Both the position numbers and the translations under genes were made by a program. A stretch of 64,000 nucleotides of DNA. Origin: Paludibacter sp. (GTDB lineage Bacteria > Bacteroidota > Bacteroidia > Bacteroidales > Paludibacteraceae). Positions 1 through 64,000 of the stretch are shown piece by piece; within the stretch, counting starts at the first letter, position 1; every line of letters begins with the position of its first letter. Location: the NCBI GenBank assembly GCA_028710415.1, contig JAQTUE010000003.1, forward strand, positions 186,001 to 250,000, in the 5' to 3' direction. Under the pieces are notes generated by a model that saw nothing but the letters and a program-made list of their open reading frames with translations, did no database searches and was not told the DNA's origin.

Positions 1-1286
1 ATGCAAATCCTACTTATCAACAATTTGGGGCACATTGCGAATCGGTCATCAGCCAATGGACTTTTTACAGGAATATCTTTGCTAATTCACACAATAGAAA
101 CCCGTTGGCAAAAATAAACGAAGAGTTTATCAATAATGTGCATTATAACAATGAAGCCGGATTTACTACCCATACCAGTACAACATTTAAACATGATATT
201 GTAAATAATTATTTTGTTCATGGACCGGCTTCAACAAGTACCGATAATACCTGGTTTCAGGTTGATGCCAATCAAAGTATTTATTATTCCGGTAATTTGA
301 AGGATAAAAACCTGGATGGTATATTAAATGGAAGTGAAACTACTCCTTACTGGTATTCAGGTGTTGGCACGTTATTAACAGTACCCTGGTCTCCTTTGAC
401 TTCAATGATTCCAACCGTAAGTGCCCCTTCAGCTTATCGCATTGCCACTTCGTCAACCGGTACGCTTCCTTATGACCAAATGGATTCATTGATCATCAAC
501 CAGGTTAAAACACTCGGTTTAGGGACAGTGGGCTTTACAGCAGGAACGGTTGGCCCATCAGGTGGACTTTATACCGATCAGACACAATTGGGCCTTTCGA
601 ACAATGGCTATGGAATTATCCGCAGCGGTGTGAAGGATGTCGATTCTGATAATGACGGTATGCCCGATTATTGGGAAGTTGCCACCGGCTCGAATGTCAA
701 TGTCAATGATGCAATGACGATAGCCCCTGACGGATATTCATTGATTGAACATTACCTGAATTGGTTGGCTGGAATTCGTTCAGTATCTAAAATCAATGCT
801 TCAGTCGATATCGATCTGAATCAATTCACTGGTGGTTTCAGTTCTGTTTCTCCGGTTTTTGAGATCAGTAATAACCTGAATGGTACAGCGGTACTAACCA
901 ATAATCATACGGTGCATTTTATACCTGCTGCAAATTTCTCAGGATTGGGAGGATTTAAGTTCACTGTAACTGGATCGGATAACACTTCCTATACGGATTC
1001 TGTTGTTGTATTGGTTACAAATAACGTTTCGGACGGCATTAATGAGCTGAAAAATGCGGTCAGTATTTATCCTAATCCGGCATCTCATGTTCTTATATTA
1101 CAAAATACAGATGCCGCTACTTACGAGATTTATGATATTTCAGGAAGGCTGGCATTGAAAGGCCAAACCAAACAAGCAGGTTCGAATCAACAAATTGATA
1201 TTTCGAAACTAAATGATGGTGCTTTCATGCTAAAAGTTACAACCAACCATTCAAATTCATCTTTTAATTTTATCAAAAAGAATTAG
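1..1286 (+). CDS. Pectate lyase (PL1-like), 5'-truncated by window edge, T9SS-exported
   Basis: The reading frame is open from base 3 to the stop at 1284-1286, so about 427 residues of a longer protein are visible; the TTG at 105 is internal, not a start. The first visible residues run GAHCESVISQWTFYRNIF and then NRNPLAK, close to the RxPxxR motif of family 1 pectate lyases with Lys in place of the last Arg. About residues 215-230 hold an Asp-rich calcium-type segment (DSDNDGMPDYWE), followed by an Ig/cadherin-like stretch and a type A T9SS sorting domain (SIYPNPAS near the C-terminal third, ending FNFIKKN). PL1 enzymes cleave homogalacturonan by beta-elimination. The T9SS tail implies export to the surface or medium. 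It fits the pectin locus that follows. The family call rests on the short N-terminal part. Confidence 0.75.
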   Translation, partial: ANPTYQQFGAHCESVISQWTFYRNIFANSHNRNPLAKINEEFINNVHYNNEAGFTTHTSTTFKHDIVNNYFVHGPASTSTDNTWFQVDANQSIYYSGNLKDKNLDGILNGSETTPYWYSGVGTLLTVPWSPLTSMIPTVSAPSAYRIATSSTGTLPYDQMDSLIINQVKTLGLGTVGFTAGTVGPSGGLYTDQTQLGLSNNGYGIIRSGVKDVDSDNDGMPDYWEVATGSNVNVNDAMTIAPDGYSLIEHYLNWLAGIRSVSKINASVDIDLNQFTGGFSSVSPVFEISNNLNGTAVLTNNHTVHFIPAANFSGLGGFKFTVTGSDNTSYTDSVVVLVTNNVSDGINELKNAVSIYPNPASHVLILQNTDAATYEIYDISGRLALKGQTKQAGSNQQIDISKLNDGAFMLKVTTNHSNSSFNFIKKN

Positions 1287-1538
1287 AACAGATCTGAAAA
1301 TGGTATTAGAATCCGGTTGTAATAAATGATTTATTCATTTATGTCAACCGGATTTTAAATGCTTATATGTAAACTCTTTGGTCGATTCAACACGCAATTG
1401 TAAATTAGATTTGAATTGAATAATTCCAAAGAATAAAATCAAATAATAACAGTTTGAAATTAATACCGGATAGTCTTCAAAATCACAACTGAAAATCCCG
1501 AATGTCCACCAAATGCATCATTTGCCCCCTTCCATATA

Positions 1539-1592
1539 TTTCAAACCTTTCAAACCTTTCAAACTTTTCAAACTCTTCAAACTCTTCAAACA
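1539..1592. repeat. 9-bp tandem repeat (TTTCAAACC type)
   Basis: About six imperfect copies of a 9-base unit, TTTCAAACC drifting to CTTCAAACT, lie head to tail. A reverse-complement echo (GTTTGAGGTTTGAAGTTTGAG) lies at about 43407-43427 between trpB and trpE, so the motif is dispersed. It has no coding potential. Confidence 0.75.
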
Positions 1593-1617
1593 CGGAACGT
1601 TTTCTTGATGATATTGC

Positions 1618-1783
1618 CATGATGTTTTCATGATGTTGCACGTATTACGTGGTAGATACGTGGCAGATACGTATATGTCTCGTATATGTCCCGTGCCTAT
1701 AAAGGAGCGTAATATGTACGTATCTGCCGCATAAGGTTGCGGAAACTATAACGCAATACGTGCAACATCATGAAAACATCATG
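1618..1783. repeat. 166-bp element with 32-bp terminal inverted repeats and a nested stem
   Basis: The arms at 1618-1649 and 1752-1783 are reverse complements over 32 bases with one mismatch (core GATGTTTTCATGATGTTGCA). Inside, 1662-1673 (GGCAGATACGTA) and 1717-1728 form a second perfect 12-bp stem. The folded RNA or cruciform would be a long two-tier hairpin. Similar arms occur at 63294-63316 / 63446-63468. No transposase or ORF is inside, so this is a non-autonomous palindromic element of unknown origin. Confidence 0.85.
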
Positions 1784-1958
1784 TCATTGTCATAAAGAAT
1801 TAATGCATGGCTGCACTTCAACAGGTAGTAACTGCAGAAAATGTCAGAATCAAGATTGTTTTTGTCAAATAATCTATATATAGGATGTAGTATTGCAAGT
1901 ATTTTTGACTCGATAAGTAGTATCCTTGAATCTCATATTTTATTTAACTTCATAGTGC

Positions 1959-4145
1959 ATGAAAAAATTCCTCTCCTTCCTGTTCATTATTGCATTTTGT
2001 TCTGTTTCAGTTGGTTCTTTAAGAGCTGACAACCGGCAGATGGAATACCTTAACCGTGGCCTTGTGGCTGTTAAAGTCAGCAATGGAGTATTTCTCAGTT
2101 GGAGGTTATTGGGAAATGATGCAAAGAATATTGCCTTTAATATCTACAAAAATAAAACGACACTTGTAAATTCCACTCCGCTTACTACTGTTACCAATTA
2201 TGCGGATGCAAGTGGATTATTGACTGACACCTATACCATCAGGCCAGTTTTGAATAATGTGGAAGATCTGACAGAAAGTAATTCAATCGTTACTCCCTGG
2301 CAACAACAATACAAATCAATCCAGTTGAACCGTCCGGCGAATGGACGGACAACTCCAAACAAATATGGAAGCACCGGAAAAGCTGCAACGGGGAGTTATC
2401 CTCAAGGCCAGCCTTACGGATATTCACCAAACGATTGCAGCGTAGGCGATGTAGATGGTGATGGCGAATATGAAATTATTGTAAAATGGGATCCGTCCAA
2501 TTCACAGGATAATTCGTACTATGGTATTACCGGAAAAGTGTATCTGGATGCCTACAAATTGGATGGAACACAATTATGGCGCATCGATTTAGGTAAAAAT
2601 ATACGTGCCGGGGCGCACTATACTCAATTTCTGGTATACGATTTTGATGGTGATGGATTGGCTGAGTTAATCTGCAAGACAGCTCCCGGGACTATCGATG
2701 GCAAGGGTCACAATGTAATCATGAATACCGACGACCCGAATGCCGATTACCGAAACATTGATACCACGCAGATCACCGGTTCCAGAATGCTGGGCACCAT
2801 CCAGACCGGACCTGAATACCTTACCCTGTTTGATGGAAAAACAGGAGCAGAACTGAATACAATTGCATATAATCCTCTTCGGGGCAGTTCGTCCTGGGGC
2901 GATACGTATGGAAATCGTAGCGACCGCTTCCTGGCCTGTGTAGCTTATCTGGATGGTGTTCATCCAAGTGCGGTAATGTGCCGTGGATATTATACCCGTG
3001 CTTGTTTAGCCGCCTTTGATGTGAAAGATAAAAAACTGGTTCAGCGTTGGTTCCATGATTCGGGGAATACTGCCGGGGTGGGTGGTTTCGGACAGGGGAA
3101 TCATAATTTAAGTGTTGGGGATGTGAACGGGGATGGAAAAGATGAAATTATTTATGGGTCGAGTGCCATCAATAATGATGGTACCCTGCTTTATAGTACA
3201 GGATTGGGTCATGGGGATGCCATGCATGTATCCGATTTAGATCCCGACAGACCGGGATTGGAGGTATGGGATGTTCATGAAGATGCTGCTTCTGCTTACC
3301 GTTGGGAAATGCATGATGCTGCCACCGGTTCAATTGTTTGGGGAGGAAATGTGGCCGGGGATAATGGCCGTGGATGTTCCGCTGATATTGATGCCAGGTA
3401 CCGTGGATTTGAAATGTGGAGCTCATTAAGTACAGGAACCTATTCCTGTAAAGGAGTACAAATATCAACTTCAAAACCATCCGCTGATAATTTCAGGGTA
3501 TACTGGGATGGGGATTTGCAGGATGAATTACTGGACGGGGTAAAAATCACAAAGTGGACAGGCAGTGGAACTTCAACGTTATTGACTGCCAGCGGTGTCT
3601 CTTCTTGCAACAGTACCAAAGCTACTCCTAACCTGAGTGCCGATATCCTGGGAGACTGGCGGGAAGAAGTCCTGTTATGGGAAACTTCGGATTCCAGTAA
3701 ATTGCGGATCTATACTACTACAATACCGACCACTAACAGGTTGTACACATTGATGCACGATCCGGTTTACAGATTGGGGATAGCCTGGCAAAACGCTGCA
3801 TACAATCAACCACCTCATTTGGGATTTTATATCGGCGATGGGTTGGATAATGTTCCGCAACCAACCATGTATACACCAAGGTATGATCCGTTGGCTATAA
3901 GTGACGTACAGAATATATCTTCACAACATGCAGTGATTTATAAATCGGGTGAATCAGTGATCATAAATTCTTCAGAACTCATTCATTCGGTTTCGGTATA
4001 TTCTTTATTAGGAAAATTAGTGTTACAGCTAAATGGAGTTGAAAGACAAGAATATAATTTCAAATGTCCAATCAGTGAAAAAGTTTTAGTCGTAAAAGTG
4101 AATACTGATTCGGGAGTTCAAGTGGCTAAAATAATAAATTATTAA
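1959..4145 (+). CDS. Rhamnogalacturonan endolyase (PL11), T9SS-exported
   Basis: This 728-residue protein matches family 11 polysaccharide lyases (YesW/RhiE type), which cleave the rhamnose-galacturonate backbone of RG-I by beta-elimination. A signal peptide covers about residues 1-23 (MKKFLSFLFIIAFCSVSVGS). The mature N-terminus (RQMEYLNRGLVAV, then FLSWRLLG) is typical of the family. Three calcium-loop-like motifs of the DxDGDG type are visible: DVDGDGEYE, DFDGDGLAE and DVNGDGKDE. The last 80 residues look like a T9SS sorting domain (SVSVYSLLGKLVL, ending VAKIINY), so the enzyme is probably surface-attached or secreted. The ATG at 1959 opens directly on the signal peptide. Its products would feed the GH105, GH28 and GH106 enzymes downstream. 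Confidence 0.92.
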   Translation: MKKFLSFLFIIAFCSVSVGSLRADNRQMEYLNRGLVAVKVSNGVFLSWRLLGNDAKNIAFNIYKNKTTLVNSTPLTTVTNYADASGLLTDTYTIRPVLNNVEDLTESNSIVTPWQQQYKSIQLNRPANGRTTPNKYGSTGKAATGSYPQGQPYGYSPNDCSVGDVDGDGEYEIIVKWDPSNSQDNSYYGITGKVYLDAYKLDGTQLWRIDLGKNIRAGAHYTQFLVYDFDGDGLAELICKTAPGTIDGKGHNVIMNTDDPNADYRNIDTTQITGSRMLGTIQTGPEYLTLFDGKTGAELNTIAYNPLRGSSSWGDTYGNRSDRFLACVAYLDGVHPSAVMCRGYYTRACLAAFDVKDKKLVQRWFHDSGNTAGVGGFGQGNHNLSVGDVNGDGKDEIIYGSSAINNDGTLLYSTGLGHGDAMHVSDLDPDRPGLEVWDVHEDAASAYRWEMHDAATGSIVWGGNVAGDNGRGCSADIDARYRGFEMWSSLSTGTYSCKGVQISTSKPSADNFRVYWDGDLQDELLDGVKITKWTGSGTSTLLTASGVSSCNSTKATPNLSADILGDWREEVLLWETSDSSKLRIYTTTIPTTNRLYTLMHDPVYRLGIAWQNAAYNQPPHLGFYIGDGLDNVPQPTMYTPRYDPLAISDVQNISSQHAVIYKSGESVIINSSELIHSVSVYSLLGKLVLQLNGVERQEYNFKCPISEKVLVVKVNTDSGVQVAKIINY

Positions 4146-4163
4146 GTGGCAATTATTGACACT

Positions 4164-4213
4164 AAAAAATACCCTGTTATCTCAATTTTATGAGATAAGA
4201 GGGTATTTTTTTG
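4164..4213 (+). terminator. Rho-independent terminator after the PL11 gene
   Basis: A long stem (AAATACCCTGTTATCTCA pairing with TGAGATAAGAGGGTATTT, one mismatch) closes on a short loop and runs into a T7 tract. It lies 18 bases after the PL11 stop and separates it from the convergent GH105 gene. Confidence 0.88.
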
Positions 4214-4367
4214 TTGTAAAAGTATCTGCAAAGCCCTCAAGAGGTCAAGCTGTCTGATCTTAATGATGTGTTTTAATCTGAGATTACAGATTCTTAATCA
4301 GGTTGACCGGCTAATACTCAGGATATTTCTATCAGATACAGTAAATTTTTAGCTTTAGTAATAATTT

Positions 4368-5666
4368 CTATTGCCCGATTTTGTCATATTGAGATTCAGC
4401 TTTAATCTCTTGGTATTTTGGTGCATCCATCATTTCAACTAATGCGCGTAGTACAGGACCTTCACCCATAGGGTCGTTTTCCTGCGTAGGACGGGTATAA
4501 TAGTACTGAAGGGAAGGCATAATGCCGGTGCCAACACAAATGGCTGTTACATCGCCTGCAGGAGTGATTTTTGACATCATACCTTTCAATCCCTGTTCTG
4601 CCACATAAATAAAATCAGGATGGAGCCAGCCTTCCCTGACACCACGGGCTATTCCAAAGACAAACATGGCTGTACCGGTAATTTCATCATAGGAATCTTC
4701 TTTGTCGAGTAATTGATGCCACAGTCCGCTCTTACCCTGATATCGTGCAACTCCGGAAGCTTGTTGCTGAAAGTTTTTAATAACAGCATTTCTCATGGGA
4801 TGATTTTTAGGCATCCGTGATAATAAATCAGCCTGGGCCATGAACAACCAACCGTTTGCACGGCTCCAATGAGCCACACCATGTTCTTTGTTGTCGGTGT
4901 TGTAACAATGATAGTAAATTTGCTTTTCAGGGCACCAGAGGTATTTGTTGTATTTCAACACCTGATTGGCAGCATCTGTAAAGTATTTCTTATCACCTGT
5001 AAATTGTCCCATCCTGGATAAAAATGAAATTGCCATAAACGAATCATCTGCCCAAATGGTGTTTTCATGAGGCCAAATCCGGGCAATAGTACCATCTTTT
5101 AAGCGGGGTTCGGATTTATCCAAATGTAAGGCTGTTTCTTTTATATATTCTAAAAAAGCATTGTTTGAATGTCGTTGTTGAAGTTCAATTAAACAAGCTC
5201 CCAACGGTCCATTATCATCAAGCCTTTTACCCCTGAAAAGCATACCCCAGCTTATATTCCGAATAGCATCCCAGCCCCCTTCAGCTAATGTCTTGTCATA
5301 AAGATTATGATAATATTCATAATTGCCATCATTGAATACGAAATTCATATTTTTCAAGACATATTTTTCATATTTTTTGTCGTTCAGCTTGTCGCTGAGT
5401 TCCAAAAGGGCTATGTCAGTTACACCGTTTGAATAATGCCATTGATTGTATTTCGACTGAACTTTAATGTCTTTTGATAGAGGCAGATCTTTAACACAAG
5501 TGTATGTTTCGCCCGTCTTCTTATTCTCAAATAAATAACTTGTAGAGTTTAGTATCCGGTTTGCTATTTTTATTGCTGTTTCACGGGCTGTCATGTTGTT
5601 TTGTGCATCAGAAGTCGATATACCAGTGATAACTAAGGCAAATAGAAAGAAGATTTTTGATTTCAT
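4368..5666 (-). CDS. Unsaturated rhamnogalacturonyl hydrolase (GH105), exported
   Basis: The 432-residue protein begins with a signal peptide (MKSKIFFLFALVITGISTSDAQ). The (alpha/alpha)6-barrel family GH105/GH88 is indicated by WADDSFM at residues 205-211, whose Asp matches the catalytic Asp of YteR-type enzymes, by LDDNGPLGA near 149-157, and by WSRANGW at 267-273. GH105 enzymes remove the 4,5-unsaturated galacturonate left at the non-reducing end of lyase products, releasing a rhamnose-terminated oligosaccharide. The probable site is the periplasm. The gene has its own promoter just upstream and converges with PL11. It has no T9SS tail. Confidence 0.92.
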   Translation of the reverse strand: MKSKIFFLFALVITGISTSDAQNNMTARETAIKIANRILNSTSYLFENKKTGETYTCVKDLPLSKDIKVQSKYNQWHYSNGVTDIALLELSDKLNDKKYEKYVLKNMNFVFNDGNYEYYHNLYDKTLAEGGWDAIRNISWGMLFRGKRLDDNGPLGACLIELQQRHSNNAFLEYIKETALHLDKSEPRLKDGTIARIWPHENTIWADDSFMAISFLSRMGQFTGDKKYFTDAANQVLKYNKYLWCPEKQIYYHCYNTDNKEHGVAHWSRANGWLFMAQADLLSRMPKNHPMRNAVIKNFQQQASGVARYQGKSGLWHQLLDKEDSYDEITGTAMFVFGIARGVREGWLHPDFIYVAEQGLKGMMSKITPAGDVTAICVGTGIMPSLQYYYTRPTQENDPMGEGPVLRALVEMMDAPKYQEIKAESQYDKIGQ

Positions 5667-5690
5667 TCGGTTTAAATTTTATACAACTTG

Positions 5691-5720
5691 CAAATATACA
5701 TATTAAAAGTTTAAGCAAAA
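5691..5720 (-). promoter_or_regulatory. Promoter of the GH105 gene
   Basis: On the minus strand TATATTTG (5691-5698) matches the Bacteroidota -7 box TAnnTTTG, with TTTTGC 16 bases upstream (5715-5720). It lies 25 bases before the GH105 start and overlaps the T tract of the rhaT terminator. Confidence 0.6.
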
Positions 5721-5760
5721 AGAGTTCAATATTCATCCGGTGAATGAAATATTGAACTCT
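5715..5760 (-). terminator. Terminator after rhaT
   Basis: AGAGTTCAATAT (5721-5732) pairs perfectly with ATATTGAACTCT (5749-5760), and the stem extends inward with one bulged base. On the minus strand a T run follows. It sits 66 bases beyond the rhaT stop. Confidence 0.75.
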
Positions 5761-5826
5761 TCGAATAATTATAGTAAGACAAACACTATTTTCATAAATT
5801 AATTGGAAAATAGAGTTGAATTGTTT

Positions 5827-6858
5827 TTAAAATAGATTTGGTATAACCAGTGAGATAATTAGTATACACATTCCAAGTACCAAAACAGCAATCGTTTTGT
5901 TGGTAACGCCTTTCCATTCTTTGAGCAAAATACCCCAGACATTGCTAAATGTAATATTTAACGACATGAGGATACTCCATGAAAATGCCATCATGACACT
6001 TCCTTCGGTGAAATAGCTTTTACCCATTGCCAACCCAAAAAACTGGGAATACCAAAGTATACCGGCCAAGGCACAAAATAAAATGTTATTGACAAATACT
6101 CCTCCGGAAACACTAAAGTAATCTGTTATGGTTTTATTTTTAATGTTTTGGAAAATGCAATAGATAGCATTTGTGAGGAAGCCCCCTGCAGTTATTATCA
6201 AAATAGCCGGCAAACCTGCAAATAATGATTTTGTGCCCATGGCAATAACTGCTAATTTAATTGGCTCAGCCGATTCCAGCCCAAGACTGAAACATGCACT
6301 CATAACACCTGCCAGCAAAGCAACCAACAACCCTTTTCCTAAAGCAAAATCTTTCACTGCTGCTTTCTTCTGCTCATCAGTCATATTTTTTGACCGTAGA
6401 CTTCCGGCAAATCCAATTACAGCAATACCAGCAATAGCAATACTTACTCCGATCAGTAACAAGAGACCTTTGCCTGACAATAAATCCGTTCCGTTCATTA
6501 ATGCAGGAATAATCGTTCCAAATGCAGAACAAGTACCCAGGGCAATGGATTGACCCAAAGCAACTCCTAAATAGCGCATGCTTAATCCAAATGTCAATCC
6601 GCCGATTCCCCATAACATTCCAAAAAACAGGGCGTGGAATGCTGCTCCATTTCCGGATGAAAGAATTTCTATCAGGGAATGTCCCTCTGGGACTGCCAGT
6701 AATGCACCAAGATAAGGAAAAAGTAACCAGGCAAAAATACCCTGTACCAACCAAAAACTTTCCCAAGCCCAGCTTTTTACTTTTTTAATAGGTACGTATG
6801 AACTTGATTGTCCCATACTTCCAATAGCAATAATGAATAATCCGAGAAGTGTGTTCAT
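5827..6858 (-). CDS. rhaT: L-rhamnose:proton symporter RhaT
   Basis: A 343-residue, very hydrophobic protein of about ten membrane segments. It opens with MNTLLGLFIIAIGSMGQSSS and SYVPIKKVKSWAWESFWLVQG, the start characteristic of RhaT, followed by a Gly-rich GIGGLTFGLSMRYLGVALG segment. RhaT imports L-rhamnose across the inner membrane with protons. It lies downstream of rhaA on the same strand and has its own likely promoter at 6938-6967. A second RhaT paralogue lies at 37513-38577. The start codon is the obvious ATG, since the N-terminal helix begins at once. Confidence 0.93.
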   Translation of the reverse strand: MNTLLGLFIIAIGSMGQSSSYVPIKKVKSWAWESFWLVQGIFAWLLFPYLGALLAVPEGHSLIEILSSGNGAAFHALFFGMLWGIGGLTFGLSMRYLGVALGQSIALGTCSAFGTIIPALMNGTDLLSGKGLLLLIGVSIAIAGIAVIGFAGSLRSKNMTDEQKKAAVKDFALGKGLLVALLAGVMSACFSLGLESAEPIKLAVIAMGTKSLFAGLPAILIITAGGFLTNAIYCIFQNIKNKTITDYFSVSGGVFVNNILFCALAGILWYSQFFGLAMGKSYFTEGSVMMAFSWSILMSLNITFSNVWGILLKEWKGVTNKTIAVLVLGMCILIISLVIPNLF

Positions 6859-6937
6859 GATTTTCGTTTTACAATTTACATCTTAATTTATAAATTAAGA
6901 TAGAAAACCGGAGATGAATATTAAGTTAGATAAAAGG

Positions 6938-6967
6938 CAAAGTTATAACAAATGACACAATAGCCAA
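6938..6967 (-). promoter_or_regulatory. Promoter of rhaT
   Basis: On the minus strand TAACTTTG (6938-6945) fits TAnnTTTG, with TTG 19 bases upstream (6965-6967). It lies about 80 bases before the rhaT start. The -33 element falls inside the hairpin that follows rhaA. Confidence 0.55.
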
Positions 6968-7004
6968 CACCTGAATAAAATATCCCGGTGTTTTCTATCG
7001 TGTC
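6953..7004 (-). terminator. Hairpin after rhaA (possible weak terminator)
   Basis: Minus-strand bases 7004 to 6953 fold with an outer stem (TGACAC...GTGTCA extending through ATAG/CTAT) and an inner stem (AACACC/GGTGTT). No clean T tract follows, so termination may be partial and rhaT may be read both from rhaA and from its own promoter. Confidence 0.45.
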
Positions 7005-7019
7005 AGTAATCATAAATTA

Positions 7020-8285
7020 TTATACACGTTTAGACGTAGTGTCTTTTTCGTATTGTTGAATTTCAGCAATGTATGCATTCCCTGCTGTAACACCATTTTT
7101 TGAACAATAATAGTCATATACAGCGGCCCAAGGCATTGATTTTAATTCTTCCAACAGAGCAAGACGTTCAAAGTTTTGACCGTTAGCTTCAAAAGTACGT
7201 AGTTGGTCAATTGGCTCCAGTAATGCCTGTAACAATGCTTTTTGGGTAGCGCGGACACCAATTACATAAGCACCGATGCGGTTGATAGAAGCATCAAAGT
7301 AATCTAATCCAATATGAACACGATCAAGCGCATTCGCACGTACAATTTCCTGAGTTAAGTGTAATAATTCATCATCAAGAATTACAACGTGGTCGCTATC
7401 CCAACGAACAGGACGACTTACATGTAACATGATTTCAGGTAAAAACAGCAACAGGGAAGATATTTTATCCGAAATTACTTCAGTAGGGTGGAAGTGTCCG
7501 GCATCCAGGGTAACTACCATGTTATTCTTAGCACCATATGCCAGATAAAATTCATGTGAACCAACTGTATAACTTTCTAACCCGATTCCGAATAATTTTG
7601 ATTCAATGCAATCAACCAGGTACTTGGTATCAATTTTCTCAGCCAATACTGTATCCAATGCATATTTCAGATTGGCACGATAAGCCAGACGATTCACGGT
7701 ACGATCTTTACTTCCATCAGGAACCCAGATATTATGAATACAGGCAGAACCTTGTTGGCGTCCAATTTCAGCAGCGATATGCCTGCAACGACGTAAGTGT
7801 TCCATCCAGAATGATTGAATATCTTTATCCGGGTTACTCAAAGTAAGACCGGATTCCGATTTAGGGTGTGAAAAGAAGGTGGAATTGAAATCAAGTTTCA
7901 CCCCAACTTTATTTGCCCAATCAATCCAACTTTGAAAATGTTTAGGTTCAATTTGATCACGATCTACAAATTCGCTACCAAAATCGCCATAAATAGCGTG
8001 TAAATTCAGACGATGTTTACCGGGAAGCAAAGTCAAAACCTTTTCAATATCAGTTCTTAATTCTTCAATGGTTCTGGAACTTCCCGGATAATTTCCGGTT
8101 GCTTGAATTCCACCTGTCAGGTCACCTGATGAAACTTCAAAACCTTTTACATCATCGGCTTGCCAGCAATGCAGTGATATAGGAAGTTTATCCAATTGTT
8201 CTACGGCCTTGTTTACATCAACGCCGATTGCTGCATATTGAGCTACAGCTAATTCGTAAGCTTTATTAATTTGTTCGTTTGACAT
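7020..8285 (-). CDS. rhaA: L-rhamnose isomerase
   Basis: The 421-residue cytoplasmic protein is recognised as L-rhamnose isomerase, which converts L-rhamnose to L-rhamnulose using divalent metal. Diagnostic segments are ISLHCWQADDVKGFE near residue 36, the GIQATGNYPG run, LNLHAIYGDFG near residue 95, and TLDAGHFHPTE near residue 260, which carries metal-binding Asp and His. The length agrees with the family (about 415-420). rhaB kinase and rhaD aldolase are not in the window, so later steps are encoded elsewhere. It lies with rhaT inside the RG-I locus, supporting use of RG-I-derived rhamnose. Confidence 0.95.
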   Translation of the reverse strand: MSNEQINKAYELAVAQYAAIGVDVNKAVEQLDKLPISLHCWQADDVKGFEVSSGDLTGGIQATGNYPGSSRTIEELRTDIEKVLTLLPGKHRLNLHAIYGDFGSEFVDRDQIEPKHFQSWIDWANKVGVKLDFNSTFFSHPKSESGLTLSNPDKDIQSFWMEHLRRCRHIAAEIGRQQGSACIHNIWVPDGSKDRTVNRLAYRANLKYALDTVLAEKIDTKYLVDCIESKLFGIGLESYTVGSHEFYLAYGAKNNMVVTLDAGHFHPTEVISDKISSLLLFLPEIMLHVSRPVRWDSDHVVILDDELLHLTQEIVRANALDRVHIGLDYFDASINRIGAYVIGVRATQKALLQALLEPIDQLRTFEANGQNFERLALLEELKSMPWAAVYDYYCSKNGVTAGNAYIAEIQQYEKDTTSKRV

Positions 8286-8801
8286 GATAGTAATTTGTTA
8301 TTGTTTTTTGGTTATTTATTTTAAGCCTTATATTTTGTTTAACTTTAATTCGAAACTGTCATCGTTCTTATACTGAAATATTTAAAAGTGCAAACTGCCT
8401 TTTATTTTTCGATTGCTCTTAGTCTTGATTAAGGTCGAAAAACAACTGTATTGGCAACCTAATAATTGTCATTGGAAAAATTTACCTTATCTGATTTAGG
8501 AAAGTTTTTTTGCACCAACATCATTCTATCCTAAAAAAAACAGGAAATTTGTTTTTGCGCTATAATTGCTGAAGAAGTGTGCATAGAAATAATGCTGCAA
8601 TTAAGTAAATGAGTTTCTTCAGTAAATATAGATTTTGATTTGACAAATATATGCTTTTAGATGAATTGAATAATTATTTTTTTTGATGTTATAGATATGG
8701 TTTTTGGTAGAATCAACATAATTAATTGAATTTGCAAATCAATTTTTCCATTCATTGAATAAGCGCTACTTAATATCAATAAATTATTTAAAAGACCTGA
8801 T
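8286..8801. other. 516-bp spacer upstream of rhaA
   Basis: No gene is seen. A minus-strand TATATTTG at 8644-8651 is a possible -7 box for rhaA and would give a leader of about 350 bases; the rest is AT-rich. I recognise no riboswitch fold and no terminator for the GH28 gene that ends at 8802. Confidence 0.5.
8644..8651 (-). promoter_or_regulatory. Possible -7 box for rhaA
   Basis: TATATTTG on the minus strand matches the Bacteroidota -7 consensus, but no clear -33 TTTG is spaced correctly, and the implied 5' leader is long. Confidence 0.35.
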
Positions 8802-10358
8802 TCATATCTTTATTATTTCACCCGGAACATCTTTCATATCAATATCCTTACAATTTAAAATTTTCAGAGCAGGCCCTTCCGATTGTTTAATCAAAATGTT
8901 TTTTAAAACAATGTGTTTGCTTTCTTTAATTTCACCACCTTTCTTACAGCTGATGGTGGCATTCTCAACATAAATCCCTTCAATTTGATTTTCGGGTAAT
9001 CCGTTGAAATACATGGCACGGTTAGCATTTGTGCACGAAATGTTTTTGATATGGATATTCCTGAATGTCGGGGTCGTTTCGTCTACTTTAGGTAGTACAG
9101 GTTTACCGGTAATGGAGTCGAACTGTGCTTCAACAGCCGATTTTCCCATATAGTATAAATCAAATAATAATGGTTCGGTTACAATATCCATCATGGCGAT
9201 ATTCTCAACAAATATATTTTCAACCACACCACCACGACCACGTTTACTTTTAAATCGCAATCCTACATCCGTACCTATAAATTTGCAATTAGCTACTTTC
9301 ATATTCCTAGCACCTCCTGACATCTCGCTGCCAACTACAAAGCCTCCATGGCCTTTGAAAACTGTACAATTATCGACAATCAGGTTCTCGCAAGCACGCC
9401 CACGTTTTCGGCCTTCCTCGTCTTTACCACTTTTAATACAGATTCCATCATCTCCAACATCAAATGATGAATTGACAATCAGGGTGTTTTTGCATGATTC
9501 CAGGTCAATGCCATCACCATTTTCGGCATAACTCGGGTTGCGGACAGTCACACCATCCAGAATTACATTTTCACACATGAGTGGGTGCAGATTCCATGCC
9601 GGCGAATTCTGAAATAAAACTCCCTGTAAATACAGGTTTTTGCATTCAATAAAATTCACCATCACCGGACGTAGAAAATCTTTGATAGAATTCCATTCAT
9701 CATCAGTTTTTAAACTGCGTGGAACATTCATGTCGGACATTTGTTGGCCTTTCAGGTACTGTTCCGAAGGATACCAATAATCAGCACGTCTGAAAACGCC
9801 CCCTCCAGCAATAAATTTTTTCCAATAGCTTTCGGTTACACTCTGCTTTTTCAATGGTCTCCAATACTGTCCATTGCCGTCGATAGCTCCATCACCTGTA
9901 ATAGCCACATTGGTCAGGTTCCGGCCTGAAATTGGTGATTGGCAGCGTTTGGTTGCTAACCCTTCAAATATTGTTTCAACGATTGGATACAAGTCTTTAT
10001 TGTGTGAAAAAAGGATGATTGCTCCTTTTTCAAGATGCAGGTTTATATTACTCTTGAAAACAATGGGTCCGGTTAACCATACTCCAACAGGAACGACTAC
10101 TGTTCCGCCACCTTTGGAAGACAAAGAATTCATTGCATTCGAAAAAGCATTGGTACATAAATCCATTCCGTTACCCTTGGCTCCAAAGTCAGTAATAGAA
10201 ACACTACATTCAGGTAATGCAGGTATATCAATCTTTGGCATTTCAAACGGCAAATCCTTGTACAAATAACCGTATTGGTAAGCTTTCTGAGCTTGCGTAT
10301 TCAATGTAAGAGTTATGATCGCAATTAAAAGAGTACATTTCAACAATGTTTTTTTCAT
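8802..10358 (-). CDS. Polygalacturonase-like GH28 glycosidase, exported
   Basis: A 518-residue right-handed beta-helix protein with signal peptide (MKKTLLKCTLLIAIITLTLNTQAQ cut after about residue 24). GH28 catalytic signatures are present in order: NGDGID at 280-285, GDDG at 302-305, GHGG at 336-339 and RFK at 368-370, equivalent to the NTD, DD, GHG and RxK motifs. The family hydrolyses galacturonate linkages in homogalacturonan or RG. With GH106 and GH105 beside it, an exo-acting or RG-specific role is likely. Its start is 23 bases after the GH106 stop, so the two form an operon. There is no T9SS tail, so it is probably periplasmic. Confidence 0.92.
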   Translation of the reverse strand: MKKTLLKCTLLIAIITLTLNTQAQKAYQYGYLYKDLPFEMPKIDIPALPECSVSITDFGAKGNGMDLCTNAFSNAMNSLSSKGGGTVVVPVGVWLTGPIVFKSNINLHLEKGAIILFSHNKDLYPIVETIFEGLATKRCQSPISGRNLTNVAITGDGAIDGNGQYWRPLKKQSVTESYWKKFIAGGGVFRRADYWYPSEQYLKGQQMSDMNVPRSLKTDDEWNSIKDFLRPVMVNFIECKNLYLQGVLFQNSPAWNLHPLMCENVILDGVTVRNPSYAENGDGIDLESCKNTLIVNSSFDVGDDGICIKSGKDEEGRKRGRACENLIVDNCTVFKGHGGFVVGSEMSGGARNMKVANCKFIGTDVGLRFKSKRGRGGVVENIFVENIAMMDIVTEPLLFDLYYMGKSAVEAQFDSITGKPVLPKVDETTPTFRNIHIKNISCTNANRAMYFNGLPENQIEGIYVENATISCKKGGEIKESKHIVLKNILIKQSEGPALKILNCKDIDMKDVPGEIIKI

Positions 10359-10381
10359 TGGGTGTTTAGTTTATAATTTAT

Positions 10382-13150
10382 TTAAAATTTTTGTTGTAGT
10401 TTTAGTTTTACCGGTCCAACCAGCCCACTTGGCATAGTTTGCCAATTCCCGTAAGTAGACGTTTTATAATTTATATCCACAAAATTAATTTCTTTGAATA
10501 TACGCCATTGTACTTTTTTACGATCTAAATCGGCAATGGCATTAGCTGGTAAATTGGTGACTTCAACTTGCAGGTTGTTTACTCCTTTCTTAATAAATTT
10601 ACCTATTTTACACTCAAACGGTACGGACCATAAAGTTGTAACAACTTGCCCGTTTACAATCACCCGTGCACTTTCACGGACATCACCCAAGTCGAGTACC
10701 CATTCATTTGAATTAAGGTCATCAATTGTAAAGCTGGTATTGTAGATGCCGGTTCCACGGTTGATTTTAGCTTCTGCAACATTTAAATCGGTCCATGAAC
10801 CTAACGAGTTCAATTCAAAATTGCCTTTTATTGCTGGTTCGCTTTGTTCGAAATGTAAGTTCCAGTTTTTATTTAAATCAATGATTTGTGTGATATCTTT
10901 CAGGTATTCCCATGCCGGACAATTCACGTCGGCTTGCGTGTAAGTCTTCAAAATCAACGATTCCCCGGATTTAAGTTGAAGATAGACCTGAGTTTTACCA
11001 TTCTCAATACGTGTTTTTGCTTTACCACTTTCACCGGTCAATGGATTGAAAATAATTGCTGATTTTGCAGGAACAGTTAAAATCATCCAATCGTCTACAT
11101 CTTTATTTTGCAGCGCGCTAATGAAATAATGATACCCATCATCATTTGAACGACGTAGGGCATGCAACCCAAATTTGGTCTTCATTTCCTCAGGATCTCT
11201 GCCAATAGCCAGCATGGTTGATTCAATATCTTTTCCGGTTATAATTTCTCCTTTCTTCAATTTTTTTAAAGTAATATTATTGAAATCAGTCATTAAATCC
11301 AGTTTGCTTAAAACTGCCTTTAACTGCTTTCTACGCCCTGGCAAATGAGAATACCCGGGAACATCATTCGGGAAGTTATCCATAAAAACAATTTTTGCTC
11401 CCTGTTCCGCCAAGTTTAGCAAATGATTCAGTACAGCTACAGGCATTTTCTTTACTGCCGGTAGTATCAGGGCTTCATAACTGCTTCCACCTTGTGTTAC
11501 CAATTTACCGTTAATACATTTTGTCGACAGGATAAAGCGGTCTGAAATATAATCAACATCATATCCCTTTTGGTAAATGGTTTGTACCGTATGAATAAAC
11601 TGAGGCATCCGTTTTTCCATTTTATGTATGTCGAACTGAAGCAATCGTCCATCCAAATCATTCCATGCATCATAAACCGGCAGGTAAATCAGAAAGTCAT
11701 TATCCGGTTTCCCCAGTTGTAAAAAAGATTGACAACGGGTAATGTACGAAAACATAGCCGGTGCATCATACCAGATGGTGTTATTCGGCGATATGTTCAC
11801 TGACGCATAGAATTGCCAACCCGGCCAGGCAGCTTCTTTAGGTGAATAAGGTGTCCCCTGGAAGTAGCAGTGGTTGACTCCGGAAACAAATAATAAATCA
11901 AGATCCGGTTTACATTGCGATAATGATGTGCGGAAATGTTCTGTCAGCCAGGTAAAGGTTTCGGATGAGGTGTAAGGTTTTCCTGAAATGTGAGCGGCTG
12001 ATGAGGCATACTTCAACATAGAAATATCCGAGAAGTTTTTAATGGTCAGTGAATCTTTGCGTAATCCTTTGATTCCAAAGTCGGATATTCCAAAGCTTTC
12101 ACATTCCGGAACGTCCACAGTGGCATATAAATCAATCAGGTTTCCGGGAGATCCATGAGCCTGATTGCGTGTCTTGCTTCCATGTAAATGAGCCCAGTCC
12201 GTCCATTGATTGGTGAAATTCTCCAGAATTAAATCGGACAGGGTTTCACGATAGTCAGAAACCAAACGCGCAGTTATGTCTGTCCGTTCTGTGGACAGGA
12301 ATTCAGGAAGGTATTCTTCGAGTTTATATCCACGACGGATGAAGAATTGTTCAAAAAAATCCTCAGTCCAATCTGCCCCATAGACTTCATAGGAATCGTT
12401 GAAAAAATTATGAGGATAAGGCGTTTTTGTTGAAGCAAATGCCTTATCAAATCTGTTTAAATAGTTTTTTACGGCTCGTTTTGAAAAATGATCCATTACA
12501 TAACCTTCTCCACCGGGTGCTGCACGTTTTACTTTTTGAAGAGTCTTGCCACAAAATACTGCAATGATTGTCCATTCTCCACCAGGAGCTTTCCAGGTTA
12601 GTTTGCCATCTGTTTTTACGTTGTATGTCAAATCCAGGCATTGGCTTTTTGATCCGAATGCCATAACTTTACTAAGTTTAGCTTTGCCTTGTTGCTTTTT
12701 ATCCTCCGGAATAAGAACATTGGAAAATAGATCACCTCCTTTCACTTTGTACTCGTTGGTTAAGAGCTTCGACGCAGCATCCTCAATCGTTACTTCAGGT
12801 CCGCCAAAAGGCCAACCGGTACCGGTATTCATGTCGGTTTGCATGCCTACTCTTTTTGTCTCAGCAACGGTGTGTTGAAGCATTTCCATCCATTTTGGGG
12901 ATAGAAATTGAATTTCATTCGATTCATTATGCTGAACTCCGTAAATGGGAGTTATTTCAACGGTTCCAATACCTGCATGGGCATATTCTTCCAGGTTGTA
13001 GGTTAGATTGCCTTTATCAACGGCATTCCCTAACCACCACCAACGGGTTCCTGGCAGCATCTCTGTATTTATTTCCGGCCATGTTGTGCTTTGGGCAAAC
13101 AAGAGAACTGGCAATATTGCCAATAGAATAATCAATTGAATCTTTTTCAT
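10382..13150 (-). CDS. Alpha-L-rhamnosidase (GH106), exported
   Basis: This 922-residue protein has a signal peptide (MKKIQLIILLAILPVLLFAQ) and then the GH106 hallmark start with PGTRWWWLGNAVDKGN and GIGTVEITPIYGV, followed by DMNTGTGWPFGGPEV near residue 105. A beta-sandwich resembling the GH2 sugar-binding domain closes the protein (LDLGDVRESARVIVNGQ near 830). GH106 enzymes release terminal alpha-L-rhamnose, for example after GH105 has exposed it on RG-I fragments. It is the promoter-proximal gene of a GH106-GH28 operon. No clean -7 box is visible upstream, where tandem repeats occupy the spacer. Confidence 0.92.
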   Translation of the reverse strand: MKKIQLIILLAILPVLLFAQSTTWPEINTEMLPGTRWWWLGNAVDKGNLTYNLEEYAHAGIGTVEITPIYGVQHNESNEIQFLSPKWMEMLQHTVAETKRVGMQTDMNTGTGWPFGGPEVTIEDAASKLLTNEYKVKGGDLFSNVLIPEDKKQQGKAKLSKVMAFGSKSQCLDLTYNVKTDGKLTWKAPGGEWTIIAVFCGKTLQKVKRAAPGGEGYVMDHFSKRAVKNYLNRFDKAFASTKTPYPHNFFNDSYEVYGADWTEDFFEQFFIRRGYKLEEYLPEFLSTERTDITARLVSDYRETLSDLILENFTNQWTDWAHLHGSKTRNQAHGSPGNLIDLYATVDVPECESFGISDFGIKGLRKDSLTIKNFSDISMLKYASSAAHISGKPYTSSETFTWLTEHFRTSLSQCKPDLDLLFVSGVNHCYFQGTPYSPKEAAWPGWQFYASVNISPNNTIWYDAPAMFSYITRCQSFLQLGKPDNDFLIYLPVYDAWNDLDGRLLQFDIHKMEKRMPQFIHTVQTIYQKGYDVDYISDRFILSTKCINGKLVTQGGSSYEALILPAVKKMPVAVLNHLLNLAEQGAKIVFMDNFPNDVPGYSHLPGRRKQLKAVLSKLDLMTDFNNITLKKLKKGEIITGKDIESTMLAIGRDPEEMKTKFGLHALRRSNDDGYHYFISALQNKDVDDWMILTVPAKSAIIFNPLTGESGKAKTRIENGKTQVYLQLKSGESLILKTYTQADVNCPAWEYLKDITQIIDLNKNWNLHFEQSEPAIKGNFELNSLGSWTDLNVAEAKINRGTGIYNTSFTIDDLNSNEWVLDLGDVRESARVIVNGQVVTTLWSVPFECKIGKFIKKGVNNLQVEVTNLPANAIADLDRKKVQWRIFKEINFVDINYKTSTYGNWQTMPSGLVGPVKLKLQQKF

Positions 13151-13241
13151 GTGTTTTTGGATGTAAAGCTCATTATTTTAAGTACTAAAATTCAAATTCG
13201 CGATATGGAAATCGCGAGTCCCTATAATAAGATTTTAAATA

Positions 13242-13395
13242 AATAATCGGAGTAAATCAGTGTAATAAGTGGACAATCTCTTACATTCGAATCTGTGTAA
13301 ATCTCTTTTATTAAATAATTAATTAATCAGTGTAAATCAGTGTAATCAGTGGACAATCTCTCACATTCGAATCTGTGTAATCTCTTTATTCATTT
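13242..13395. repeat. Two tandem copies (80-bp period) of the CTGTGTAAATCAGTG repeat
   Basis: The block GTGTAATAAGTGGACAATC near 13260 returns 80 bases later as GTGTAATCAGTGGACAATC, with ACATTCGAATCTGTGTAA in both. Related copies lie at 18523-18630 and 21541-21655. All are in the same orientation and lie immediately 3' of minus-strand genes (here GH2, which ends at 13400). No ORF is present. Confidence 0.85.
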
Positions 13396-13399
13396 TAAT

Positions 13400-16222
13400 C
13401 TATCTGAAATCAAACCATAATTTCATACTGATGCCTTCATCTCCTTTTTTTATCCGGATCATACCCGGCTGGCTTTGCGGGCCTTGTTGTATGATTGGCT
13501 TGAAATCACGGATTGCCGGAATTTCATATAAAAACGAAAGATCACCCGATGGTAAATCCGGCATGGTGTTTATTCCATCCTGTCTGCCTTTCGGTTCTTC
13601 CGGGGTGAGTAACCGGAAGTATACACCATCACTTTCGCTGTAAATGCTGAAAGTAGATTCTTTTGTTTTCACGCTGGCCCAGTATAAGTTTGAATGATAC
13701 CCCTTGAATTCAGGATATACCAGATTTTCAAAATTCTCTCCCGTAACGGTGTTGTTATACGCTTTATCCCAAAGCCCATAATTTGTACCGGGAATACGGT
13801 TTTTCCAAACCCGGTACGGTCCGCGTCCAAACCATTTCATGCCTTCTACTTTTGCTTCCGGATATGAAAATGTCAGGCCAAAATTAGTGATATTTTCTTC
13901 CATAAACGAATCATCAAATCCACCACCACCGGCAGGACGGTTCAACATCAATGCTTGCATATGCAATAATCCTTCCGGAGTCATTTCCCAACGTATGGAA
14001 TCAATACCACCCAGATAGTAAAATGTTAGAATGGCATTATCACCTTCCTGACGGATTTTTGATTCTTTTAGTTTGATTTTCATTCCAACTGCAATTGGAC
14101 CATTCGTAAATGAAACGTTTCCGTTTTTGTTTTTCACATCGACAATAAGTCCTGATAGTATATTAAAACTTACAAATACGTTTTTACCGGACAGGGTTGC
14201 AATGCTGTCTTGTTTTGTAACGGTTGCCTTTCCTGACTTATCAACAGTTTTTAGCTCTTTTTGAGTATATTTCCCTGCTAACTGAATAGGCCACGTCCAG
14301 TTGCAGATGGTTTTTCCCGAGGCATCAGATGCTTCAAGTTCCAGTACGTCAGATTGAAAGAATTTTTCAGAAACCATTATTCTGGCTTTCCCTGCATCGC
14401 CGGGTTCTAAGTCCGGTAGCTTAACATTACCTTCTTCTACTAATTGTTTTAGTGCATTATTCAGTGGCGAACCAATGGAATACAGACGGTATTTCATGGT
14501 GCATTGATTGAAATTCGTATAGAGATACTTGTTAGTAACACCTATTTCACCATTGAAGGAAGGAGTGATCATCATTTTCTTTACCTGTACCGGGGACCAG
14601 ATCTCACGTACACTGTAAAAACTTGCTTCTTTTTCACGATAGGGGCCAACAATGCCGTCGGGAGCATTGAAATTATCCGAATCAAGTTTTCCATGCTTAT
14701 CCGATCTTTTTACAGCTTCATCTGAATAGGCCCACATAAATCCACCTGCAAAAAGTGGGCTCTCCGTGTATTTATTCCAGAAATCTTCTAAACCGGCACC
14801 ATGTCCCTGATCGTACAATCCATGCATAAATTCGGTTGGCATAAATACATTATATCCATTCGTAAACCTGGCAATCCCGGTGAGATAGGCCGGGTAATGG
14901 TGGGTGTCGATACCATCAAAATCTGCCCAGGGATGTATGACGTGGCGTTTTTGAGGATCATACTGAGCAAAGCATCTGTCAATCTTCGTATTCCATCCTC
15001 CTTCATTCCCATTATCCCACAAAACAATACAGGGATGATTCACATCACGGACTACCATTTCTTTTACCAGTTTCTCACCGGTGGGTGTATCATACGCATT
15101 CTGCCAGCCTGCCAGTTCATCTAGGTAAAACAATCCCAGTGAATCGCACATATCCAGAAAATGGGTATCAGGTGGATAATGGGACCGTACTGCATTCATG
15201 TTCATTTCTTTTATCAAACGGGCATCCTGTAAGCTTATTTCACGATTTGTGGTTCTTCCACCATCAGGATGAAAGGAATGACGGTTAATACCTTTCATTA
15301 CTATTTTTACGCCATTCACATAGATGCCATCCTGCCTGCGAAATTCCACGGTTCGGAATCCAATGCGTTGGGTATAAACATGAATTACTTCGTTCTTTTC
15401 ATTCCGCAATTCCATTCTAAGGTTATAAAGATTGGGTGTTTCAGGGGTCCAGGCAGATATCCCGTTCCATTGGGTTGTTACGGTTTGCGAGGAAGTTGAA
15501 CCTTTTAATCCGGTATTCTGATTGATAAAGTGCCCGCTACCTTTTACAGGATTGATGGTCGTTGATAATGAATAATGATCGGGTAGGGGAGTGGTGAAAA
15601 CTTCTGTTGTAAGTTTTCCATCAGCTTGTGCATCTACGGCAATTCGTTCAATATGAATTTGAGGCCTTGCTTCCAGGTATACCGGGCGGTATATTCCCCC
15701 GAACAGCCACCAGTCGGCACGACGTTCGGCACCATTGACCGATTTATTTGCTGAATGCTTTGAAACCTTTACTTCCAGTTTGTTCTTTGTACCGATTTTT
15801 AATTTATCGGTTAAGTCATACGAGAAACGATAAAAGCCTCCCTGATGAATGTCTCCGGCTAATTGTCCGTTTATTTTTACTTCGGTATCTGTCATGACAC
15901 CTTCAAATATAATGGATATCTGTTTGTTTTTCCAACCGGAAGGAACTGAAAATGTAGTTTCGTAGAATCCTTGTTCCATGCTTGGGTTTTTCAACCCTGC
16001 CTTGTACCAACGGCCATACGTGTATTCTCCAAAACCCTGGAGCTCCCATTGGGAAGGTACCTTGATCTTGCTCCATTTCTTGCTGTTCATTCCATCGGAA
16101 CAATAGAATCGCCATTCCTTTTCATTTCCAAGGCCTGTACCGGACAGATAAAGTGTCTCTGTTCGCTGGGCAAATGAAACTAAAGATAAAAAGCAAAATA
16201 CAAGAAGATATGTTTTTTTCAT
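13400..16222 (-). CDS. Beta-galactosidase-like GH2 enzyme, exported
   Basis: The 940-residue protein has a signal peptide (MKKTYLLVFCFLSLVSFAQ). It then shows the GH2 layout: a sugar-binding jelly roll (about 40-190), an Ig-like domain (190-295), a TIM barrel starting near MKGINRHSFHPD (309-320), and C-terminal beta domains with GMKWFGRGPYRVWKNR typical of LacZ-like enzymes. Glu407 in GNEGG is the expected acid/base and Glu464 in PTEFMHG the expected nucleophile. It would remove beta-galactose from RG-I galactan or arabinogalactan side chains in the periplasm. It has its own promoter and no T9SS tail. Exact linkage specificity is unknown. Confidence 0.9.
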   Translation of the reverse strand: MKKTYLLVFCFLSLVSFAQRTETLYLSGTGLGNEKEWRFYCSDGMNSKKWSKIKVPSQWELQGFGEYTYGRWYKAGLKNPSMEQGFYETTFSVPSGWKNKQISIIFEGVMTDTEVKINGQLAGDIHQGGFYRFSYDLTDKLKIGTKNKLEVKVSKHSANKSVNGAERRADWWLFGGIYRPVYLEARPQIHIERIAVDAQADGKLTTEVFTTPLPDHYSLSTTINPVKGSGHFINQNTGLKGSTSSQTVTTQWNGISAWTPETPNLYNLRMELRNEKNEVIHVYTQRIGFRTVEFRRQDGIYVNGVKIVMKGINRHSFHPDGGRTTNREISLQDARLIKEMNMNAVRSHYPPDTHFLDMCDSLGLFYLDELAGWQNAYDTPTGEKLVKEMVVRDVNHPCIVLWDNGNEGGWNTKIDRCFAQYDPQKRHVIHPWADFDGIDTHHYPAYLTGIARFTNGYNVFMPTEFMHGLYDQGHGAGLEDFWNKYTESPLFAGGFMWAYSDEAVKRSDKHGKLDSDNFNAPDGIVGPYREKEASFYSVREIWSPVQVKKMMITPSFNGEIGVTNKYLYTNFNQCTMKYRLYSIGSPLNNALKQLVEEGNVKLPDLEPGDAGKARIMVSEKFFQSDVLELEASDASGKTICNWTWPIQLAGKYTQKELKTVDKSGKATVTKQDSIATLSGKNVFVSFNILSGLIVDVKNKNGNVSFTNGPIAVGMKIKLKESKIRQEGDNAILTFYYLGGIDSIRWEMTPEGLLHMQALMLNRPAGGGGFDDSFMEENITNFGLTFSYPEAKVEGMKWFGRGPYRVWKNRIPGTNYGLWDKAYNNTVTGENFENLVYPEFKGYHSNLYWASVKTKESTFSIYSESDGVYFRLLTPEEPKGRQDGINTMPDLPSGDLSFLYEIPAIRDFKPIIQQGPQSQPGMIRIKKGDEGISMKLWFDFR

Positions 16223-16292
16223 GAGTAGACAGGATACTTATGTATTTATTAACGAGATATTCAACCATTATTGTACCGGTTGAAAATCTATG

Positions 16293-16300
16293 CAAATATA
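16293..16300 (-). promoter_or_regulatory. -7 promoter box of the GH2 gene
   Basis: TATATTTG on the minus strand, about 70 bases before the GH2 start, matches TAnnTTTG. A -33 element at the usual spacing is not clear. Confidence 0.45.
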
Positions 16301-16362
16301 ATGTTAATATCTCAATTTCTTACTAAGAAGAAGTATTGATTTCTTAGATTTAATTTTAAACC

Positions 16363-16395
16363 AAAGGCTGTCTTCCAACTTTTGAAGACAGCCTT
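16363..16395 (-). terminator. Terminator hairpin after the T9SS beta-helix gene
   Basis: AAAGGCTGTCTTC pairs perfectly with GAAGACAGCCTTT around a 7-base loop, 29 bases beyond the stop at 16424. The T-rich flank is weak on the minus strand. Confidence 0.65.
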
Positions 16396-16423
16396 TCGCT
16401 TTTATTTAGTTGCCATTATTGAA

Positions 16424-18355
16424 CTACTGTATTAGTAGCTTTTGGACCTTTGTGCCTTTTGCTGTTGTTATTTTCGTGTAATAAATGCCTGCAGCAAAAC
16501 TATCAAGTTTGATATTCGTTTTATTCGATCGAACGTCTCTTTTCAGGATGCTTTGGCCTTGTACATTCATTATTTCAACAGTTGCAATTTCGGCTTCACT
16601 TGAACTAATGTTTACTTCACCTCTTGTTGGATTTGGATAAACAGAAATTGAACTGTTTTCCAACGGATTTGCAACTGCCGTGCTGCCATGAACAATTAAA
16701 GTGATTTTGTATCCACTATTGGCTATAGTGTCCTTAGCATAAGTAATGGATGTTCCAACAGGGAAACCTTGTGTTGTTACGGTAAACGAATCAACAGCAG
16801 TTCTTGTTTTTGTAGTAAGGATTGTTAGTGAATCTCCGTCATGCAATGATAAATTTGATGCAGGTTTTACTAAGATTGTACTCCCATTAAAAATTGCAGA
16901 GCTATTTGTTGTAATATTATCAAAGCTATTTTTTGAAGCAATTTTAAAAATAACTTTACCTCCATGGCTTATGTTTAATGGGCTTTTAATTGTTCCAGTT
17001 AAAGTATCACCAAGAACAATCTGGCCAATTCCATTATTACCAATTACTAATGTTCCTAAGCTATCAACTTGTAAAGGACCCGTTAAGCGGCCATTTCCAC
17101 CAGCTGTTGCATTAGCTCTGATTGTCAGCACATTTCCAACTTTTACACGTCCTAATCCTGTTGTAGTATTGGTTACCGGAATATCAACAATAAGAGTCCC
17201 TGCTTTGACTTCTATTCCTCTTGATACAGAAGTAATGCTTTTTGTGCTTGTAAATGTATATTTGCCGGTACCTACTTTTATGATTCCAACAACATCTTGA
17301 CTTTTCGTTCCTGCATCTTTAATTGTACCAGGGAAGACAACATCCGTATTTAAACTGCCAATCATCCAAGTTACAATAGGCGAGCCAGAATCCCCAGCTC
17401 CGTAACCTGCAACAAAACTTGAATCATTTTCAGCCGTCAGTTCCCCAATCATCCAGCAATGAGTTCCACTACAAGCGGTTAAACCAGTGCCTGATTTTAA
17501 TAAAACTTTTTTATTTGATAATAATGAATCTACGGTTGCTAAATTCGTGTAATCATATGTTTTTGTACTTGGAATTAGCAATCCATAATAACCAGGAGTT
17601 ACCCCTGTCACTTTGTTACGTTGTAAGGTTAAATTACCAGTAAAATTGGACCAATCAATTTTAGTTCCAGATTTGTTTGTTCCGAGCATGGATCTTTCTC
17701 CTCCGACTGAAATGACTAAATCGCCACTACCTGTAATTGGACTTGCCCAGTAACTATAACGGGAAAGTTCAACATAGGCAGTTACCCCGGCAGGAATTAT
17801 TACAGGTACTGTTACAGTTGGATATGTACTGGCTGATGAGGACGCAAAATTAGCTATGCCACCGTTAAAAGTCAGTGATGAGCCAAATATATTAGGAGAT
17901 ATTGCTGCAGAATTAGTCATTTTAAGACGACCATTTTTGATAATAGTTCCACCTAATAATGAGTTTCTTACATTCATTCCGAAAGTTCCTGTACCATCTT
18001 TGATTAATATACCGGGTCCTGTTAAACCAGCCTTTGCTCCTGCAAGAGTGTCGACCACATAATTTTTTGTAGAATTAATAAGGATACTATCTACGGACAT
18101 TAAGCCTGAAACTTTTACATTGGTTGAGTCAGTAGAGTCATCAAATGTAACAGTTGCACCTGGAACATAAGTATTGGCAAGAAAATAAAGAGGAGAATCA
18201 GGGTCAGTCCAGTTCGGATTAACTAAATCCCATAGTCTGCTTGTAGGAACTGGAACACCTACTCCACCTAACCATATACGGCGGTCTTTTGCAAATAATG
18301 AGCCTGCAACTAAAATAGCAGCCCCAACTAAAGTAAGAAGGGTAATTTTTTTCAT
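16424..18355 (-). CDS. T9SS-exported beta-helix / autotransporter-strand-like protein
   Basis: The 643-residue protein has a signal peptide (MKKITLLTLVGAAILVAGSLFA). A long repetitive body rich in Gly, Thr, Ser and Val contains phrases like GGTIIKNGRLKMTNS, TFNGGIANFA and IEVKAGTLIVDIPV, typical of autotransporter-associated beta-strand repeats (parallel beta-helix). It ends in a type A T9SS sorting domain (ISVYPNPTRGEVNISS, ending GTKVQKLLIQ). No catalytic motif is visible. In this position it could be a polysaccharide-binding or adhesive surface protein, but that is inference from context. A near-match -7 box (TTAATTTG, minus strand of 18395-18402) lies upstream. Confidence 0.7.
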   Translation of the reverse strand: MKKITLLTLVGAAILVAGSLFAKDRRIWLGGVGVPVPTSRLWDLVNPNWTDPDSPLYFLANTYVPGATVTFDDSTDSTNVKVSGLMSVDSILINSTKNYVVDTLAGAKAGLTGPGILIKDGTGTFGMNVRNSLLGGTIIKNGRLKMTNSAAISPNIFGSSLTFNGGIANFASSSASTYPTVTVPVIIPAGVTAYVELSRYSYWASPITGSGDLVISVGGERSMLGTNKSGTKIDWSNFTGNLTLQRNKVTGVTPGYYGLLIPSTKTYDYTNLATVDSLLSNKKVLLKSGTGLTACSGTHCWMIGELTAENDSSFVAGYGAGDSGSPIVTWMIGSLNTDVVFPGTIKDAGTKSQDVVGIIKVGTGKYTFTSTKSITSVSRGIEVKAGTLIVDIPVTNTTTGLGRVKVGNVLTIRANATAGGNGRLTGPLQVDSLGTLVIGNNGIGQIVLGDTLTGTIKSPLNISHGGKVIFKIASKNSFDNITTNSSAIFNGSTILVKPASNLSLHDGDSLTILTTKTRTAVDSFTVTTQGFPVGTSITYAKDTIANSGYKITLIVHGSTAVANPLENSSISVYPNPTRGEVNISSSEAEIATVEIMNVQGQSILKRDVRSNKTNIKLDSFAAGIYYTKITTAKGTKVQKLLIQ

Positions 18356-18664
18356 GATGGTATAATTTTAATTAGTATTAGAATCAATTGTATGCAAATT
18401 AAGTCATAAATGGAATTGAAAGTATTATGACTTTTGATTGTCACACTCTTTTATTTGATATTTAACCGTCTATTGATCTGCTTTTTAGTTAAATATATTT
18501 CTTGCATTAAAAGATTAAATTAATAATCTGTGTAAATCTGTGTAATCAGTGGACAATTATTTACATTCATCTCTTTTTAATTTTAATAAAGAAATAATCT
18601 GTGTAAATCAGAGTCTTCGAGACATGATTTGCATATTCAAACTGAAATTATAAGTTTAAGATTA
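18356..18664. other. 309-bp spacer with dispersed repeat
   Basis: No gene is seen. The region nearest 18355 should hold the promoter of the beta-helix gene. The rest is occupied by the CTGTGTAAATCAGTG-type repeat listed at 18523-18630. Confidence 0.5.
18523..18630. repeat. CTGTGTAAATCAGTG repeat, third copy
   Basis: AATAATCTGTGTAAATC, GTGTAATCAGTGGACAAT, TTACATTCATCTC and AATAATCTGTGTAAATCAGAGTC follow in the same order as at 21541-21655. The copy lies 3' of the esterase-GH105 gene. Confidence 0.82.
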
Positions 18665-21181
18665 CTATTTATTTAACTCCATACAACCCATAATAAAGGG
18701 TCCGGTAGCCTTGGCATCATTATCCCTGATTTTCTCACCGGTATAATATTCAAAGCTGCCATCCCGGTAGGGGGTTCCACCTAGTCCTCCAACCGCGCAA
18801 CAGCGGGTTAAGGTTAAGGTGCCATCCATGTTTTCTACCAATAAATTGTCAATGATGCCATTGAATGCTTTTTCAGCATATGCTTTGTATTTTTTGTCAA
18901 TATACCCTTTGTTTACAGCTTTCGCCAAGGCATACATACATTGGGTGGTTACCGAAGCTTCAGGAAAATTCCCCTTGCGGGTTGGTTGGTCAATGACCTG
19001 GGACCAAAGTCCATTGCTAGCTTGATAGTTGGGAAGCGCATCAGCTAATCCCTGAATGATGGAAATGAGTTCTCCACGTCTGGGGTGATTTTCAGGAATG
19101 TAATCCATTGCATCTACTACTGCCATAAAATACCAGCCAATGCTTCTTCCCCAAAAGTTCGGGGATACTCCTGTCACAGGATCTGACCATCGCTGGCTTT
19201 TACTTTCATCCCAGGCATGGTAATAAAGCCCTGTTTTAGGATCAAAAGTATGCAAGTGGCATAACGTGATTTGTTTGATGGCTTCGTCAATCCATTCCGG
19301 TTTGTGAAAAGCAGAACCATAGTGTGCCATAAATGGAGATGCCATATAGATTCCGTCCAGCCACATTTGATCTTTGTAGATCTTTTTATGCCAGAATCCA
19401 CCATCTGACGTTCGGGGTTGACTTTTTAACTGGTCAATCAATGTGTCCATGGCTATTTTGTATTTTTCATCCCCGGTCTTTTTATATACATCAAAAAGCA
19501 TATTTCCCGGTTCAATAAAGTCGAGGTTCTGACTTTCGGCGTTGTACAGATAAATGTTACCTTTGGTGTTGATAACACTGTCGGCATATTGTTTTACATA
19601 TTCAAAATAGCGATCATCACCGGTTGCTTTCCAAAGTTGAAGCATGGCTGAACAACCTACTCCCTGTGAATATCCGAAAAATATTCTTTTCCCATAGTCA
19701 AGCTGCCATGCTTTTGGGAAGCGGCGTATTTCGGAATCAGCAAAATGCCTGGCATATGTATCTTTTGCAAAGTTGTCGGTGCGAAAGGGTGATGCCGGGA
19801 ATCCGGCTTTATTAAACAGGTTTACCCTGAAATAAGTCCCCCAGGCATACCGAACTGCTACCGGGCTTTTTACTTCCGGGGAAGTTAGTTCAACCTTATT
19901 GTTTACGATGGTGGCAATGGCAGGATAAAAACGATGGTCTGTTCCTGCAACCAGAAATCCTTTCAACGTTTGGCCTTTACTGTCCAATCCGCTTTCAGAA
20001 TAATCAAATGTTAGTATTACTTTATCCCCGGTTGCATGCATTGATTTGTAAAGCGGGCCTGAATAGGTTGTTTTCTTATGGTAATCTTTGGCTAATGCCC
20101 AGGCAGCCAGACGCTCGCCGGTAACAAGCTTGTTTCGTGGATGAATATCAGTTGAATCACCCGCATCGGTGATAACTGCCATGCCTGTGTTTTTAACCGA
20201 TTTCCAGGTATTTAGCTGTGCTTCCCGGATTCCGGCAGGTTGTTTGTATTGGGGTGCAATTTGTACAAAATAGAAAGGAAGGGTTGGTTGTTTGAATTCC
20301 TGACGCCAACTTTGAATCATATTCGTAAAAACTTCCTGATATTTTTCATAGCGTATGGAATTTGATTCGCCCTGATACCAGATATTCCCTTTCATGGTAT
20401 AGTTGCAGATTGGGGCAATCATTCCATTCCAAAGTGTTGAAGGTATTTTGCATAAATTATTTCCTGTGGCTTTTTCTTTCCTGAAATCAACCAACACATC
20501 GGCATAGAGCGGATTGTTTTTCATAACCTCCATCCTGGTCCATGATTCTGCATGGGTTCCGCCCCAGGTGGATTGGATTAATCCAACCGGCGTCTTTAAT
20601 TCTTTATAGAGTTTTCTTCCAAAGACAAATCCAACAGCAGAGAATTTTTCCAGGTTTTCTTTGTTGCAGGGCTTCCATTCCCCGACGCAATTTTCCATTT
20701 CACCATCCGTAGCCAGCTGATGTTCGACAATGAATAATCGGATATCAGGATAATTGGCATCTTTCATTTCTTCCTCCTCGTTCAATATCCCGGTTCTCCA
20801 ACCCTTATCTTTTGCGACCGGAAATTCCATGTTCGATTGCCCGGTGCAAAGCCAAACTTCCCCGATCAGGACATTGTTTATAACTAGGGTGTTTTCTCCC
20901 TGAATGGATATGGATTGATTTCTTACGGATGCAGGCGTTTTGATTTTGAGCTTCCACTTGCCTTCTTTGTCAGCAACTGTTAGTTCAGGTTTTGATGTCC
21001 AGGAAGGTTTAACTGAAATCTTTTCACCGGGAGTGGCATTGCCCCAGATATTTACAATTGTTTTTTGCTGTAACACCAGGTTGTCGGATAGAATGGAGGG
21101 AAGGGTAACTCTAGCACTTACTGATTGGGAACTTGCAAATAAAACGATGAGAAGTAAAAGGCGGATAATAGTTTTTTTCAT
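18665..21181 (-). CDS. Bimodular acetylesterase - GH105 unsaturated rhamnogalacturonyl hydrolase
   Basis: The 838-residue protein joins two enzymes. After a signal peptide (MKKTIIRLLLLIVLFASSQSVSA), residues about 25-470 match the sialate-O-acetylesterase-type SGNH family: GQSNMEF with nucleophile Ser116, and a later STWGGTHAESW block. Residues about 485-838 match GH105: GYSQGVGCSAML, WLDGIYMASPFMAHYG, GRSIGWYFMAVVD and a closing GPFIMGCMEL. In one chain it could remove acetyl groups from RG-I oligosaccharides and then the unsaturated uronate. The true ester substrate is not shown by sequence; acetylated RG-I is inferred from the partner domain and locus. The protein is likely periplasmic and has no T9SS tail. 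Confidence 0.88.
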   Translation of the reverse strand: MKKTIIRLLLLIVLFASSQSVSARVTLPSILSDNLVLQQKTIVNIWGNATPGEKISVKPSWTSKPELTVADKEGKWKLKIKTPASVRNQSISIQGENTLVINNVLIGEVWLCTGQSNMEFPVAKDKGWRTGILNEEEEMKDANYPDIRLFIVEHQLATDGEMENCVGEWKPCNKENLEKFSAVGFVFGRKLYKELKTPVGLIQSTWGGTHAESWTRMEVMKNNPLYADVLVDFRKEKATGNNLCKIPSTLWNGMIAPICNYTMKGNIWYQGESNSIRYEKYQEVFTNMIQSWRQEFKQPTLPFYFVQIAPQYKQPAGIREAQLNTWKSVKNTGMAVITDAGDSTDIHPRNKLVTGERLAAWALAKDYHKKTTYSGPLYKSMHATGDKVILTFDYSESGLDSKGQTLKGFLVAGTDHRFYPAIATIVNNKVELTSPEVKSPVAVRYAWGTYFRVNLFNKAGFPASPFRTDNFAKDTYARHFADSEIRRFPKAWQLDYGKRIFFGYSQGVGCSAMLQLWKATGDDRYFEYVKQYADSVINTKGNIYLYNAESQNLDFIEPGNMLFDVYKKTGDEKYKIAMDTLIDQLKSQPRTSDGGFWHKKIYKDQMWLDGIYMASPFMAHYGSAFHKPEWIDEAIKQITLCHLHTFDPKTGLYYHAWDESKSQRWSDPVTGVSPNFWGRSIGWYFMAVVDAMDYIPENHPRRGELISIIQGLADALPNYQASNGLWSQVIDQPTRKGNFPEASVTTQCMYALAKAVNKGYIDKKYKAYAEKAFNGIIDNLLVENMDGTLTLTRCCAVGGLGGTPYRDGSFEYYTGEKIRDNDAKATGPFIMGCMELNK

Positions 21182-21219
21182 GAAATTGGATATTCAAGGC
21201 TAATGAATTTATTATTTCA

Positions 21220-21227
21220 CAAATATA
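21220..21227 (-). promoter_or_regulatory. -7 promoter box of the esterase-GH105 gene
   Basis: TATATTTG on the minus strand, 39 bases before the start codon, identical to the boxes before GH105 and GH2. Confidence 0.5.
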
Positions 21228-21540
21228 CAGGTTAATAGGAAGACCTTTATAGATTTTTTGATGGTTCTATTGTTGTTTTTGGCATTTAGTAATTCTACTT
21301 TTCTAAATTTAAACAGGACAAATATATGAACCACAATTGCCACAATAGATAGATATAAAAATAGATTATCAACATATTACATGGATACAATAGTTAAAAA
21401 TCACTCTGTATTTTTATTGCTTACTTAAAATTCAGTTTTCAATGAATGTTTATTATTGCATTCTATTGTGTTCTTACTATTGTGTTCTAACTATTGTGGT
21501 TCGTTTTTCTTTAACTTGAACGAAAGTGATAAGCAGTATT

Positions 21541-21655
21541 AATAATCTGTGTAAATCAGTGTAATCAGTGGACAATCTTTTACATTCATCTCTTATATTT
21601 TATTTCTTTTATTAAATAATTAATCTGTGTAAATTAGAGTCATCAGGACATGATG
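21541..21655. repeat. CTGTGTAAATCAGTG repeat, fourth copy
   Basis: The fullest copy: AATAATCTGTGTAAATCAG, TGTAATCAGTGGACAATC, TTACATTCATCTCTT, then TTATTAAATAATTAATCTG and GTAAATTAGAGTCATCAGG. It lies 3' of the PiT gene. Confidence 0.85.
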
Positions 21656-21680
21656 CAGATAATCATTTTAATATAATAAG

Positions 21681-21711
21681 AAAGGTTGTCTCAGAATGAA
21701 ACAACCTTTTT
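21681..21711 (-). terminator. Terminator after the PiT phosphate permease gene
   Basis: AAAGGTTGT pairs with ACAACCTTT about a 12-base loop, 21 bases beyond the stop at 21732. The minus-strand T tract is interrupted (CTTTCTTATTA). Confidence 0.6.
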
Positions 21712-21731
21712 ATTATATAAGATTTCAGTGT

Positions 21732-22748
21732 TTAAACCAGTGATCCAAACAGGAAGAAAATCAATGCAGCTAATGCAGCACTTACCGGAATGGTCAGAAG
21801 CCATGCAATCATTAAGTTTTTAGTAACACCCCAACGTACTGCCGAAAGTCTTTTTACAGCACCAACACCAATAATTGCTCCGGTGATGGTATGTGTGGTA
21901 CTTACCGGTATTTTTAGTAGTTCTGTCAGGAATAATGTAAATGCACCGGCAGTTTCAGCGGCAACACCTTCCAATGGAGTTACTTTGGTAATGCGCGATC
22001 CCATTGTCTTTACAATCTTCCAACCCCCGGACATAGTACCTAACGAAATTACGCCAAAACAAGAGAAAGCTACCCAGTCAGGTAAATCCTTAATGCTGGA
22101 AATTCCCATATCAATTCCACGGGCATGGGCTGCAATCATTGCTGCTGCTATAATACCCATTACTTTCTGGGAATCATTCAACCCATGGCCGATACTGAAC
22201 AGACCTGATGAAACCAATTGCAATCGCTTAAACCAAAGGTTTGCCTTATGAGGATTTGCCCTTTTGCAAATATAGAATATCAGCATGGTCAGCAAGGAAG
22301 AAACAATCATACCAATCAGTGGAGCCAGTACGATAAAGGCTGCAATTTTGATAATAACTGCGCCACGTATGGATGCAATCCCACTATGCATGATAGCTGC
22401 CCCGGCAAATCCGCCGATCAGCGTATGCGATGACGAAGAGGGTATCCCGGACCACCAGGTGGCTAAATTCCATATAATAGCTGCTACAATACCTGCAAAA
22501 ATCACAGGCAGGGTGATATATTGTTCAAATACGGTTTTAGAAACAGTATTGGCAATCCCAAATTCCCCAATGATATATTTTGCTATGAAAAAGGCAGCAA
22601 AGTTGAAAAAAGCAGCCCATATTACAGCTTGAAAAGGCGAGAGCACCTTGGTTGATACGATGGTTGCAATAGAGTTAGCAGCATCATGAAAACCGTTTAT
22701 AAAATCGAACAGCAGGGCCAGTACGATTATGGTTATTAAAAGTGTCAT
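21732..22748 (-). CDS. Inorganic phosphate transporter, PiT family
   Basis: A 338-residue integral membrane protein with the two inverted PiT signature repeats: FDFINGFHDAANSIATIV near residues 15-32 and VSTTHTITGAIIGVGAV near 287-303, plus PSSSSHTLIGGFAGA near 102-116. PiT permeases carry metal-phosphate with protons or sodium. It follows the DUF47 gene by 18 bases on the same strand, the usual PiT-DUF47 pairing. Confidence 0.93.
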   Translation of the reverse strand: MTLLITIIVLALLFDFINGFHDAANSIATIVSTKVLSPFQAVIWAAFFNFAAFFIAKYIIGEFGIANTVSKTVFEQYITLPVIFAGIVAAIIWNLATWWSGIPSSSSHTLIGGFAGAAIMHSGIASIRGAVIIKIAAFIVLAPLIGMIVSSLLTMLIFYICKRANPHKANLWFKRLQLVSSGLFSIGHGLNDSQKVMGIIAAAMIAAHARGIDMGISSIKDLPDWVAFSCFGVISLGTMSGGWKIVKTMGSRITKVTPLEGVAAETAGAFTLFLTELLKIPVSTTHTITGAIIGVGAVKRLSAVRWGVTKNLMIAWLLTIPVSAALAALIFFLFGSLV

Positions 22749-22766
22749 TTCTTAGTGTTGGAGTTA

Positions 22767-23414
22767 TTATGCGTACTTAACAATAATCGTTTTGATAATT
22801 TTGCCTACGTATTCAGCAGCATCAGTTGCTTTTTCCAACTCATACATAATCTCTTTTAATTTAATGAGTTCAATGCCATCTTTTTCTTTTTCAAATAATT
22901 CAATAATAAAGTTTTCGTATACATCATCTGCCCTGTTCTCAATGGCATGCAATTCTGCACAGAATTCCTTGATCTTTTTTGAGTTCTTTTTCAAAACATC
23001 CAGTTCATCGACTGCTTTACCAATGCAGACGGCTCCTTCACGGATTAACAGTGCCAGGTCGATAGCTTCCTTTGGCAATTGTTTAGGGTTGTAGAGTACA
23101 ATTCTTTTTGCACAACTGTTGATGTAATCCGTTACATCATCCAATCGATTGGCTAAATGGTGAATGTCTTCGCGGTCGAATGGGGTAATAAAAGTAGTGT
23201 TCAGTTCATCAAAAACACGGTTGTTTAATACATCCCCCTTTTTTTCTTGTTCTTTGATTTTTCTGTAATACTCTATGGCCGATTCATGATCATTATGTTG
23301 CACACATTCGATAATTAAATCAGAAGCAACTAATAAAACATCAGCCATATCTTTCAATATTGGAAAAAATTTAGGCTCTTTTGGAATAAAATTGTTGAGA
23401 AAAGAATTGTTCAT
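22767..23414 (-). CDS. DUF47 (PhoU-like) phosphate transport regulator
   Basis: A 215-residue, mostly helical, charged cytoplasmic protein. The segment FITPFDREDIHHLANRLDDVTDYI is the DUF47 signature, with a second conserved stretch ELHAIENRADDVYE. Proteins of this family partner PiT permeases and are thought to control phosphate uptake. It is the first gene of the two-gene operon, with a possible -7 box (TAAATTTG) about 110 bases upstream. Confidence 0.9.
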   Translation of the reverse strand: MNNSFLNNFIPKEPKFFPILKDMADVLLVASDLIIECVQHNDHESAIEYYRKIKEQEKKGDVLNNRVFDELNTTFITPFDREDIHHLANRLDDVTDYINSCAKRIVLYNPKQLPKEAIDLALLIREGAVCIGKAVDELDVLKKNSKKIKEFCAELHAIENRADDVYENFIIELFEKEKDGIELIKLKEIMYELEKATDAAEYVGKIIKTIIVKYA

Positions 23415-23522
23415 AACAAAATTGATTTTGTGTTATTTGTGATGTAATTATCTGTTTTTATAATTTATTGTTTATCTTACTTGTATTGGAATTAATAAAC
23501 TTAATTCAACTTAAATCAGGTG

Positions 23523-23530
23523 CAAATTTA
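23523..23530 (-). promoter_or_regulatory. Possible -7 box of the DUF47-PiT operon
   Basis: TAAATTTG on the minus strand fits TAnnTTTG and lies about 110 bases before the DUF47 start. No clear -33 partner is visible. Confidence 0.35.
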
Positions 23531-23803
23531 CGAAAACCGATTTATATAATCGTATTTTCATGAAAATTTAATAGAATTGTAACATGGTTGCAAATAGCTT
23601 ATAACTTGTAGGTTATAGGTGTTAAATATACTTTTTTACTCAATGTCGTATTTTGATGCCTGAAATTTAAATGTTAGTTGATTGAGTGAGAAGTAATCAG
23701 AATTATATTGAACTTACGTTAGAATGCTCAAAAATAAGCTAAAATTATCAACAAGTCAACTAATATTCAGTTAATGCTCAAAAAAAATAACAGAAAAGTT
23801 TTT

Positions 23804-23830
23804 TTTGAACTGGAAAAAGTTATACTTTTG
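23804..23830 (+). promoter_or_regulatory. Promoter of the ferredoxin gene
   Basis: TACTTTTG (23823-23830) matches the -7 consensus, with TTTG at 23804-23807. It lies 38 bases before the ATG. Confidence 0.6.
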
Positions 23831-23868
23831 CAGAACTAATTAGTACTAACAAAAAAATAAACAAGAAA

Positions 23869-24036
23869 ATGGCTTACGTTATTTCAGAAGATTGTATTGC
23901 TTGCGGTTCATGTATCAGCGAATGCCCTGTTGAAGCAATTTCAGAAGGTGATATTTATGTTATTGACGCTGATGTATGTACCGATTGTGGAACATGCGCC
24001 GATGTTTGTCCTTCAGAAGCAATCAGTCCGGCATAA
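23869..24036 (+). CDS. 2[4Fe-4S] ferredoxin, 55 residues
   Basis: A short gene reading MAYVISEDCIACGSCISE and on to a TAA at 24034-24036. Two complete cluster motifs are visible, CIACGSCISECP and CTDCGTCADVCP, both CxxCxxCxxxCP. This is the clostridial-type ferredoxin that carries low-potential electrons in the cytoplasm. The gene stands alone, with its own promoter and a strong terminator, suggesting high monocistronic expression. Confidence 0.95.
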   Translation: MAYVISEDCIACGSCISECPVEAISEGDIYVIDADVCTDCGTCADVCPSEAISPA

Positions 24037-24058
24037 TTAAACTCCGTAATAATTATTG

Positions 24059-24094
24059 AAGACCTATTCGTTTTACGAATAGGTCTTTTTTTTT
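24059..24094 (+). terminator. Terminator after the ferredoxin gene
   Basis: AAGACCTATTCG pairs with CGAATAGGTCTT around a 4-base loop, followed by a long T tract. Confidence 0.93.
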
Positions 24095-24244
24095 ACCCCA
24101 ATCCGGCATAAATCTCTAAGCCAGGTTTATATTTCTTCTGTTTTGTATTTTCGTTTGAGTAATAAATTATTTAAACCTCTTAATACCCAATCAACCATTC
24201 AATTTACTATTTTACTATTTACCTTTTACTATTTTTATTCTCTT

Positions 24245-24294
24245 AAACTCAATCAACTTAATCAACCAATTAACTAATCAACCAATCAACCAAA
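24245..24294. repeat. AATCAACC octamer repeat 3' of gldB
   Basis: Degenerate head-to-tail octamers (AATCAACTT, AATCAACC, AATTAACT, AATCAACC) run up to the gldB stop codon. The same octamer abuts the trpB and trpF start codons. Confidence 0.75.
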
Positions 24295-25308
24295 TCACGG
24301 TCTGTATCCCGAATCTTCCAACATTTTCTGATAATTATTTTCCTTCATTAAATCGGTCAATGAAACCTTCGGGTTTTTACTCATATAGCTTTCTACAATT
24401 TGCCAACCCAACCATGTTCCTAATCTTCCCGGCGAATCCTGTGATACAGTTGCTGTAAAAGGCGCATCATTCATATACTTGCGAATCAACTGCACATCAG
24501 TTGAGAATAAATGTTTCTGGTCGATGATATAACCCCAGATTTGTTTTTCATTTGTCTTGCTCCATTTCCATTGTGCCTGGGTATAGCCCATAATGTTCTC
24601 AGGTTTTTCATTGGGCATAAATACCGACAACAGGTACATGACTTTACCCCTGAACAGCATGTTGTCCAGCAACCGGTATTCCGAACTGTTCATGACAAAC
24701 ATCCTGAATAAGGTCGCCGATACCAGGTCGGTGGCCACACATTCACGTCGCATGTTGTAGATCATATACTGGTAGGTGAAATTCTTATAGGCAGGGTAAT
24801 TGCTACCAAGGTAAAAATCTGTCCCTACGCCAATAAACTTATTGTTCATCATTACCGACCGGTTAAATCCGGAAACAAAAAAGTATACTTCGGGTAATTG
24901 TACCTCCGGGAAGTAGTAATGGATATACGTATAGGCATCCGAAACCTGCTTTTCAATGTCCGAGACATCCGTGAATGTCTGGAGTGCTTTTTTATTGACA
25001 GCTTTGAAAGTTGTATCAGTCAGAAATTGATGAAACAGGGTACGTACAGCAGGTGTATCAGTTGCAGCGGTATCGAGTATGGTAGCTGTGAAAACAGGCA
25101 GGAAATCTTTGTACTTTGCATACAGGCGGTCCACTCCCGGTTTCATTTTGGTTGTGTCGAGTGATAACAGGTCCTTATCAAAGCGGTGTATCTTTACTTC
25201 ATAACGGTTTTTGGTAACGTCAATTTCAAACCGGTTTTTTTTACTGCACGAGCCCAGTAGGATAACCAGGCAACAAATAGAAATCGTCAGTATAGTCGTC
25301 TTTTTCAT
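24295..25308 (-). CDS. gldB: Gliding motility lipoprotein GldB-like
   Basis: The frame extends to 25353, but the preferred start is the ATG at 25308. It gives MKKTTILTISICCLVILLGSC, a lipoprotein signal with lipobox LGSC, and the 15 extra codons upstream would overlap the yidC terminator. The resulting 337-residue lipoprotein has the GldB pattern (VKIHRFDKDLLSLD, LTDTTF..., YQYMIYNMRRECVATDLV, YLLSVFMPNEKPENIMGYTQ). GldB is a membrane lipoprotein of Bacteroidota needed for gliding in flavobacteria and is also found in non-gliding species. Its presence agrees with the T9SS cargo in this window. Confidence 0.85.
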   Translation of the reverse strand: MKKTTILTISICCLVILLGSCSKKNRFEIDVTKNRYEVKIHRFDKDLLSLDTTKMKPGVDRLYAKYKDFLPVFTATILDTAATDTPAVRTLFHQFLTDTTFKAVNKKALQTFTDVSDIEKQVSDAYTYIHYYFPEVQLPEVYFFVSGFNRSVMMNNKFIGVGTDFYLGSNYPAYKNFTYQYMIYNMRRECVATDLVSATLFRMFVMNSSEYRLLDNMLFRGKVMYLLSVFMPNEKPENIMGYTQAQWKWSKTNEKQIWGYIIDQKHLFSTDVQLIRKYMNDAPFTATVSQDSPGRLGTWLGWQIVESYMSKNPKVSLTDLMKENNYQKMLEDSGYRP

Positions 25309-25335
25309 TTTAGGAGTTTCCTTAAGTATGTATCG

Positions 25336-25376
25336 AAAAAAGCGCAAATACAACTTTTAAAATTGTATTTGCGCTT
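25336..25376 (-). terminator. Terminator after yidC
   Basis: GCGCAAATACAA pairs with TTGTATTTGCGC (25342-25374) around a 9-base loop, and the minus strand then runs into T6. This lies between yidC and the chosen gldB start. Confidence 0.92.
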
Positions 25377-25392
25377 ATTTATTCAGTTTTAT

Positions 25393-27303
25393 TTATTTAC
25401 GGTTCTTTACCGCTTTTTGTTGTTCCTGTTGCATCTTTTCCAAACGTGCCATAAAGCCGCTTTTCTTAACAGGTTTATTGATGTTGCTCTTACGTTTAGC
25501 ATGTAATTCGGCTAACATTTTCTTTTCATCAACTGTAGCACGGATTACATAAGTCTGTCCAATTGAAATCAGGGTAGCAATAAAATAATAATAACTTAAC
25601 CCTGAAGCATAATTGTTGAACATAAACAAGAACATTAATGGCATCAGGTACATCATCCATTTCATCATGGCTCCACCCATTTGGTCGTTGGTAGGAGTGT
25701 TGGCCATATTCAGTTTTGTAAAGACAATGTTGGTTGCAGTCATTAACAGACAGAACAGGCTGACATGATTCCCAAACCCAAATGGTACGGTGAATGGTAA
25801 TTTCATGATAGAATCATAGGCTGATAAATCGGTAGCCCACAGGAAACTCTGTTGGCGTAACTCGATAGCAGCCGGGAAGAAGCTAAACATGGCAAACAAT
25901 ATAGGCATTTGAAGCAGGGTCGGCAAACACCCGCTCATTGGACTAACCCCGACTTTCCCATACAGTTCCATCGTTGCCTTTTGACGTTCGGCTGCTTTAT
26001 CTGCCGGAATCTTCGCATTTATTTCATCTATCTCAGGTTTCAACACCCGCATTTTGGCACTCGAAATATATGATTTGTACGTTAATGGGAAAAGCACCAG
26101 TTTTATAACTATGGTCATCAACAAGATGATCAATCCGAAATTGCTGATAAACTTACTGAATAAATTGAACATCGGGATAATGGCAAACTTGTTTACCCAT
26201 CCAAAGATACCCCAACCCAGCGGAATCAGTTTGTTCAGTTGTAATCCTGCATCATCTTTTGTGTTATTTGCAATAGCCGAAAGTACCTTGTACTGGTTAG
26301 GGCCAAAGTAGAAACGAAAGGTAGTTGGTGTTTTCCCTGTCGGATCGAATGGTACCGACATTTCAGCGGTATATTCTTTCAGGTAACCTGAATTTTCAGC
26401 TTCCAGTGTACTCTTCAACGTGGTTGAACTCATGGCATCATCGGCAATAAGAATACTGCTGAAGAACTGATCCTTGAAAGCAATCCATTTTACTTTGTTG
26501 GTAAGTTTCTTGTCATCATTTTTGCTCTCGCTCAGTTTTTCAATATCATCAGCTACGTATTTGTAGTTGATTGATGAATAACGGTCTTCAAATTTGCGTC
26601 CCATTTCCTGTTGACGTAATTTTGAGTACCATTGCATATCCAATGAATTAATACCTGCCGGCATTACTGTGTTCATGCCATTGGCTTTCAAACCAAAGCT
26701 TAACAGGTATTCTTTTTTAGGCAATGTATAGGCAAAATCAAGATAGGCATTTCCGCTGGTTTTCAAACGTAAAATCAATGTCTGGTTTCCGTTTGAGTCT
26801 GTTGAAATACCTGATACAGGTTCAAAGAAGAGGTTCGAACTATTAATAACCCGGTTGTTGTTGGTTACCAACGTGAAACCCATGTTGCTCTCTTTGTCAT
26901 TAAAGAGTATCAATGGTTGGGAGTTATTCAGCGTATCCTTTTTAAAGTACTTTTTTAATAGGACTGAATAAATCCGGCCTCCTTTATTGCTTAATGTTAC
27001 TTTTACAAGTTCATTTTCCAGGGTGAAAAATTTCTCTACCCCTTGAGCAGAAACACTGAAATCACCAAATGCATCAGCACTCTTCGCTTTTGCAGTTGTG
27101 TCATTCACGGCTACAGAATCTTTTGATAATGATGCTTTTGCGACATTACCCGCTAGTGCAGTTTTATTTTGTTCAACAAAGGCTATTGAATCGCTGTAGC
27201 GCTTTTCGGAGGCAATCTCTTTGTCCGATTTCTTATTTAATTGTGAAAATCCGAGAACTATCAGTGCTATCAGTACAAATCCCAGAATCGTATTTTTATC
27301 CAT
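25393..27303 (-). CDS. yidC: Membrane protein insertase YidC
   Basis: A 636-residue inner-membrane protein. It has one N-terminal membrane segment (NTILGFVLIALIVLGFSQL), a large periplasmic beta domain (about 70-355), then the Oxa1 core with GLIILLMTIVIKLVLFPLTYKSY near 390, MSGCLPTLLQMPILFAMFSFF near 455, and two further helices, ending in a Lys/Gln-rich tail. It inserts membrane proteins alone or with SecYEG. It lies 114 bases after pyrG on the same strand, an order often seen in Bacteroidota. Confidence 0.96.
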   Translation of the reverse strand: MDKNTILGFVLIALIVLGFSQLNKKSDKEIASEKRYSDSIAFVEQNKTALAGNVAKASLSKDSVAVNDTTAKAKSADAFGDFSVSAQGVEKFFTLENELVKVTLSNKGGRIYSVLLKKYFKKDTLNNSQPLILFNDKESNMGFTLVTNNNRVINSSNLFFEPVSGISTDSNGNQTLILRLKTSGNAYLDFAYTLPKKEYLLSFGLKANGMNTVMPAGINSLDMQWYSKLRQQEMGRKFEDRYSSINYKYVADDIEKLSESKNDDKKLTNKVKWIAFKDQFFSSILIADDAMSSTTLKSTLEAENSGYLKEYTAEMSVPFDPTGKTPTTFRFYFGPNQYKVLSAIANNTKDDAGLQLNKLIPLGWGIFGWVNKFAIIPMFNLFSKFISNFGLIILLMTIVIKLVLFPLTYKSYISSAKMRVLKPEIDEINAKIPADKAAERQKATMELYGKVGVSPMSGCLPTLLQMPILFAMFSFFPAAIELRQQSFLWATDLSAYDSIMKLPFTVPFGFGNHVSLFCLLMTATNIVFTKLNMANTPTNDQMGGAMMKWMMYLMPLMFLFMFNNYASGLSYYYFIATLISIGQTYVIRATVDEKKMLAELHAKRKSNINKPVKKSGFMARLEKMQQEQQKAVKNRK

Positions 27304-27394
27304 AAAGTTATAATTGCTGTCTCCAGTCCACCAATTGGCGGAGGCTTTAAAATTAGTATATAATTTAATCAGTCTTTTTCATTCACCATCTAAA

Positions 27395-27417
27395 TTCCCC
27401 TTTAGGGGTTAGGGGTC

Positions 27418-27420
<3 letters not shown>
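27395..27420. repeat. CCCCTTTAGGGG-type dispersed repeat overlapping the pyrG stop
   Basis: TTCCCCTTTAGGGGTTAGG is the core. Read on the minus strand it begins with the pyrG stop TAA. See the other copies near 37411, 44896, 45000, 60267, 60359 and 63767. Confidence 0.85.
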
Positions 27421-29031
<1,611 letters not shown>

Positions 29032-29325
29032 TTATTTACTTAAAATTACTACACGATGTTTCGTATTTTTAAGTCTGCAAATTTCGGAAAAAAAACTGAA
29101 TAACGAAAATGAAACTAATAAATTAAGTATTAAGATTTAAGAATAAACCTAAAGCCAACTTCACAATCATTTTAAACCTCCCTCCAAATTGCCGGTTTGG
29201 TGAAATCAGTTAGTACAAAAACCGCATTCTCACGTCATTTAAGTCAACGAAGCCTATATTGAAAAAATCGGTTGTCGTTTGATAAATCTGAATTCTATAA
29301 ATCACAATCTTTCCACCCTTTGAGT

Positions 29326-30009
29326 ATGAAACATCTAAATATCCTGTTTTATTCTTTTATTTTGCTCCTTTGGGTACCGGGGTGCTCGGATAAAGCTTTA
29401 CAAACACCCGCGATCATCGAGATTATTGATACCGATTATCATTTTTCCACCCAAAACCTGCTGAAATTTTCGAAAGATAATAAAATTGAGCCTTCCTCAA
29501 TCTTCGAATGGCAAAACCATTGGGTGATCTATTGTGATCTCAATCGTGCCACAAAATATAAACTGAAACTCGAAACGCTTTTCCCAAGGGTCATTGTCAA
29601 ACTCTACGATACCCCTTTCTACAATTTCAATCGCCGGCAATACTCCAACGAAAAACCTGCCGCAAAGTGGGATCATATCATTATGACTGCCAATATGGTG
29701 GAAGATTCCCTGAAACAAAAAGAATACCTGGAATATCACCGCACCCAAAAGGAAAAATGGCCGGAGATATCCAAAGGCTTTTATAATGCAAACTTTCAGC
29801 AAGTATTGGTCTTCCGCAACGGTAGGCAATTGATGCTTGTCATTAGCATTCCGGCAGGTGAAAGCCTGGATCGCTTAAACCCCAAGACCACAGAAAATAA
29901 TCCCCGCGTTACAGAATGGAATTCAATTATGGGGAATTACCAGGAAGGTATTGAAGACGCCCCTAAAGGAACCACGTGGGTCATGTTTAGCACAGTAAAG
30001 AGTCGGTAG
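29326..30009 (+). CDS. Lipoprotein with C-terminal RhaM (L-rhamnose mutarotase)-like domain
   Basis: The frame opens at 29272, but the ATG at 29326 begins a lipoprotein signal (MKHLNILFYSFILLLWVPGC, lipobox VPGC), so I start there (227 residues). Residues about 115-225 resemble the dimeric alpha/beta-barrel fold of L-rhamnose mutarotases: EYLEYHRTQKEKWPEISKGF followed by FRNGRQLMLVISIP. The usual catalytic His four residues before WP is Gln here, so mutarotase activity is doubtful. The N-terminal part (about 25-110) may be a second, more diverged copy of the fold. The protein is membrane-anchored, unlike the soluble RhaM at 36978. Function is unknown. Confidence 0.65.
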   Translation: MKHLNILFYSFILLLWVPGCSDKALQTPAIIEIIDTDYHFSTQNLLKFSKDNKIEPSSIFEWQNHWVIYCDLNRATKYKLKLETLFPRVIVKLYDTPFYNFNRRQYSNEKPAAKWDHIIMTANMVEDSLKQKEYLEYHRTQKEKWPEISKGFYNANFQQVLVFRNGRQLMLVISIPAGESLDRLNPKTTENNPRVTEWNSIMGNYQEGIEDAPKGTTWVMFSTVKSR

Positions 30010-30405
30010 TCATTTTAGGATTAAAAAAATCCCGGTTCTTTCCGGTAAGAAGTACAGTATGTATGGGTTCACTACCCGATTTACGTATACTGTTAAATAT
30101 TTCATAGATCACATTTAAATATAATATACATATAATAACCTATTAATGATATGATACATCTAAGTTATATCTAAGATACATCTAAGATACATCTAAGATA
30201 CAACCTAAATCAGGTAGAGAACAAGTGAAAGTTGAGAGCAAACAGAATTCCGGTGAAAAAAGACCTTTTAAACAGTGATTTTAGCTTTTTAGTGATTGAG
30301 AATTTTAGATTATGCAGATAAAGAAAAAGAAATGCACCAATTCAGGCTTCCAACTCTATCGAAGTAAGTGATAAAGAATTATTTTAAAGAAATTGAAAAA
30401 TACAC
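30010..30405. other. 396-bp spacer with 11-bp repeat element
   Basis: No ORF of note. A short hairpin (CCGGTTC...) sits near 30032, and the inverted-repeat element at 30067-30222 follows. About 180 AT-rich bases before the GH31 start should hold its promoter, though no TAnnTTTG box is evident. Confidence 0.5.
30067..30222. repeat. 156-bp inverted-repeat element with 11-bp tandem units
   Basis: The arms 30067-30086 (GTTCACTACCCGATTTACGT) and 30202-30222 are reverse complements at about 17 of 20 positions. Between them are TTAATGATATGA and three head-to-tail ATCTAAGATAC units ending at about 30201. The element at 63294-63468 shares this core but has four units and different arms. Confidence 0.8.
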
Positions 30406-32616
30406 ATGCAACAAACCAATTACCAACTTTTTGATTTTCTAGACTTCAACACGGAGTTGAATGAGGGTGACAGGCTTTGGAGGGCTTGCACGCCAACTCA
30501 TGTTGAAGAAGTCAAAGGTACTGTTTTTATCACAATTCCATTCCAAAAGCAAAATAATTCCAACGAAATTGCACCTGATCTGACAGTTGCCACTAAAGAA
30601 TTCAAACTGCGCCTGAAAGCTTACGGTGATAAGATTTTGAGGGTGTCCATGGCTATCGGTGAACCGGTACTGGAACAATCGGAAATGCTTGAATTGTCAC
30701 CGGAATTAATGATAACTTCCCTGTCAGTTGAAAAAAAGGATTTGGAATGGATCATAACCGATTTAAAAGGAAATAAGAAAGCAGTCATTAGCTTGAAACA
30801 ACCGGAAACAGACTGGTGGAGTGATTTGGTGCCTGCACCCGCCGAAACCATACACCTTAGTTTTTTCCCGGATGGAAAGAAAGAAGTCAACTTATCGGCT
30901 ACCGATATGTTTTCACCTGCACGTCATGATGCTTTTGCACTGGCTTTTGTGGAACGGAACGATACAGCGCATCGTACAACATTTTCATTAGCAGCTAAAG
31001 CTGATGAATGTTTCTATGGTACCGGCGAACGTTTTACAAAAATGGACTTATCGGGCAAGACACTTCAAATGCGTAACCAGGACGGACAGGGAGTAAACAA
31101 CCGCCGTACTTACAAAAGCGTACCGTTTTACCTATCCTCGGAAAACTACGGCCTGTTTGTACATACCAACTCATTCGCCAAATTCTCACTGGCCGACCAT
31201 TCAACCCGGTCAGCACAGGTCATGGTGGAAGAACCCGTGGTGGATTTCTTTTTAATAGGTGGTGATGCCCCCGAAGAAATACTATTCGGTTACCGTCAGT
31301 TGACAGGATTCCCTACCATGCCCCCGCTGTGGAGCTTTGGTGTCTGGATGAGCCGCATGACATATTTTTCAGCTGATGAGGTGAATGATATCTGTGACCG
31401 GATGCGACAGGAAGATTATCCGTGCGATGTTATACACATTGATACCGGTTGGTTTGAAACGGACTGGTTGTGTGAATGGAAATTTAATGAGACCCGTTTC
31501 CCCGTTCCAGAAAAGTTTATCAGGAATTTAAATAAAAAAGGGTATCGTGTCAGCCTCTGGCAATTGCCCTATATCTCCTACAAAGCCCTTCAATACGAAG
31601 AAGCTGATAAGAATGAGTATATAAGCAAAAGTGAACGGAACCTTTCGGGTTCATCCAATTTCAGTGTACAGGATTTTGCCGGGACTATTGACTTTACGTA
31701 CGACAAGGCAACCGAATGGTATAAAGGCCTGTTACGTAAACTGCTTGAAATGGGAGTATCGTGCATAAAAACCGATTTTGGAGAGGATATTCACCTCGAT
31801 GCTGAATATCATTCCATGGCGCCCGATAAATTACACAATTTATATCCATTGCTCTACCAGAAAGCGGCTTACGAAGTGACGAAGGAAGTTACCGGGGATG
31901 GCATCATCTGGGCAAGGGCAGGTTGGGCCGGTTGCCAGCGTTATCCATTGCATTGGGGTGGTGATTCAGCCTGCTCGTGGGATGGCATGGCCGGTTCGTT
32001 AAAAGGTGGCTTACAGATCGGGCTTTCTGGCTTTGGGTTCTGGAGCCACGACGTACCCGGATTCCATGGAGTGCCTGACTTTATGAATTCTGTATTGCCC
32101 GATGATATTTATGTACGATGGACACAATTTGGCGTATTTTCATCCCATATCCGGTATCACGGGTCACACAAGCGCGAACCATGGCATTACCCGAACATAG
32201 CATCTATCATTCAGAAATGGTGGAAGTTACGATATTCATTGATTCCCTACATCCTGCAACAAAGCGAAAAAACCACCTGCACCGGTTTTCCGGTATTAAG
32301 GGCGCTTATATTGCATCACCCGGATGACAGGACCTGCCGTCAGATTGACGACCAGTACTACTTTGGGGATAACATGCTGGTGGCACCTGTCATGAATTCC
32401 GACAATAAACGCGACATCTATTTGCCGGAAGGTGCCTGGGTTCATTTCTTTACCCATGAAGTATTTACAGGCAATCAATGGCTTAAAAATGTGGATGTAC
32501 CCCTGGAGGAAATGCCTGTCTTTGTAAAACAGGGTGCTTCCATACCTATGTATCCGGAAGATGTAAATTGCACGGACGAAATGGATCTGGCAAAAGTGAT
32601 TGAAGTAGTATTCTAA
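30406..32616 (+). CDS. GH31 alpha-glycosidase (alpha-xylosidase-like), cytoplasmic
   Basis: The 736-residue protein has no signal peptide. GH31 motifs are clear: GVWMSRMTYFSADEV at 312-326, KTDFGED with nucleophile Asp457, and WGGDSACSWDG with the probable acid/base Asp520. The KTDFGE context and the FxVW/RMTYFSADEV block are closest to YicI-type alpha-xylosidases, but alpha-glucosidase activity cannot be excluded. Being intracellular, it would act on imported oligosaccharides or glycosides. It is the first gene of a plus-strand run that continues, after a repeat-rich spacer, into the methyltransferase cluster. Confidence 0.9.
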   Translation: MQQTNYQLFDFLDFNTELNEGDRLWRACTPTHVEEVKGTVFITIPFQKQNNSNEIAPDLTVATKEFKLRLKAYGDKILRVSMAIGEPVLEQSEMLELSPELMITSLSVEKKDLEWIITDLKGNKKAVISLKQPETDWWSDLVPAPAETIHLSFFPDGKKEVNLSATDMFSPARHDAFALAFVERNDTAHRTTFSLAAKADECFYGTGERFTKMDLSGKTLQMRNQDGQGVNNRRTYKSVPFYLSSENYGLFVHTNSFAKFSLADHSTRSAQVMVEEPVVDFFLIGGDAPEEILFGYRQLTGFPTMPPLWSFGVWMSRMTYFSADEVNDICDRMRQEDYPCDVIHIDTGWFETDWLCEWKFNETRFPVPEKFIRNLNKKGYRVSLWQLPYISYKALQYEEADKNEYISKSERNLSGSSNFSVQDFAGTIDFTYDKATEWYKGLLRKLLEMGVSCIKTDFGEDIHLDAEYHSMAPDKLHNLYPLLYQKAAYEVTKEVTGDGIIWARAGWAGCQRYPLHWGGDSACSWDGMAGSLKGGLQIGLSGFGFWSHDVPGFHGVPDFMNSVLPDDIYVRWTQFGVFSSHIRYHGSHKREPWHYPNIASIIQKWWKLRYSLIPYILQQSEKTTCTGFPVLRALILHHPDDRTCRQIDDQYYFGDNMLVAPVMNSDNKRDIYLPEGAWVHFFTHEVFTGNQWLKNVDVPLEEMPVFVKQGASIPMYPEDVNCTDEMDLAKVIEVVF

Positions 32617-33211
32617 TGAAACTTTTGAACCACAAAAGGGACAAAAGAATCACAAAAGTTCAAATGCATTTTGATTAAAAACAGGAATAAATTATACTGT
32701 TTATCGGCTATTACACACAGAATTCATTCATTGGTAAATTTATCTTCGTATTGGCAGTTACAATAAAATTTGAAACGACAAATTACACCGTAGGTGTTAA
32801 CTGTGCATAATCCCCAGTGGAACTTGCGGAACTGGGGGTTAGAAATGAAATTACAATCAGAACTCTGTAAGAGTTCACCAACAGAATCAATAGTTTAAGT
32901 GCTTTTTGCTTGTGGTCAACTCCTCTGGAGTTTGGTTGTTTATATTCAATTTACCCCCAGTTCCGCAAGCTCCACTGGGGATTATGCACGGTAAACTCCT
33001 ACAGAGTTTTTCAAATAGATGCAGATGGTATAATTTATTGAAATCATTGATAGAATAGATTTAAAAACAAAAAAAATAAAAATACTCTCATTGGTTGCAA
33101 AAGGCGTTAGTTATTTTTTATAAGTATTAATTTAAACTGAAGCATAAGTTCATAAGTTTCATTTGCAATAAAATCTATTGTGTCCTTATGTGCCTTATGT
33201 GGTTAAATATT
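32617..33211. other. 595-bp spacer filled by a quasi-palindromic element
   Basis: No gene. A low-complexity phrase (AACCACAAAAGGGACAAAAG) follows the GH31 stop and a related phrase (TGTGTCCTTATGTGCCTTAT) precedes the next gene; these two flank the palindromic element at 32750-33115. Confidence 0.6.
32750..33115. repeat. Quasi-palindromic element, copy 1 (37-bp inverted arms, core in orientation A)
   Basis: The arms 32803-32839 and 32953-32989 are inverted repeats (GTGCATAATCCCCAGTGG... and its complement) with one mismatch. The 113-bp core carries two mini-hairpins, AACTCTGTAAGAGTT and AACTCCTCTGGAGTT. Outside the arms are ACACCGTAGGTGT on the left, ACTCCTACAGAGT on the right and TTGCAAAAGGCGTTAGTTAT further right. 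A second copy at 57955-58325 has the same flanks but a reversed core. Confidence 0.88.
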
Positions 33212-34276
33212 ATGGAAACCTGGAAATCAAATTTTGAAGAAACAAAGCAGCATTACAATAATTGGTGGAATCAAAAAGGCATCGTGCTCACCATGTGGGA
33301 ACATTTGGAAAAGGAAGGTGCACCTTATGCTCCAATAGCCCCGCCGGCAGCACATAAAGACATCAACCAGTTTTGGTTTGATCCGCAATGGCGGGCTGAA
33401 TACCTGGATTATACCATGTCCCGCAATTCATACATGGCCGATATCCTGCCTGTTGCCAATACCCAGTTAGGGCCGGGATCACTGGCTGCCATACTGGGAG
33501 CAGACCTTGAAGGACGGGAAGATACCATCTGGATTCGTGAAAATGCTGATTTTGACGGACGGATAATACTGGACGAAAAAAACAAATGGTGGCAATTGCA
33601 TACGGACCTGTTGAGAGCCTGCAAGGCAAAAGCGCAGACAAATTACATGGTGGGTTGTCCGGACCTGGTGGAAGGACTGGACGTGCTGGCAAGCCTGAAA
33701 GGGTCGGATAATGTGTTGATGGACCTGATTATGGACCCGGACAATACCCTGATGCAGCTTCAGGAAATAAACAATGCCTATTTCAGGGTTTTTGACGAGA
33801 TCTACGATATCATCAATGTGAACGGTGAAATGGCTTTCTGTTACTTCTCATTGTGGGCACCCGGAAGAGTGTCTAAGTTGCAGTCCGACATATCCATCAT
33901 GATATCCCAGGATGATTTCCGGACGTTCTGCAAACCCTTTTTACAGGAACAATGCAATAAAATTGATTATACGCTTTACCATTTGGATGGGGTGGACGCG
34001 ATACGGCATTTGGATGCAGTGCTGGAAATTGAAAACCTGAACGCTATTCAGTGGACTCCAGGCTACGGACAGCCACAGGGAGGAAACAAACAATGGTTCG
34101 ACCTGTATAAAAAAATATTTGCCGGTGGAAAGTCGGTGATGGCAAACTGGGTTACACTCGACGAACTGGAACCCCTGCTCGATACTGTAGGAAACCAGGG
34201 ATTGCATATCAATGTAGATTTCAAAACTGAAAAAGAGATAGAGAAAGCACTTAACATAGTTGACCGTTACAGATAA
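33212..34276 (+). CDS. UroD-fold methyltransferase-like protein lacking the zinc HxC motif
   Basis: The frame opens at 33188, but the ATG at 33212 (METWKSNFEETKQHYNNWW) is the natural start, giving 354 residues. The protein has the uroporphyrinogen-decarboxylase/corrinoid-methyltransferase TIM-barrel look, with GCPDLVEGLDVLASLKG, an LWAPGRVSKLQSDIS block and a C-terminal NAIQWTPGYGQPQGG. Where MtaA/MtbA-type enzymes have the zinc ligands HxC it has YHLDG, so it probably does not bind zinc the same way. It could be the substrate-side (MT1) methyltransferase of the cluster, but that role is inferred. It is soluble and cytoplasmic. The next gene starts 22 bases downstream. Confidence 0.7.
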   Translation: METWKSNFEETKQHYNNWWNQKGIVLTMWEHLEKEGAPYAPIAPPAAHKDINQFWFDPQWRAEYLDYTMSRNSYMADILPVANTQLGPGSLAAILGADLEGREDTIWIRENADFDGRIILDEKNKWWQLHTDLLRACKAKAQTNYMVGCPDLVEGLDVLASLKGSDNVLMDLIMDPDNTLMQLQEINNAYFRVFDEIYDIINVNGEMAFCYFSLWAPGRVSKLQSDISIMISQDDFRTFCKPFLQEQCNKIDYTLYHLDGVDAIRHLDAVLEIENLNAIQWTPGYGQPQGGNKQWFDLYKKIFAGGKSVMANWVTLDELEPLLDTVGNQGLHINVDFKTEKEIEKALNIVDRYR

Positions 34277-34298
34277 AACTCACAACCAAATAATACGT

Positions 34299-35861
34299 AT
34301 GAAGATCGCCTTAAATTTTATTGATATAGCTGTCATTGTAGGTTATATTCTCATTTTGTTCGGAATTGCTTTTTGGGCCAGTGCCCGTAAGAATAAAAAC
34401 GATAACCTGTTCCTGGCAAACAAAAGCCTGGGATGGTTTGCTATCGGCTTAACCATGTGGGGCACCAATGTAGGTCCTTCCATGTTGCTGGCATCTGCAA
34501 GCGCAGGATACAGCACGGGGATAGTATCCGGTAATTTTGCCTGGTATGCCTTCCTGTTTATCATGATGCTGGTGTTTGTTTTTGCTCCCAGGTACCTGGG
34601 TGCCAAAGCATCGACTCTTCCAGAGTATATGGGTAAACGTTTTGGGCAATCCACCCGGTATCTGCTGGCGTGGTATACCCTGATTACCATTCTGATTTCC
34701 TGGTTATCACTGGGATTGTTCGCCGGAGGAATTCTGGTAAAGCAAATCCTGGGTATCCCCATGTGGGAATCGGTGATCATCATGGTGGTATTTGCTACCA
34801 TCCTCACTGCTGCCGGAGGATTGAAAGCCATAGCCTATACCAGCGTATTTCAAATGCTGCTGCTGATAGGGGTTTCGTTAACTTTGACTCTTTTGGGACT
34901 CTCGAAAGTAGGCGGTTTATCGGGTCTGTACCATGCTACACCTGAAAATTACTGGAGATTGTTCCAACCCATGACCGATAAGGACTTCCCGTGGTTGCCC
35001 ATTGTGCTGGGGTATCCGATCATGGGGGTATGGTTCTGGTGTACGGAGCAATCGATGGTACAATCGGTGTTGGGTGCCAAGAGCCTGAAGCAGGGACAGC
35101 TGGGTGCCAGTTTTATAGGTTGGTTGAAAATACTCGATGTGCCATTGTTTATCCTGCCCGGAATTATCTGTTTTGTATTGTACCCGCATTTGCATGATCC
35201 AAGCGAAGCTTACCTGACGATGGTCACCAGCCTGTTCCCGGTAGGAATGAAAGGACTGATTATCGTAGTTCTGTTAGCAGCATTACTTGGAAATATCGGT
35301 TCATCACTTAATTCGGTGAGTACCGTGTACACCATGGATATTTACCTGAAAAAGAACAAGCCCAATGCCACCAATTCGGAGATCGTAAAGATAGGGCGAT
35401 GGGTAACGTTGTTTAGTGCCATTATTTCCGTCATTGTAGCCTTGGCCATTGATAATATAAAAGGGCTGAACCTGTTCAATATATTCCAGTCGGTACTTGG
35501 CTTTTTAGCACCTTCCATGTCAGTTGTATTCTTATTTGCTGTCTTCTGGAAAAAGACAACTTCAAAGGCTGTGAATTTAATCCTGACTGCCGGTACTGCT
35601 TTTTGTCTTTCGGTTGCAGTCATGTACTGGTGGGTATTCCCGATAGAGAAATATCATTTCTGGCCTCATTTTATGATGATATCGTTCTATCTGTTTATCA
35701 TCCTGTCAATAGCGACCATTATTATTTCCAAACTTGATAAGCATGCTACCGATGAGAATACCCTTGGGTTGGAAAAACTGCCAAAGACATCTAAGTTAGT
35801 CTGGGCTTCGTGGATCGTGTTGATTATCGTGATGGTTTCATTGTATTTGTTTTTTAATTAA
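34299..35861 (+). CDS. Sodium:solute symporter (SSS family)
   Basis: The frame opens at 34260, which would overlap the preceding gene; the ATG at 34299 (MKIALNFIDIAVIVGYILIL) starts at the first membrane helix and gives 520 residues. It has 13-14 predicted membrane segments, and FLANKSLGWFAIGLTMWGTNVGPSMLLASASAGY and STLPEYMGKRFG are typical of SGLT-like carriers. The closest relatives known to me carry sugars or polyols with sodium. Set between methyltransferase genes, it is the likely importer of the cluster's substrate. Confidence 0.88.
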   Translation: MKIALNFIDIAVIVGYILILFGIAFWASARKNKNDNLFLANKSLGWFAIGLTMWGTNVGPSMLLASASAGYSTGIVSGNFAWYAFLFIMMLVFVFAPRYLGAKASTLPEYMGKRFGQSTRYLLAWYTLITILISWLSLGLFAGGILVKQILGIPMWESVIIMVVFATILTAAGGLKAIAYTSVFQMLLLIGVSLTLTLLGLSKVGGLSGLYHATPENYWRLFQPMTDKDFPWLPIVLGYPIMGVWFWCTEQSMVQSVLGAKSLKQGQLGASFIGWLKILDVPLFILPGIICFVLYPHLHDPSEAYLTMVTSLFPVGMKGLIIVVLLAALLGNIGSSLNSVSTVYTMDIYLKKNKPNATNSEIVKIGRWVTLFSAIISVIVALAIDNIKGLNLFNIFQSVLGFLAPSMSVVFLFAVFWKKTTSKAVNLILTAGTAFCLSVAVMYWWVFPIEKYHFWPHFMMISFYLFIILSIATIIISKLDKHATDENTLGLEKLPKTSKLVWASWIVLIIVMVSLYLFFN

Positions 35862-35904
35862 AGGATGCATCATAAATTCATAAACAATTAAATTCAAGTT
35901 GAAG

Positions 35905-36939
35905 ATGACACACAGAGAACGGTTTTATGCCACCATTGCCAATCAGCCGGTCGACAGGCCTGCTTCCTGGTTAGGCCTTCCTGTACCGGAAGCGCAACAG
36001 GGATTACTTGACTTTTTTAAAGTGGCGTCGGTTGATGAATTGAAAGTATTGCTGGATGATGATATTTATCCTATTGAAGTTCCATATCATTATCCACCAT
36101 CGAATCACATTGCCTGTGCCTTCAAGTTTGCCAAAGTCTCGCACGATGACAAACCGGAAGAGCGTACACTGACAGCCCCCGGATTCTTTGAAGATATTGA
36201 CGATCCTGCTGATGTGGATTTATTTCCATGGCCCGATCCTGCTTTATACCTTGATGTGGAAGAATCACGCAGGCTGTCCAGGTCTGTTGACCCGGGCTAT
36301 ATCCGGATGGGTATCATGTGGAGTGCCCATTTCCAGGATGCGTGTGCTGCTTTTGGCATGGAAAAAGCCCTGATGGTCATGTTGATGAATCCGGACATGT
36401 TTGTTGCAGTGATTGACCGGATTACGGATTTTTACCTGAAAGCAAACGAATTGTTTTACGAAGCCACCAAAGGATATCTCGATGCCGTGCTAATCGGCAA
36501 TGACTTTGGCAGCCAGTGCGGATTGATGGTCGATCCCGAATCCTTGCGAGCCTACGTGTTTCCCGGAACAAAGAAATTGATTGACCAGGCCAAAAGCTAT
36601 GGGTTGAAAGTCATTCATCATTCCTGCGGATCTATTTTCCCGATCATTGATGATCTGGTTGAATTGGGAGTGGATGTCATTCATCCCATACAGGCATTAG
36701 CCCAGGATATGGATGCCCCGAACCTGAAAGCCCATTTTGAAGGGAAAACTTCATTCTGCGGTGGGGTAGATGCACAACACTTGCTGGTAAACGGAACACC
36801 GGAACAAGTTACTCAAAAGGTAAACGAACTGAAACAATTATTCCCGACCGGATTGATTATTTCACCCAGCCACGAGGCAATTCTAAAAGACATTCCCCCT
36901 GCAAATATAAAAGCATTGTTTGATGCATTAAAATTATAG
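35905..36939 (+). CDS. UroD-family corrinoid methyltransferase-like protein
   Basis: The ATG at 35905 (MTHRERFYATIANQPVDRP) is the standard start of this family; the frame also opens two codons upstream with TTG. The 344-residue TIM-barrel protein has the UroD-like N-terminus, a GNDFGSQCGLMVDPE stretch near residue 199, HHSCGSIFPIIDDL with H239 and C241 in the zinc HxC position, and ISPSHEAI near 320 where MtaA/MtbA have Cys. The HxC...H pattern is common in UroD-like methyltransferases of unknown substrate. It may transfer a methyl group to the corrinoid protein encoded downstream. It is not heme-pathway HemE, judged from context and divergence. Confidence 0.8.
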   Translation: MTHRERFYATIANQPVDRPASWLGLPVPEAQQGLLDFFKVASVDELKVLLDDDIYPIEVPYHYPPSNHIACAFKFAKVSHDDKPEERTLTAPGFFEDIDDPADVDLFPWPDPALYLDVEESRRLSRSVDPGYIRMGIMWSAHFQDACAAFGMEKALMVMLMNPDMFVAVIDRITDFYLKANELFYEATKGYLDAVLIGNDFGSQCGLMVDPESLRAYVFPGTKKLIDQAKSYGLKVIHHSCGSIFPIIDDLVELGVDVIHPIQALAQDMDAPNLKAHFEGKTSFCGGVDAQHLLVNGTPEQVTQKVNELKQLFPTGLIISPSHEAILKDIPPANIKALFDALKL

Positions 36940-36977
36940 AAACTCAGGCATTGTTTCTTAAAAATAAAAGTTATACT

Positions 36978-37301
36978 ATGAGACGATTAGGACAACTTAT
37001 TCACCTGAAACCGGTAGGAGCAGAAGAATATATAAAACATCATGCAGCAGTTTGGCCAGGTGTGCTAAAAATGATAACAGACTGCAATATAGTCAATTAT
37101 TCCATATTCAAAAAGGATACTGTCTTGTTTGCCTATTTCGAATATGTTGGTGATGATTTTGTAAAAGATATGGCTATCATGGCTGCCGATCCTGAAACAC
37201 AACGTTGGTGGGATGTGGTTAAACCCCTGATGGAACCAATAGAAACCCGTAATGCCGGTGAGTTCTGGGCGGATATGGAAGAGATATTTCACATGGCTTG
37301 A
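36978..37301 (+). CDS. rhaM: L-rhamnose mutarotase
   Basis: The start ATG at 36978 gives 107 residues, the standard RhaM length. MRRLGQLIHLKPVGAEEYIK, then KHHAAVWPGV with the catalytic-type His four residues before WP, and QRWWDVVKPLMEP near the C-terminus are family signatures. RhaM interconverts alpha and beta anomers of L-rhamnose, and relatives act on other 6-deoxysugars. It lies between a methyltransferase and a second RhaT, so the cluster's substrate is probably a 6-deoxysugar or similar aldose. Confidence 0.92.
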   Translation: MRRLGQLIHLKPVGAEEYIKHHAAVWPGVLKMITDCNIVNYSIFKKDTVLFAYFEYVGDDFVKDMAIMAADPETQRWWDVVKPLMEPIETRNAGEFWADMEEIFHMA

Positions 37302-37410
37302 CGAAAAAAGTAGGTAGTTGGTAGTAGGTAGTCGGTAGCATAACATACTGGGAATAGCAGTCTAAAAATCAAATGAAACAATAAAGAAAATTATAGGAGA
37401 CGATACTAAT

Positions 37411-37440
37411 TTAATCCCCCTTTAGGGGCTAGGGGTTATT
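37411..37440. repeat. CCCCTTTAGGGG-type dispersed repeat
   Basis: Preceded by GACGATACTAATTTAATC, the copy reads CCCCCTTTAGGGGCTAGGGG then TTATTTTA. Its flank matches that of the copy inside trpG (GAAGATACTAACTTAGTT), showing that the repeat unit is longer than the palindrome. Confidence 0.85.
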
Positions 37441-37512
37441 TTAGATTAATAAGAGTAAGTAGCAAAGTAAATAAAATAGTAAATAGTAAATGAATAAATA
37501 GTAAATAACTCG

Positions 37513-38577
37513 ATGGTAAACTCAAATCCTATACTCGGAACATTCCTGCATGCTGTTGGCGGAGCCTCAGCTTCTACGTGTTATTTGCCAAGCCAAAAGA
37601 CCAAACAATGGTCGTGGGGAACCTTCTGGCTGGTACAGGCCACTTTTGCATGGCTACTTATGCCGTTGCTGGTTGGTTATCTGACTGTCCCTTGCTTCTT
37701 TGAGGTATTGCATAAAGCTCCGGCAGGTGCATTCTGGGGTGCCTTTCTGTTGGGTGGGGTATATGGCTTTGGCGGGATGTCCTTTGGGTATGCCATCCGG
37801 AATATCGGATATTCGCTTACCTACACCATTGGAATCGGAATCTCTGCAGTGCTGGGAACCCTGACACCCATCATAATGAGAGGGCAGGTTGCTGAGTATT
37901 TCTCACGTCCGGGAAGTGGAATCGTACTTGGAGGTATGGTTTTGTCGGTTATAGGGGTATCGCTTTGCGGGTTGGCAGGTTTTAGGAAAGAACGTGACCT
38001 CGGAGAATTGAAGAGCTCGGTTCATTTCAATATGAGAACAGGCTTGGCATTGGCCATTATTGCCGGGTTATTATCAGCCGTTTTTAATATATCCCTTGAA
38101 GTAGGCAAACCAATCGCTGACCTTGCTGCCAGCTATGGAGCCGGGAATTATGAAGGGAATGCCAAAATGATTGTTTCCACTTCGGGTTGCTTTTTAGTGA
38201 ACCTCATATGGTTCGTCATTTTGGGAATTAAAGATAATACACTGAAGGAATTTACCAAATCAAGTGGTATAGCAGTCACTCAACGGGTAAAGAATACACT
38301 GTGGTCTGCATTAGCGGGTACGTTATGGTGCGGCCAGTTCTTCTTTTATGGATTAGGGCATGTACAAATGGGAAATTTTCAATTTATCAGCTGGGTGTTG
38401 CACATGTCAATGTTGATTTTCTTCAGCTATATAGTAGGCTTGATCATGAAGGAATGGAAACAGGTTTCCAAACCTACCTATATGATACTGATCCTGGCAT
38501 TGATCCTACTTTTCATTTCTTCCGCTGTTATATCCTACGGAAGTTATTACGGGGAACAAATCCTTGCAGGTAAATAA
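37513..38577 (+). CDS. RhaT-family sugar:proton symporter, second paralogue
   Basis: A 354-residue protein with about ten membrane segments. MVNSNPILGTFLHAVGGASA, YLPSQKTKQWSWGTFWLVQ and GVYGFGGMSFGYAIRNIGYSL line up with RhaT of positions 5827-6858, from which it clearly differs in sequence. RhaT carries L-rhamnose, and this paralogue may prefer another deoxysugar. The 211-bp gap before it contains the dispersed repeat and a GTAGGTAGTTGG-type short repeat. A corrinoid protein gene follows 71 bases later. Confidence 0.9.
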   Translation: MVNSNPILGTFLHAVGGASASTCYLPSQKTKQWSWGTFWLVQATFAWLLMPLLVGYLTVPCFFEVLHKAPAGAFWGAFLLGGVYGFGGMSFGYAIRNIGYSLTYTIGIGISAVLGTLTPIIMRGQVAEYFSRPGSGIVLGGMVLSVIGVSLCGLAGFRKERDLGELKSSVHFNMRTGLALAIIAGLLSAVFNISLEVGKPIADLAASYGAGNYEGNAKMIVSTSGCFLVNLIWFVILGIKDNTLKEFTKSSGIAVTQRVKNTLWSALAGTLWCGQFFFYGLGHVQMGNFQFISWVLHMSMLIFFSYIVGLIMKEWKQVSKPTYMILILALILLFISSAVISYGSYYGEQILAGK

Positions 38578-38648
38578 TGCGTGAAAAAAGTATTGATAGG
38601 TATGAGAAAGTAAATAATAGAAATAAAATAACACAAAAATAACAGAAT

Positions 38649-39320
38649 ATGAACACAAACTTATTAGAAAAACTATCCGAATGTGTGGAGTTCGGTAAGA
38701 TTAACCTGGCATCGCCTTATCCACCTCAAATGAAAGGACTTCCCGGAGCTGATGAATATACCAAAGAAGCCCTGGAAGCAGGAATTACTCCTACCGAGAT
38801 TTTGAATGAAGCATTGATTACTGCTATGAATAAAGTTGGTCAGAAATTCAGTGAAAACAAGATATTTGTGCCTCAGATGCTGTTGTCAGCTAAAGCCATG
38901 GGTGCTTCCATGAACCATTTGAAACCCTACTTTGCAAATGGGACTGTCAAACGTAAAGGTATTTTTATATTAGGAACTGTGTTCGGCGATTTGCATGATA
39001 TCGGGAAAAACCTGTTTGGAATGATGGTCGAAGGTGCCGGATGGGAAGTCATCGATTTGGGTATTGATGTAAAAACAGAGAAATTCGTGGATGCCATTCA
39101 ACAAAACCCGACTGCAGTAGTTGGAATCTCGGCTTTACTCACTACCACTATGGTGAATATGAAACCGGTGATTGATGCTATTAAATTAGCTGTTCCACAA
39201 ACTAAAATTATTGTCGGAGGGGCACCACTTTCGTCTGAGTATGCGCTTTCAATTGGAGCTGATGCATATGGTAAAAATCCACAGGAAGGAATCCAATGGC
39301 TGGACTCCATAGCTAGTTAA
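38649..39320 (+). CDS. Corrinoid (B12-binding) methyl carrier protein
   Basis: The 223-residue protein has the two-part layout of MtaC/MtbC/MetH-like carriers: an N-terminal helical cap (about 1-95, with NKVGQKFSENKIFVPQMLLSA) and a Rossmann B12 domain with GDLHDIGKNL, where His116 is the lower cobalt ligand, then SALLTTTMVNMK and IVGGAPL. It would carry a methyl group on cobalt between the methyltransferases of the cluster. The zinc-type UroD methyltransferase begins 18 bases downstream, strongly implying one operon. Confidence 0.94.
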   Translation: MNTNLLEKLSECVEFGKINLASPYPPQMKGLPGADEYTKEALEAGITPTEILNEALITAMNKVGQKFSENKIFVPQMLLSAKAMGASMNHLKPYFANGTVKRKGIFILGTVFGDLHDIGKNLFGMMVEGAGWEVIDLGIDVKTEKFVDAIQQNPTAVVGISALLTTTMVNMKPVIDAIKLAVPQTKIIVGGAPLSSEYALSIGADAYGKNPQEGIQWLDSIAS

Positions 39321-39338
39321 ATATCAAATTAAAACATT

Positions 39339-40331
39339 ATGCAAAACTGGATAAATTCTATATTAAGCAGTGAAAAACGTATTGCCTTACCTTTTATGAC
39401 CCATCCGGGTATTGAAGTCATTGGGAAAAGTGTCAGGGAAGCAGTTTCCGATGGACAGGTACATTTTCAGGCTATAAAAGCTGTTTCCGAACAATTCGAT
39501 ACCACCGCCTGTACCGTCATTATGGATCTGACTGTTGAAGCAGAAGCCTTTGGTGCAGAGGTAAAACTGCCCGAAAACGAAGTGCCTACGGTCCTGGGAA
39601 GGTTGTTGTCGGATGCTGCAGCTATCGAAGCACTCGAAGTACCCGGGCTGGACAAAGGACGTGTGCCTGCTTATTTGCTGGCAAGTAAACTGGCTGCTGA
39701 CAACTTCAATGATAAACCCGTTTTCTCAGGTTGTATAGGCCCGTATTCATTGGCAGGAAGACTGTATGACATGTCGGAAATCATGGTGGCCATTTATATT
39801 GAACCGGAATCCATACAGTTGCTGTTATCGAAATGCACGGAGTTCCTGATTAAATACTGTCAGGCTTTGAAGGCTACCGGAACACTGGGCGTGATTATTG
39901 CCGAGCCTGCTGCAGGACTGCTGTCGGGAGATGATTGCATGACTTATTCAACTTTCTATGTTAAACAAATTGTTGATGCTGTGCAGGACGATACTTTTAC
40001 AGTAATTTTGCATAATTGTGGTAACACAGGCCAGTGTACCGATGCCATGGTGGCAAGTGGTGCCAGGGCGTTGCACTTTGGAAATGCCATTGATATGACC
40101 GAAGTCCTGAAACAATGTCCGGACGATGTTGTTGTAATGGGAAACCTCAATCCGGTAGGTATCTTTAAACAGGGAAGCGTGGAGTCGGTCAAAGAGGAAA
40201 CGTTGAAACTGCTTCAAAAGACAGCCGGGCATAAAAACTTCGTTATTTCAAGTGGGTGCGATTTGCCTCCTTTTGTTCCCGAAGCAAATATCAGGGCTTT
40301 CCTGGAAACAGTAGCAATCTATAATTTGTAA
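39339..40331 (+). CDS. MtaA/MtbA-type methylcorrinoid methyltransferase (UroD family)
   Basis: The 330-residue protein has all three expected zinc ligands of MtaA/MtbA enzymes, His225 and Cys227 in LHNCGNTGQC and Cys307 in SSGCDLPP. Other family features are ALPFMTHPGIEV at the N-terminus and GNLNPVGIFKQGS near 268. MtaA and MtbA move a methyl group from the corrinoid protein to a thiol cofactor; in bacteria without coenzyme M the acceptor would be different, possibly tetrahydrofolate. It follows the corrinoid protein directly, and the reactivation-domain protein follows it, so it is the probable MT2. Confidence 0.88.
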   Translation: MQNWINSILSSEKRIALPFMTHPGIEVIGKSVREAVSDGQVHFQAIKAVSEQFDTTACTVIMDLTVEAEAFGAEVKLPENEVPTVLGRLLSDAAAIEALEVPGLDKGRVPAYLLASKLAADNFNDKPVFSGCIGPYSLAGRLYDMSEIMVAIYIEPESIQLLLSKCTEFLIKYCQALKATGTLGVIIAEPAAGLLSGDDCMTYSTFYVKQIVDAVQDDTFTVILHNCGNTGQCTDAMVASGARALHFGNAIDMTEVLKQCPDDVVVMGNLNPVGIFKQGSVESVKEETLKLLQKTAGHKNFVISSGCDLPPFVPEANIRAFLETVAIYNL

Positions 40332-40344
40332 TATAACCACCCTC

Positions 40345-40389
40345 GACATTTCAGGTTCAATGAAAAATTCTTCTTTGACCCGAAATGTA
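40345..40389 (+). other. Intercistronic hairpin
   Basis: ACATTTCAGGTTCAA (40346-40360) pairs with TTGACCCGAAATGT (40375-40388) with one bulge and a G-U pair. There is no T tract. It may stabilise the upstream part of the message. Confidence 0.5.
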
Positions 40390-40406
40390 CCTGGTGAATC
40401 TAAATT

Positions 40407-41117
40407 ATGTCAGACGATTTTCAATCCTTTCATTTTACATTTGCTGAAGTAGCTCCCTCGATTGCCGAAGTGCTCGATTTCCTTCGTTCCACGGACCTGG
40501 AAGAAGAACATCCGGCTGTAATCTTTATCCGCGAAATACTGGATGAACTGAATTTCGATACCGGGATTACTGGCGGGTACCGGGTGGTTCATGTTGATGA
40601 TTTGAATGTAAAAGATGGAATATTAAAAATCGATCAACATGATTTGAACCTTGGCAGGCAGGTGTGCGGTTATATAAAAGAATCAACCCGTATTGCCCTG
40701 TTCCTGTGTACGGCAGGGGAAGATTTTACCCGGATGACCAATGCACTGAACGAGCAGGGGGACATCATGGAAGCCTACATCCTGGATGCCATTGGTTCGC
40801 TTACCGTGGAGAATGCCATGGATAAAATACAGGAAAATATACGCCTGTCCTATAAAACAGAACATCTGAAAATTTCTAACCGCTATAGCCCCGGTTATTG
40901 CAACTGGCCTCTTACCGACCAAAAAGCCTTGTTTGAATTGATAGGCGATAACCTCACCGGGATTACACTGAGTGATTCCTGCCTGATGTCTCCCCGTAAA
41001 TCAGTCAGCGGTATCATCGGGATTGGAAAGAACCTGAAGCATCATGAATATGGCTGTAAAATCTGCTCAAATACCTCGTGCATGTATCGGAAAGTGCTCA
41101 ATGACGGTAATGCATAA
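40407..41117 (+). CDS. MetH reactivation-domain protein (corrinoid reductive activation)
   Basis: The 236-residue stand-alone protein matches the activation domain of cobalamin-dependent methionine synthase: RYSPGYCNWPLTDQKALF and SDSCLMSPRKSVSGIIGIG are its hallmarks. It ends with a Cys-rich CKICSNTSCMYRK tail that may hold metal. In MetH this domain binds S-adenosylmethionine and restores oxidised cobalt by reductive methylation. Here it probably reactivates the corrinoid protein two genes upstream, a job more often done by RACo/RamA ferredoxin-like proteins. It ends the cluster; the next gene converges from the opposite strand. Confidence 0.9.
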   Translation: MSDDFQSFHFTFAEVAPSIAEVLDFLRSTDLEEEHPAVIFIREILDELNFDTGITGGYRVVHVDDLNVKDGILKIDQHDLNLGRQVCGYIKESTRIALFLCTAGEDFTRMTNALNEQGDIMEAYILDAIGSLTVENAMDKIQENIRLSYKTEHLKISNRYSPGYCNWPLTDQKALFELIGDNLTGITLSDSCLMSPRKSVSGIIGIGKNLKHHEYGCKICSNTSCMYRKVLNDGNA

Positions 41118-41139
41118 ATGATTTTTAGGATTGGGTTAC

Positions 41140-41349
41140 TTATAATTTCCGTACATCACATTTATAATGTTCACTCAGTATATCACAACATTCTTCAAAA
41201 GATTCTTCGAGTGTGTAGGTTTTCTGTCCGACTATTTCTTTGGGCAAAGGATATTGTATTTTAGCAACTCGCGGATGTTTTTCCACTTCACGCAATAACC
41301 GCTTTCCGGTTGGTGTGCTAATGTCTATTTGTACGTTTATAGTTTCCAT
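41140..41349 (-). CDS. Small antitoxin-like protein, paralogue A (69 residues)
   Basis: METINVQIDISTPTGKRLLR and EKHPRVAKIQYPLP are followed by an acidic C-terminal half (YTLEESFEECCDIL). It is clearly homologous to the 72-residue protein at 41653-41871. Such short proteins in Bacteroidota often sit beside RelE/ParE-like toxins, but no toxin ORF is next to it here. It has its own -7 box (TATCTTTG, 41373-41380). Confidence 0.75.
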   Translation of the reverse strand: METINVQIDISTPTGKRLLREVEKHPRVAKIQYPLPKEIVGQKTYTLEESFEECCDILSEHYKCDVRKL

Positions 41350-41372
41350 ACATTTACGTAATTTTGTTTGTA

Positions 41373-41380
41373 CAAAGATA
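41373..41380 (-). promoter_or_regulatory. -7 box of the 69-residue protein gene
   Basis: TATCTTTG on the minus strand, 24 bases before the start, matches TAnnTTTG. Confidence 0.5.
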
Positions 41381-41597
41381 TGATATATTTTTATCTGTTG
41401 ATATTGTAATAAGATAAACCACTTTAATATTTGAACAAATCTTATCTGATTGTTGCTTATAATTTGTGAACAGGTTTATAAGCGTCTACACTTTTTTGCA
41501 AAAACAGGTTTCTTTATCAGCAACTGAATAATCAATTGAATTAATTTCATGAAGGATATTCAGATTTTACTTAGCATTAAACAATAATTCCGAATGT

Positions 41598-41632
41598 TTT
41601 GTTATCTGATTAATGAGAAGTGTGTATATTTG
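41598..41632 (+). promoter_or_regulatory. Promoter of the 72-residue protein gene
   Basis: TATATTTG (41625-41632) matches the -7 consensus, with TTTG at 41598-41601. It lies 20 bases before the start codon, so the leader would be very short. Confidence 0.55.
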
Positions 41633-41652
41633 CAGAATAAAAATTAGAAGTT

Positions 41653-41871
41653 ATGTCAGTAATAGCCAACATAGATGACAGTACCCCAACCGGAAGAAAA
41701 ATTGTTAGGGAACTGGAAAAACACAAGAGAGTTATAAAACTTTCCTATCCTGATCAGGAGGAGATCCCGGAAGGTTGCAGAACGTTAGAAGAAGGAGTAA
41801 AAGAAATATGGAATCAACTTGAAACTAAATTTGGATATGATATACGTATATTGAAGAATGAAATTAGATAA
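41653..41871 (+). CDS. Small antitoxin-like protein, paralogue B (72 residues)
   Basis: MSVIANIDDSTPTGRKIVRE, LEKHKRVIKLSYP and the acidic CRTLEEGVKEIWNQLE segment align along the whole length with the protein at 41140-41349, which is on the other strand 303 bases away. No toxin gene follows; the trp leader begins 90 bases later. The pair looks like an old inverted duplication. Confidence 0.78.
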   Translation: MSVIANIDDSTPTGRKIVRELEKHKRVIKLSYPDQEEIPEGCRTLEEGVKEIWNQLETKFGYDIRILKNEIR

Positions 41872-41905
41872 TTTTGCACCAGACAAAGAAAAAATGATAT
41901 TTTTC

Positions 41906-41936
41906 TTGCGTAAATAAAATAAAATTATCATCTTTG
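41906..41936 (+). promoter_or_regulatory. Promoter of the trp operon
   Basis: CATCTTTG (41929-41936) is a 7-of-8 match to TAnnTTTG, and TTG at 41906-41908 is 20 bases upstream. Transcription would begin shortly before the leader peptide ATG at 41962. Confidence 0.6.
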
Positions 41937-41961
41937 CACCCATAATACAAACAAAAAGATA

Positions 41962-42021
41962 ATGAACTCAATTTTGACTATTAATAAATTTTGGTGGCTC
42001 TTACGAATATTCAACTCGTGA
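41962..42021 (+). CDS. trpL: trp leader peptide (19 residues, tandem Trp)
   Basis: A short ORF reads MNSILTINKFWWLLRIFNS with two adjacent TGG codons at 41992-41997, immediately before an attenuator-like terminator and the complete trp operon. This is the classic design for ribosome-mediated attenuation. When charged tRNA-Trp is scarce, the ribosome would stall on the tandem codons. Confidence 0.88.
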   Translation: MNSILTINKFWWLLRIFNS

Positions 42022-42096
42022 GATGTAACACCTATATATATTATCAAAATAAAAAATATAAAAAAAGGCTTGTCGAACTCACGATAAGCCTTTTTT
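42016..42096 (+). promoter_or_regulatory. trp attenuator (terminator with competing antiterminator)
   Basis: The terminator stem is 42061-42075 pairing with 42082-42096 (AAAAAAGGCTTGTCG against CGATAAGCCTTTTTT, one mismatch), ending in T6. A competing segment TCGTGAG at 42016-42022, covering the leader peptide stop codon, is exactly complementary to CTCACGA at 42078-42084 in the terminator loop and right arm. A ribosome at the stop codon would hide this segment and let the terminator form; a ribosome stalled at the Trp codons would leave it free to pair. Confidence 0.82.
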
Positions 42097-42169
42097 GCAT
42101 TTTAGAATCGAGCATTGAGCATTGAGCATTGAGTATCGAGAAATGAGAATGCAGATGAACTTATTAACC

Positions 42170-42218
42170 AATCAACCAATCAACCAATCAACCAATCAAC
42201 CAATCAACCAATTAACTA
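42170..42218. repeat. AATCAACC octamer array abutting the trpB start
   Basis: Five exact AATCAACC units (42170-42209) and one variant (AATTAACTA) run up to one base before the trpB ATG, so they occupy the ribosome-binding region. Confidence 0.9.
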
Positions 42219-42219
42219 A

Positions 42220-43410
<1,191 letters not shown>

Positions 43411-43497
43411 GGTTTGAAGTTTGAGAGTTTTGTGTCTTAGGTTAAGACTCAATAATCATACTCAATTACTTCATTAATATCTTGTAAACAAAACAAC

Positions 43498-44901
43498 ATG
43501 AAACTATTCGTCAAATCAAAGAAAATGCTGGCTGACTTACAGACGCCGGTTGGAATTTATCTCAAGATACGGGATTTATATACTAATTCGGTACTGCTTG
43601 AAAGTTCGGATTATCACGGAGTGGAAAACAGCTATTCGTACATTGGATTTTGCCCCATTGGTGGCATATCAGTGAATAGGTTTGTAATTACCGAGGAATA
43701 TCCGGATGGCAGCAGGATTGAAACACCTGTAACCGATAAACTGACAGTGGCAGAGCGGTTCGATGTATTCCTGAAATCGGTGGATTTAGCTGAAAATGAT
43801 AATCAGGTTGGCATCAATGGTTTGTTCGGGTATTCATCGTACGAATCTGTTCAGTATTTTGAAGATGTAAAACTTAAGGCCAGGGAAACAGTTCCGGGAA
43901 GTATGCCGGGCTTGCATTATGTGTTGTTTAAGTACATTATTGCCGTAAATCATTTCAACAATGAGTTGACTATCATTGAGAATCTTCTTGAGGGTGAGAC
44001 ATCCACAATTGAAGAGATTGAACAGATATTGCTGAACAATAATATAGCAACCTATGAATTTGCGGCAGTTGGTGATGAGAAATCGGATATTACCAACGAG
44101 GAGTATAAGGCAATGGTTCGTAAAGGAAAAGAACAATGTTTTAAAGGCAATGTTTTCCAGATCGTACTTTCCCGTCGGTTTTACCAGCAGTTTAAGGGTG
44201 ATGATTTTATGTTATACCGCACGTTGCGGTCTGTAAATCCATCACCTTATTTATTTTACTTCAACTTTGGTAATTTCCGTATATTCGGTTCCTCACCGGA
44301 AGCGCATTTGGTGGTAGATGCCAAAAAACAAAAAGCATATATCAAACCGATAGCCGGAACTTTCAGGCGAACAGGGGATGATGAGAAAGACTTCCAACTG
44401 GCAGAGAAACTCCGTCAGGATAAAAAGGAAAATGCCGAGCATGTGATGCTGGTGGACCTGGCACGTAATGACCTGAGTCGCAATACCGACCATGTGGAAG
44501 TAGAAGTGTTCCGGGAAGTACAGTATTATTCGCATGTGCTGCATTTGGTATCGAGCGTGAGTGGTAAACTCAAACCGGATACAAAGGTTATTAAACTATT
44601 TGCCGATACTTTTCCTGCTGGAACACTGTCGGGTGCACCCAAGATTAAAGCCATGCAACTGATTGATCAGATTGAACCACATGACCGGGGTCCATATGGA
44701 GGGTGCATTGGTTATATTGGCTTTGATGGTAGTTTTAACCAGGCCATAACTATCCGTTCATTCGTCAGTAAAAATAATACCCTGTATTACCAGGCGGGTG
44801 CCGGCATTGTGGCTAAGTCTGACGAAGAAAGCGAACTTCAGGAGGTGAATAACAAACTGGCAGCATTGAAGAAAGCAGTGGATGTGGCATCGGGGAAATA
44901 A
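43498..44901 (+). CDS. trpE: Anthranilate synthase component I
   Basis: The 467-residue enzyme makes anthranilate from chorismate with ammonia supplied by TrpG. LLESSD near residue 30 is the tryptophan feedback site; the catalytic core shows FQIVLSRRF, IFGSSPEAHLVV, IKPIAGTFRR and AEHVMLVDLARNDLSR. It lies 87 bases after trpB. Its final AAA TAA coincides with the AAATAAC edge of a CCCCTAAAGGGG repeat. Confidence 0.96.
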   Translation: MKLFVKSKKMLADLQTPVGIYLKIRDLYTNSVLLESSDYHGVENSYSYIGFCPIGGISVNRFVITEEYPDGSRIETPVTDKLTVAERFDVFLKSVDLAENDNQVGINGLFGYSSYESVQYFEDVKLKARETVPGSMPGLHYVLFKYIIAVNHFNNELTIIENLLEGETSTIEEIEQILLNNNIATYEFAAVGDEKSDITNEEYKAMVRKGKEQCFKGNVFQIVLSRRFYQQFKGDDFMLYRTLRSVNPSPYLFYFNFGNFRIFGSSPEAHLVVDAKKQKAYIKPIAGTFRRTGDDEKDFQLAEKLRQDKKENAEHVMLVDLARNDLSRNTDHVEVEVFREVQYYSHVLHLVSSVSGKLKPDTKVIKLFADTFPAGTLSGAPKIKAMQLIDQIEPHDRGPYGGCIGYIGFDGSFNQAITIRSFVSKNNTLYYQAGAGIVAKSDEESELQEVNNKLAALKKAVDVASGK

Positions 44902-44923
44902 CCCCCGACCCCTAAAGGGGAGG
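44896..44923. repeat. CCCCTAAAGGGG-type repeat overlapping the trpE stop
   Basis: AAATAACCCCCGACCCCTAA, then AGGGGAGG. The first six bases are the last codon and stop of trpE. Orientation is opposite to the copy inside trpG, so the pair forms an inverted repeat across the trpE-trpG junction. Confidence 0.85.
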
Positions 44924-44959
44924 AAAAAATATCATTACTGATTATTTAAAATATCAAAT

Positions 44960-45589
44960 ATGAATAATATACAAGATAAAATACAAGAAGATACTAACTT
45001 AGTTCCCCTTCAGGGGCTAGGGGTCAAAATACTAGTTTTCGATAATTACGACTCGTTTACCTATAACCTGGTACATGCAGTCAAGAAGTTGGGATATACG
45101 GATGTGGAAGTGCACCGGAATGACCAGATTGCGTTGGAAGATATTGAACGATTTGATAAGATCATCCTGTCACCTGGACCGGGCGTGCCATCGGAATCAG
45201 GTATACTATTGGATGTCATCCGTAAGTATGCACCTACAAAAAGCATTTTGGGAGTGTGTCTGGGAGAACAGGCCATTGCTGAAGCTTTTGGAGGAACATT
45301 GATTAACCTGACAGAAGTGCATCACGGTGTCAGTTCCATGGTGGACGTGCTGGAAAAGGATGTCTTGTTTAATGGCTTGTCGAAACAACTAGAAGTTGGA
45401 AGGTATCACTCCTGGGCTGCAGAGAAAAGCACCTTGCCTGAATGCCTGACCATTACAGCTGTAGATGAGGAAGGTATGATCATGGCATTAGCACACAAAA
45501 CGTATGATGTACGGGGTGTTCAGTTCCATCCTGAATCGGTATTGACGCCAGATGGTGAGAAAATGTTGAAGAATTGGCTGGAAGCGTAG
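44960..45589 (+). CDS. trpG: Anthranilate synthase glutamine amidotransferase subunit
   Basis: The 209-residue class I glutaminase has GVCLGEQA with nucleophile Cys100 and VQFHPESVLT with the His-Glu pair. The usual family start (KILVFDNYDSFTYN) is preceded here by about 22 extra residues, MNNIQDKIQEDTNLVPLQGL and GV. The VPLQGLGV part is translated from a CCCCTTCAGGGGCTAGGGG repeat at 45000-45024. The codon before KILVF is GTC, so no start exists there, and the ATG at 44960 is the nearest usable one. The repeat appears to have replaced the original start. Confidence 0.93.
   Translation: MNNIQDKIQEDTNLVPLQGLGVKILVFDNYDSFTYNLVHAVKKLGYTDVEVHRNDQIALEDIERFDKIILSPGPGVPSESGILLDVIRKYAPTKSILGVCLGEQAIAEAFGGTLINLTEVHHGVSSMVDVLEKDVLFNGLSKQLEVGRYHSWAAEKSTLPECLTITAVDEEGMIMALAHKTYDVRGVQFHPESVLTPDGEKMLKNWLEA
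45000..45024. repeat. CCCCTTTAGGGG-type repeat inside the trpG coding sequence
   Basis: TTCCCCTTCAGGGGCTAGGG followed by GTC, with upstream flank GAAGATACTAACTTAG matching the flank of the copy at 37411-37440. It is read in frame as part of TrpG. Confidence 0.9.
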
Positions 45590-45777
45590 GTGGGTGATTG
45601 GTTGATTAAGTTGATTGGTTGATTAAGTTGATCCCGCAACCGGGACGTCACTTCGTTCCGTTAGTTGATTGCTAGATTGTTCGTTGCTAGATTGTTCGCA
45701 AGTAAATAATTAAATGATATAAAAGTAAAGAGGCAAATTACTTATCTCTTGCTCCTTACTTCTTACTCCTAAAATTT
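45590..45777. repeat. trpG-trpD spacer made of short repeats
   Basis: It holds reverse-complement AATCAACC octamers (GATTGGTTGATTAAGTTGAT, about 45594-45634) and a 15-bp direct repeat TTGCTAGATTGTTCG (about 45669-45698). No gene or terminator is seen. Confidence 0.7.
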
Positions 45778-46773
45778 ATGAAACAAATACTAAATAGATT
45801 ATTCGATCATCAGTCATTAACCCGAGCTGAAGCTGCAGAGGTTATGACAAACATGGCGGTGGGAAAATATAATGAATCCCAGATAGCAGCATTTGTATCC
45901 GTTTATTTGATGCGCAGCATTGAACTGGATGAAGTGATCGGATTCAGGGATGCCTTGCTGAATATGGCCGTTCAAATGGATTTATCGGAGTTTGATCCGC
46001 TGGATATAGTAGGAACAGGTGGTGATGGAAAAAATACCTTCAATATCTCTACCTGCAGTTGTTTTGCAGTGGCAGGTGCCGGCTACAAGGTGGCTAAGCA
46101 CGGCAACTATGGAGCTACATCGGTGAGTGGATCGTCAAATGTACTGGAATATTTTGGTGCAAAATTCACCACCGACCTGAATATTGTAAAACGTTCATTG
46201 GACGAATCGGGTTTTGCATACCTGCATGCACCCTTTTGCAATCCTGCCATGAAGAATGTGGCTCCTGTACGTAAAAATCTGGGAGTGCGTACTTTCTTTA
46301 ATGTGCTGGGACCACTTATCAGCCCGGCAAGACCAAACTATCAGAGCCTGGGAGTATACAGCCTGAAAATGATGCGCCTGTATACTTATATTTATCAAAA
46401 CCTGGGGTGTCAGTATTCCATAGTACATTCCCTGGATGGGTATGATGAAATCTCATTGACGGATTCCTGCAAGATTGTGAATAACAGTGGTGAATTTGTA
46501 TATACGCCTGAAGAACTTGGGTTTAAAAAAATAGAACAGAAAGAATTATGGGGTGGTGATACAGTCGAAGAAGCCGCACATATATTCATGAATGTGTTGG
46601 ATAATAAAGCTACAGAAGCACAACGAAATGCCGTTATTATAAATTCTGCCTTTACTATTCAGACGCGGTGTCCTCAAAAACCATTGGAGCAATGCAAGGC
46701 AGAAGCAAGTGAATCGTTGGAAAGCGGGCAGGCAAAGAAAGCATTTGTGAAGTTTGAAGAAATCTACGGATAA
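45778..46773 (+). CDS. trpD: Anthranilate phosphoribosyltransferase
   Basis: 331 residues with the PRPP-binding GTGGDGKNTFNIST near residue 80, KHGNYGATSVSGSSNVLE near 112 and PFCNPAMKNVAPVRKNLGVRT near 151. It transfers phosphoribose to anthranilate, the second step of tryptophan synthesis. Length is normal. It is not fused to TrpG, unlike in enterobacteria. Confidence 0.96.
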   Translation: MKQILNRLFDHQSLTRAEAAEVMTNMAVGKYNESQIAAFVSVYLMRSIELDEVIGFRDALLNMAVQMDLSEFDPLDIVGTGGDGKNTFNISTCSCFAVAGAGYKVAKHGNYGATSVSGSSNVLEYFGAKFTTDLNIVKRSLDESGFAYLHAPFCNPAMKNVAPVRKNLGVRTFFNVLGPLISPARPNYQSLGVYSLKMMRLYTYIYQNLGCQYSIVHSLDGYDEISLTDSCKIVNNSGEFVYTPEELGFKKIEQKELWGGDTVEEAAHIFMNVLDNKATEAQRNAVIINSAFTIQTRCPQKPLEQCKAEASESLESGQAKKAFVKFEEIYG

Positions 46774-46851
46774 TTTAGAACTGTCATATTCTCAAATACA
46801 ATTTTAAATTTTAGAACTTTATAGTCGAACATCCCAGTAATACAACTTTTT

Positions 46852-47637
46852 ATGTCTACAATTCTTGATAAAATCCTTGCTGATAAAGCTTTTGAAGTTG
46901 CTGAACGGAAACTCATAGTTTCAATTTCAGATTTGGAGAAAGTACCTGCATTCTCTCGTACATGCTTGTCAATGAAACAATCCTTGCTTACATCAGAAAC
47001 GGGAATAATATCGGAATTTAAGCGTAAATCTCCTTCCCTGGGTTGGATTCATGAGGATGCTGATGTGCTGATGGTTACTTCAGGATATAGTGCTTCGGGT
47101 GCATCGGGAATATCTATCCTAACAGATCTGCCTTATTTTGGAGGAACACCTCAGGATGTCATCCAGGCACGGTCATTCATTACCTGTCCTGTCCTTCGAA
47201 AAGACTTTGTGATTGACGAATATCAACTCTACGAGGCAAAAGCCATGGGGGCTGATGTGATATTAATTATAGCAGCGGCATTAACAGGTAAAAGAACTTT
47301 TGAACTTGCCCGTAAAGCCCATGAGTTGGGACTGGAAGTATTGATGGAAGTCCATAATACCGACGAGATCAGGCATGCAAATGATTTCGTGGATATGATC
47401 GGCGTGAACAACCGGAACCTGAAAACATTTGAACAAAGCATACAAGTCTCATTTGATCTGGCGGATAAAATCCCGGATCACTTTGTGAAAATCAGTGAAA
47501 GTGGTATCTCGAAAGTTGAAACAGTAAAGGAATTGCGTAAAGTGGGCTTCAGAGGCTTTTTAATGGGTGAAAACTTCATGAAAGAAACTAATCCGGCAGT
47601 AGCACTTGCATCATTTATAAATGCTCTTAAATCATAA
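46852..47637 (+). CDS. trpC: Indole-3-glycerol-phosphate synthase
   Basis: The 261-residue TIM-barrel protein has EFKRKSPSLGWI (catalytic Lys and Ser region), LRKDFVIDEYQLYEAKAMGAD and VNNRNLKTFE, and ends with SESGIS and a phosphate loop (FLMGENFMK). It closes the indole ring from CdRP. It is separate from TrpF. Confidence 0.96.
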   Translation: MSTILDKILADKAFEVAERKLIVSISDLEKVPAFSRTCLSMKQSLLTSETGIISEFKRKSPSLGWIHEDADVLMVTSGYSASGASGISILTDLPYFGGTPQDVIQARSFITCPVLRKDFVIDEYQLYEAKAMGADVILIIAAALTGKRTFELARKAHELGLEVLMEVHNTDEIRHANDFVDMIGVNNRNLKTFEQSIQVSFDLADKIPDHFVKISESGISKVETVKELRKVGFRGFLMGENFMKETNPAVALASFINALKS

Positions 47638-47674
47638 CCGAAAATCAGTTCCAGCTTCTACAACCTAATTGCAT

Positions 47675-47730
47675 AATCAACCAATCAACCAATCAACTAA
47701 TTAACCAATTAACCAATTAACCAATCAACC
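47675..47730. repeat. AATCAACC octamer array abutting the trpF start
   Basis: Seven head-to-tail octamers (AATCAACC and AATTAACC variants, 56 bases) end exactly at the base before the trpF ATG. Confidence 0.92.
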
Positions 47731-48345
47731 ATGCTACTAAAGATCTGCGGACTGAAATATCCCGAAAACATTCAAGCTGTATCTGCATTAAAACCTGATT
47801 TTATGGGATTTATTTTTTATCCTAAATCACCCCGCTATGCCGAACCATTGGATAGTACAGCTTTGAATGCATTACCTGCAACGATTAAGAAAATTGGAGT
47901 ATTTGTCAATGAGGACCTTGAAAATATACTTACTATTGCCTATAAATACAGACTTGATGGGTTGCAATTACATGGTACAGAATTGGTTGATATGTGCCGT
48001 GAATTAAAAAAACTTGGATATATTGTTATCAAAGCCTTTCCTGTTGCAGAAGCGTATAATTTTAAGGTGACAAAAGCCTATGAGGGAGTCTGTGATTATT
48101 TTCTGTTTGATACAAAAACAGATTCCTATGGAGGTTCAGGAGTAAAGTTCAACTGGCAAATATTGAAAGACTACAAAGGTGAAACGCCTTTTCTGCTTAG
48201 TGGCGGTATTGCAGTTGATGATGCGGAAGCCATTATGAAAATTGAACATCCTAAGTTTGCAGGGATTGATTTGAATAGTAAATTTGAAGTGAAACCGGGT
48301 ATGAAGAATATACCGTTATTAAAGGAATTTATAGGAAATTTATAA
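47731..48345 (+). CDS. trpF: Phosphoribosylanthranilate isomerase
   Basis: 204 residues; KICGLKYPENIQ at the N-terminus carries the catalytic Cys, LHGTELVD follows the barrel strand, and LFDTKTDSYGGSGVKFNW with LSGGI forms the phosphate site. It isomerises PRA to CdRP. Its start codon directly follows an octamer repeat array that leaves no room for a normal ribosome-binding site. Confidence 0.95.
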   Translation: MLLKICGLKYPENIQAVSALKPDFMGFIFYPKSPRYAEPLDSTALNALPATIKKIGVFVNEDLENILTIAYKYRLDGLQLHGTELVDMCRELKKLGYIVIKAFPVAEAYNFKVTKAYEGVCDYFLFDTKTDSYGGSGVKFNWQILKDYKGETPFLLSGGIAVDDAEAIMKIEHPKFAGIDLNSKFEVKPGMKNIPLLKEFIGNL

Positions 48346-48388
48346 GCGCAGAAAACTTTCCGAACTTGTATAATTCAACAACATAATT

Positions 48389-49159
48389 ATGAATAGAATA
48401 AATTATTTATTTGAGAATAAGAAAGAAAATATACTATCTGTATATTTTACAGCAGGTTTTCCTAAACTTGAAGATACTGTCCCTACCCTGAGATGTTTAC
48501 AGGCAAATGGAGTTGATTTAGTGGAGATAGGTGTGCCGTTCTCTGATCCGATGGCGGATGGCATTGTGATTCAAAACAGCAGCCAGGTAGCACTTCAAAA
48601 CGGCATGAGCATTCGTAAACTCTTTGATCAACTTACGGCAGTCCGGGTGGAGATCCATATCCCATTAATTATGATGGGGTATTTAAATCCCGTCATGCAA
48701 TTTGGGTTTGAGAATTTCTGCAAGGAATGCAGTCGGGTAGGGGTCGATGGCATGATCATTCCTGATCTGCCCATGGATGATTTCCTTGCTGAATATAAAG
48801 AAATAGCAGAACGTTATAAGCTGGAATTTATCTTCCTGATTACTCCTGAAACTTCCGAGGAACGCATCCGACTTATTGACAGCCATACCAATGGTTTTAT
48901 TTACATGGTTTCGTCAGCAGCCACAACAGGTACTCAGACTTCGTTCGATAATAAGGTGGATTACTTCAACCGGATTAATGCCATGAACTTGAAGAATCCG
49001 AGGCTTATCGGTTTTGGGATTTCTAATAAATCAACCCGTGACATGGTTTGCAAATACTCTTCAGGAGCAATCATAGGCAGTGCATTTATCAAAGCTCTCC
49101 AGGAGACACAGGATGTTGAGAAAGGAGTAAAATTACTCCTGAATAGTTTAGAACACTAA
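48389..49159 (+). CDS. trpA: Tryptophan synthase alpha subunit
   Basis: 256 residues; VEIGVPFSDPMADG contains the catalytic Glu and substrate-binding residues, DGMIIPDLPMDD the catalytic Asp loop, and GFGISNKST the phosphate site. It cleaves indole-3-glycerol phosphate and channels indole to TrpB. It is the last gene of the operon and is followed by a terminator. Confidence 0.96.
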   Translation: MNRINYLFENKKENILSVYFTAGFPKLEDTVPTLRCLQANGVDLVEIGVPFSDPMADGIVIQNSSQVALQNGMSIRKLFDQLTAVRVEIHIPLIMMGYLNPVMQFGFENFCKECSRVGVDGMIIPDLPMDDFLAEYKEIAERYKLEFIFLITPETSEERIRLIDSHTNGFIYMVSSAATTGTQTSFDNKVDYFNRINAMNLKNPRLIGFGISNKSTRDMVCKYSSGAIIGSAFIKALQETQDVEKGVKLLLNSLEH

Positions 49160-49160
49160 C

Positions 49161-49195
49161 AAAAAAGGCAATTTGCGATATGCAAATTGCCTTTT
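49161..49195 (+). terminator. Terminator of the trp operon
   Basis: AAAAGGCAATTTGC pairs with GCAAATTGCCTTTT around a short loop just after the trpA stop. The symmetric A and T runs let it also serve the convergent CotH-like gene. Confidence 0.88.
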
Positions 49196-49219
49196 CTGTT
49201 TATACTTTAAGGAGAGCTA

Positions 49220-51187
49220 TTACTGAATAATACTTCTGAATACTTTATTCCCATATACTTTGTCAGCGATATGAATCACATACACTCCCTGATTCAATGC
49301 TTTTTCAAATCGGATTGTTGCTTTTTCAGAAAAAATCTTTCTTCCCGCCATATCTATGATTTGAATAGTGGCATTATCAGATAATCCTTCAATGTGCATA
49401 ACGTTTCTATCATTCCAAAGATATATGGTAGATTCTAAATTCTTTATACCGGTAGAAGGGGTATAACTAAGTTTATTATCCATCCACGTAATCCGGTTTT
49501 TAATATAGTTTTTTACATTCGTAACCTCTGCAGAGTAACTTCCATAAACCTGGGGATTCATGTGCACTTTTGTATTCATAATGTCCCACCGTGTGAAATT
49601 TAATTTCTGTGACTGGTCAATTTGAGCAGCATAATCATCGGTGACCTGCAACATATCATTTGCATTAATTTTTCCACCATTCCTGTAACTGGCATAAATA
49701 GTTTTTAATCGACTCATAAATATTGGATCAGTAAACAGTCGATTGACAATGTCTTTAACTCCATTGGCGGCACTTCCACTTGAAGCATATATCCAGTTTA
49801 CATTATTATTGATGGGAAAGGTCCTGTAATCATTTTCAAAAGCAATATCAAAATCCCATACCGGACCAAAATAAAATTTATCATCATTTTTCTTTTTGTA
49901 CATATAGGTACTCCAATAGGTGTCAGTATTTCCTGTGATTTCACCTACCAAAAAATGGCGGATAAATGTTTCAATATCGATGTATTTTTTATATCCGTTT
50001 GTTTGATCTAAATAATTTGAAGCAAACAAAGCAGTTTCCATCTTTTCGAAGTGTGACTTAATATAGGCACTCTGGGCAGATACAATTTCGTCATCTTTAG
50101 GATATTTAATTGTTACCGGAACCTGCTTCATTGCTGAAGAAAACCATGATATTTCTTCATTTGCATAGGCATCCATTTCCAGTAGATATCCTCCTGTAAG
50201 ATCTGGCAGGGTGACTGTTGTTATTGCCATCTTATCAACTTCTACCCGTCCTGTAGCTACTTCTACCTGATCACAAAGTTGATAGGTCCCTTTGTATTCT
50301 CCATTTAGAAATACATCTACCGGTTTACCGGCTGGAGTGTACAGGATGTCAAGCTTTTTGCTTAAGTCGAATGCCAATAAATTACGCATGAGTGTTTTAT
50401 CACCATAATTGTTTATCAACGTCCAGCTTTTTTCTTTTGCAGGTAATCCAAGCAAACTTACTTTATTATACAATTTCATTCGATAAGGTTTCTTTGGAAA
50501 TTCCCAGCTTGCATTTCCCCTCCCTTTCACATCCAGACTGTCCGTAATTATTTTTGTCCCATTGTCTGAGATTACAGATACAATTCCCTTCAAATAAAGG
50601 TCTTTTATGACGATATCCTGAGCATTCTTTGTGTGAATTATAACGGTCGGCAAATTGGTGATTTGTTGAAATAACGAATTATCACCTATACCTTTGTATC
50701 CATAAAATTCAATTTCTGCCACATTACATTTTGCTGTAGTAGGGCCTATATAGCGAATATACCTGAATCCCTTTGAACAGTTGATCGTTTGAGGAGTGAG
50801 TATGCCCTGGGTGGGAGTAATCTGGATCATAAATAATGGAATTGCATCTCCAAAATCAGGTTTATTCGCACCTTCAAAGACTCCCAGAAGCATTCTTGCA
50901 GCCTGGCCGGTCCTGGGGCAATATGATATTTTTGTAATGATGGTTGGTTCACCTAAATCATAGCCTACCCATCCTCCACTCACATCGCAGGTGGCAAATG
51001 AATTGGTCAGGTTGCCATCAAAGGCGTAATTGGATAAACTGGCAGAAGTAGAGCAAGTATTATTTGAATAATCGTAGTAATTGGTGGTTCCAATGATTGT
51101 TCCGGTAAGTTTGGTTGAAGTGTTTTGTGAAATAGCTGGAGTGAAGATAAGTCCAAGCAGGAAAATAGATGTAATTAATTTTGTCAT
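49220..51187 (-). CDS. CotH-kinase-domain protein with discoidin-like domain, T9SS-exported
   Basis: The 655-residue protein has a signal peptide (MTKLITSIFLLGLIFTPAIS). A discoidin/F5-8C-like beta-sandwich (about 30-170) contains YAFDGNLTNSFATC and GGWVGYDLGEP. A CotH kinase-like domain (about 185-560) shows VKGRGNASWEFPKKPYRMKL and FGPVWDFDIAFENDYR, whose Asp residues match the catalytic loop. A type A T9SS sorting domain ends the protein (ATIQIIDMAGRKIFS, ending VFRSIIQ). CotH kinases phosphorylate spore-coat proteins in Bacillus; the role of secreted bacterial forms is unclear. It may bind glycans through the discoidin domain, which is inference. Confidence 0.85.
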   Translation of the reverse strand: MTKLITSIFLLGLIFTPAISQNTSTKLTGTIIGTTNYYDYSNNTCSTSASLSNYAFDGNLTNSFATCDVSGGWVGYDLGEPTIITKISYCPRTGQAARMLLGVFEGANKPDFGDAIPLFMIQITPTQGILTPQTINCSKGFRYIRYIGPTTAKCNVAEIEFYGYKGIGDNSLFQQITNLPTVIIHTKNAQDIVIKDLYLKGIVSVISDNGTKIITDSLDVKGRGNASWEFPKKPYRMKLYNKVSLLGLPAKEKSWTLINNYGDKTLMRNLLAFDLSKKLDILYTPAGKPVDVFLNGEYKGTYQLCDQVEVATGRVEVDKMAITTVTLPDLTGGYLLEMDAYANEEISWFSSAMKQVPVTIKYPKDDEIVSAQSAYIKSHFEKMETALFASNYLDQTNGYKKYIDIETFIRHFLVGEITGNTDTYWSTYMYKKKNDDKFYFGPVWDFDIAFENDYRTFPINNNVNWIYASSGSAANGVKDIVNRLFTDPIFMSRLKTIYASYRNGGKINANDMLQVTDDYAAQIDQSQKLNFTRWDIMNTKVHMNPQVYGSYSAEVTNVKNYIKNRITWMDNKLSYTPSTGIKNLESTIYLWNDRNVMHIEGLSDNATIQIIDMAGRKIFSEKATIRFEKALNQGVYVIHIADKVYGNKVFRSIIQ

Positions 51188-51362
51188 GTCTTTTTATATG
51201 TATTAGATTTTCAGGTTTTAAAACACAAAGATATATAAAGACTTGTTATGATTAACTATGATTTTAACTGATTTTTATAAGTGTGAGTTTTTGTGAGTTT
51301 TTTTTTGCCGATTTAAATATTATCGCATACAATTTGATCAACCTGAATCATCTTAAAACAAC

Positions 51363-51394
51363 AAATGCCGGATTCTTTACGAATCCGGCATTTT
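51363..51394 (-). terminator. Terminator after infB
   Basis: AAATGCCGGATTC pairs with GAATCCGGCATTT around a short loop, 36 bases beyond the infB stop, with a T-rich minus-strand flank. Confidence 0.88.
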
Positions 51395-51429
51395 AAATAT
51401 TAAATTGCCAATGAGTAAATTGTCAATTC

Positions 51430-54400
51430 TTATAATGTTTTCCTTACTTCAGTTTCTTCGTAGCTTTCCACGATATCACCTACCTGTATGTCATTGTAGT
51501 TTTTGATATTCAATCCGCATTCGTAATTTGTACCAACTTCTTTCACGTCGTCTTTGAAACGTTTTAATGAATCAAGTTCACCGGTATAAACCACAATGCC
51601 ATCACGAATAATACGGATCTTGTTGTTACGTTTAATTTTACCTTCACGAACCAGACAACCTGCAACAGTACCCACTTTAGTGATCTTAAATACTTCGCGT
51701 ATTTCGACTGTAGCAGTGATCTCTTCCCTGATTTCAGGGGAAAGCATTCCTTCCATAGCCGATTTGATTTCTTCAATCGCATCGTAAATAATGGAGTACA
51801 GGCGAATATCGATTTCTTCTTTGTCGGCGATCTTGCGTGCTGTAGTAGTCGGACGAACCTGGAAACCACAGATGATTGCATTTGATGCTGCTGCCAATAG
51901 AATATCAGAATCCGAAATAGCACCTACTGCTTTGTGAATTACATTCACCTGGATATTTTCAGTTGATAAGTTCAATAACGAATCAGACAAGGCTTCCACC
52001 GAACCATCCACGTCACCTTTCACAATGATATTTAATTCCTTGAAATCACCAAGGGCAATACGACGGCCTAATTCGTCCAGCGTAAAGTGTTTCTTAGTAC
52101 GTATACTTTGTTCGCGTTGTAATTGCTCACGTTTGTTTGCTATTTCACGTGCTTCATGTTCCGAAGTCATTACATTGAAGTTATCACCTGCCTGAGGTGC
52201 TCCGTTAAGACCCAGAATCAAGGCTGGTTCACCCGGCAATACCTGGGTAATGCGTTGATTACGTTCGTTGAACATGGCTTTAACTTTACCATAATAGGTT
52301 CCGGCTAATACTACATCACCTGTGTGAAGTGTTCCGTTATTTACAAGAATAGTAGAAACATACCCTCTACCTTTATCCAGTGTTGATTCGATTACAGAGC
52401 CTATGGCACGTTTATTCGGGTTTGCTTTCAGTTCAAGTAATTCGGCTTCAAGCAATACTTTTTCAAGTAATTCAGCGACTCCCTGACCTTTTTTAGCAGA
52501 GATATCCTGTGATTGGTATTTTCCACCCCAGTCTTCTACCAGGTAATTCATTTGTGCTAATGTCGCTTTAATCTTTTCAGGGTCTGCACCGTCTTTATCC
52601 ACCTTGTTGATAGCAAAGATGATTGGAACATTGGCAGCCGAAGCGTGATTGATAGCTTCAATAGTTTGAGGCATCACATTATCGTCGGCAGCTACTATAA
52701 TAATAACAATATCCGTTACTTTCGCTCCACGTGCACGCATGGCAGTAAATGCCTCGTGACCCGGGGTATCCAGGAATGTGATTCGTTGACCATTTTCAAG
52801 TTTTACATTGTAGGCACCAATATGCTGGGTGATACCACCGGCTTCACCTGCAATCACATTTGTTTTACGGATATGGTCAAGCAATGAAGTCTTACCATGA
52901 TCGACGTGACCCATGACGGTTACAATCGGTGCACGTGGTAATAAATCTTCTTCATTGTCAACTTCTTCTTCACCAATGGCTTCAATTACGTCAGCACTGA
53001 CATATTCTGTTGAAAATCCGAATTCTTCTGCTACGATATTGATTGTCTCAGCATCCAGACGTTGGTTGATAGATACCATCAATCCAATGTTCATACAGGT
53101 TGCTATAACCTGATTTACCGAAACATCCATCATCACAGCCAATTCGCTTGCAGTAACAAACTCGGTCAGTTTAATAACGCTTTCTTCATCGCGTTCACGT
53201 TGCGCCTGTTCCTGTTGACGGGCACTGACGCTATCACGTTTGTCGCGGCGGTATTTCGATCCTTTCCCTTTTTTATTTGCTCCTGAAAGGCGAGCCAGAG
53301 TTTCCTTAATTTGTTTTTGTACGTCTTCTTCGTTTACAGCCGTTTTAATGGACTTTTTCAGACGGTCTTTATTTGGTTTGGCAACGCCGGCACCACCGGT
53401 AGTTCCCGGAGTAACCTTTTTAGGATGTGCAAAGCCTTGCGTTGGTCCGTTTGGTTGTGGAACTTTAGTAATATCAACCTTCTGATTTGAAAAGCGTTCG
53501 CGTTTCTTCTTAGGATGTATCGGCGTTGGATTAGCTGCTACTTCAGCCGCTGTACGTAATATCTTCTTATCACCCGGTAAAATCGGTTTCTTACTGTCGA
53601 TAACAATTTTAGACTTATCTTCCCGTTCCCGTCTTTTTTGTTCCTTGGTTTTTGGTTTTGGGCGGGTGCTTTGGTTTAATAGTTCCAAATCAATTGTCCC
53701 AATGACCACTGGAGCAACATCGCTGATTGGCCTTGCTAAAGAGAATATCTCATCTTCTTCGTGATCGTTGTCCTTGGTTTCAATATTCCGTTCAACTGTT
53801 TCTGCTTCCGCTTCAACAGGAACTTCAAATTTCTTAACCGGTTTTTCTGCTTCAGGAAGTGGTTCTTGTTTGGCTTTATGTTCTTTCTTGATTACCTTGT
53901 CTTCGATTATTTCAACTTTGACAGGTTCAGGAACAATTACCTTTTCTTCAACAATTGGTTGCGGTGCAGGTACTGCTGCCGGAACTTCCACTTCTTTTTT
54001 AGGTTCTTCTTTTACCTGTTGAACTACTTCAACCGGAACTTCTTTTACTACAATTACCTTTTCCTCAACAACTTTTTCAACAACTTTTTCTTCTACTATA
54101 ACTGCTTTCGTTTCAACTACTTTCTCAACGATAGGTTTTTCAGCAACAGGCTTTTCGACAACCGGTTTTTCAGCTACGTGAGTAGGTGTTTTTATTTCTG
54201 CTTTTACTTCTGAATGTTTGTCTTTTGAATCCAAATCGATATGTCCAACAGATTTGAAATGTGGCAACTGATCTTCAGAAATAGTCACATGAATAGTTTC
54301 AGCCTGTTTCTCAACAGGTTTAGGTTTGTTGTAACCTTCTATAGACACGCTGGGAGCTTTTTCTTTTAGAAGACGCTCCTGGCTTAATCGCTCCGATTCA

Positions 54401-54573
54401 ATCTTCAGAGCCATATCTTTATTAAATTCTTTTGCAAGCAAAAGGTGCAAGTCGTCCGACAACTTCAAATTGGGGTCGACGACTATTTTATGACCTTTTT
54501 TCGCCAAAAATTCAACTGCGGTGGTCATCCCAACATTTAAATCTTTACAGGCTTTACTTAATCTTATGGACAT
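51430..54573 (-). CDS. infB: Translation initiation factor IF-2
   Basis: The 1047-residue GTPase delivers initiator tRNA to the 30S subunit. Its N-terminal IF2-N domain ([20 protein letters not shown]) is followed by a long low-complexity stretch of Val/Lys/Glu/Pro repeats ([13 protein letters not shown] type, about 130-290). A second IF2-N domain, the G domain ([26 protein letters not shown]) and C-terminal beta-barrels complete it. It is the last gene of rimP-nusA-infB. Confidence 0.97.
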
Positions 54574-54684
54574 ATGCTATAATTACAGTTTTTCTTATTT
54601 TTTTTAAAAGTCTCCGGTCAATACTCTCTGTTTTTTGGCTGATATTCCTTCAACACTTAATACAGAAATCAAAACACAAACACT

Positions 54685-55944
54685 TTATTCTTCGTCTTCG
54701 AATTCGGCATTTAGAATCGCCAATACTTCGTCAACGGTTTCTTCTTCCAGGTCGGTACGACGAATCAAATCCTGACGTGAAATTGCCAGTACGCTTTTCG
54801 CAGTATCACAACCAATGGCTTTTAATGCATCGATAACCCATTGATCAATTTCATCACTGAATTCGTTCAGGTAGATATCTTCGCTTTCGGCATCTTCATC
54901 CATTTCACGGAATACATCGAGCGTGTAACCCGAAAGCATACCTGCCAGTTTGATGTTTAATCCGCCTTTTCCGATAGCTTGTGACACTTCTTCGGGTTTC
55001 AGGTAGATCTCTGCTTTCTTTTCCACTTCATTCAATCGAATGGAAGAAATCTTGGCAGGGCTCAAGGCACGTGAAATAAATAAATTGATGTTATTTGTAT
55101 AATTTATCACGTCGATGTTCTCATTACGCAACTCACGTACAATACCGTGGATACGTGAACCTTTTACACCTACGCAGGCACCTACCGGATCAATACGGTC
55201 ATCGTACGATTCAACAGCTACTTTGGCACGTTCACCCGGGATGCGGGCAATTTTCTTTATGGTAATCAACCCTTCGTGTATTTCGGGTACTTCCAGTTCG
55301 AACAAACGTTCCAAAAATACAGGTGAGATACGTGAAAGTATAATCTTAGGATTATTGTTTTTATTTTCTACCATAGCAACTACCGCACGTACGGTGTCTC
55401 CCTTGCGGTAAAAGTCAGTCGGGATTTGTTCTGATTTTGGTAAATACAGTTCGTTTCCTTCCTCATCAATGAGCAACATTTCTTTCTTCCAGATCTGGTA
55501 CAATTCAGCACTTACAATCTGTCCGATTTTTTCGCTGTATTTAGAAAATACATTATCTTTTTGCAGTTCCAGTATTTTGGATGACAGGGTCTGACGAAGT
55601 GTCAGGATAGCACGGCGTCCAAAACTAAGAAAATCTACCGTATCGGTTACTTCTTCATCAACTTCGTAATCTTCATCAATCTTCTTTGCATCGGTAAGCG
55701 AAATCTGTAAATTTGGATCTTCCAGATCTTCATCGGCTACAACAGTACGGTTACGATAAATTTCAAAGTCACCTTTGTCAGGGTTGATAATCACATCGTA
55801 ATTCTCATCGGTACCAAACAATTTTGTAATCACATTACGGAACGACTCTTCCATCACACTGATTAATGTACTTCTGTCGATGCTTTTTAGCTCTTTAAAC
55901 TCCGAAAAAGTATCAATTAAGCTAATTGTTTCTTTTTTGCTCAT
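54685..55944 (-). CDS. nusA: Transcription termination/antitermination factor NusA
   Basis: 419 residues with the N-terminal RNA-polymerase-binding domain, an S1 domain (KGDTVRAVVAMVENKNN near 175), two KH domains (DRIDPVGACVGVKGSRIHGIV and SQAIGKGGLNIKLAG) and an acidic C-terminal extension ending EFEDEE. It starts 3 bases after the rimP stop, in the conserved rimP-nusA-infB operon; infB follows after 111 bases. Confidence 0.96.
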   Translation of the reverse strand: MSKKETISLIDTFSEFKELKSIDRSTLISVMEESFRNVITKLFGTDENYDVIINPDKGDFEIYRNRTVVADEDLEDPNLQISLTDAKKIDEDYEVDEEVTDTVDFLSFGRRAILTLRQTLSSKILELQKDNVFSKYSEKIGQIVSAELYQIWKKEMLLIDEEGNELYLPKSEQIPTDFYRKGDTVRAVVAMVENKNNNPKIILSRISPVFLERLFELEVPEIHEGLITIKKIARIPGERAKVAVESYDDRIDPVGACVGVKGSRIHGIVRELRNENIDVINYTNNINLFISRALSPAKISSIRLNEVEKKAEIYLKPEEVSQAIGKGGLNIKLAGMLSGYTLDVFREMDEDAESEDIYLNEFSDEIDQWVIDALKAIGCDTAKSVLAISRQDLIRRTDLEEETVDEVLAILNAEFEDEE

Positions 55945-55947
55945 GGC

Positions 55948-56415
55948 CTATTTGAATCTAATAATATATTTTGTAGTTTTAATATCTTCGTAAGAAAACG
56001 TAAGGTTCTCGTTCACTATAATTTTCCGTTTTGCACCTTCCGGTTTTTCGGTTTTCTCTATTTCAATAACAAATTCATTCTCATGTACTTCAACCAGGAC
56101 TCCGGTGTATTTTTTACCTTCCTTTGTCAGGGTTTCTACCTCGTTACCAAGGTTCTTTTCATATTGTTTCAATACTTTGAAAGGTTCTGTCAATCCGGCT
56201 GAACCTACTTCAAGTTCATAATCTTCAATTTCCCTGTCAATTTGTGATTCTATATGGCGGTTTAGTTCCCCGCAAAACTCAATTGTTACTCCTTCGAAGG
56301 AGTCAATTTCAACTAAAACACGGTTATCCGGAGTGACTTTTAGCTCCACTAAATAATAATCTTTATCCGATAAGAATTGTTCAATTACTTGATATATAGT
56401 ATCTTTTGAAATCAT
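55948..56415 (-). CDS. rimP: Ribosome maturation factor RimP
   Basis: The frame extends to 56463, but that start would translate the leader hairpin. The ATG at 56415 (MISKDTIYQVIEQFLSDKDY) gives 155 residues, the normal RimP length. VELKVTPDNRVLVEIDS and ELEVGSAGLTEPFK are family signatures. It assists 30S assembly. It is the first gene of the operon, with a strong promoter at 56478-56509. Confidence 0.92.
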   Translation of the reverse strand: MISKDTIYQVIEQFLSDKDYYLVELKVTPDNRVLVEIDSFEGVTIEFCGELNRHIESQIDREIEDYELEVGSAGLTEPFKVLKQYEKNLGNEVETLTKEGKKYTGVLVEVHENEFVIEIEKTEKPEGAKRKIIVNENLTFSYEDIKTTKYIIRFK

Positions 56416-56437
56416 ATTGAGTATTATATTAACAAAC

Positions 56438-56457
56438 GAGGGGACTGTTGTCCCCTC
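56438..56457 (-). promoter_or_regulatory. Leader hairpin of the rimP-nusA-infB operon
   Basis: GAGGGGAC and GTCCCCTC form a perfect 8-bp stem with a 4-base loop, about a dozen bases after the expected transcription start and 22 bases before the rimP ATG. There is no T tract, so it is not a terminator; it could stabilise the mRNA 5' end or be a binding site. Confidence 0.65.
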
Positions 56458-56477
56458 CTCCATATCCTAATTCTTTG

Positions 56478-56509
56478 CAAAAGTACAAAATAATTCTTTA
56501 TCATACAAA
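56478..56509 (-). promoter_or_regulatory. Promoter of the rimP-nusA-infB operon
   Basis: On the minus strand TTTG (56506-56509), 20 bases, then TACTTTTG (56478-56485): a full match to the Bacteroidota TTTG / TAnnTTTG promoter. Confidence 0.8.
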
Positions 56510-56624
56510 GATTTATGATAAAAATTTACTAACTGCTTCTTTCGATTTAATTTTTTTTATACTTGAGTGCCGTTATTCAATCTATTTCTACTTATTTTCA
56601 GAATGAAGTCTATCCGGCATTTAT

Positions 56625-56655
56625 TTTGTAATCTTCTTAACTTAATCTATCTTTG
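56625..56655 (+). promoter_or_regulatory. Promoter of the butyrate kinase gene
   Basis: TTTG (56625-56628), 19 bases, then TATCTTTG (56648-56655), 41 bases before the ATG: a full consensus match. Confidence 0.8.
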
Positions 56656-56696
56656 TGACACTGTAATTATTCATCACTCATTAATAATTATCTACT

Positions 56697-57761
56697 ATGT
56701 TTAAAATCTTATCCGTAAATCCCGGATCTACTTCCACTAAGTTTGCTGTATATGAAGATGAAACGCTGGTCAGTCTGCATACCATCCGGCATACTCCCTC
56801 CGATCTGAAACCGTTTAAAACATTGTTCGACCAATACGAATTTCGTAAGAACCTGATGCTCGATAAACTGAAAAGTGATGGTATCGATTTAACCGATTTA
56901 TCCGCTGTTGTTGGACGGGGTGGTATGGTGCGACCTCTGGAATCCGGAGTCTATGAAGTGAATGATAAGCTGATCGCTGATTTAAAGACTCCCCACCGGG
57001 CTGAACATGCCAGCAACCTTGGTGGCGTGATTGCCCATGAAATTGCTGCTTCCATCAAAGGTTGCAAGGCTTTTATTGCCGACCCCATTGTGGTGGACGA
57101 GCTGGATGATGTAGCCAGAATCAGTGGTTTGCCCGAAATACCCCGTCGATCCATGTTTCATGCCTTGAACCATAAGGCCATTGCCCGTAAATATGCCGCT
57201 GCAAACGGTACTACCTACGATAAGTTGAAACTGGTCATTGCCCATCTGGGTGGTGGAATCTCAGTGGCAGCCCACCGCTACGGGAAAGTGATTGATGTTA
57301 CCCAGGGATTGGATGGCTATGGTCCTTTTTCCCCCGAACGTGCCGGTACCCTCGATGCAGGTTTGCTTGTCAGCCTTTGTTTCGATGGGAAGTATACCCA
57401 GGATGAAATCCGTAAACTATTGGTTGGCAATGGTGGCTTAATGGCTCACCTGGGAATAAACGAAGAACTCATTGCTGAGAAAAGGGCTAGTGAGGGCGAT
57501 CATAAGGCAAAGCTTGTCCTGGAAGCAATGGCTTACAATGTTGCCAAGGAGATTGGTGCCATGCTTGCAGTCCTTAAAGGGGAAGCTGATGCGGTGATCC
57601 TCACCGGTGGCATTGCCCACAGCAAGTTTATTGTGGATTACATAAAATCAATGATCTCCCCGTTGGCAATAGTTGCTGTCTATCCCGGTGAAGATGAAAT
57701 GGAAGCACTTGCCATGAGTGGTTTGAGGGTGCTGAGAGGGGAGAAGAGTAAAGAGTATTGA
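56697..57761 (+). CDS. buk: Butyrate kinase
   Basis: The 354-residue ASKHA-fold enzyme shows ILSVNPGSTSTKFAVYE (first phosphate loop), VVGRGGMVRPLESGVYEVN, LVIAHLGGGISVAAHRYGK and DAVILTGGIAHS, which together identify Buk rather than acetate kinase. It phosphorylates butyrate or makes ATP from butyryl phosphate, and may act on branched-chain acids. A phosphotransbutyrylase gene is not adjacent. It is transcribed away from rimP. Confidence 0.95.
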   Translation: MFKILSVNPGSTSTKFAVYEDETLVSLHTIRHTPSDLKPFKTLFDQYEFRKNLMLDKLKSDGIDLTDLSAVVGRGGMVRPLESGVYEVNDKLIADLKTPHRAEHASNLGGVIAHEIAASIKGCKAFIADPIVVDELDDVARISGLPEIPRRSMFHALNHKAIARKYAAANGTTYDKLKLVIAHLGGGISVAAHRYGKVIDVTQGLDGYGPFSPERAGTLDAGLLVSLCFDGKYTQDEIRKLLVGNGGLMAHLGINEELIAEKRASEGDHKAKLVLEAMAYNVAKEIGAMLAVLKGEADAVILTGGIAHSKFIVDYIKSMISPLAIVAVYPGEDEMEALAMSGLRVLRGEKSKEY

Positions 57762-57862
57762 TTAGTAGGTAGTAGGTAGTTGGTAGTAGGTAGTTGGTAG
57801 TTGGTAGTAAGTTGATTGAGTTGATTGAGTTTACCTGGACTATATAAGTTGAAAAATAGAAT

Positions 57863-57908
57863 AAGATTCAGTTGTCCCAATACATGGGACAACTGAATCT
57901 TTTTTTTA
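57863..57908 (+). terminator. Terminator after buk
   Basis: AGATTCAGTTGTCCC pairs perfectly with GGGACAACTGAATCT around a 7-base loop, followed by T8. Confidence 0.94.
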
Positions 57909-57954
57909 ATGACTTTCGGCTTTTGCAACCAACTTTCAGTTATTTCTAAATTTA

Positions 57955-58325
57955 TTCTGAATTGGCAGTTTTAATCTAATTTGAGGTTACAAATTACACC
58001 GTAGGTGTATTTTCGATTAACCCCCAGTGAAGCCTGCGGAACTGGGGGGAAATAAAATATAAACTACCCAACTCCAGAGGAGTTGACCAAAAGAGAAAGT
58101 ACTTAAACACATGGTTCTGTTGGTGAACTCTTACAGAGTTCTGTCTTTGATTTCATTCATTAACCCCCAGTTTCGCAGGCTCCACTGGGGGTTATGTACA
58201 GAATACTCCTACGGAGTAATATATGTATAGAATGTTTATTTCAATTAAGATCCAATGATCAGATCAATACTAAAATATAATAAAACAAACTATGGGTGCA
58301 AAAGCCGATAGTCATTTTTATTATA
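57955..58325. repeat. Quasi-palindromic element, copy 2 (core in orientation B)
   Basis: Flanks match copy 1 in direct orientation (ATTGGCAGTTTTAAT, ACAAATTACACCGTAGGTGT on the left; ACTCCTACGGAGT and GGTGCAAAAGCCGATAGT on the right). The arms are about 58019-58048 and 58162-58193. The core between them is the reverse complement of copy 1's core: here AACTCCAGAGGAGTT comes first and GAACTCTTACAGAGTTC last. Confidence 0.88.
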
Positions 58326-58403
58326 CATTTTGATTTTTAGATTAATCAATTATTCAGCTTTCTTAAAATCCGGGGTTACCCGTTGCTAAAAGTTACTGTT
58401 ACA

Positions 58404-59258
58404 TTATTCCAGCTCTAATTCCTCCCTGTTCTTATTTAAGCTGTGAATCGACTTTGCATTCAGTGCTGTTACTACTTTTTTACCGGTGTTTGCTTCCAAT
58501 TCCAGTAGGGCTACTTTGGCTACATTTCCTCCTTTAATGGCTACTTTTTTATTTTCATCAAATGTTTCCGGCTTTACTACTGCTGAAATATCTTTAGTTG
58601 AAGCTTCCGCAAGCATATTGAGTATTAGCTCGGTATTGGTCATGTTATCCCTTAAATTCTCTTTTTTTAATCCTTTTAGCTTTTTGTAAGCTTTGGTCGT
58701 TTTTCCTGCCCACGTTTCAGTAATAATATCAGTCAATGTGGCAAATTGTTGACCTTCTTTCATTCCACGAAGTTTCCATTCTTCTGTGAGCTCATTGCGA
58801 ATCTCTATACTTTTCAGGCGTTGGTTAATCCAGCTATCCGAGTATCCCAACTTTTTATATTGATACATGGCCCGGTTAATGGACTGCTCCGGGTCATGCA
58901 ATTCATCAATCCGATCACTGGCTATTTCTGATAACCACAATTTAAAAGGTTCAGCCTTGGGAGAATGAATAGACTGAATTAACCGGAATAACTGTTCTGT
59001 ATCTGCCACATCGGTCCAATACTTTTTCCCATCATTCGCAAGTATTTTCAGTTGTCCTATATTTTGGGACAACTGACTTCCTTCTTTATTAAGCTTTGTT
59101 TTAAGTGCATTCCAATACTTTCGGGGTCTGGGACTATCCGTCAGTACCTCTACAACATCTACTACCGAGAAATACCAGATTTCTTGTTCATCGTCCCAAA
59201 TTGTTCGAACAAGTTTCTCATCGAAAATCTTGATTTCATTTTTTTGAGTCATAATCAA
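58404..59258 (-). CDS. Bro-N domain protein (antirepressor-like)
   Basis: A 284-residue soluble protein. Residues about 8-110 look like the BRO N-terminal domain: IFDEKLVRTIWDDEQEIWYF, SVVDVVEVLTDS, RKYWNALK and YWTDVADTEQLFRLI. A helical C-terminal half (LTEEWKLRGMKEGQQFATL, GGNVAKVALLELE, TGKKVVTALNAK) is shared with stand-alone bacterial Bro-N proteins of unknown role. Bro-N domains bind DNA and occur in phage antirepressors, but no phage genes surround this one. Either ATG at the N-terminus (59258 or 59252) is possible. Confidence 0.8.
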   Translation of the reverse strand: MIMTQKNEIKIFDEKLVRTIWDDEQEIWYFSVVDVVEVLTDSPRPRKYWNALKTKLNKEGSQLSQNIGQLKILANDGKKYWTDVADTEQLFRLIQSIHSPKAEPFKLWLSEIASDRIDELHDPEQSINRAMYQYKKLGYSDSWINQRLKSIEIRNELTEEWKLRGMKEGQQFATLTDIITETWAGKTTKAYKKLKGLKKENLRDNMTNTELILNMLAEASTKDISAVVKPETFDENKKVAIKGGNVAKVALLELEANTGKKVVTALNAKSIHSLNKNREELELE

Positions 59259-59419
59259 ATCGTTTAGGTGGTTTTAATAACTGGTTGTTCGATTTTTCTA
59301 TCCTGAATTTTTTTAATCAGGACTTGTATAGTCAGAAAGAATAAATTGAATCATTTCCCAACTCTAAATCAGTAACGAAGATAGACAGAATTTTTCAAAC
59401 CGTGATATTAAATTGCAAT

Positions 59420-60217
59420 TTATTCCAACGCATGGATCTGCATTAATATCTCCCTGGTGATTTCCTTGCGGCATGAACCAAAATCAGGATTAACCTCACT
59501 GCGCTTTTTTGTGATTCGTGTGGCAAAGAAGTACACATTGTCTTTGCGTTCCACAAAGCCTACCCACCAGCCGATATCCTTCCCGTTCGCCCTGGTCCAG
59601 CCGGTTTTTGAACGGATACAATACCTCTTAGTCTTTTCAGTAATCATGACTACTTTCAGAATGTCGGTATTCCGTTTTGAAAAAGGTGTTTTCCCTTCGT
59701 ATACCCTGACCAGGAATTCTATCTGATTCCTGGGTGTCACACCAAATGACCCAAAGTTCCAGAAGTCGGTCCCTTTCTCCGATAGATTCCCGTTCCCATA
59801 GTGGCAGGCTTTCAAGTCATGGCTGTATCGTTCCTTGCCGATCCGTTTCGCCAGGTCAACAAACACCCAACCGGCTGATACCTCGAATGCCTTCTTGACG
59901 GTCATATCCCTGTAAATCTCCGGGCGGTAACCATACAGGATGGTATCCTGTTTTTCTGTAAACTTCACTGTTTCATTTTCATCGGTAATAACTCCTGATT
60001 GCAGGGCTATCAACAGGTTCACAATTTTAAACGTGGAAGCAGGCAATGTTGCTTTGTTTGCATCGGCTTCATCACTGTATATCCACTTTTTGTTTTTGTA
60101 ATCGTAAATGGTCGTACTACCCTGCACCCTGCACTTTTTAAATGGGGAAACCTGATTCACCTGTGCTATGGCAAGTACAGAATATAGTAGTGTGAAGATA
60201 ATACAGTTTAATCGCAT
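59420..60217 (-). CDS. Class D (OXA-type) beta-lactamase family protein
   Basis: The 265-residue exported protein (signal MRLNCIIFTLLYSVLAIAQ) has the class D active-site order: S61-T-F-K64 in PASTFK, Y140-G-N142, and K204-T-G206 followed by the IGWWVG strand. The second motif, normally S-x-V, reads S114-A-G, a departure. Class D enzymes hydrolyse beta-lactams after carboxylation of the motif Lys. Activity is plausible but not shown by sequence. It is located in the periplasm. The upstream spacer has CCCCTAAAGGGG-type repeats and no clear promoter. Confidence 0.9.
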   Translation of the reverse strand: MRLNCIIFTLLYSVLAIAQVNQVSPFKKCRVQGSTTIYDYKNKKWIYSDEADANKATLPASTFKIVNLLIALQSGVITDENETVKFTEKQDTILYGYRPEIYRDMTVKKAFEVSAGWVFVDLAKRIGKERYSHDLKACHYGNGNLSEKGTDFWNFGSFGVTPRNQIEFLVRVYEGKTPFSKRNTDILKVVMITEKTKRYCIRSKTGWTRANGKDIGWWVGFVERKDNVYFFATRITKKRSEVNPDFGSCRKEITREILMQIHALE

Positions 60218-60240
60218 TCGTTTGATATTAATTTATTAAA

Positions 60241-60388
60241 CAACCCCCAGCCCCTAAAGTAGAGATAAGAACCCCCAACCCCTAAAGGGGAGTTAAGTAC
60301 CAGTATTTGTAATGATTCAAGTGCTACATCTTGGTTGATGGATTGTTTTTTTACTTTTCTTACTCCCCTTTAGGGGTTGGGGGTTCTT
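60241..60388. repeat. Inverted pair of CCCCTAAAGGGG repeats
   Basis: The left arm 60267-60297 (AAGAACCCCCAACCCCTAAA and on) and right arm 60359-60388 are reverse complements over about 30 bases with one indel. A third, degenerate copy starts at 60241. The arms lie between the beta-lactamase start and the end of the lipoprotein gene and could form a long hairpin. Confidence 0.88.
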
Positions 60389-60397
60389 CCTTTTATT

Positions 60398-60913
60398 TTA
60401 ATGCCATTTGTAGTTTGTACCGGCTAAGGGGTCAATACTTTTAAAATCATTAAAATCCTTTTGCATGTTGTTTTCCCACCAGTCATTGTAAGCCTTGGCT
60501 GCCACTTCATGCGACAGGGTGTCATACACCAGCTTCATTTCGGTTGAATCCCTGAGTGCCAGTATCGGGTTTTGGGACGGAAACCTCATTATTAACCTGT
60601 CACTTTGTATAGCCACTGCCCTGATGGATTCAATGGTCCATAGCACATACATTCCCAGCTTACATTCCGGTGCATACAGCGATGAAATGCCATTGTGGGG
60701 AAAGTTCGTGATTACCCGGGTTTCATTCCTGTATGCAAGCAGTACCGGAATATCTTTGTAAGTAAAAGCAGGCAGGTTTAAAGAATCATACTGGTTTGCC
60801 TTCAATAATTCAATATATCTGTCCACCGTTAAACTGCTGATTTCCTTGTTGTCAGCACAGCTTATGAATCCAACAAAAGTAATCAGTACAATGAATGTCT
60901 TTAATGTTTTCAT
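60398..60913 (-). CDS. Lipoprotein of unknown function
   Basis: The frame extends to 60958, but the ATG at 60913 opens a lipoprotein signal (MKTLKTFIVLITFVGFISC), giving 171 residues. The mature part has VDRYIELLKANQYDSLNLPA, a YAPECKLGMYVLWTIESIR block and a Trp-rich NDWWENNMQKDF near the end. I do not recognise the family. It is probably anchored in the inner or outer membrane. It lies 58 bases after the NAD-kinase-like gene on the same strand and may be cotranscribed. Confidence 0.7.
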   Translation of the reverse strand: MKTLKTFIVLITFVGFISCADNKEISSLTVDRYIELLKANQYDSLNLPAFTYKDIPVLLAYRNETRVITNFPHNGISSLYAPECKLGMYVLWTIESIRAVAIQSDRLIMRFPSQNPILALRDSTEMKLVYDTLSHEVAAKAYNDWWENNMQKDFNDFKSIDPLAGTNYKWH

Positions 60914-60971
60914 GATTTCATTTTCCTTTAAAATGAATAGGGTTGTTCTCAAAGTCAAATCGTTAATATTT

Positions 60972-61895
60972 TTATCTTCTTGTTACTATTTTCGCCGTCT
61001 CTGGAGCTATTCCAATTGTTGCTATGGAGCCACTATTAAATTTCAGGAAGTCAGTTTCAATTCCATCACTGAAAATTACGCCATTTGCAGGCATTAATGA
61101 TTCAATTGTCAAAACGTGTTGGTTCTTTATTATTCCTGATGTAATGCCGGTCTGTGTTCTCATGCTTTGAAAAGGTTCTCTAACCGCAAAAATCAATTCA
61201 TTGTCTTTTAATTTTGGTCTTTTTGGTTTTAAATCTTTCTCAAACATACTTGTCAAGCCGTAAGCCATATTGAATATAGAACTTAACCAACCGGTCGAAC
61301 CTGCTGGAGTTGATACAATAAGTCCACTTGATGATTGTTCTTCATGGTTGTTATTGTATGATATTTTATACCTTGCAGAGATATGTGATGAAGCTCCTAT
61401 AAACAAGTCATTAAAGGCTAGAATCCGTTGTCCGTCATTTAGTTTCGCTTCAGCAAATCTCATGGTTTTCGATTGGTAATTCTTAGACATAACACTTTCC
61501 ACACCTCCTATGAAGTTCGATGTGTCAAATGGCAACAGAACACCATCATATCTCTGTTTGTCCGGATTTACTGCCACAATTGGAATTCCTTTCGAGTATT
61601 TTGCAGTGTTGGCTACCAATCCATCTTGCCCAATAACAATTATTAGATTGTTTTCGGAAAATATGAATGAAGGCATAAAAGCTCTTTCAAGTGTTTTGTG
61701 CTTAATTACTGCTGAAAGCTGAGTTTGAAGAGAATTTAAAGATGCCTGAAATGTTTCATGTTCATCTACATAGTCTTCAAAATTTCCTCCAAGTCGTTCA
61801 ATGTAAAATTTGGCTTGTGCCTTAGTATTGAAACGTTCAATTAATGACTCAAGCCTTGTTTTATTTTTTACAATGATTGCATATTCTACACTCAT
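60972..61895 (-). CDS. NAD-kinase-like protein with variant GQDG motif
   Basis: 307 residues with the NAD kinase / diacylglycerol-kinase fold signatures: VIGQDGLVAN (89-92 is GQDG, where NAD kinases have GGDG), FNDLFIGAS (N162, D163, the NE/D motif) and SGLIVSTPAGSTGW (196-201). The motif Asp is kept. It may phosphorylate NAD or a related substrate, or only bind it. An extra 70-residue helical N-terminus precedes the fold. Its start overlaps the stop of the SPFH gene by four bases (ATGA), so the two are translationally coupled. A housekeeping NAD kinase normally stands alone, so this is probably a specialised paralogue. Confidence 0.78.
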   Translation of the reverse strand: MSVEYAIIVKNKTRLESLIERFNTKAQAKFYIERLGGNFEDYVDEHETFQASLNSLQTQLSAVIKHKTLERAFMPSFIFSENNLIIVIGQDGLVANTAKYSKGIPIVAVNPDKQRYDGVLLPFDTSNFIGGVESVMSKNYQSKTMRFAEAKLNDGQRILAFNDLFIGASSHISARYKISYNNNHEEQSSSGLIVSTPAGSTGWLSSIFNMAYGLTSMFEKDLKPKRPKLKDNELIFAVREPFQSMRTQTGITSGIIKNQHVLTIESLMPANGVIFSDGIETDFLKFNSGSIATIGIAPETAKIVTRR

Positions 61896-62914
61896 TTCTT
61901 ACTATCTTTCTTGTCGCTTAAAATTGAATCCAATAAATCAGGGCTGATATTTAGATTGCCGATTTTTCCTGCATTTTCAGCAAGTTCTCTAAATGCCAAA
62001 GAGATATTGAATTTTGGGTCAGGATTGTTATTCAAAGCAGTCAAAGTCTTCCAGTCAATATCTTTGTATGGTTTCAACGTAGTTTCAATAACATAACCTT
62101 GCGTTTCGGCTTCTATCTTGTCGTTAGCTGTCTTTTGTTCAATAAGTTGTTTTCTCTGGTTTTCAACAGCAATATCTGCTTCCAATTTCATTTCTCGGAG
62201 TTTACGGTCGTTTTCTGCCTTCTGCACGTTAGACTCCATTTTCTTTTCGGCAATTTGTTTCTGCTTTTCTTCTACAGCAATTTCAGTATTCAATTCAGTC
62301 TCTTTGATTTTTCTTTCTTGTTCTACCGCAAAGTTCCTGCGTTCATAAATTGCCTGGTCAGCTTCTTGTTGTAATTTCTCTCTCGTTTCTGTTTCCAGTG
62401 CTCTCGCCATTTCAGGTGTTGCCTGAATAGCCAGGATATTTGCTCCTAAGATTTCGATTCCTAACATCCCAATGGCTTGTGAAGATTTAAGTCCTTCTAA
62501 AATCTTTTCTTCTATGGATTTTGCAGATCGAATGGCATCTTTTAGTTTGATGCTGTGTATGTAAGACGAAGTTGTTGTTTGAGCTTCATTTACAATTCGT
62601 TGATTTAGTTTCTCAATATCATTTTTCTTGTATTGTCCATTGTCTTTAACAGTAAAATCAAGTATATCGGCAAGTGTTTTTGGATTGCTGATTTTATAAC
62701 TTATCTGTCCCTGAATTGAGACAGTCTGATAGTCGTAAGTTGATTCATTAAAGATAAATGGCAAGTCGTTACTTCCCATTGGTATTGCTGCAATGGAGCT
62801 ACTTGGGACAAAATAAAAGAATGAAAGCCCACGTCCTTCTCTTTTTATGTTTCCATTCGTAAAATGAAGCACATAAGTCATAGAATCAAATTTAATGTGT
62901 TGTATTCCGAACAT
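61892..62914 (-). CDS. SPFH / band 7 domain protein
   Basis: 340 residues. The N-terminal part (about 1-170) has the prohibitin-like SPFH pattern (FVPSSSIAAIPMGSNDLPFIF, VSIQGQISYKISNPKTLAD, GIEILGANILAIQATPEMARALE). A long charged coiled coil (about 170-270, rich in Glu, Lys and Gln) follows, then a short helical tail. There is no clear membrane helix, so attachment may be by the N-terminal hydrophobic segment. SPFH proteins form ring-like membrane scaffolds. It is the first gene of a pair with the NAD-kinase-like gene. Confidence 0.85.
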   Translation of the reverse strand: MFGIQHIKFDSMTYVLHFTNGNIKREGRGLSFFYFVPSSSIAAIPMGSNDLPFIFNESTYDYQTVSIQGQISYKISNPKTLADILDFTVKDNGQYKKNDIEKLNQRIVNEAQTTTSSYIHSIKLKDAIRSAKSIEEKILEGLKSSQAIGMLGIEILGANILAIQATPEMARALETETREKLQQEADQAIYERRNFAVEQERKIKETELNTEIAVEEKQKQIAEKKMESNVQKAENDRKLREMKLEADIAVENQRKQLIEQKTANDKIEAETQGYVIETTLKPYKDIDWKTLTALNNNPDPKFNISLAFRELAENAGKIGNLNISPDLLDSILSDKKDSKK

Positions 62915-63065
62915 ATTTTCAAGTTTTAATTATTTGTCTGTATCTATATTACCTTTTTTTTTATGCTACCTAACGTTCAGAGCTTTAGAATTTATGCTTA
63001 TTAGGTATATTCTCTGTTTGAAATAAACTGTGTCAATTATCCACCTATTTAATTAAATTCAGCCT

Positions 63066-63096
63066 CAAAGATATAAACAATCATTCACATTATCAA
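63066..63096 (-). promoter_or_regulatory. Promoter of the SPFH / NAD-kinase-like pair
   Basis: On the minus strand TTG (63094-63096), 20 bases, then TATCTTTG (63066-63073), about 150 bases before the SPFH start. Confidence 0.65.
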
Positions 63097-63293
63097 CATT
63101 ATTTTTAATTAATTTCTGATTTACCCACCTGGCTTTTTCCAAAACCAAAACCTACGTTCTGATCTGCGTATTAATCCCTGATTTTTTGCAGGTTGCATAC
63201 TTTCCGGCAGGCATTTCCGGCAATGAGACCGATTTCGACAAGGGGTGATGGCGGGGCATTCTATGTTAACCGCCATTCAAGCGGGAAAGTTTA

Positions 63294-63468
63294 AGGATGT
63301 TTTCACAATGTTTTCGTATTAATTTAGTTTTAACTTATTTGGGATATAAATATACTATAGATATCTTAACCTTTTAATGATATGAGATATCTAAGTTATA
63401 TCTAAGATACATCTAAGATACATCTAAGATACATCTAAGATACAACGTAAACATCGTGAAGACATCCT
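63294..63468. repeat. 175-bp inverted-repeat element with four 11-bp units
   Basis: The arms 63294-63316 (AGGATGTTTTCACAATG and on) and 63446-63468 are reverse complements at about 20 of 23 positions, and resemble the arms of the 1618-1783 element. The core has TTAATGATATGA and four ATCTAAGATAC units, against three at 30067-30222. Confidence 0.83.
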
Positions 63469-63507
63469 GCCCTGATTTTGAAACCAACAGGAAGCTGAAA
63501 CTTAATA

Positions 63508-63553
63508 ACTAAAATGCCCTGATGGCTGCTTGCTATAAGGGCATTTTAGTTTT
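63508..63553. terminator. Strong symmetrical hairpin (possible bidirectional terminator)
   Basis: ACTAAAATGCCCT pairs perfectly with AGGGCATTTTAGT around a 20-base loop, followed by TTTG on the plus strand. It lies 330 bases beyond the partial gene at the right edge. Confidence 0.6.
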
Positions 63554-63766
63554 GAGAATATAATTGTGATTGAATGAGGTAAAGATTATAAAATCGCAGG
63601 GAAGGAATTGATTACTTTGAGTAGGTTTGAACTGGAATGCAATTGGAAGAATTGATTGATTTTTTTTGAGTCCTAGCCCACCAATCCGTCAGCCGACGGA
63701 GGAGTAAGAGTACGAGTGCACTTTCACAAGCCATATACGATTCGAAAATTTTCAGATACTGCGTCT

Positions 63767-63794
63767 TAACTCCCCCTTTGGGGATTGGGGGGTC
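63767..63794. repeat. CCCCTTTGGGG-type dispersed repeat
   Basis: AACTCCCCCTTTGGGGATTG followed by GGGGGTCA, a diverged member of the CCCCTTTAGGGG family. Confidence 0.75.
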
Positions 63795-63877
63795 AGGAAT
63801 TAAATAAAAGGGATCTAGCTTATGCCAAGTATTTAACAAACATGTCACTATACAATCCGTGTGAGGTGGTGCTCAGG

Positions 63878-64000
63878 CTACGACTTCACCTTTGCCTGCA
63901 TTAATTTCCTGGGGCGATCGACAATCATCTCTTCCCAATACACCCACATAAGGAAGATGATACCGTAAAAGATGTATTTAAAAACGTGGACGTGCAGGAA
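63878..64000 (-). CDS. C-terminal fragment of a membrane protein, cut by the window edge
   Basis: On the minus strand the last 123 bases read FLHVHVFKYIFYGIIFLMWV, then YWEEMIVDRPRK and a basic tail ending KVKS before a TAG at 63880-63878. One hydrophobic helix followed by a charged tail looks like the end of an integral membrane protein. The family cannot be told from 40 residues. Confidence 0.45.
   Translation of the reverse strand, partial: FLHVHVFKYIFYGIIFLMWVYWEEMIVDRPRKLMQAKVKS

Follow-up and report, generated by a model that had tools for sequence, protein, structure and literature searches.

Which methyl group is removed by a corrinoid-dependent methyltransferase system whose genes are interleaved with genes for sugar import and glycoside cleavage? 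The question is raised by an operon in a stretch of 64,000 nucleotides of Paludibacter sp. DNA, referred to here as the window. All the features listed in a preliminary description of the window were found in place when its sequence was checked (Table 1). We favor the view that the operon encodes a corrinoid-dependent pathway for methyl-sugar O-demethylation that feeds methionine synthesis, with 2-O-methyl-xylose from RG-II as the methyl source. Gene content, motifs, fold, gene fusions and co-occurrence were computed; which substrate and acceptor are used, whether a metal is bound, which way the methyl group moves and how the substrate is imported are inferred.

Table 1. Genes of the operon and its upstream flank, with positions in the window and supporting matches.
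Feature	Position	Strand	Evidence
RhaM-like lipoprotein, start probably 29332	29272..30009	+	lipobox by eye; PF05336 43.5 bits, C-terminal half
GH31, proposed cytoplasmic alpha-(2-O-methyl)xylosidase	30406..32616	+	PF01055 E 6e-85; no signal peptide by eye
UroD-A, proposed methyl-sugar:corrinoid O-demethylase (MT1)	33212..34276	+	predicted UroD fold, HxD
Sodium:solute symporter (SSS), proposed importer	34302..35861	+	PF00474 E 6.7e-53
UroD-B, accessory MT1 candidate (HSC plus His)	35905..36939	+	PF01208 E 7.3e-24
RhaM-family mutarotase	36978..37301	+	PF05336 E 3.2e-30
RhaT-family transporter paralogue	37513..38577	+	PF06379 E 3e-56
Corrinoid (methyl-carrier) protein, His116	38649..39320	+	PF02310, PF02607
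UroD-C, MtaA/MtbA-like zinc methyltransferase, proposed methylcorrinoid:thiol (homocysteine) transferase	39339..40331	+	PF01208 E 4.4e-55
MetH-activation-domain protein, C-terminal Cys cluster, AdoMet-dependent reactivation proposed	40407..41117	+	PF02965 E 1.2e-10

Among nine window proteins scanned, Pfam matches were obtained to SSF, URO-D (two proteins), RhaM, RhaT, B12-binding and Met_synt_B12, with GH31 upstream, while UroD-A matched no family in Pfam or NCBIfam. As to riboswitch control, the window and the loci of five relatives gave no Rfam match at or above a family's gathering score. To follow these genes across genomes, we annotated the best 80 of 313 stretches encoding a UroD-A relative by BLAST to proteins of the window or of its relatives, with identity cut-offs of our own choosing. 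Two of these loci (L086 and L098) have no called UroD-A ORF and are nevertheless counted in denominators of 80, leaving 78 called UroD-A ORFs. Because many of the loci end at contig ends, we also used the 51 with full flanks; the loci share ancestry. The corrinoid carrier motif DLHDIG with His116, noted earlier, was borne out by translation of the window and is present in all 52 homologous corrinoid ORFs of the 80 loci. An R[YF]SPGY motif, which has an AdoMet role in MetH, occurs together with a CxxC..C pattern in 37 of the 38 activation-protein ORFs. The zinc-type ligands assigned to UroD-C (H225, C227 and C307) are invariant in five of five aligned sequences, its HNC and GCD.P motifs occur together in 39 of 42 ORFs, and its closest solved relative is the methylcobalamin:CoM methyltransferase 4ay7 (E 3.8e-15). 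The reported HxC of UroD-B, with His as third ligand, was likewise confirmed: HHSC and SPSHE are found in all three aligned sequences and, across the 80 loci, in 10 and 11 of 11 ORFs, respectively.

UroD-A had been described as a third UroD protein without HxC. HxC is indeed absent, but the site is not missing; it reads His-x-Asp instead (H257 and D259), and this pair is invariant in 50 of 50 aligned sequences (the window, 44 of the 80 loci and five other relatives). The pair is an oxygen-type ligand set rather than a lost site, and His-x-Asp is what an O-demethylase would be expected to have. AlphaFold2 predicted a confident UroD fold, for which Foldseek returned UroD and a methylcobalamin-type methyltransferase as the closest folds, with moderate TM-scores to UroD and 4ay8 (0.51-0.61). 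Searches of the UroD-A sequence and profile against solved structures gave no match, and with hhalign the profile gave an uninformative alignment to UroD-C and a weak one to UroD-B. We propose that UroD-A binds a metal through His, Asp and a putative third ligand, either Asp or His; the ligands are equated by secondary-structure order and the weak UroD-B alignment. By its predicted fold and invariant motif, UroD-A is not degenerate and is the conserved MT1 candidate of the set.

The preliminary description had proposed to look for conserved co-occurrence of rhaM and rhaT with the methyltransferase genes. Conservation was found, with different partners: GH31 (64/80), the symporter (62/80) and the corrinoid protein (52/80) accompany UroD-A, but RhaM and RhaT do so in only eight and nine of the 80 loci. 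The MetH-activation protein is encoded in 38 of the 80 loci and a homologue of the RhaM-like lipoprotein in 20. GH31 and UroD-A belong to a single same-strand run in 60 of 78 loci, and the symporter and UroD-A do in 56. Among the 51 full-flank stretches, the corrinoid gene was not found in 12 and the activation-protein gene in 20, which counts against the favored view. Since the same neighbors recur across records of many genera, chance grouping is very unlikely. A GFO/IDH/MocA oxidoreductase gene also recurs, in 11 of the 80 loci.

Gene fusions provided the decisive clue. Of the 78 UroD-A ORFs, 47 are unfused, 18 are fused to both a homocysteine methyltransferase and a corrinoid domain, 11 to a corrinoid domain and two to a homocysteine methyltransferase alone. 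Two of the three-part fusions were scanned by Pfam and contain PF02574 (E 7e-70 and 2e-83, with NC and GGCC motifs retained), PF02607 and PF02310, and no pterin- or folate-binding module. Read from its sequence, the three-part fusion has the layout of a methionine synthase with UroD-A in place of the folate module. A homocysteine methyltransferase that is encoded on its own in the genome of the window shares 65% identity with the one found in the locus of a relative.

The proposal of an O-methylated pectin sugar as substrate is supported by this conserved co-occurrence and by a strong link to RG-II, although its details need changing. Enzymes that mark RG-II chain A (GH141, GH138 or GH140) are encoded in 34 of the 51 full-flank loci. 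Strong UroD-A matches were found in 10 of 393 genomes, spread over eight families, and strong GH141 matches in 15, with nine genomes having both (Fisher 9e-14, kinship ignored). We placed these cut-offs at a gap in E-values; with all matches counted, UroD-A occurs in 14 genomes, GH141 in 27 and both in 10 (p 3e-10). All ten strong UroD-A genomes are among the 98 GH28-positive genomes, and none among the other 295. Lifestyle confounding was rejected as the source of the GH141 link, which persists within the GH28-positive set: GH141 is present in nine of ten genomes with UroD-A versus six of 88 without (p 3e-8, kinship ignored). In the nine shared genomes, GH141 lies less than 10 kb from UroD-A in five, shares its contig at a distance of about 18 kb in one and is on another contig in three, including the window's genome. 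The genome-wide profile and gene neighborhood are therefore not fully independent lines of evidence, and some profiled genomes (e.g. G359, G454 and G495) are also among the 80 loci. On contig C3 of the window's genome, RG-II chain A degradation is represented by a BT1002-type GH141 (890 bits to BT_1002) and a GH138 (1273 bits to BPa0997), together with GH78, GH127, a BT_1020-like protein and GH28; this locus is on a different contig from the operon, in an assembly with a listed contamination of 6.32%. BT1002 releases 2-O-methyl-xylose-α1,3-fucose (excerpt of PMC10154630).

An alternative is the same chemistry acting on another O-methyl sugar, such as 4-O-methyl-glucuronate, 3-O-methyl-rhamnose or 2-O-methyl-fucose, with GH141 a neighbor through general pectin use, a reading we consider unlikely although it is the strongest of the alternatives. 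GH141 is a multifunctional family with xylanase and endo-fucanase members (excerpt of PMC12786026), and of 30 GH141 ORFs, some of them cut, 17 have both catalytic aspartates by our own pattern, 12 have one and one has neither. The RG-II chain A markers GH141, GH138 and GH140 are all missing from 17 of the 51 full-flank loci; genes upstream in L033 and L034 resemble hexuronate catabolism by eye; and pteridophyte RG-II contains 3-O-methyl-rhamnose (excerpt of PMC12168206). Against this reading stand the GH141 association among GH28-positive genomes, the strong BT1002 likeness of the window genome's own GH141, and GH31. The best solved homologue of GH31 is 5f7c (1134 bits), followed by YicI chains (382.5-384.3 bits), and it scores 500 bits against the NCBIfam alpha-xylosidase PRK10658, under the cut-off of 606. 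Nearness to 5f7c and then YicI suits an alpha-xyloside over an L-sugar or uronide. The substrate of the core cassette is probably 2-O-methyl-xylose, one of the two RG-II sugars named earlier; the other, 2-O-methyl-fucose, could apply only to the accessory genes discussed below.

A small molecule derived from pectin (methanol, for example) or an aryl methyl ether is very unlikely to be the methyl donor, with the sugar genes just importing carbon. Phenolic O-demethylases do occur within the UroD superfamily (excerpt of PMC10418091), and the methanol methyltransferase MtaB is encoded in two of the 80 loci (L053 and L064), but there it is additional to UroD-A, which suggests separate substrates; MtaB is absent among the nine window proteins scanned, and the 29 of 78 UroD-A ORFs with a fused corrinoid domain, like the same-strand runs with GH31 and the symporter, argue against this reading. 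Also very unlikely is that UroD-A is another TIM-barrel sugar enzyme (e.g. an isomerase or lyase) fused by chance to a methionine-synthase-like hub: it lacks a Pfam match, and homologues with 24-27% identity, in which HxDG is retained, are encoded beside RhaT and a GH31 or melibiase-family gene (L036 and L035), with no corrinoid gene found in those stretches, but its closest folds are those of UroD and a methylcobalamin-type methyltransferase, and the corrinoid and homocysteine-methyltransferase fusions would stay unexplained.

RhaM and RhaT are outside the conserved core and travel with UroD-B, which is encoded in 11 of the 80 loci. Among full-flank loci, RhaM accompanies UroD-B in six of nine and RhaT in eight of nine, and neither occurs in the 42 loci without UroD-B. 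A rhamnose pathway proper was rejected because RhaM and RhaT are rare and tied to UroD-B; no RhaA, kinase or aldolase of an L-rhamnose catabolic operon was found among the nine proteins scanned, and the window has a separate RhaT-RhaA pair at 5827-8285. Together, UroD-B, RhaM and RhaT suggest an accessory module for a second substrate, for which 2-O-methyl-fucose or another methylated 6-deoxysugar is a speculative choice.

In the pathway that we propose for 2-O-methyl-xylose, the secreted GH141 encoded elsewhere in the genome, in the RG-II-type locus, would release 2-O-methyl-D-xylosyl-α1,3-L-fucose from side chain A. Import should precede cleavage because GH31 has no signal peptide by eye. 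Of the two importers suggested earlier, RhaT or the symporter, the SSS protein is the likely carrier and RhaT is not, and the cargo is likely the disaccharide. Cytoplasmic GH31 would then yield 2-O-methyl-xylose and fucose, and UroD-A would pass the methyl group from the sugar oxygen to the corrinoid protein in its Co(I) state, leaving xylose. The preliminary description had the methyl group pass to a one-carbon carrier. A corrinoid methyl-transfer system is indeed indicated; the most likely acceptor is homocysteine, given the homocysteine methyltransferase that relatives encode separately or as part of a fusion. Transfer to homocysteine may be carried out by a thiol-type methyltransferase, here UroD-C, and in several relatives by a PF02574 homocysteine methyltransferase, sometimes fused. 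UroD-C was dropped as the sole acceptor enzyme, since it is not mutually exclusive with homocysteine methyltransferase and so need not be the homocysteine enzyme: of 51 full-flank loci, eight have both, 21 UroD-C only, seven homocysteine methyltransferase only and 15 neither. Oxidized cobalamin would be reactivated by the MetH-type activation protein with AdoMet, and a second methylated sugar, plausibly a 6-deoxysugar, may be brought into the hub by UroD-B, RhaM and RhaT. More tentatively, the one-chain fusion of UroD-A, homocysteine methyltransferase and cobalamin domains could be a methionine synthase run on the 2-O-methyl of RG-II xylose and not on methyl-folate, with the linked GH31 cutting the 2-O-methyl-xylose-fucose bond and the set forming a hub that gains donor enzymes (UroD-B, MtaB and other UroD paralogues) by species.

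A B12-dependent route from methyl-sugars to methionine appears to be without earlier report for methylated sugars. Our literature searches on corrinoid or UroD proteins with sugars or glycoside hydrolases gave nothing on point among the matches listed, and we found no description of anaerobic gut or sediment bacteria handling methyl ethers of pectin sugars and no functional paper on the solved GH31 5f7c. To our knowledge, the RG-II linkage left unbroken by B. thetaiotaomicron is that of 2-O-methyl-xylose to fucose. If our model is true, GH31 would cut this linkage; a 2025 paper reports that all RG-II linkages but one are breakable by that species (excerpt of PMC12282258). The model would also connect RG-II in the diet with the methionine supply of Bacteroides, Phocaeicola and Prevotella, and it gives a testable function to 5f7c and several UroD-family proteins.

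Corrinoid-dependent O-demethylase systems of acetogens consist of MT1, a corrinoid protein, MT2 and an activase. The present system resembles them in its proposed transfer of an ether methyl by a UroD-type or other MT1 to a corrinoid protein, in the DxHxxG carrier motif and, as far as sequence and predicted model indicate, in MT1 fold and oxygen-type ligand set; the nearest match to the corrinoid domain in the P. vulgatus fusion is the predicted cobalamin-binding protein 1y80. It differs in its MetH-type activation domain, thiol-type acceptors and sugar genes: among the nine window proteins scanned, a Met_synt_B12 protein is present, and no ferredoxin-type ATP-dependent activase (RACE) and no Pfam match to a pterin (methyl-H4folate) MT2 were found. 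Compared with MetH, relatives likewise combine a homocysteine domain with the B12 cap and B12 domain in a single chain, often with an activation-domain protein nearby, but the two fusions scanned would use UroD-A as the methyl source, and the activation domain sits on a protein of its own. Type 1 mlp gene clusters share with our operon several UroD paralogues, corrinoid and reactivation proteins and the lack of a folate methyltransferase, but their Mlps are of the His-Cys-Cys type, their activases are Ram/RACE and they are tied to methyl-sulfur and methyl-selenium (Kountz and Balskus, excerpt of PMC10418091). The His-Cys-Cys set of Mlp2/Mlp3 was found in UroD-C only (UroD-A has HxD and UroD-B HSC plus His), and the present operon stands apart in its His-x-Asp core enzyme, MetH-type reactivation and glycan-degradation context. 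The sole methyl-sugar demethylation that we found described is that of 6-O-methyl-galactose, which a P450 monooxygenase demethylates oxidatively with release of formaldehyde (excerpt of PMC10033563). There, as in our model, a sugar derived from a polysaccharide loses a methyl ether, but the route proposed here would need no oxygen and would conserve the methyl group.

The open reading frames of the preliminary description were confirmed in the sequence, in the order it had given. Pfam matches were SSF, URO-D (UroD-B and UroD-C), RhaM, RhaT, B12-binding with its cap, and Met_synt_B12, with GH31 upstream. UroD-A, the proposed methyl-sugar:corrinoid O-demethylase with an HxD motif, had no match in Pfam or NCBIfam, and UroD-B, UroD-C, the corrinoid protein and the activation protein stayed below the NCBIfam cut-offs. 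A profile search of the genome found PF01208 in UroD-B, UroD-C and one other protein, on contig C89. From UroD-A to the activation protein, all genes lie on the same strand with intergenic gaps of 19 to 76 bases, but 212 bases ahead of RhaT. The spacing between GH31 and UroD-A, about 0.6 kb, contains a long, near-perfect inverted repeat (found by eye), which may represent a small mobile element or one resembling an attenuator. The window also holds a Rhamnogalacturonan I type locus with an RGL11 lyase, two GH88-family genes, RhaT, RhaA, GH28, GH106 and GH2.

Coordinates of genes and elements in the window and in relatives' UroD-A loci (L numbers, genome stretches)
Stretch	Position	Strand	Feature
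Window	1959-21181		Rhamnogalacturonan I type locus
Window	29272..30009		RhaM-like lipoprotein
Window	30406..32616	+	GH31
Window	32803-32838 and 32954-32989		Inverted repeat
Window	33212..34276	+	UroD-A
Window	34302..35861		Symporter (SSF/SSS)
Window	35905..36939		UroD-B
Window	36978..37301		RhaM
Window	37513..38577		RhaT
Window	38649..39320		Corrinoid protein
Window	39339..40331		UroD-C
Window	40407..41117	+	Activation protein
L009	1730-6331		Single 1534-aa frame
L029	10630-11676		GFO/IDH/MocA oxidoreductase
L035	6303-7400		UroD-A homologue
L036	2771-3850		UroD-A homologue
L037	9243-10334		UroD-A homologue
L046	1123-3441		Two URO-D-type genes
L053	1770-5161		Fe-ADH, PdxA-like and SBD_N/NBD_C kinase genes
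L053	6250-7623		MtaB
L064			MtaB (458 aa)
L126	14759-15829		GFO/IDH/MocA oxidoreductase

UroD-A is rare: counting the window's genome, it occurs in 2 of 395 genomes drawn class-wide and in 14 of 393 genomes of the order, 10 of them strong matches. A genome-collection scan returned 313 stretches encoding a UroD-A relative, of which the best 80 were retained as loci and annotated up to 10 kb either side of UroD-A. Titles among these 80 include Paludibacter, Dysgonomonas, Bacteroides, Phocaeicola, Prevotella, Maribellus, Draconibacterium and others, with one Opitutales record. Contig ends truncate many of the loci, and 51 have full flanks (8 kb or more on each side). Among the best 80 of 313, GH31 is present in 64, the symporter in 62, the corrinoid protein in 52, UroD-C in 42, the activation protein in 38, GH141 in 30, homocysteine methyltransferase (PF02574) in 23, the RhaM-like lipoprotein in 20, UroD-B in 11, RhaT in nine and RhaM in eight; the corresponding full-flank counts are 46/51 for GH31, 45/51 for the symporter, 39/51 for the corrinoid protein and 31/51 for the activation protein. 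Nine full-flank loci carry UroD-B, eight of them with RhaT and six with RhaM, and both genes are absent from all 42 full-flank loci without it. Because RhaT and RhaM keep to UroD-B in this way, the three look like an accessory module. A GH78 rhamnosidase is encoded in L009 within one frame together with a BNR domain and a xylose-isomerase-like TIM barrel.

The beta-helix neighbour of UroD-A in relatives is GH141 (PF21231). According to PMC10154630, the GH141 enzyme BT1002 frees 2-O-methyl-D-xylose-α1,3-L-fucose from chain A of RG-II; PMC12786026 likewise gives this activity and cautions that endo-fucanases and a xylanase belong to the family too. The GH141 of the Bacteroides faecis locus aligns nearly end to end with BT_1002 (594 bits) and keeps both aspartates, D523 and D564, by a count made by eye with a five-residue offset. 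Against two-aspartate patterns of our own making, 17 of the 30 GH141 ORFs from UroD-A loci match at both residues, 12 at one and one at neither. Three of the four Bacteroides or Phocaeicola genomes checked have two GH141 genes and the fourth has one. The GH141 of the window's genome, on contig C3, is closer to BT_1002 (890 bits) than the B. faecis enzyme and is surrounded by GH138 (1273 bits to BPa0997), GH78, GH2, GH127, a BT_1020-like protein and GH28; structure 6hze is described as an RG-II-targeting GH138 enzyme. GH138 homologues occur in 15 of the best 80 of 313 loci, and GH141, GH138 or GH140 in 42 of these 80 and in 34 of the 51 with full flanks. Across the 393 genomes, strong GH141 is found in 9/10 with strong UroD-A versus 6/383 others (Fisher 9e-14, kinship ignored); among the 98 GH28-positive genomes, the figures are 9/10 with UroD-A versus 6/88 without (p 3e-8, kinship ignored). 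UroD-A and GH141 lie within 10 kb of each other in five of the nine genomes having both. A GFO/IDH/MocA oxidoreductase gene adjoins GH141 on contig C3 and is present in 11 of the best 80 of 313 loci, L029 and L126 among them.

The best solved relatives of the window's GH31 are 5f7c (1134 bits, named alpha-glucosidase), which we take to be a B. thetaiotaomicron protein, and then YicI chains; the B. faecis orthologue is far nearer to 5f7c (1701 bits). The KTDFGE motif occurs in the window's GH31 and in 55 of 65 GH31 ORFs from UroD-A loci. Aligned with YicI, the window's enzyme has Asp-Thr-Gly in place of Asp-Cys-Phe; 60 of those 65 ORFs contain either HLDTGW or HIDTGW. No signal peptide is apparent by eye, which suggests a disaccharide, after import, as the likely substrate.

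Among the 78 UroD-A ORFs called in the best 80 of 313 loci, 47 stand alone, 11 are joined to a corrinoid domain, 18 are three-part fusions with a homocysteine methyltransferase domain and a corrinoid domain, and two carry the homocysteine methyltransferase domain with no corrinoid part called. The B. faecis UroD-A/corrinoid fusion was matched at E ≤1e-100 in 14 of 119 genomes of its genus, its own included. In two three-part fusions (L032 and L033), the Pfam scan placed PF02574 (E 7e-70 and 2e-83), PF02607 and PF02310 downstream of UroD-A and found no pterin-binding domain. The homocysteine domain of the fusions retains NC and GGCC motifs, which presumably have a zinc role. PF02574 is a separate gene within the operon in other relatives, and the window's genome has a stand-alone homocysteine methyltransferase on another contig, 65% identical to a relative's operon copy. 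These fused, in-operon and own-genome enzymes point to homocysteine as the final methyl acceptor. UroD-C has a His-Cys-Cys set, as in thiol methyltransferases, and is the sole acceptor candidate seen in the Phocaeicola vulgatus ATCC 8482 locus (L097); since it coexists with homocysteine methyltransferase in 8 of 51 full-flank loci, it is only a possible acceptor enzyme. The methionine synthase of the window's genome looks split: the homocysteine domain sits in a 920-aa open frame on contig C77, the activation domain in a separate 327-aa frame on contig C30.

From the observed gene presence, motifs, predicted fold, fusions and association, we infer every reaction of the best-supported scheme. 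GH141 would act outside the cell, the symporter would carry the product in and GH31 would act on it inside; UroD-A would then hand the methyl group to the corrinoid protein, and a thiol methyltransferase would pass it to homocysteine. The MetH-type activation protein, in which 37 of 38 homologues have the R[YF]SPGY plus Cys pattern, would reactivate the system in an AdoMet-dependent way.

Two relatives (L053 and L064) carry MtaB, a methanol:corrinoid methyltransferase, beside the UroD-A cassette, and four (L046, L072, L073 and L074) have two additional URO-D-type genes upstream, possibly encoding enzymes for further methyl donors. The corrinoid unit may thus gather methyl groups from several pectin-derived donors. 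An MFS transporter accompanies the L046 pair. Upstream of the L053 cassette lies a gene set that we take to resemble a four-carbon acid sugar route; its kinase has homologues in 4 of the best 80 of 313 loci. The UroD-A homologues of L035, L036 and L037 have 24-27% identity and keep HxDG; those of L035 and L036 are accompanied by RhaT and by a gene of GH31 or the melibiase family, and a corrinoid gene was not found within these three stretches.

The combination of a sugar-ether donor, an HxD UroD-type enzyme and a replaced methionine-synthase folate module was not met in the literature searched, an apparent absence that is weak because most subscription papers, the 2017 RG-II study included, lay outside the search coverage. 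The component families of the methyl-transfer set are all known.
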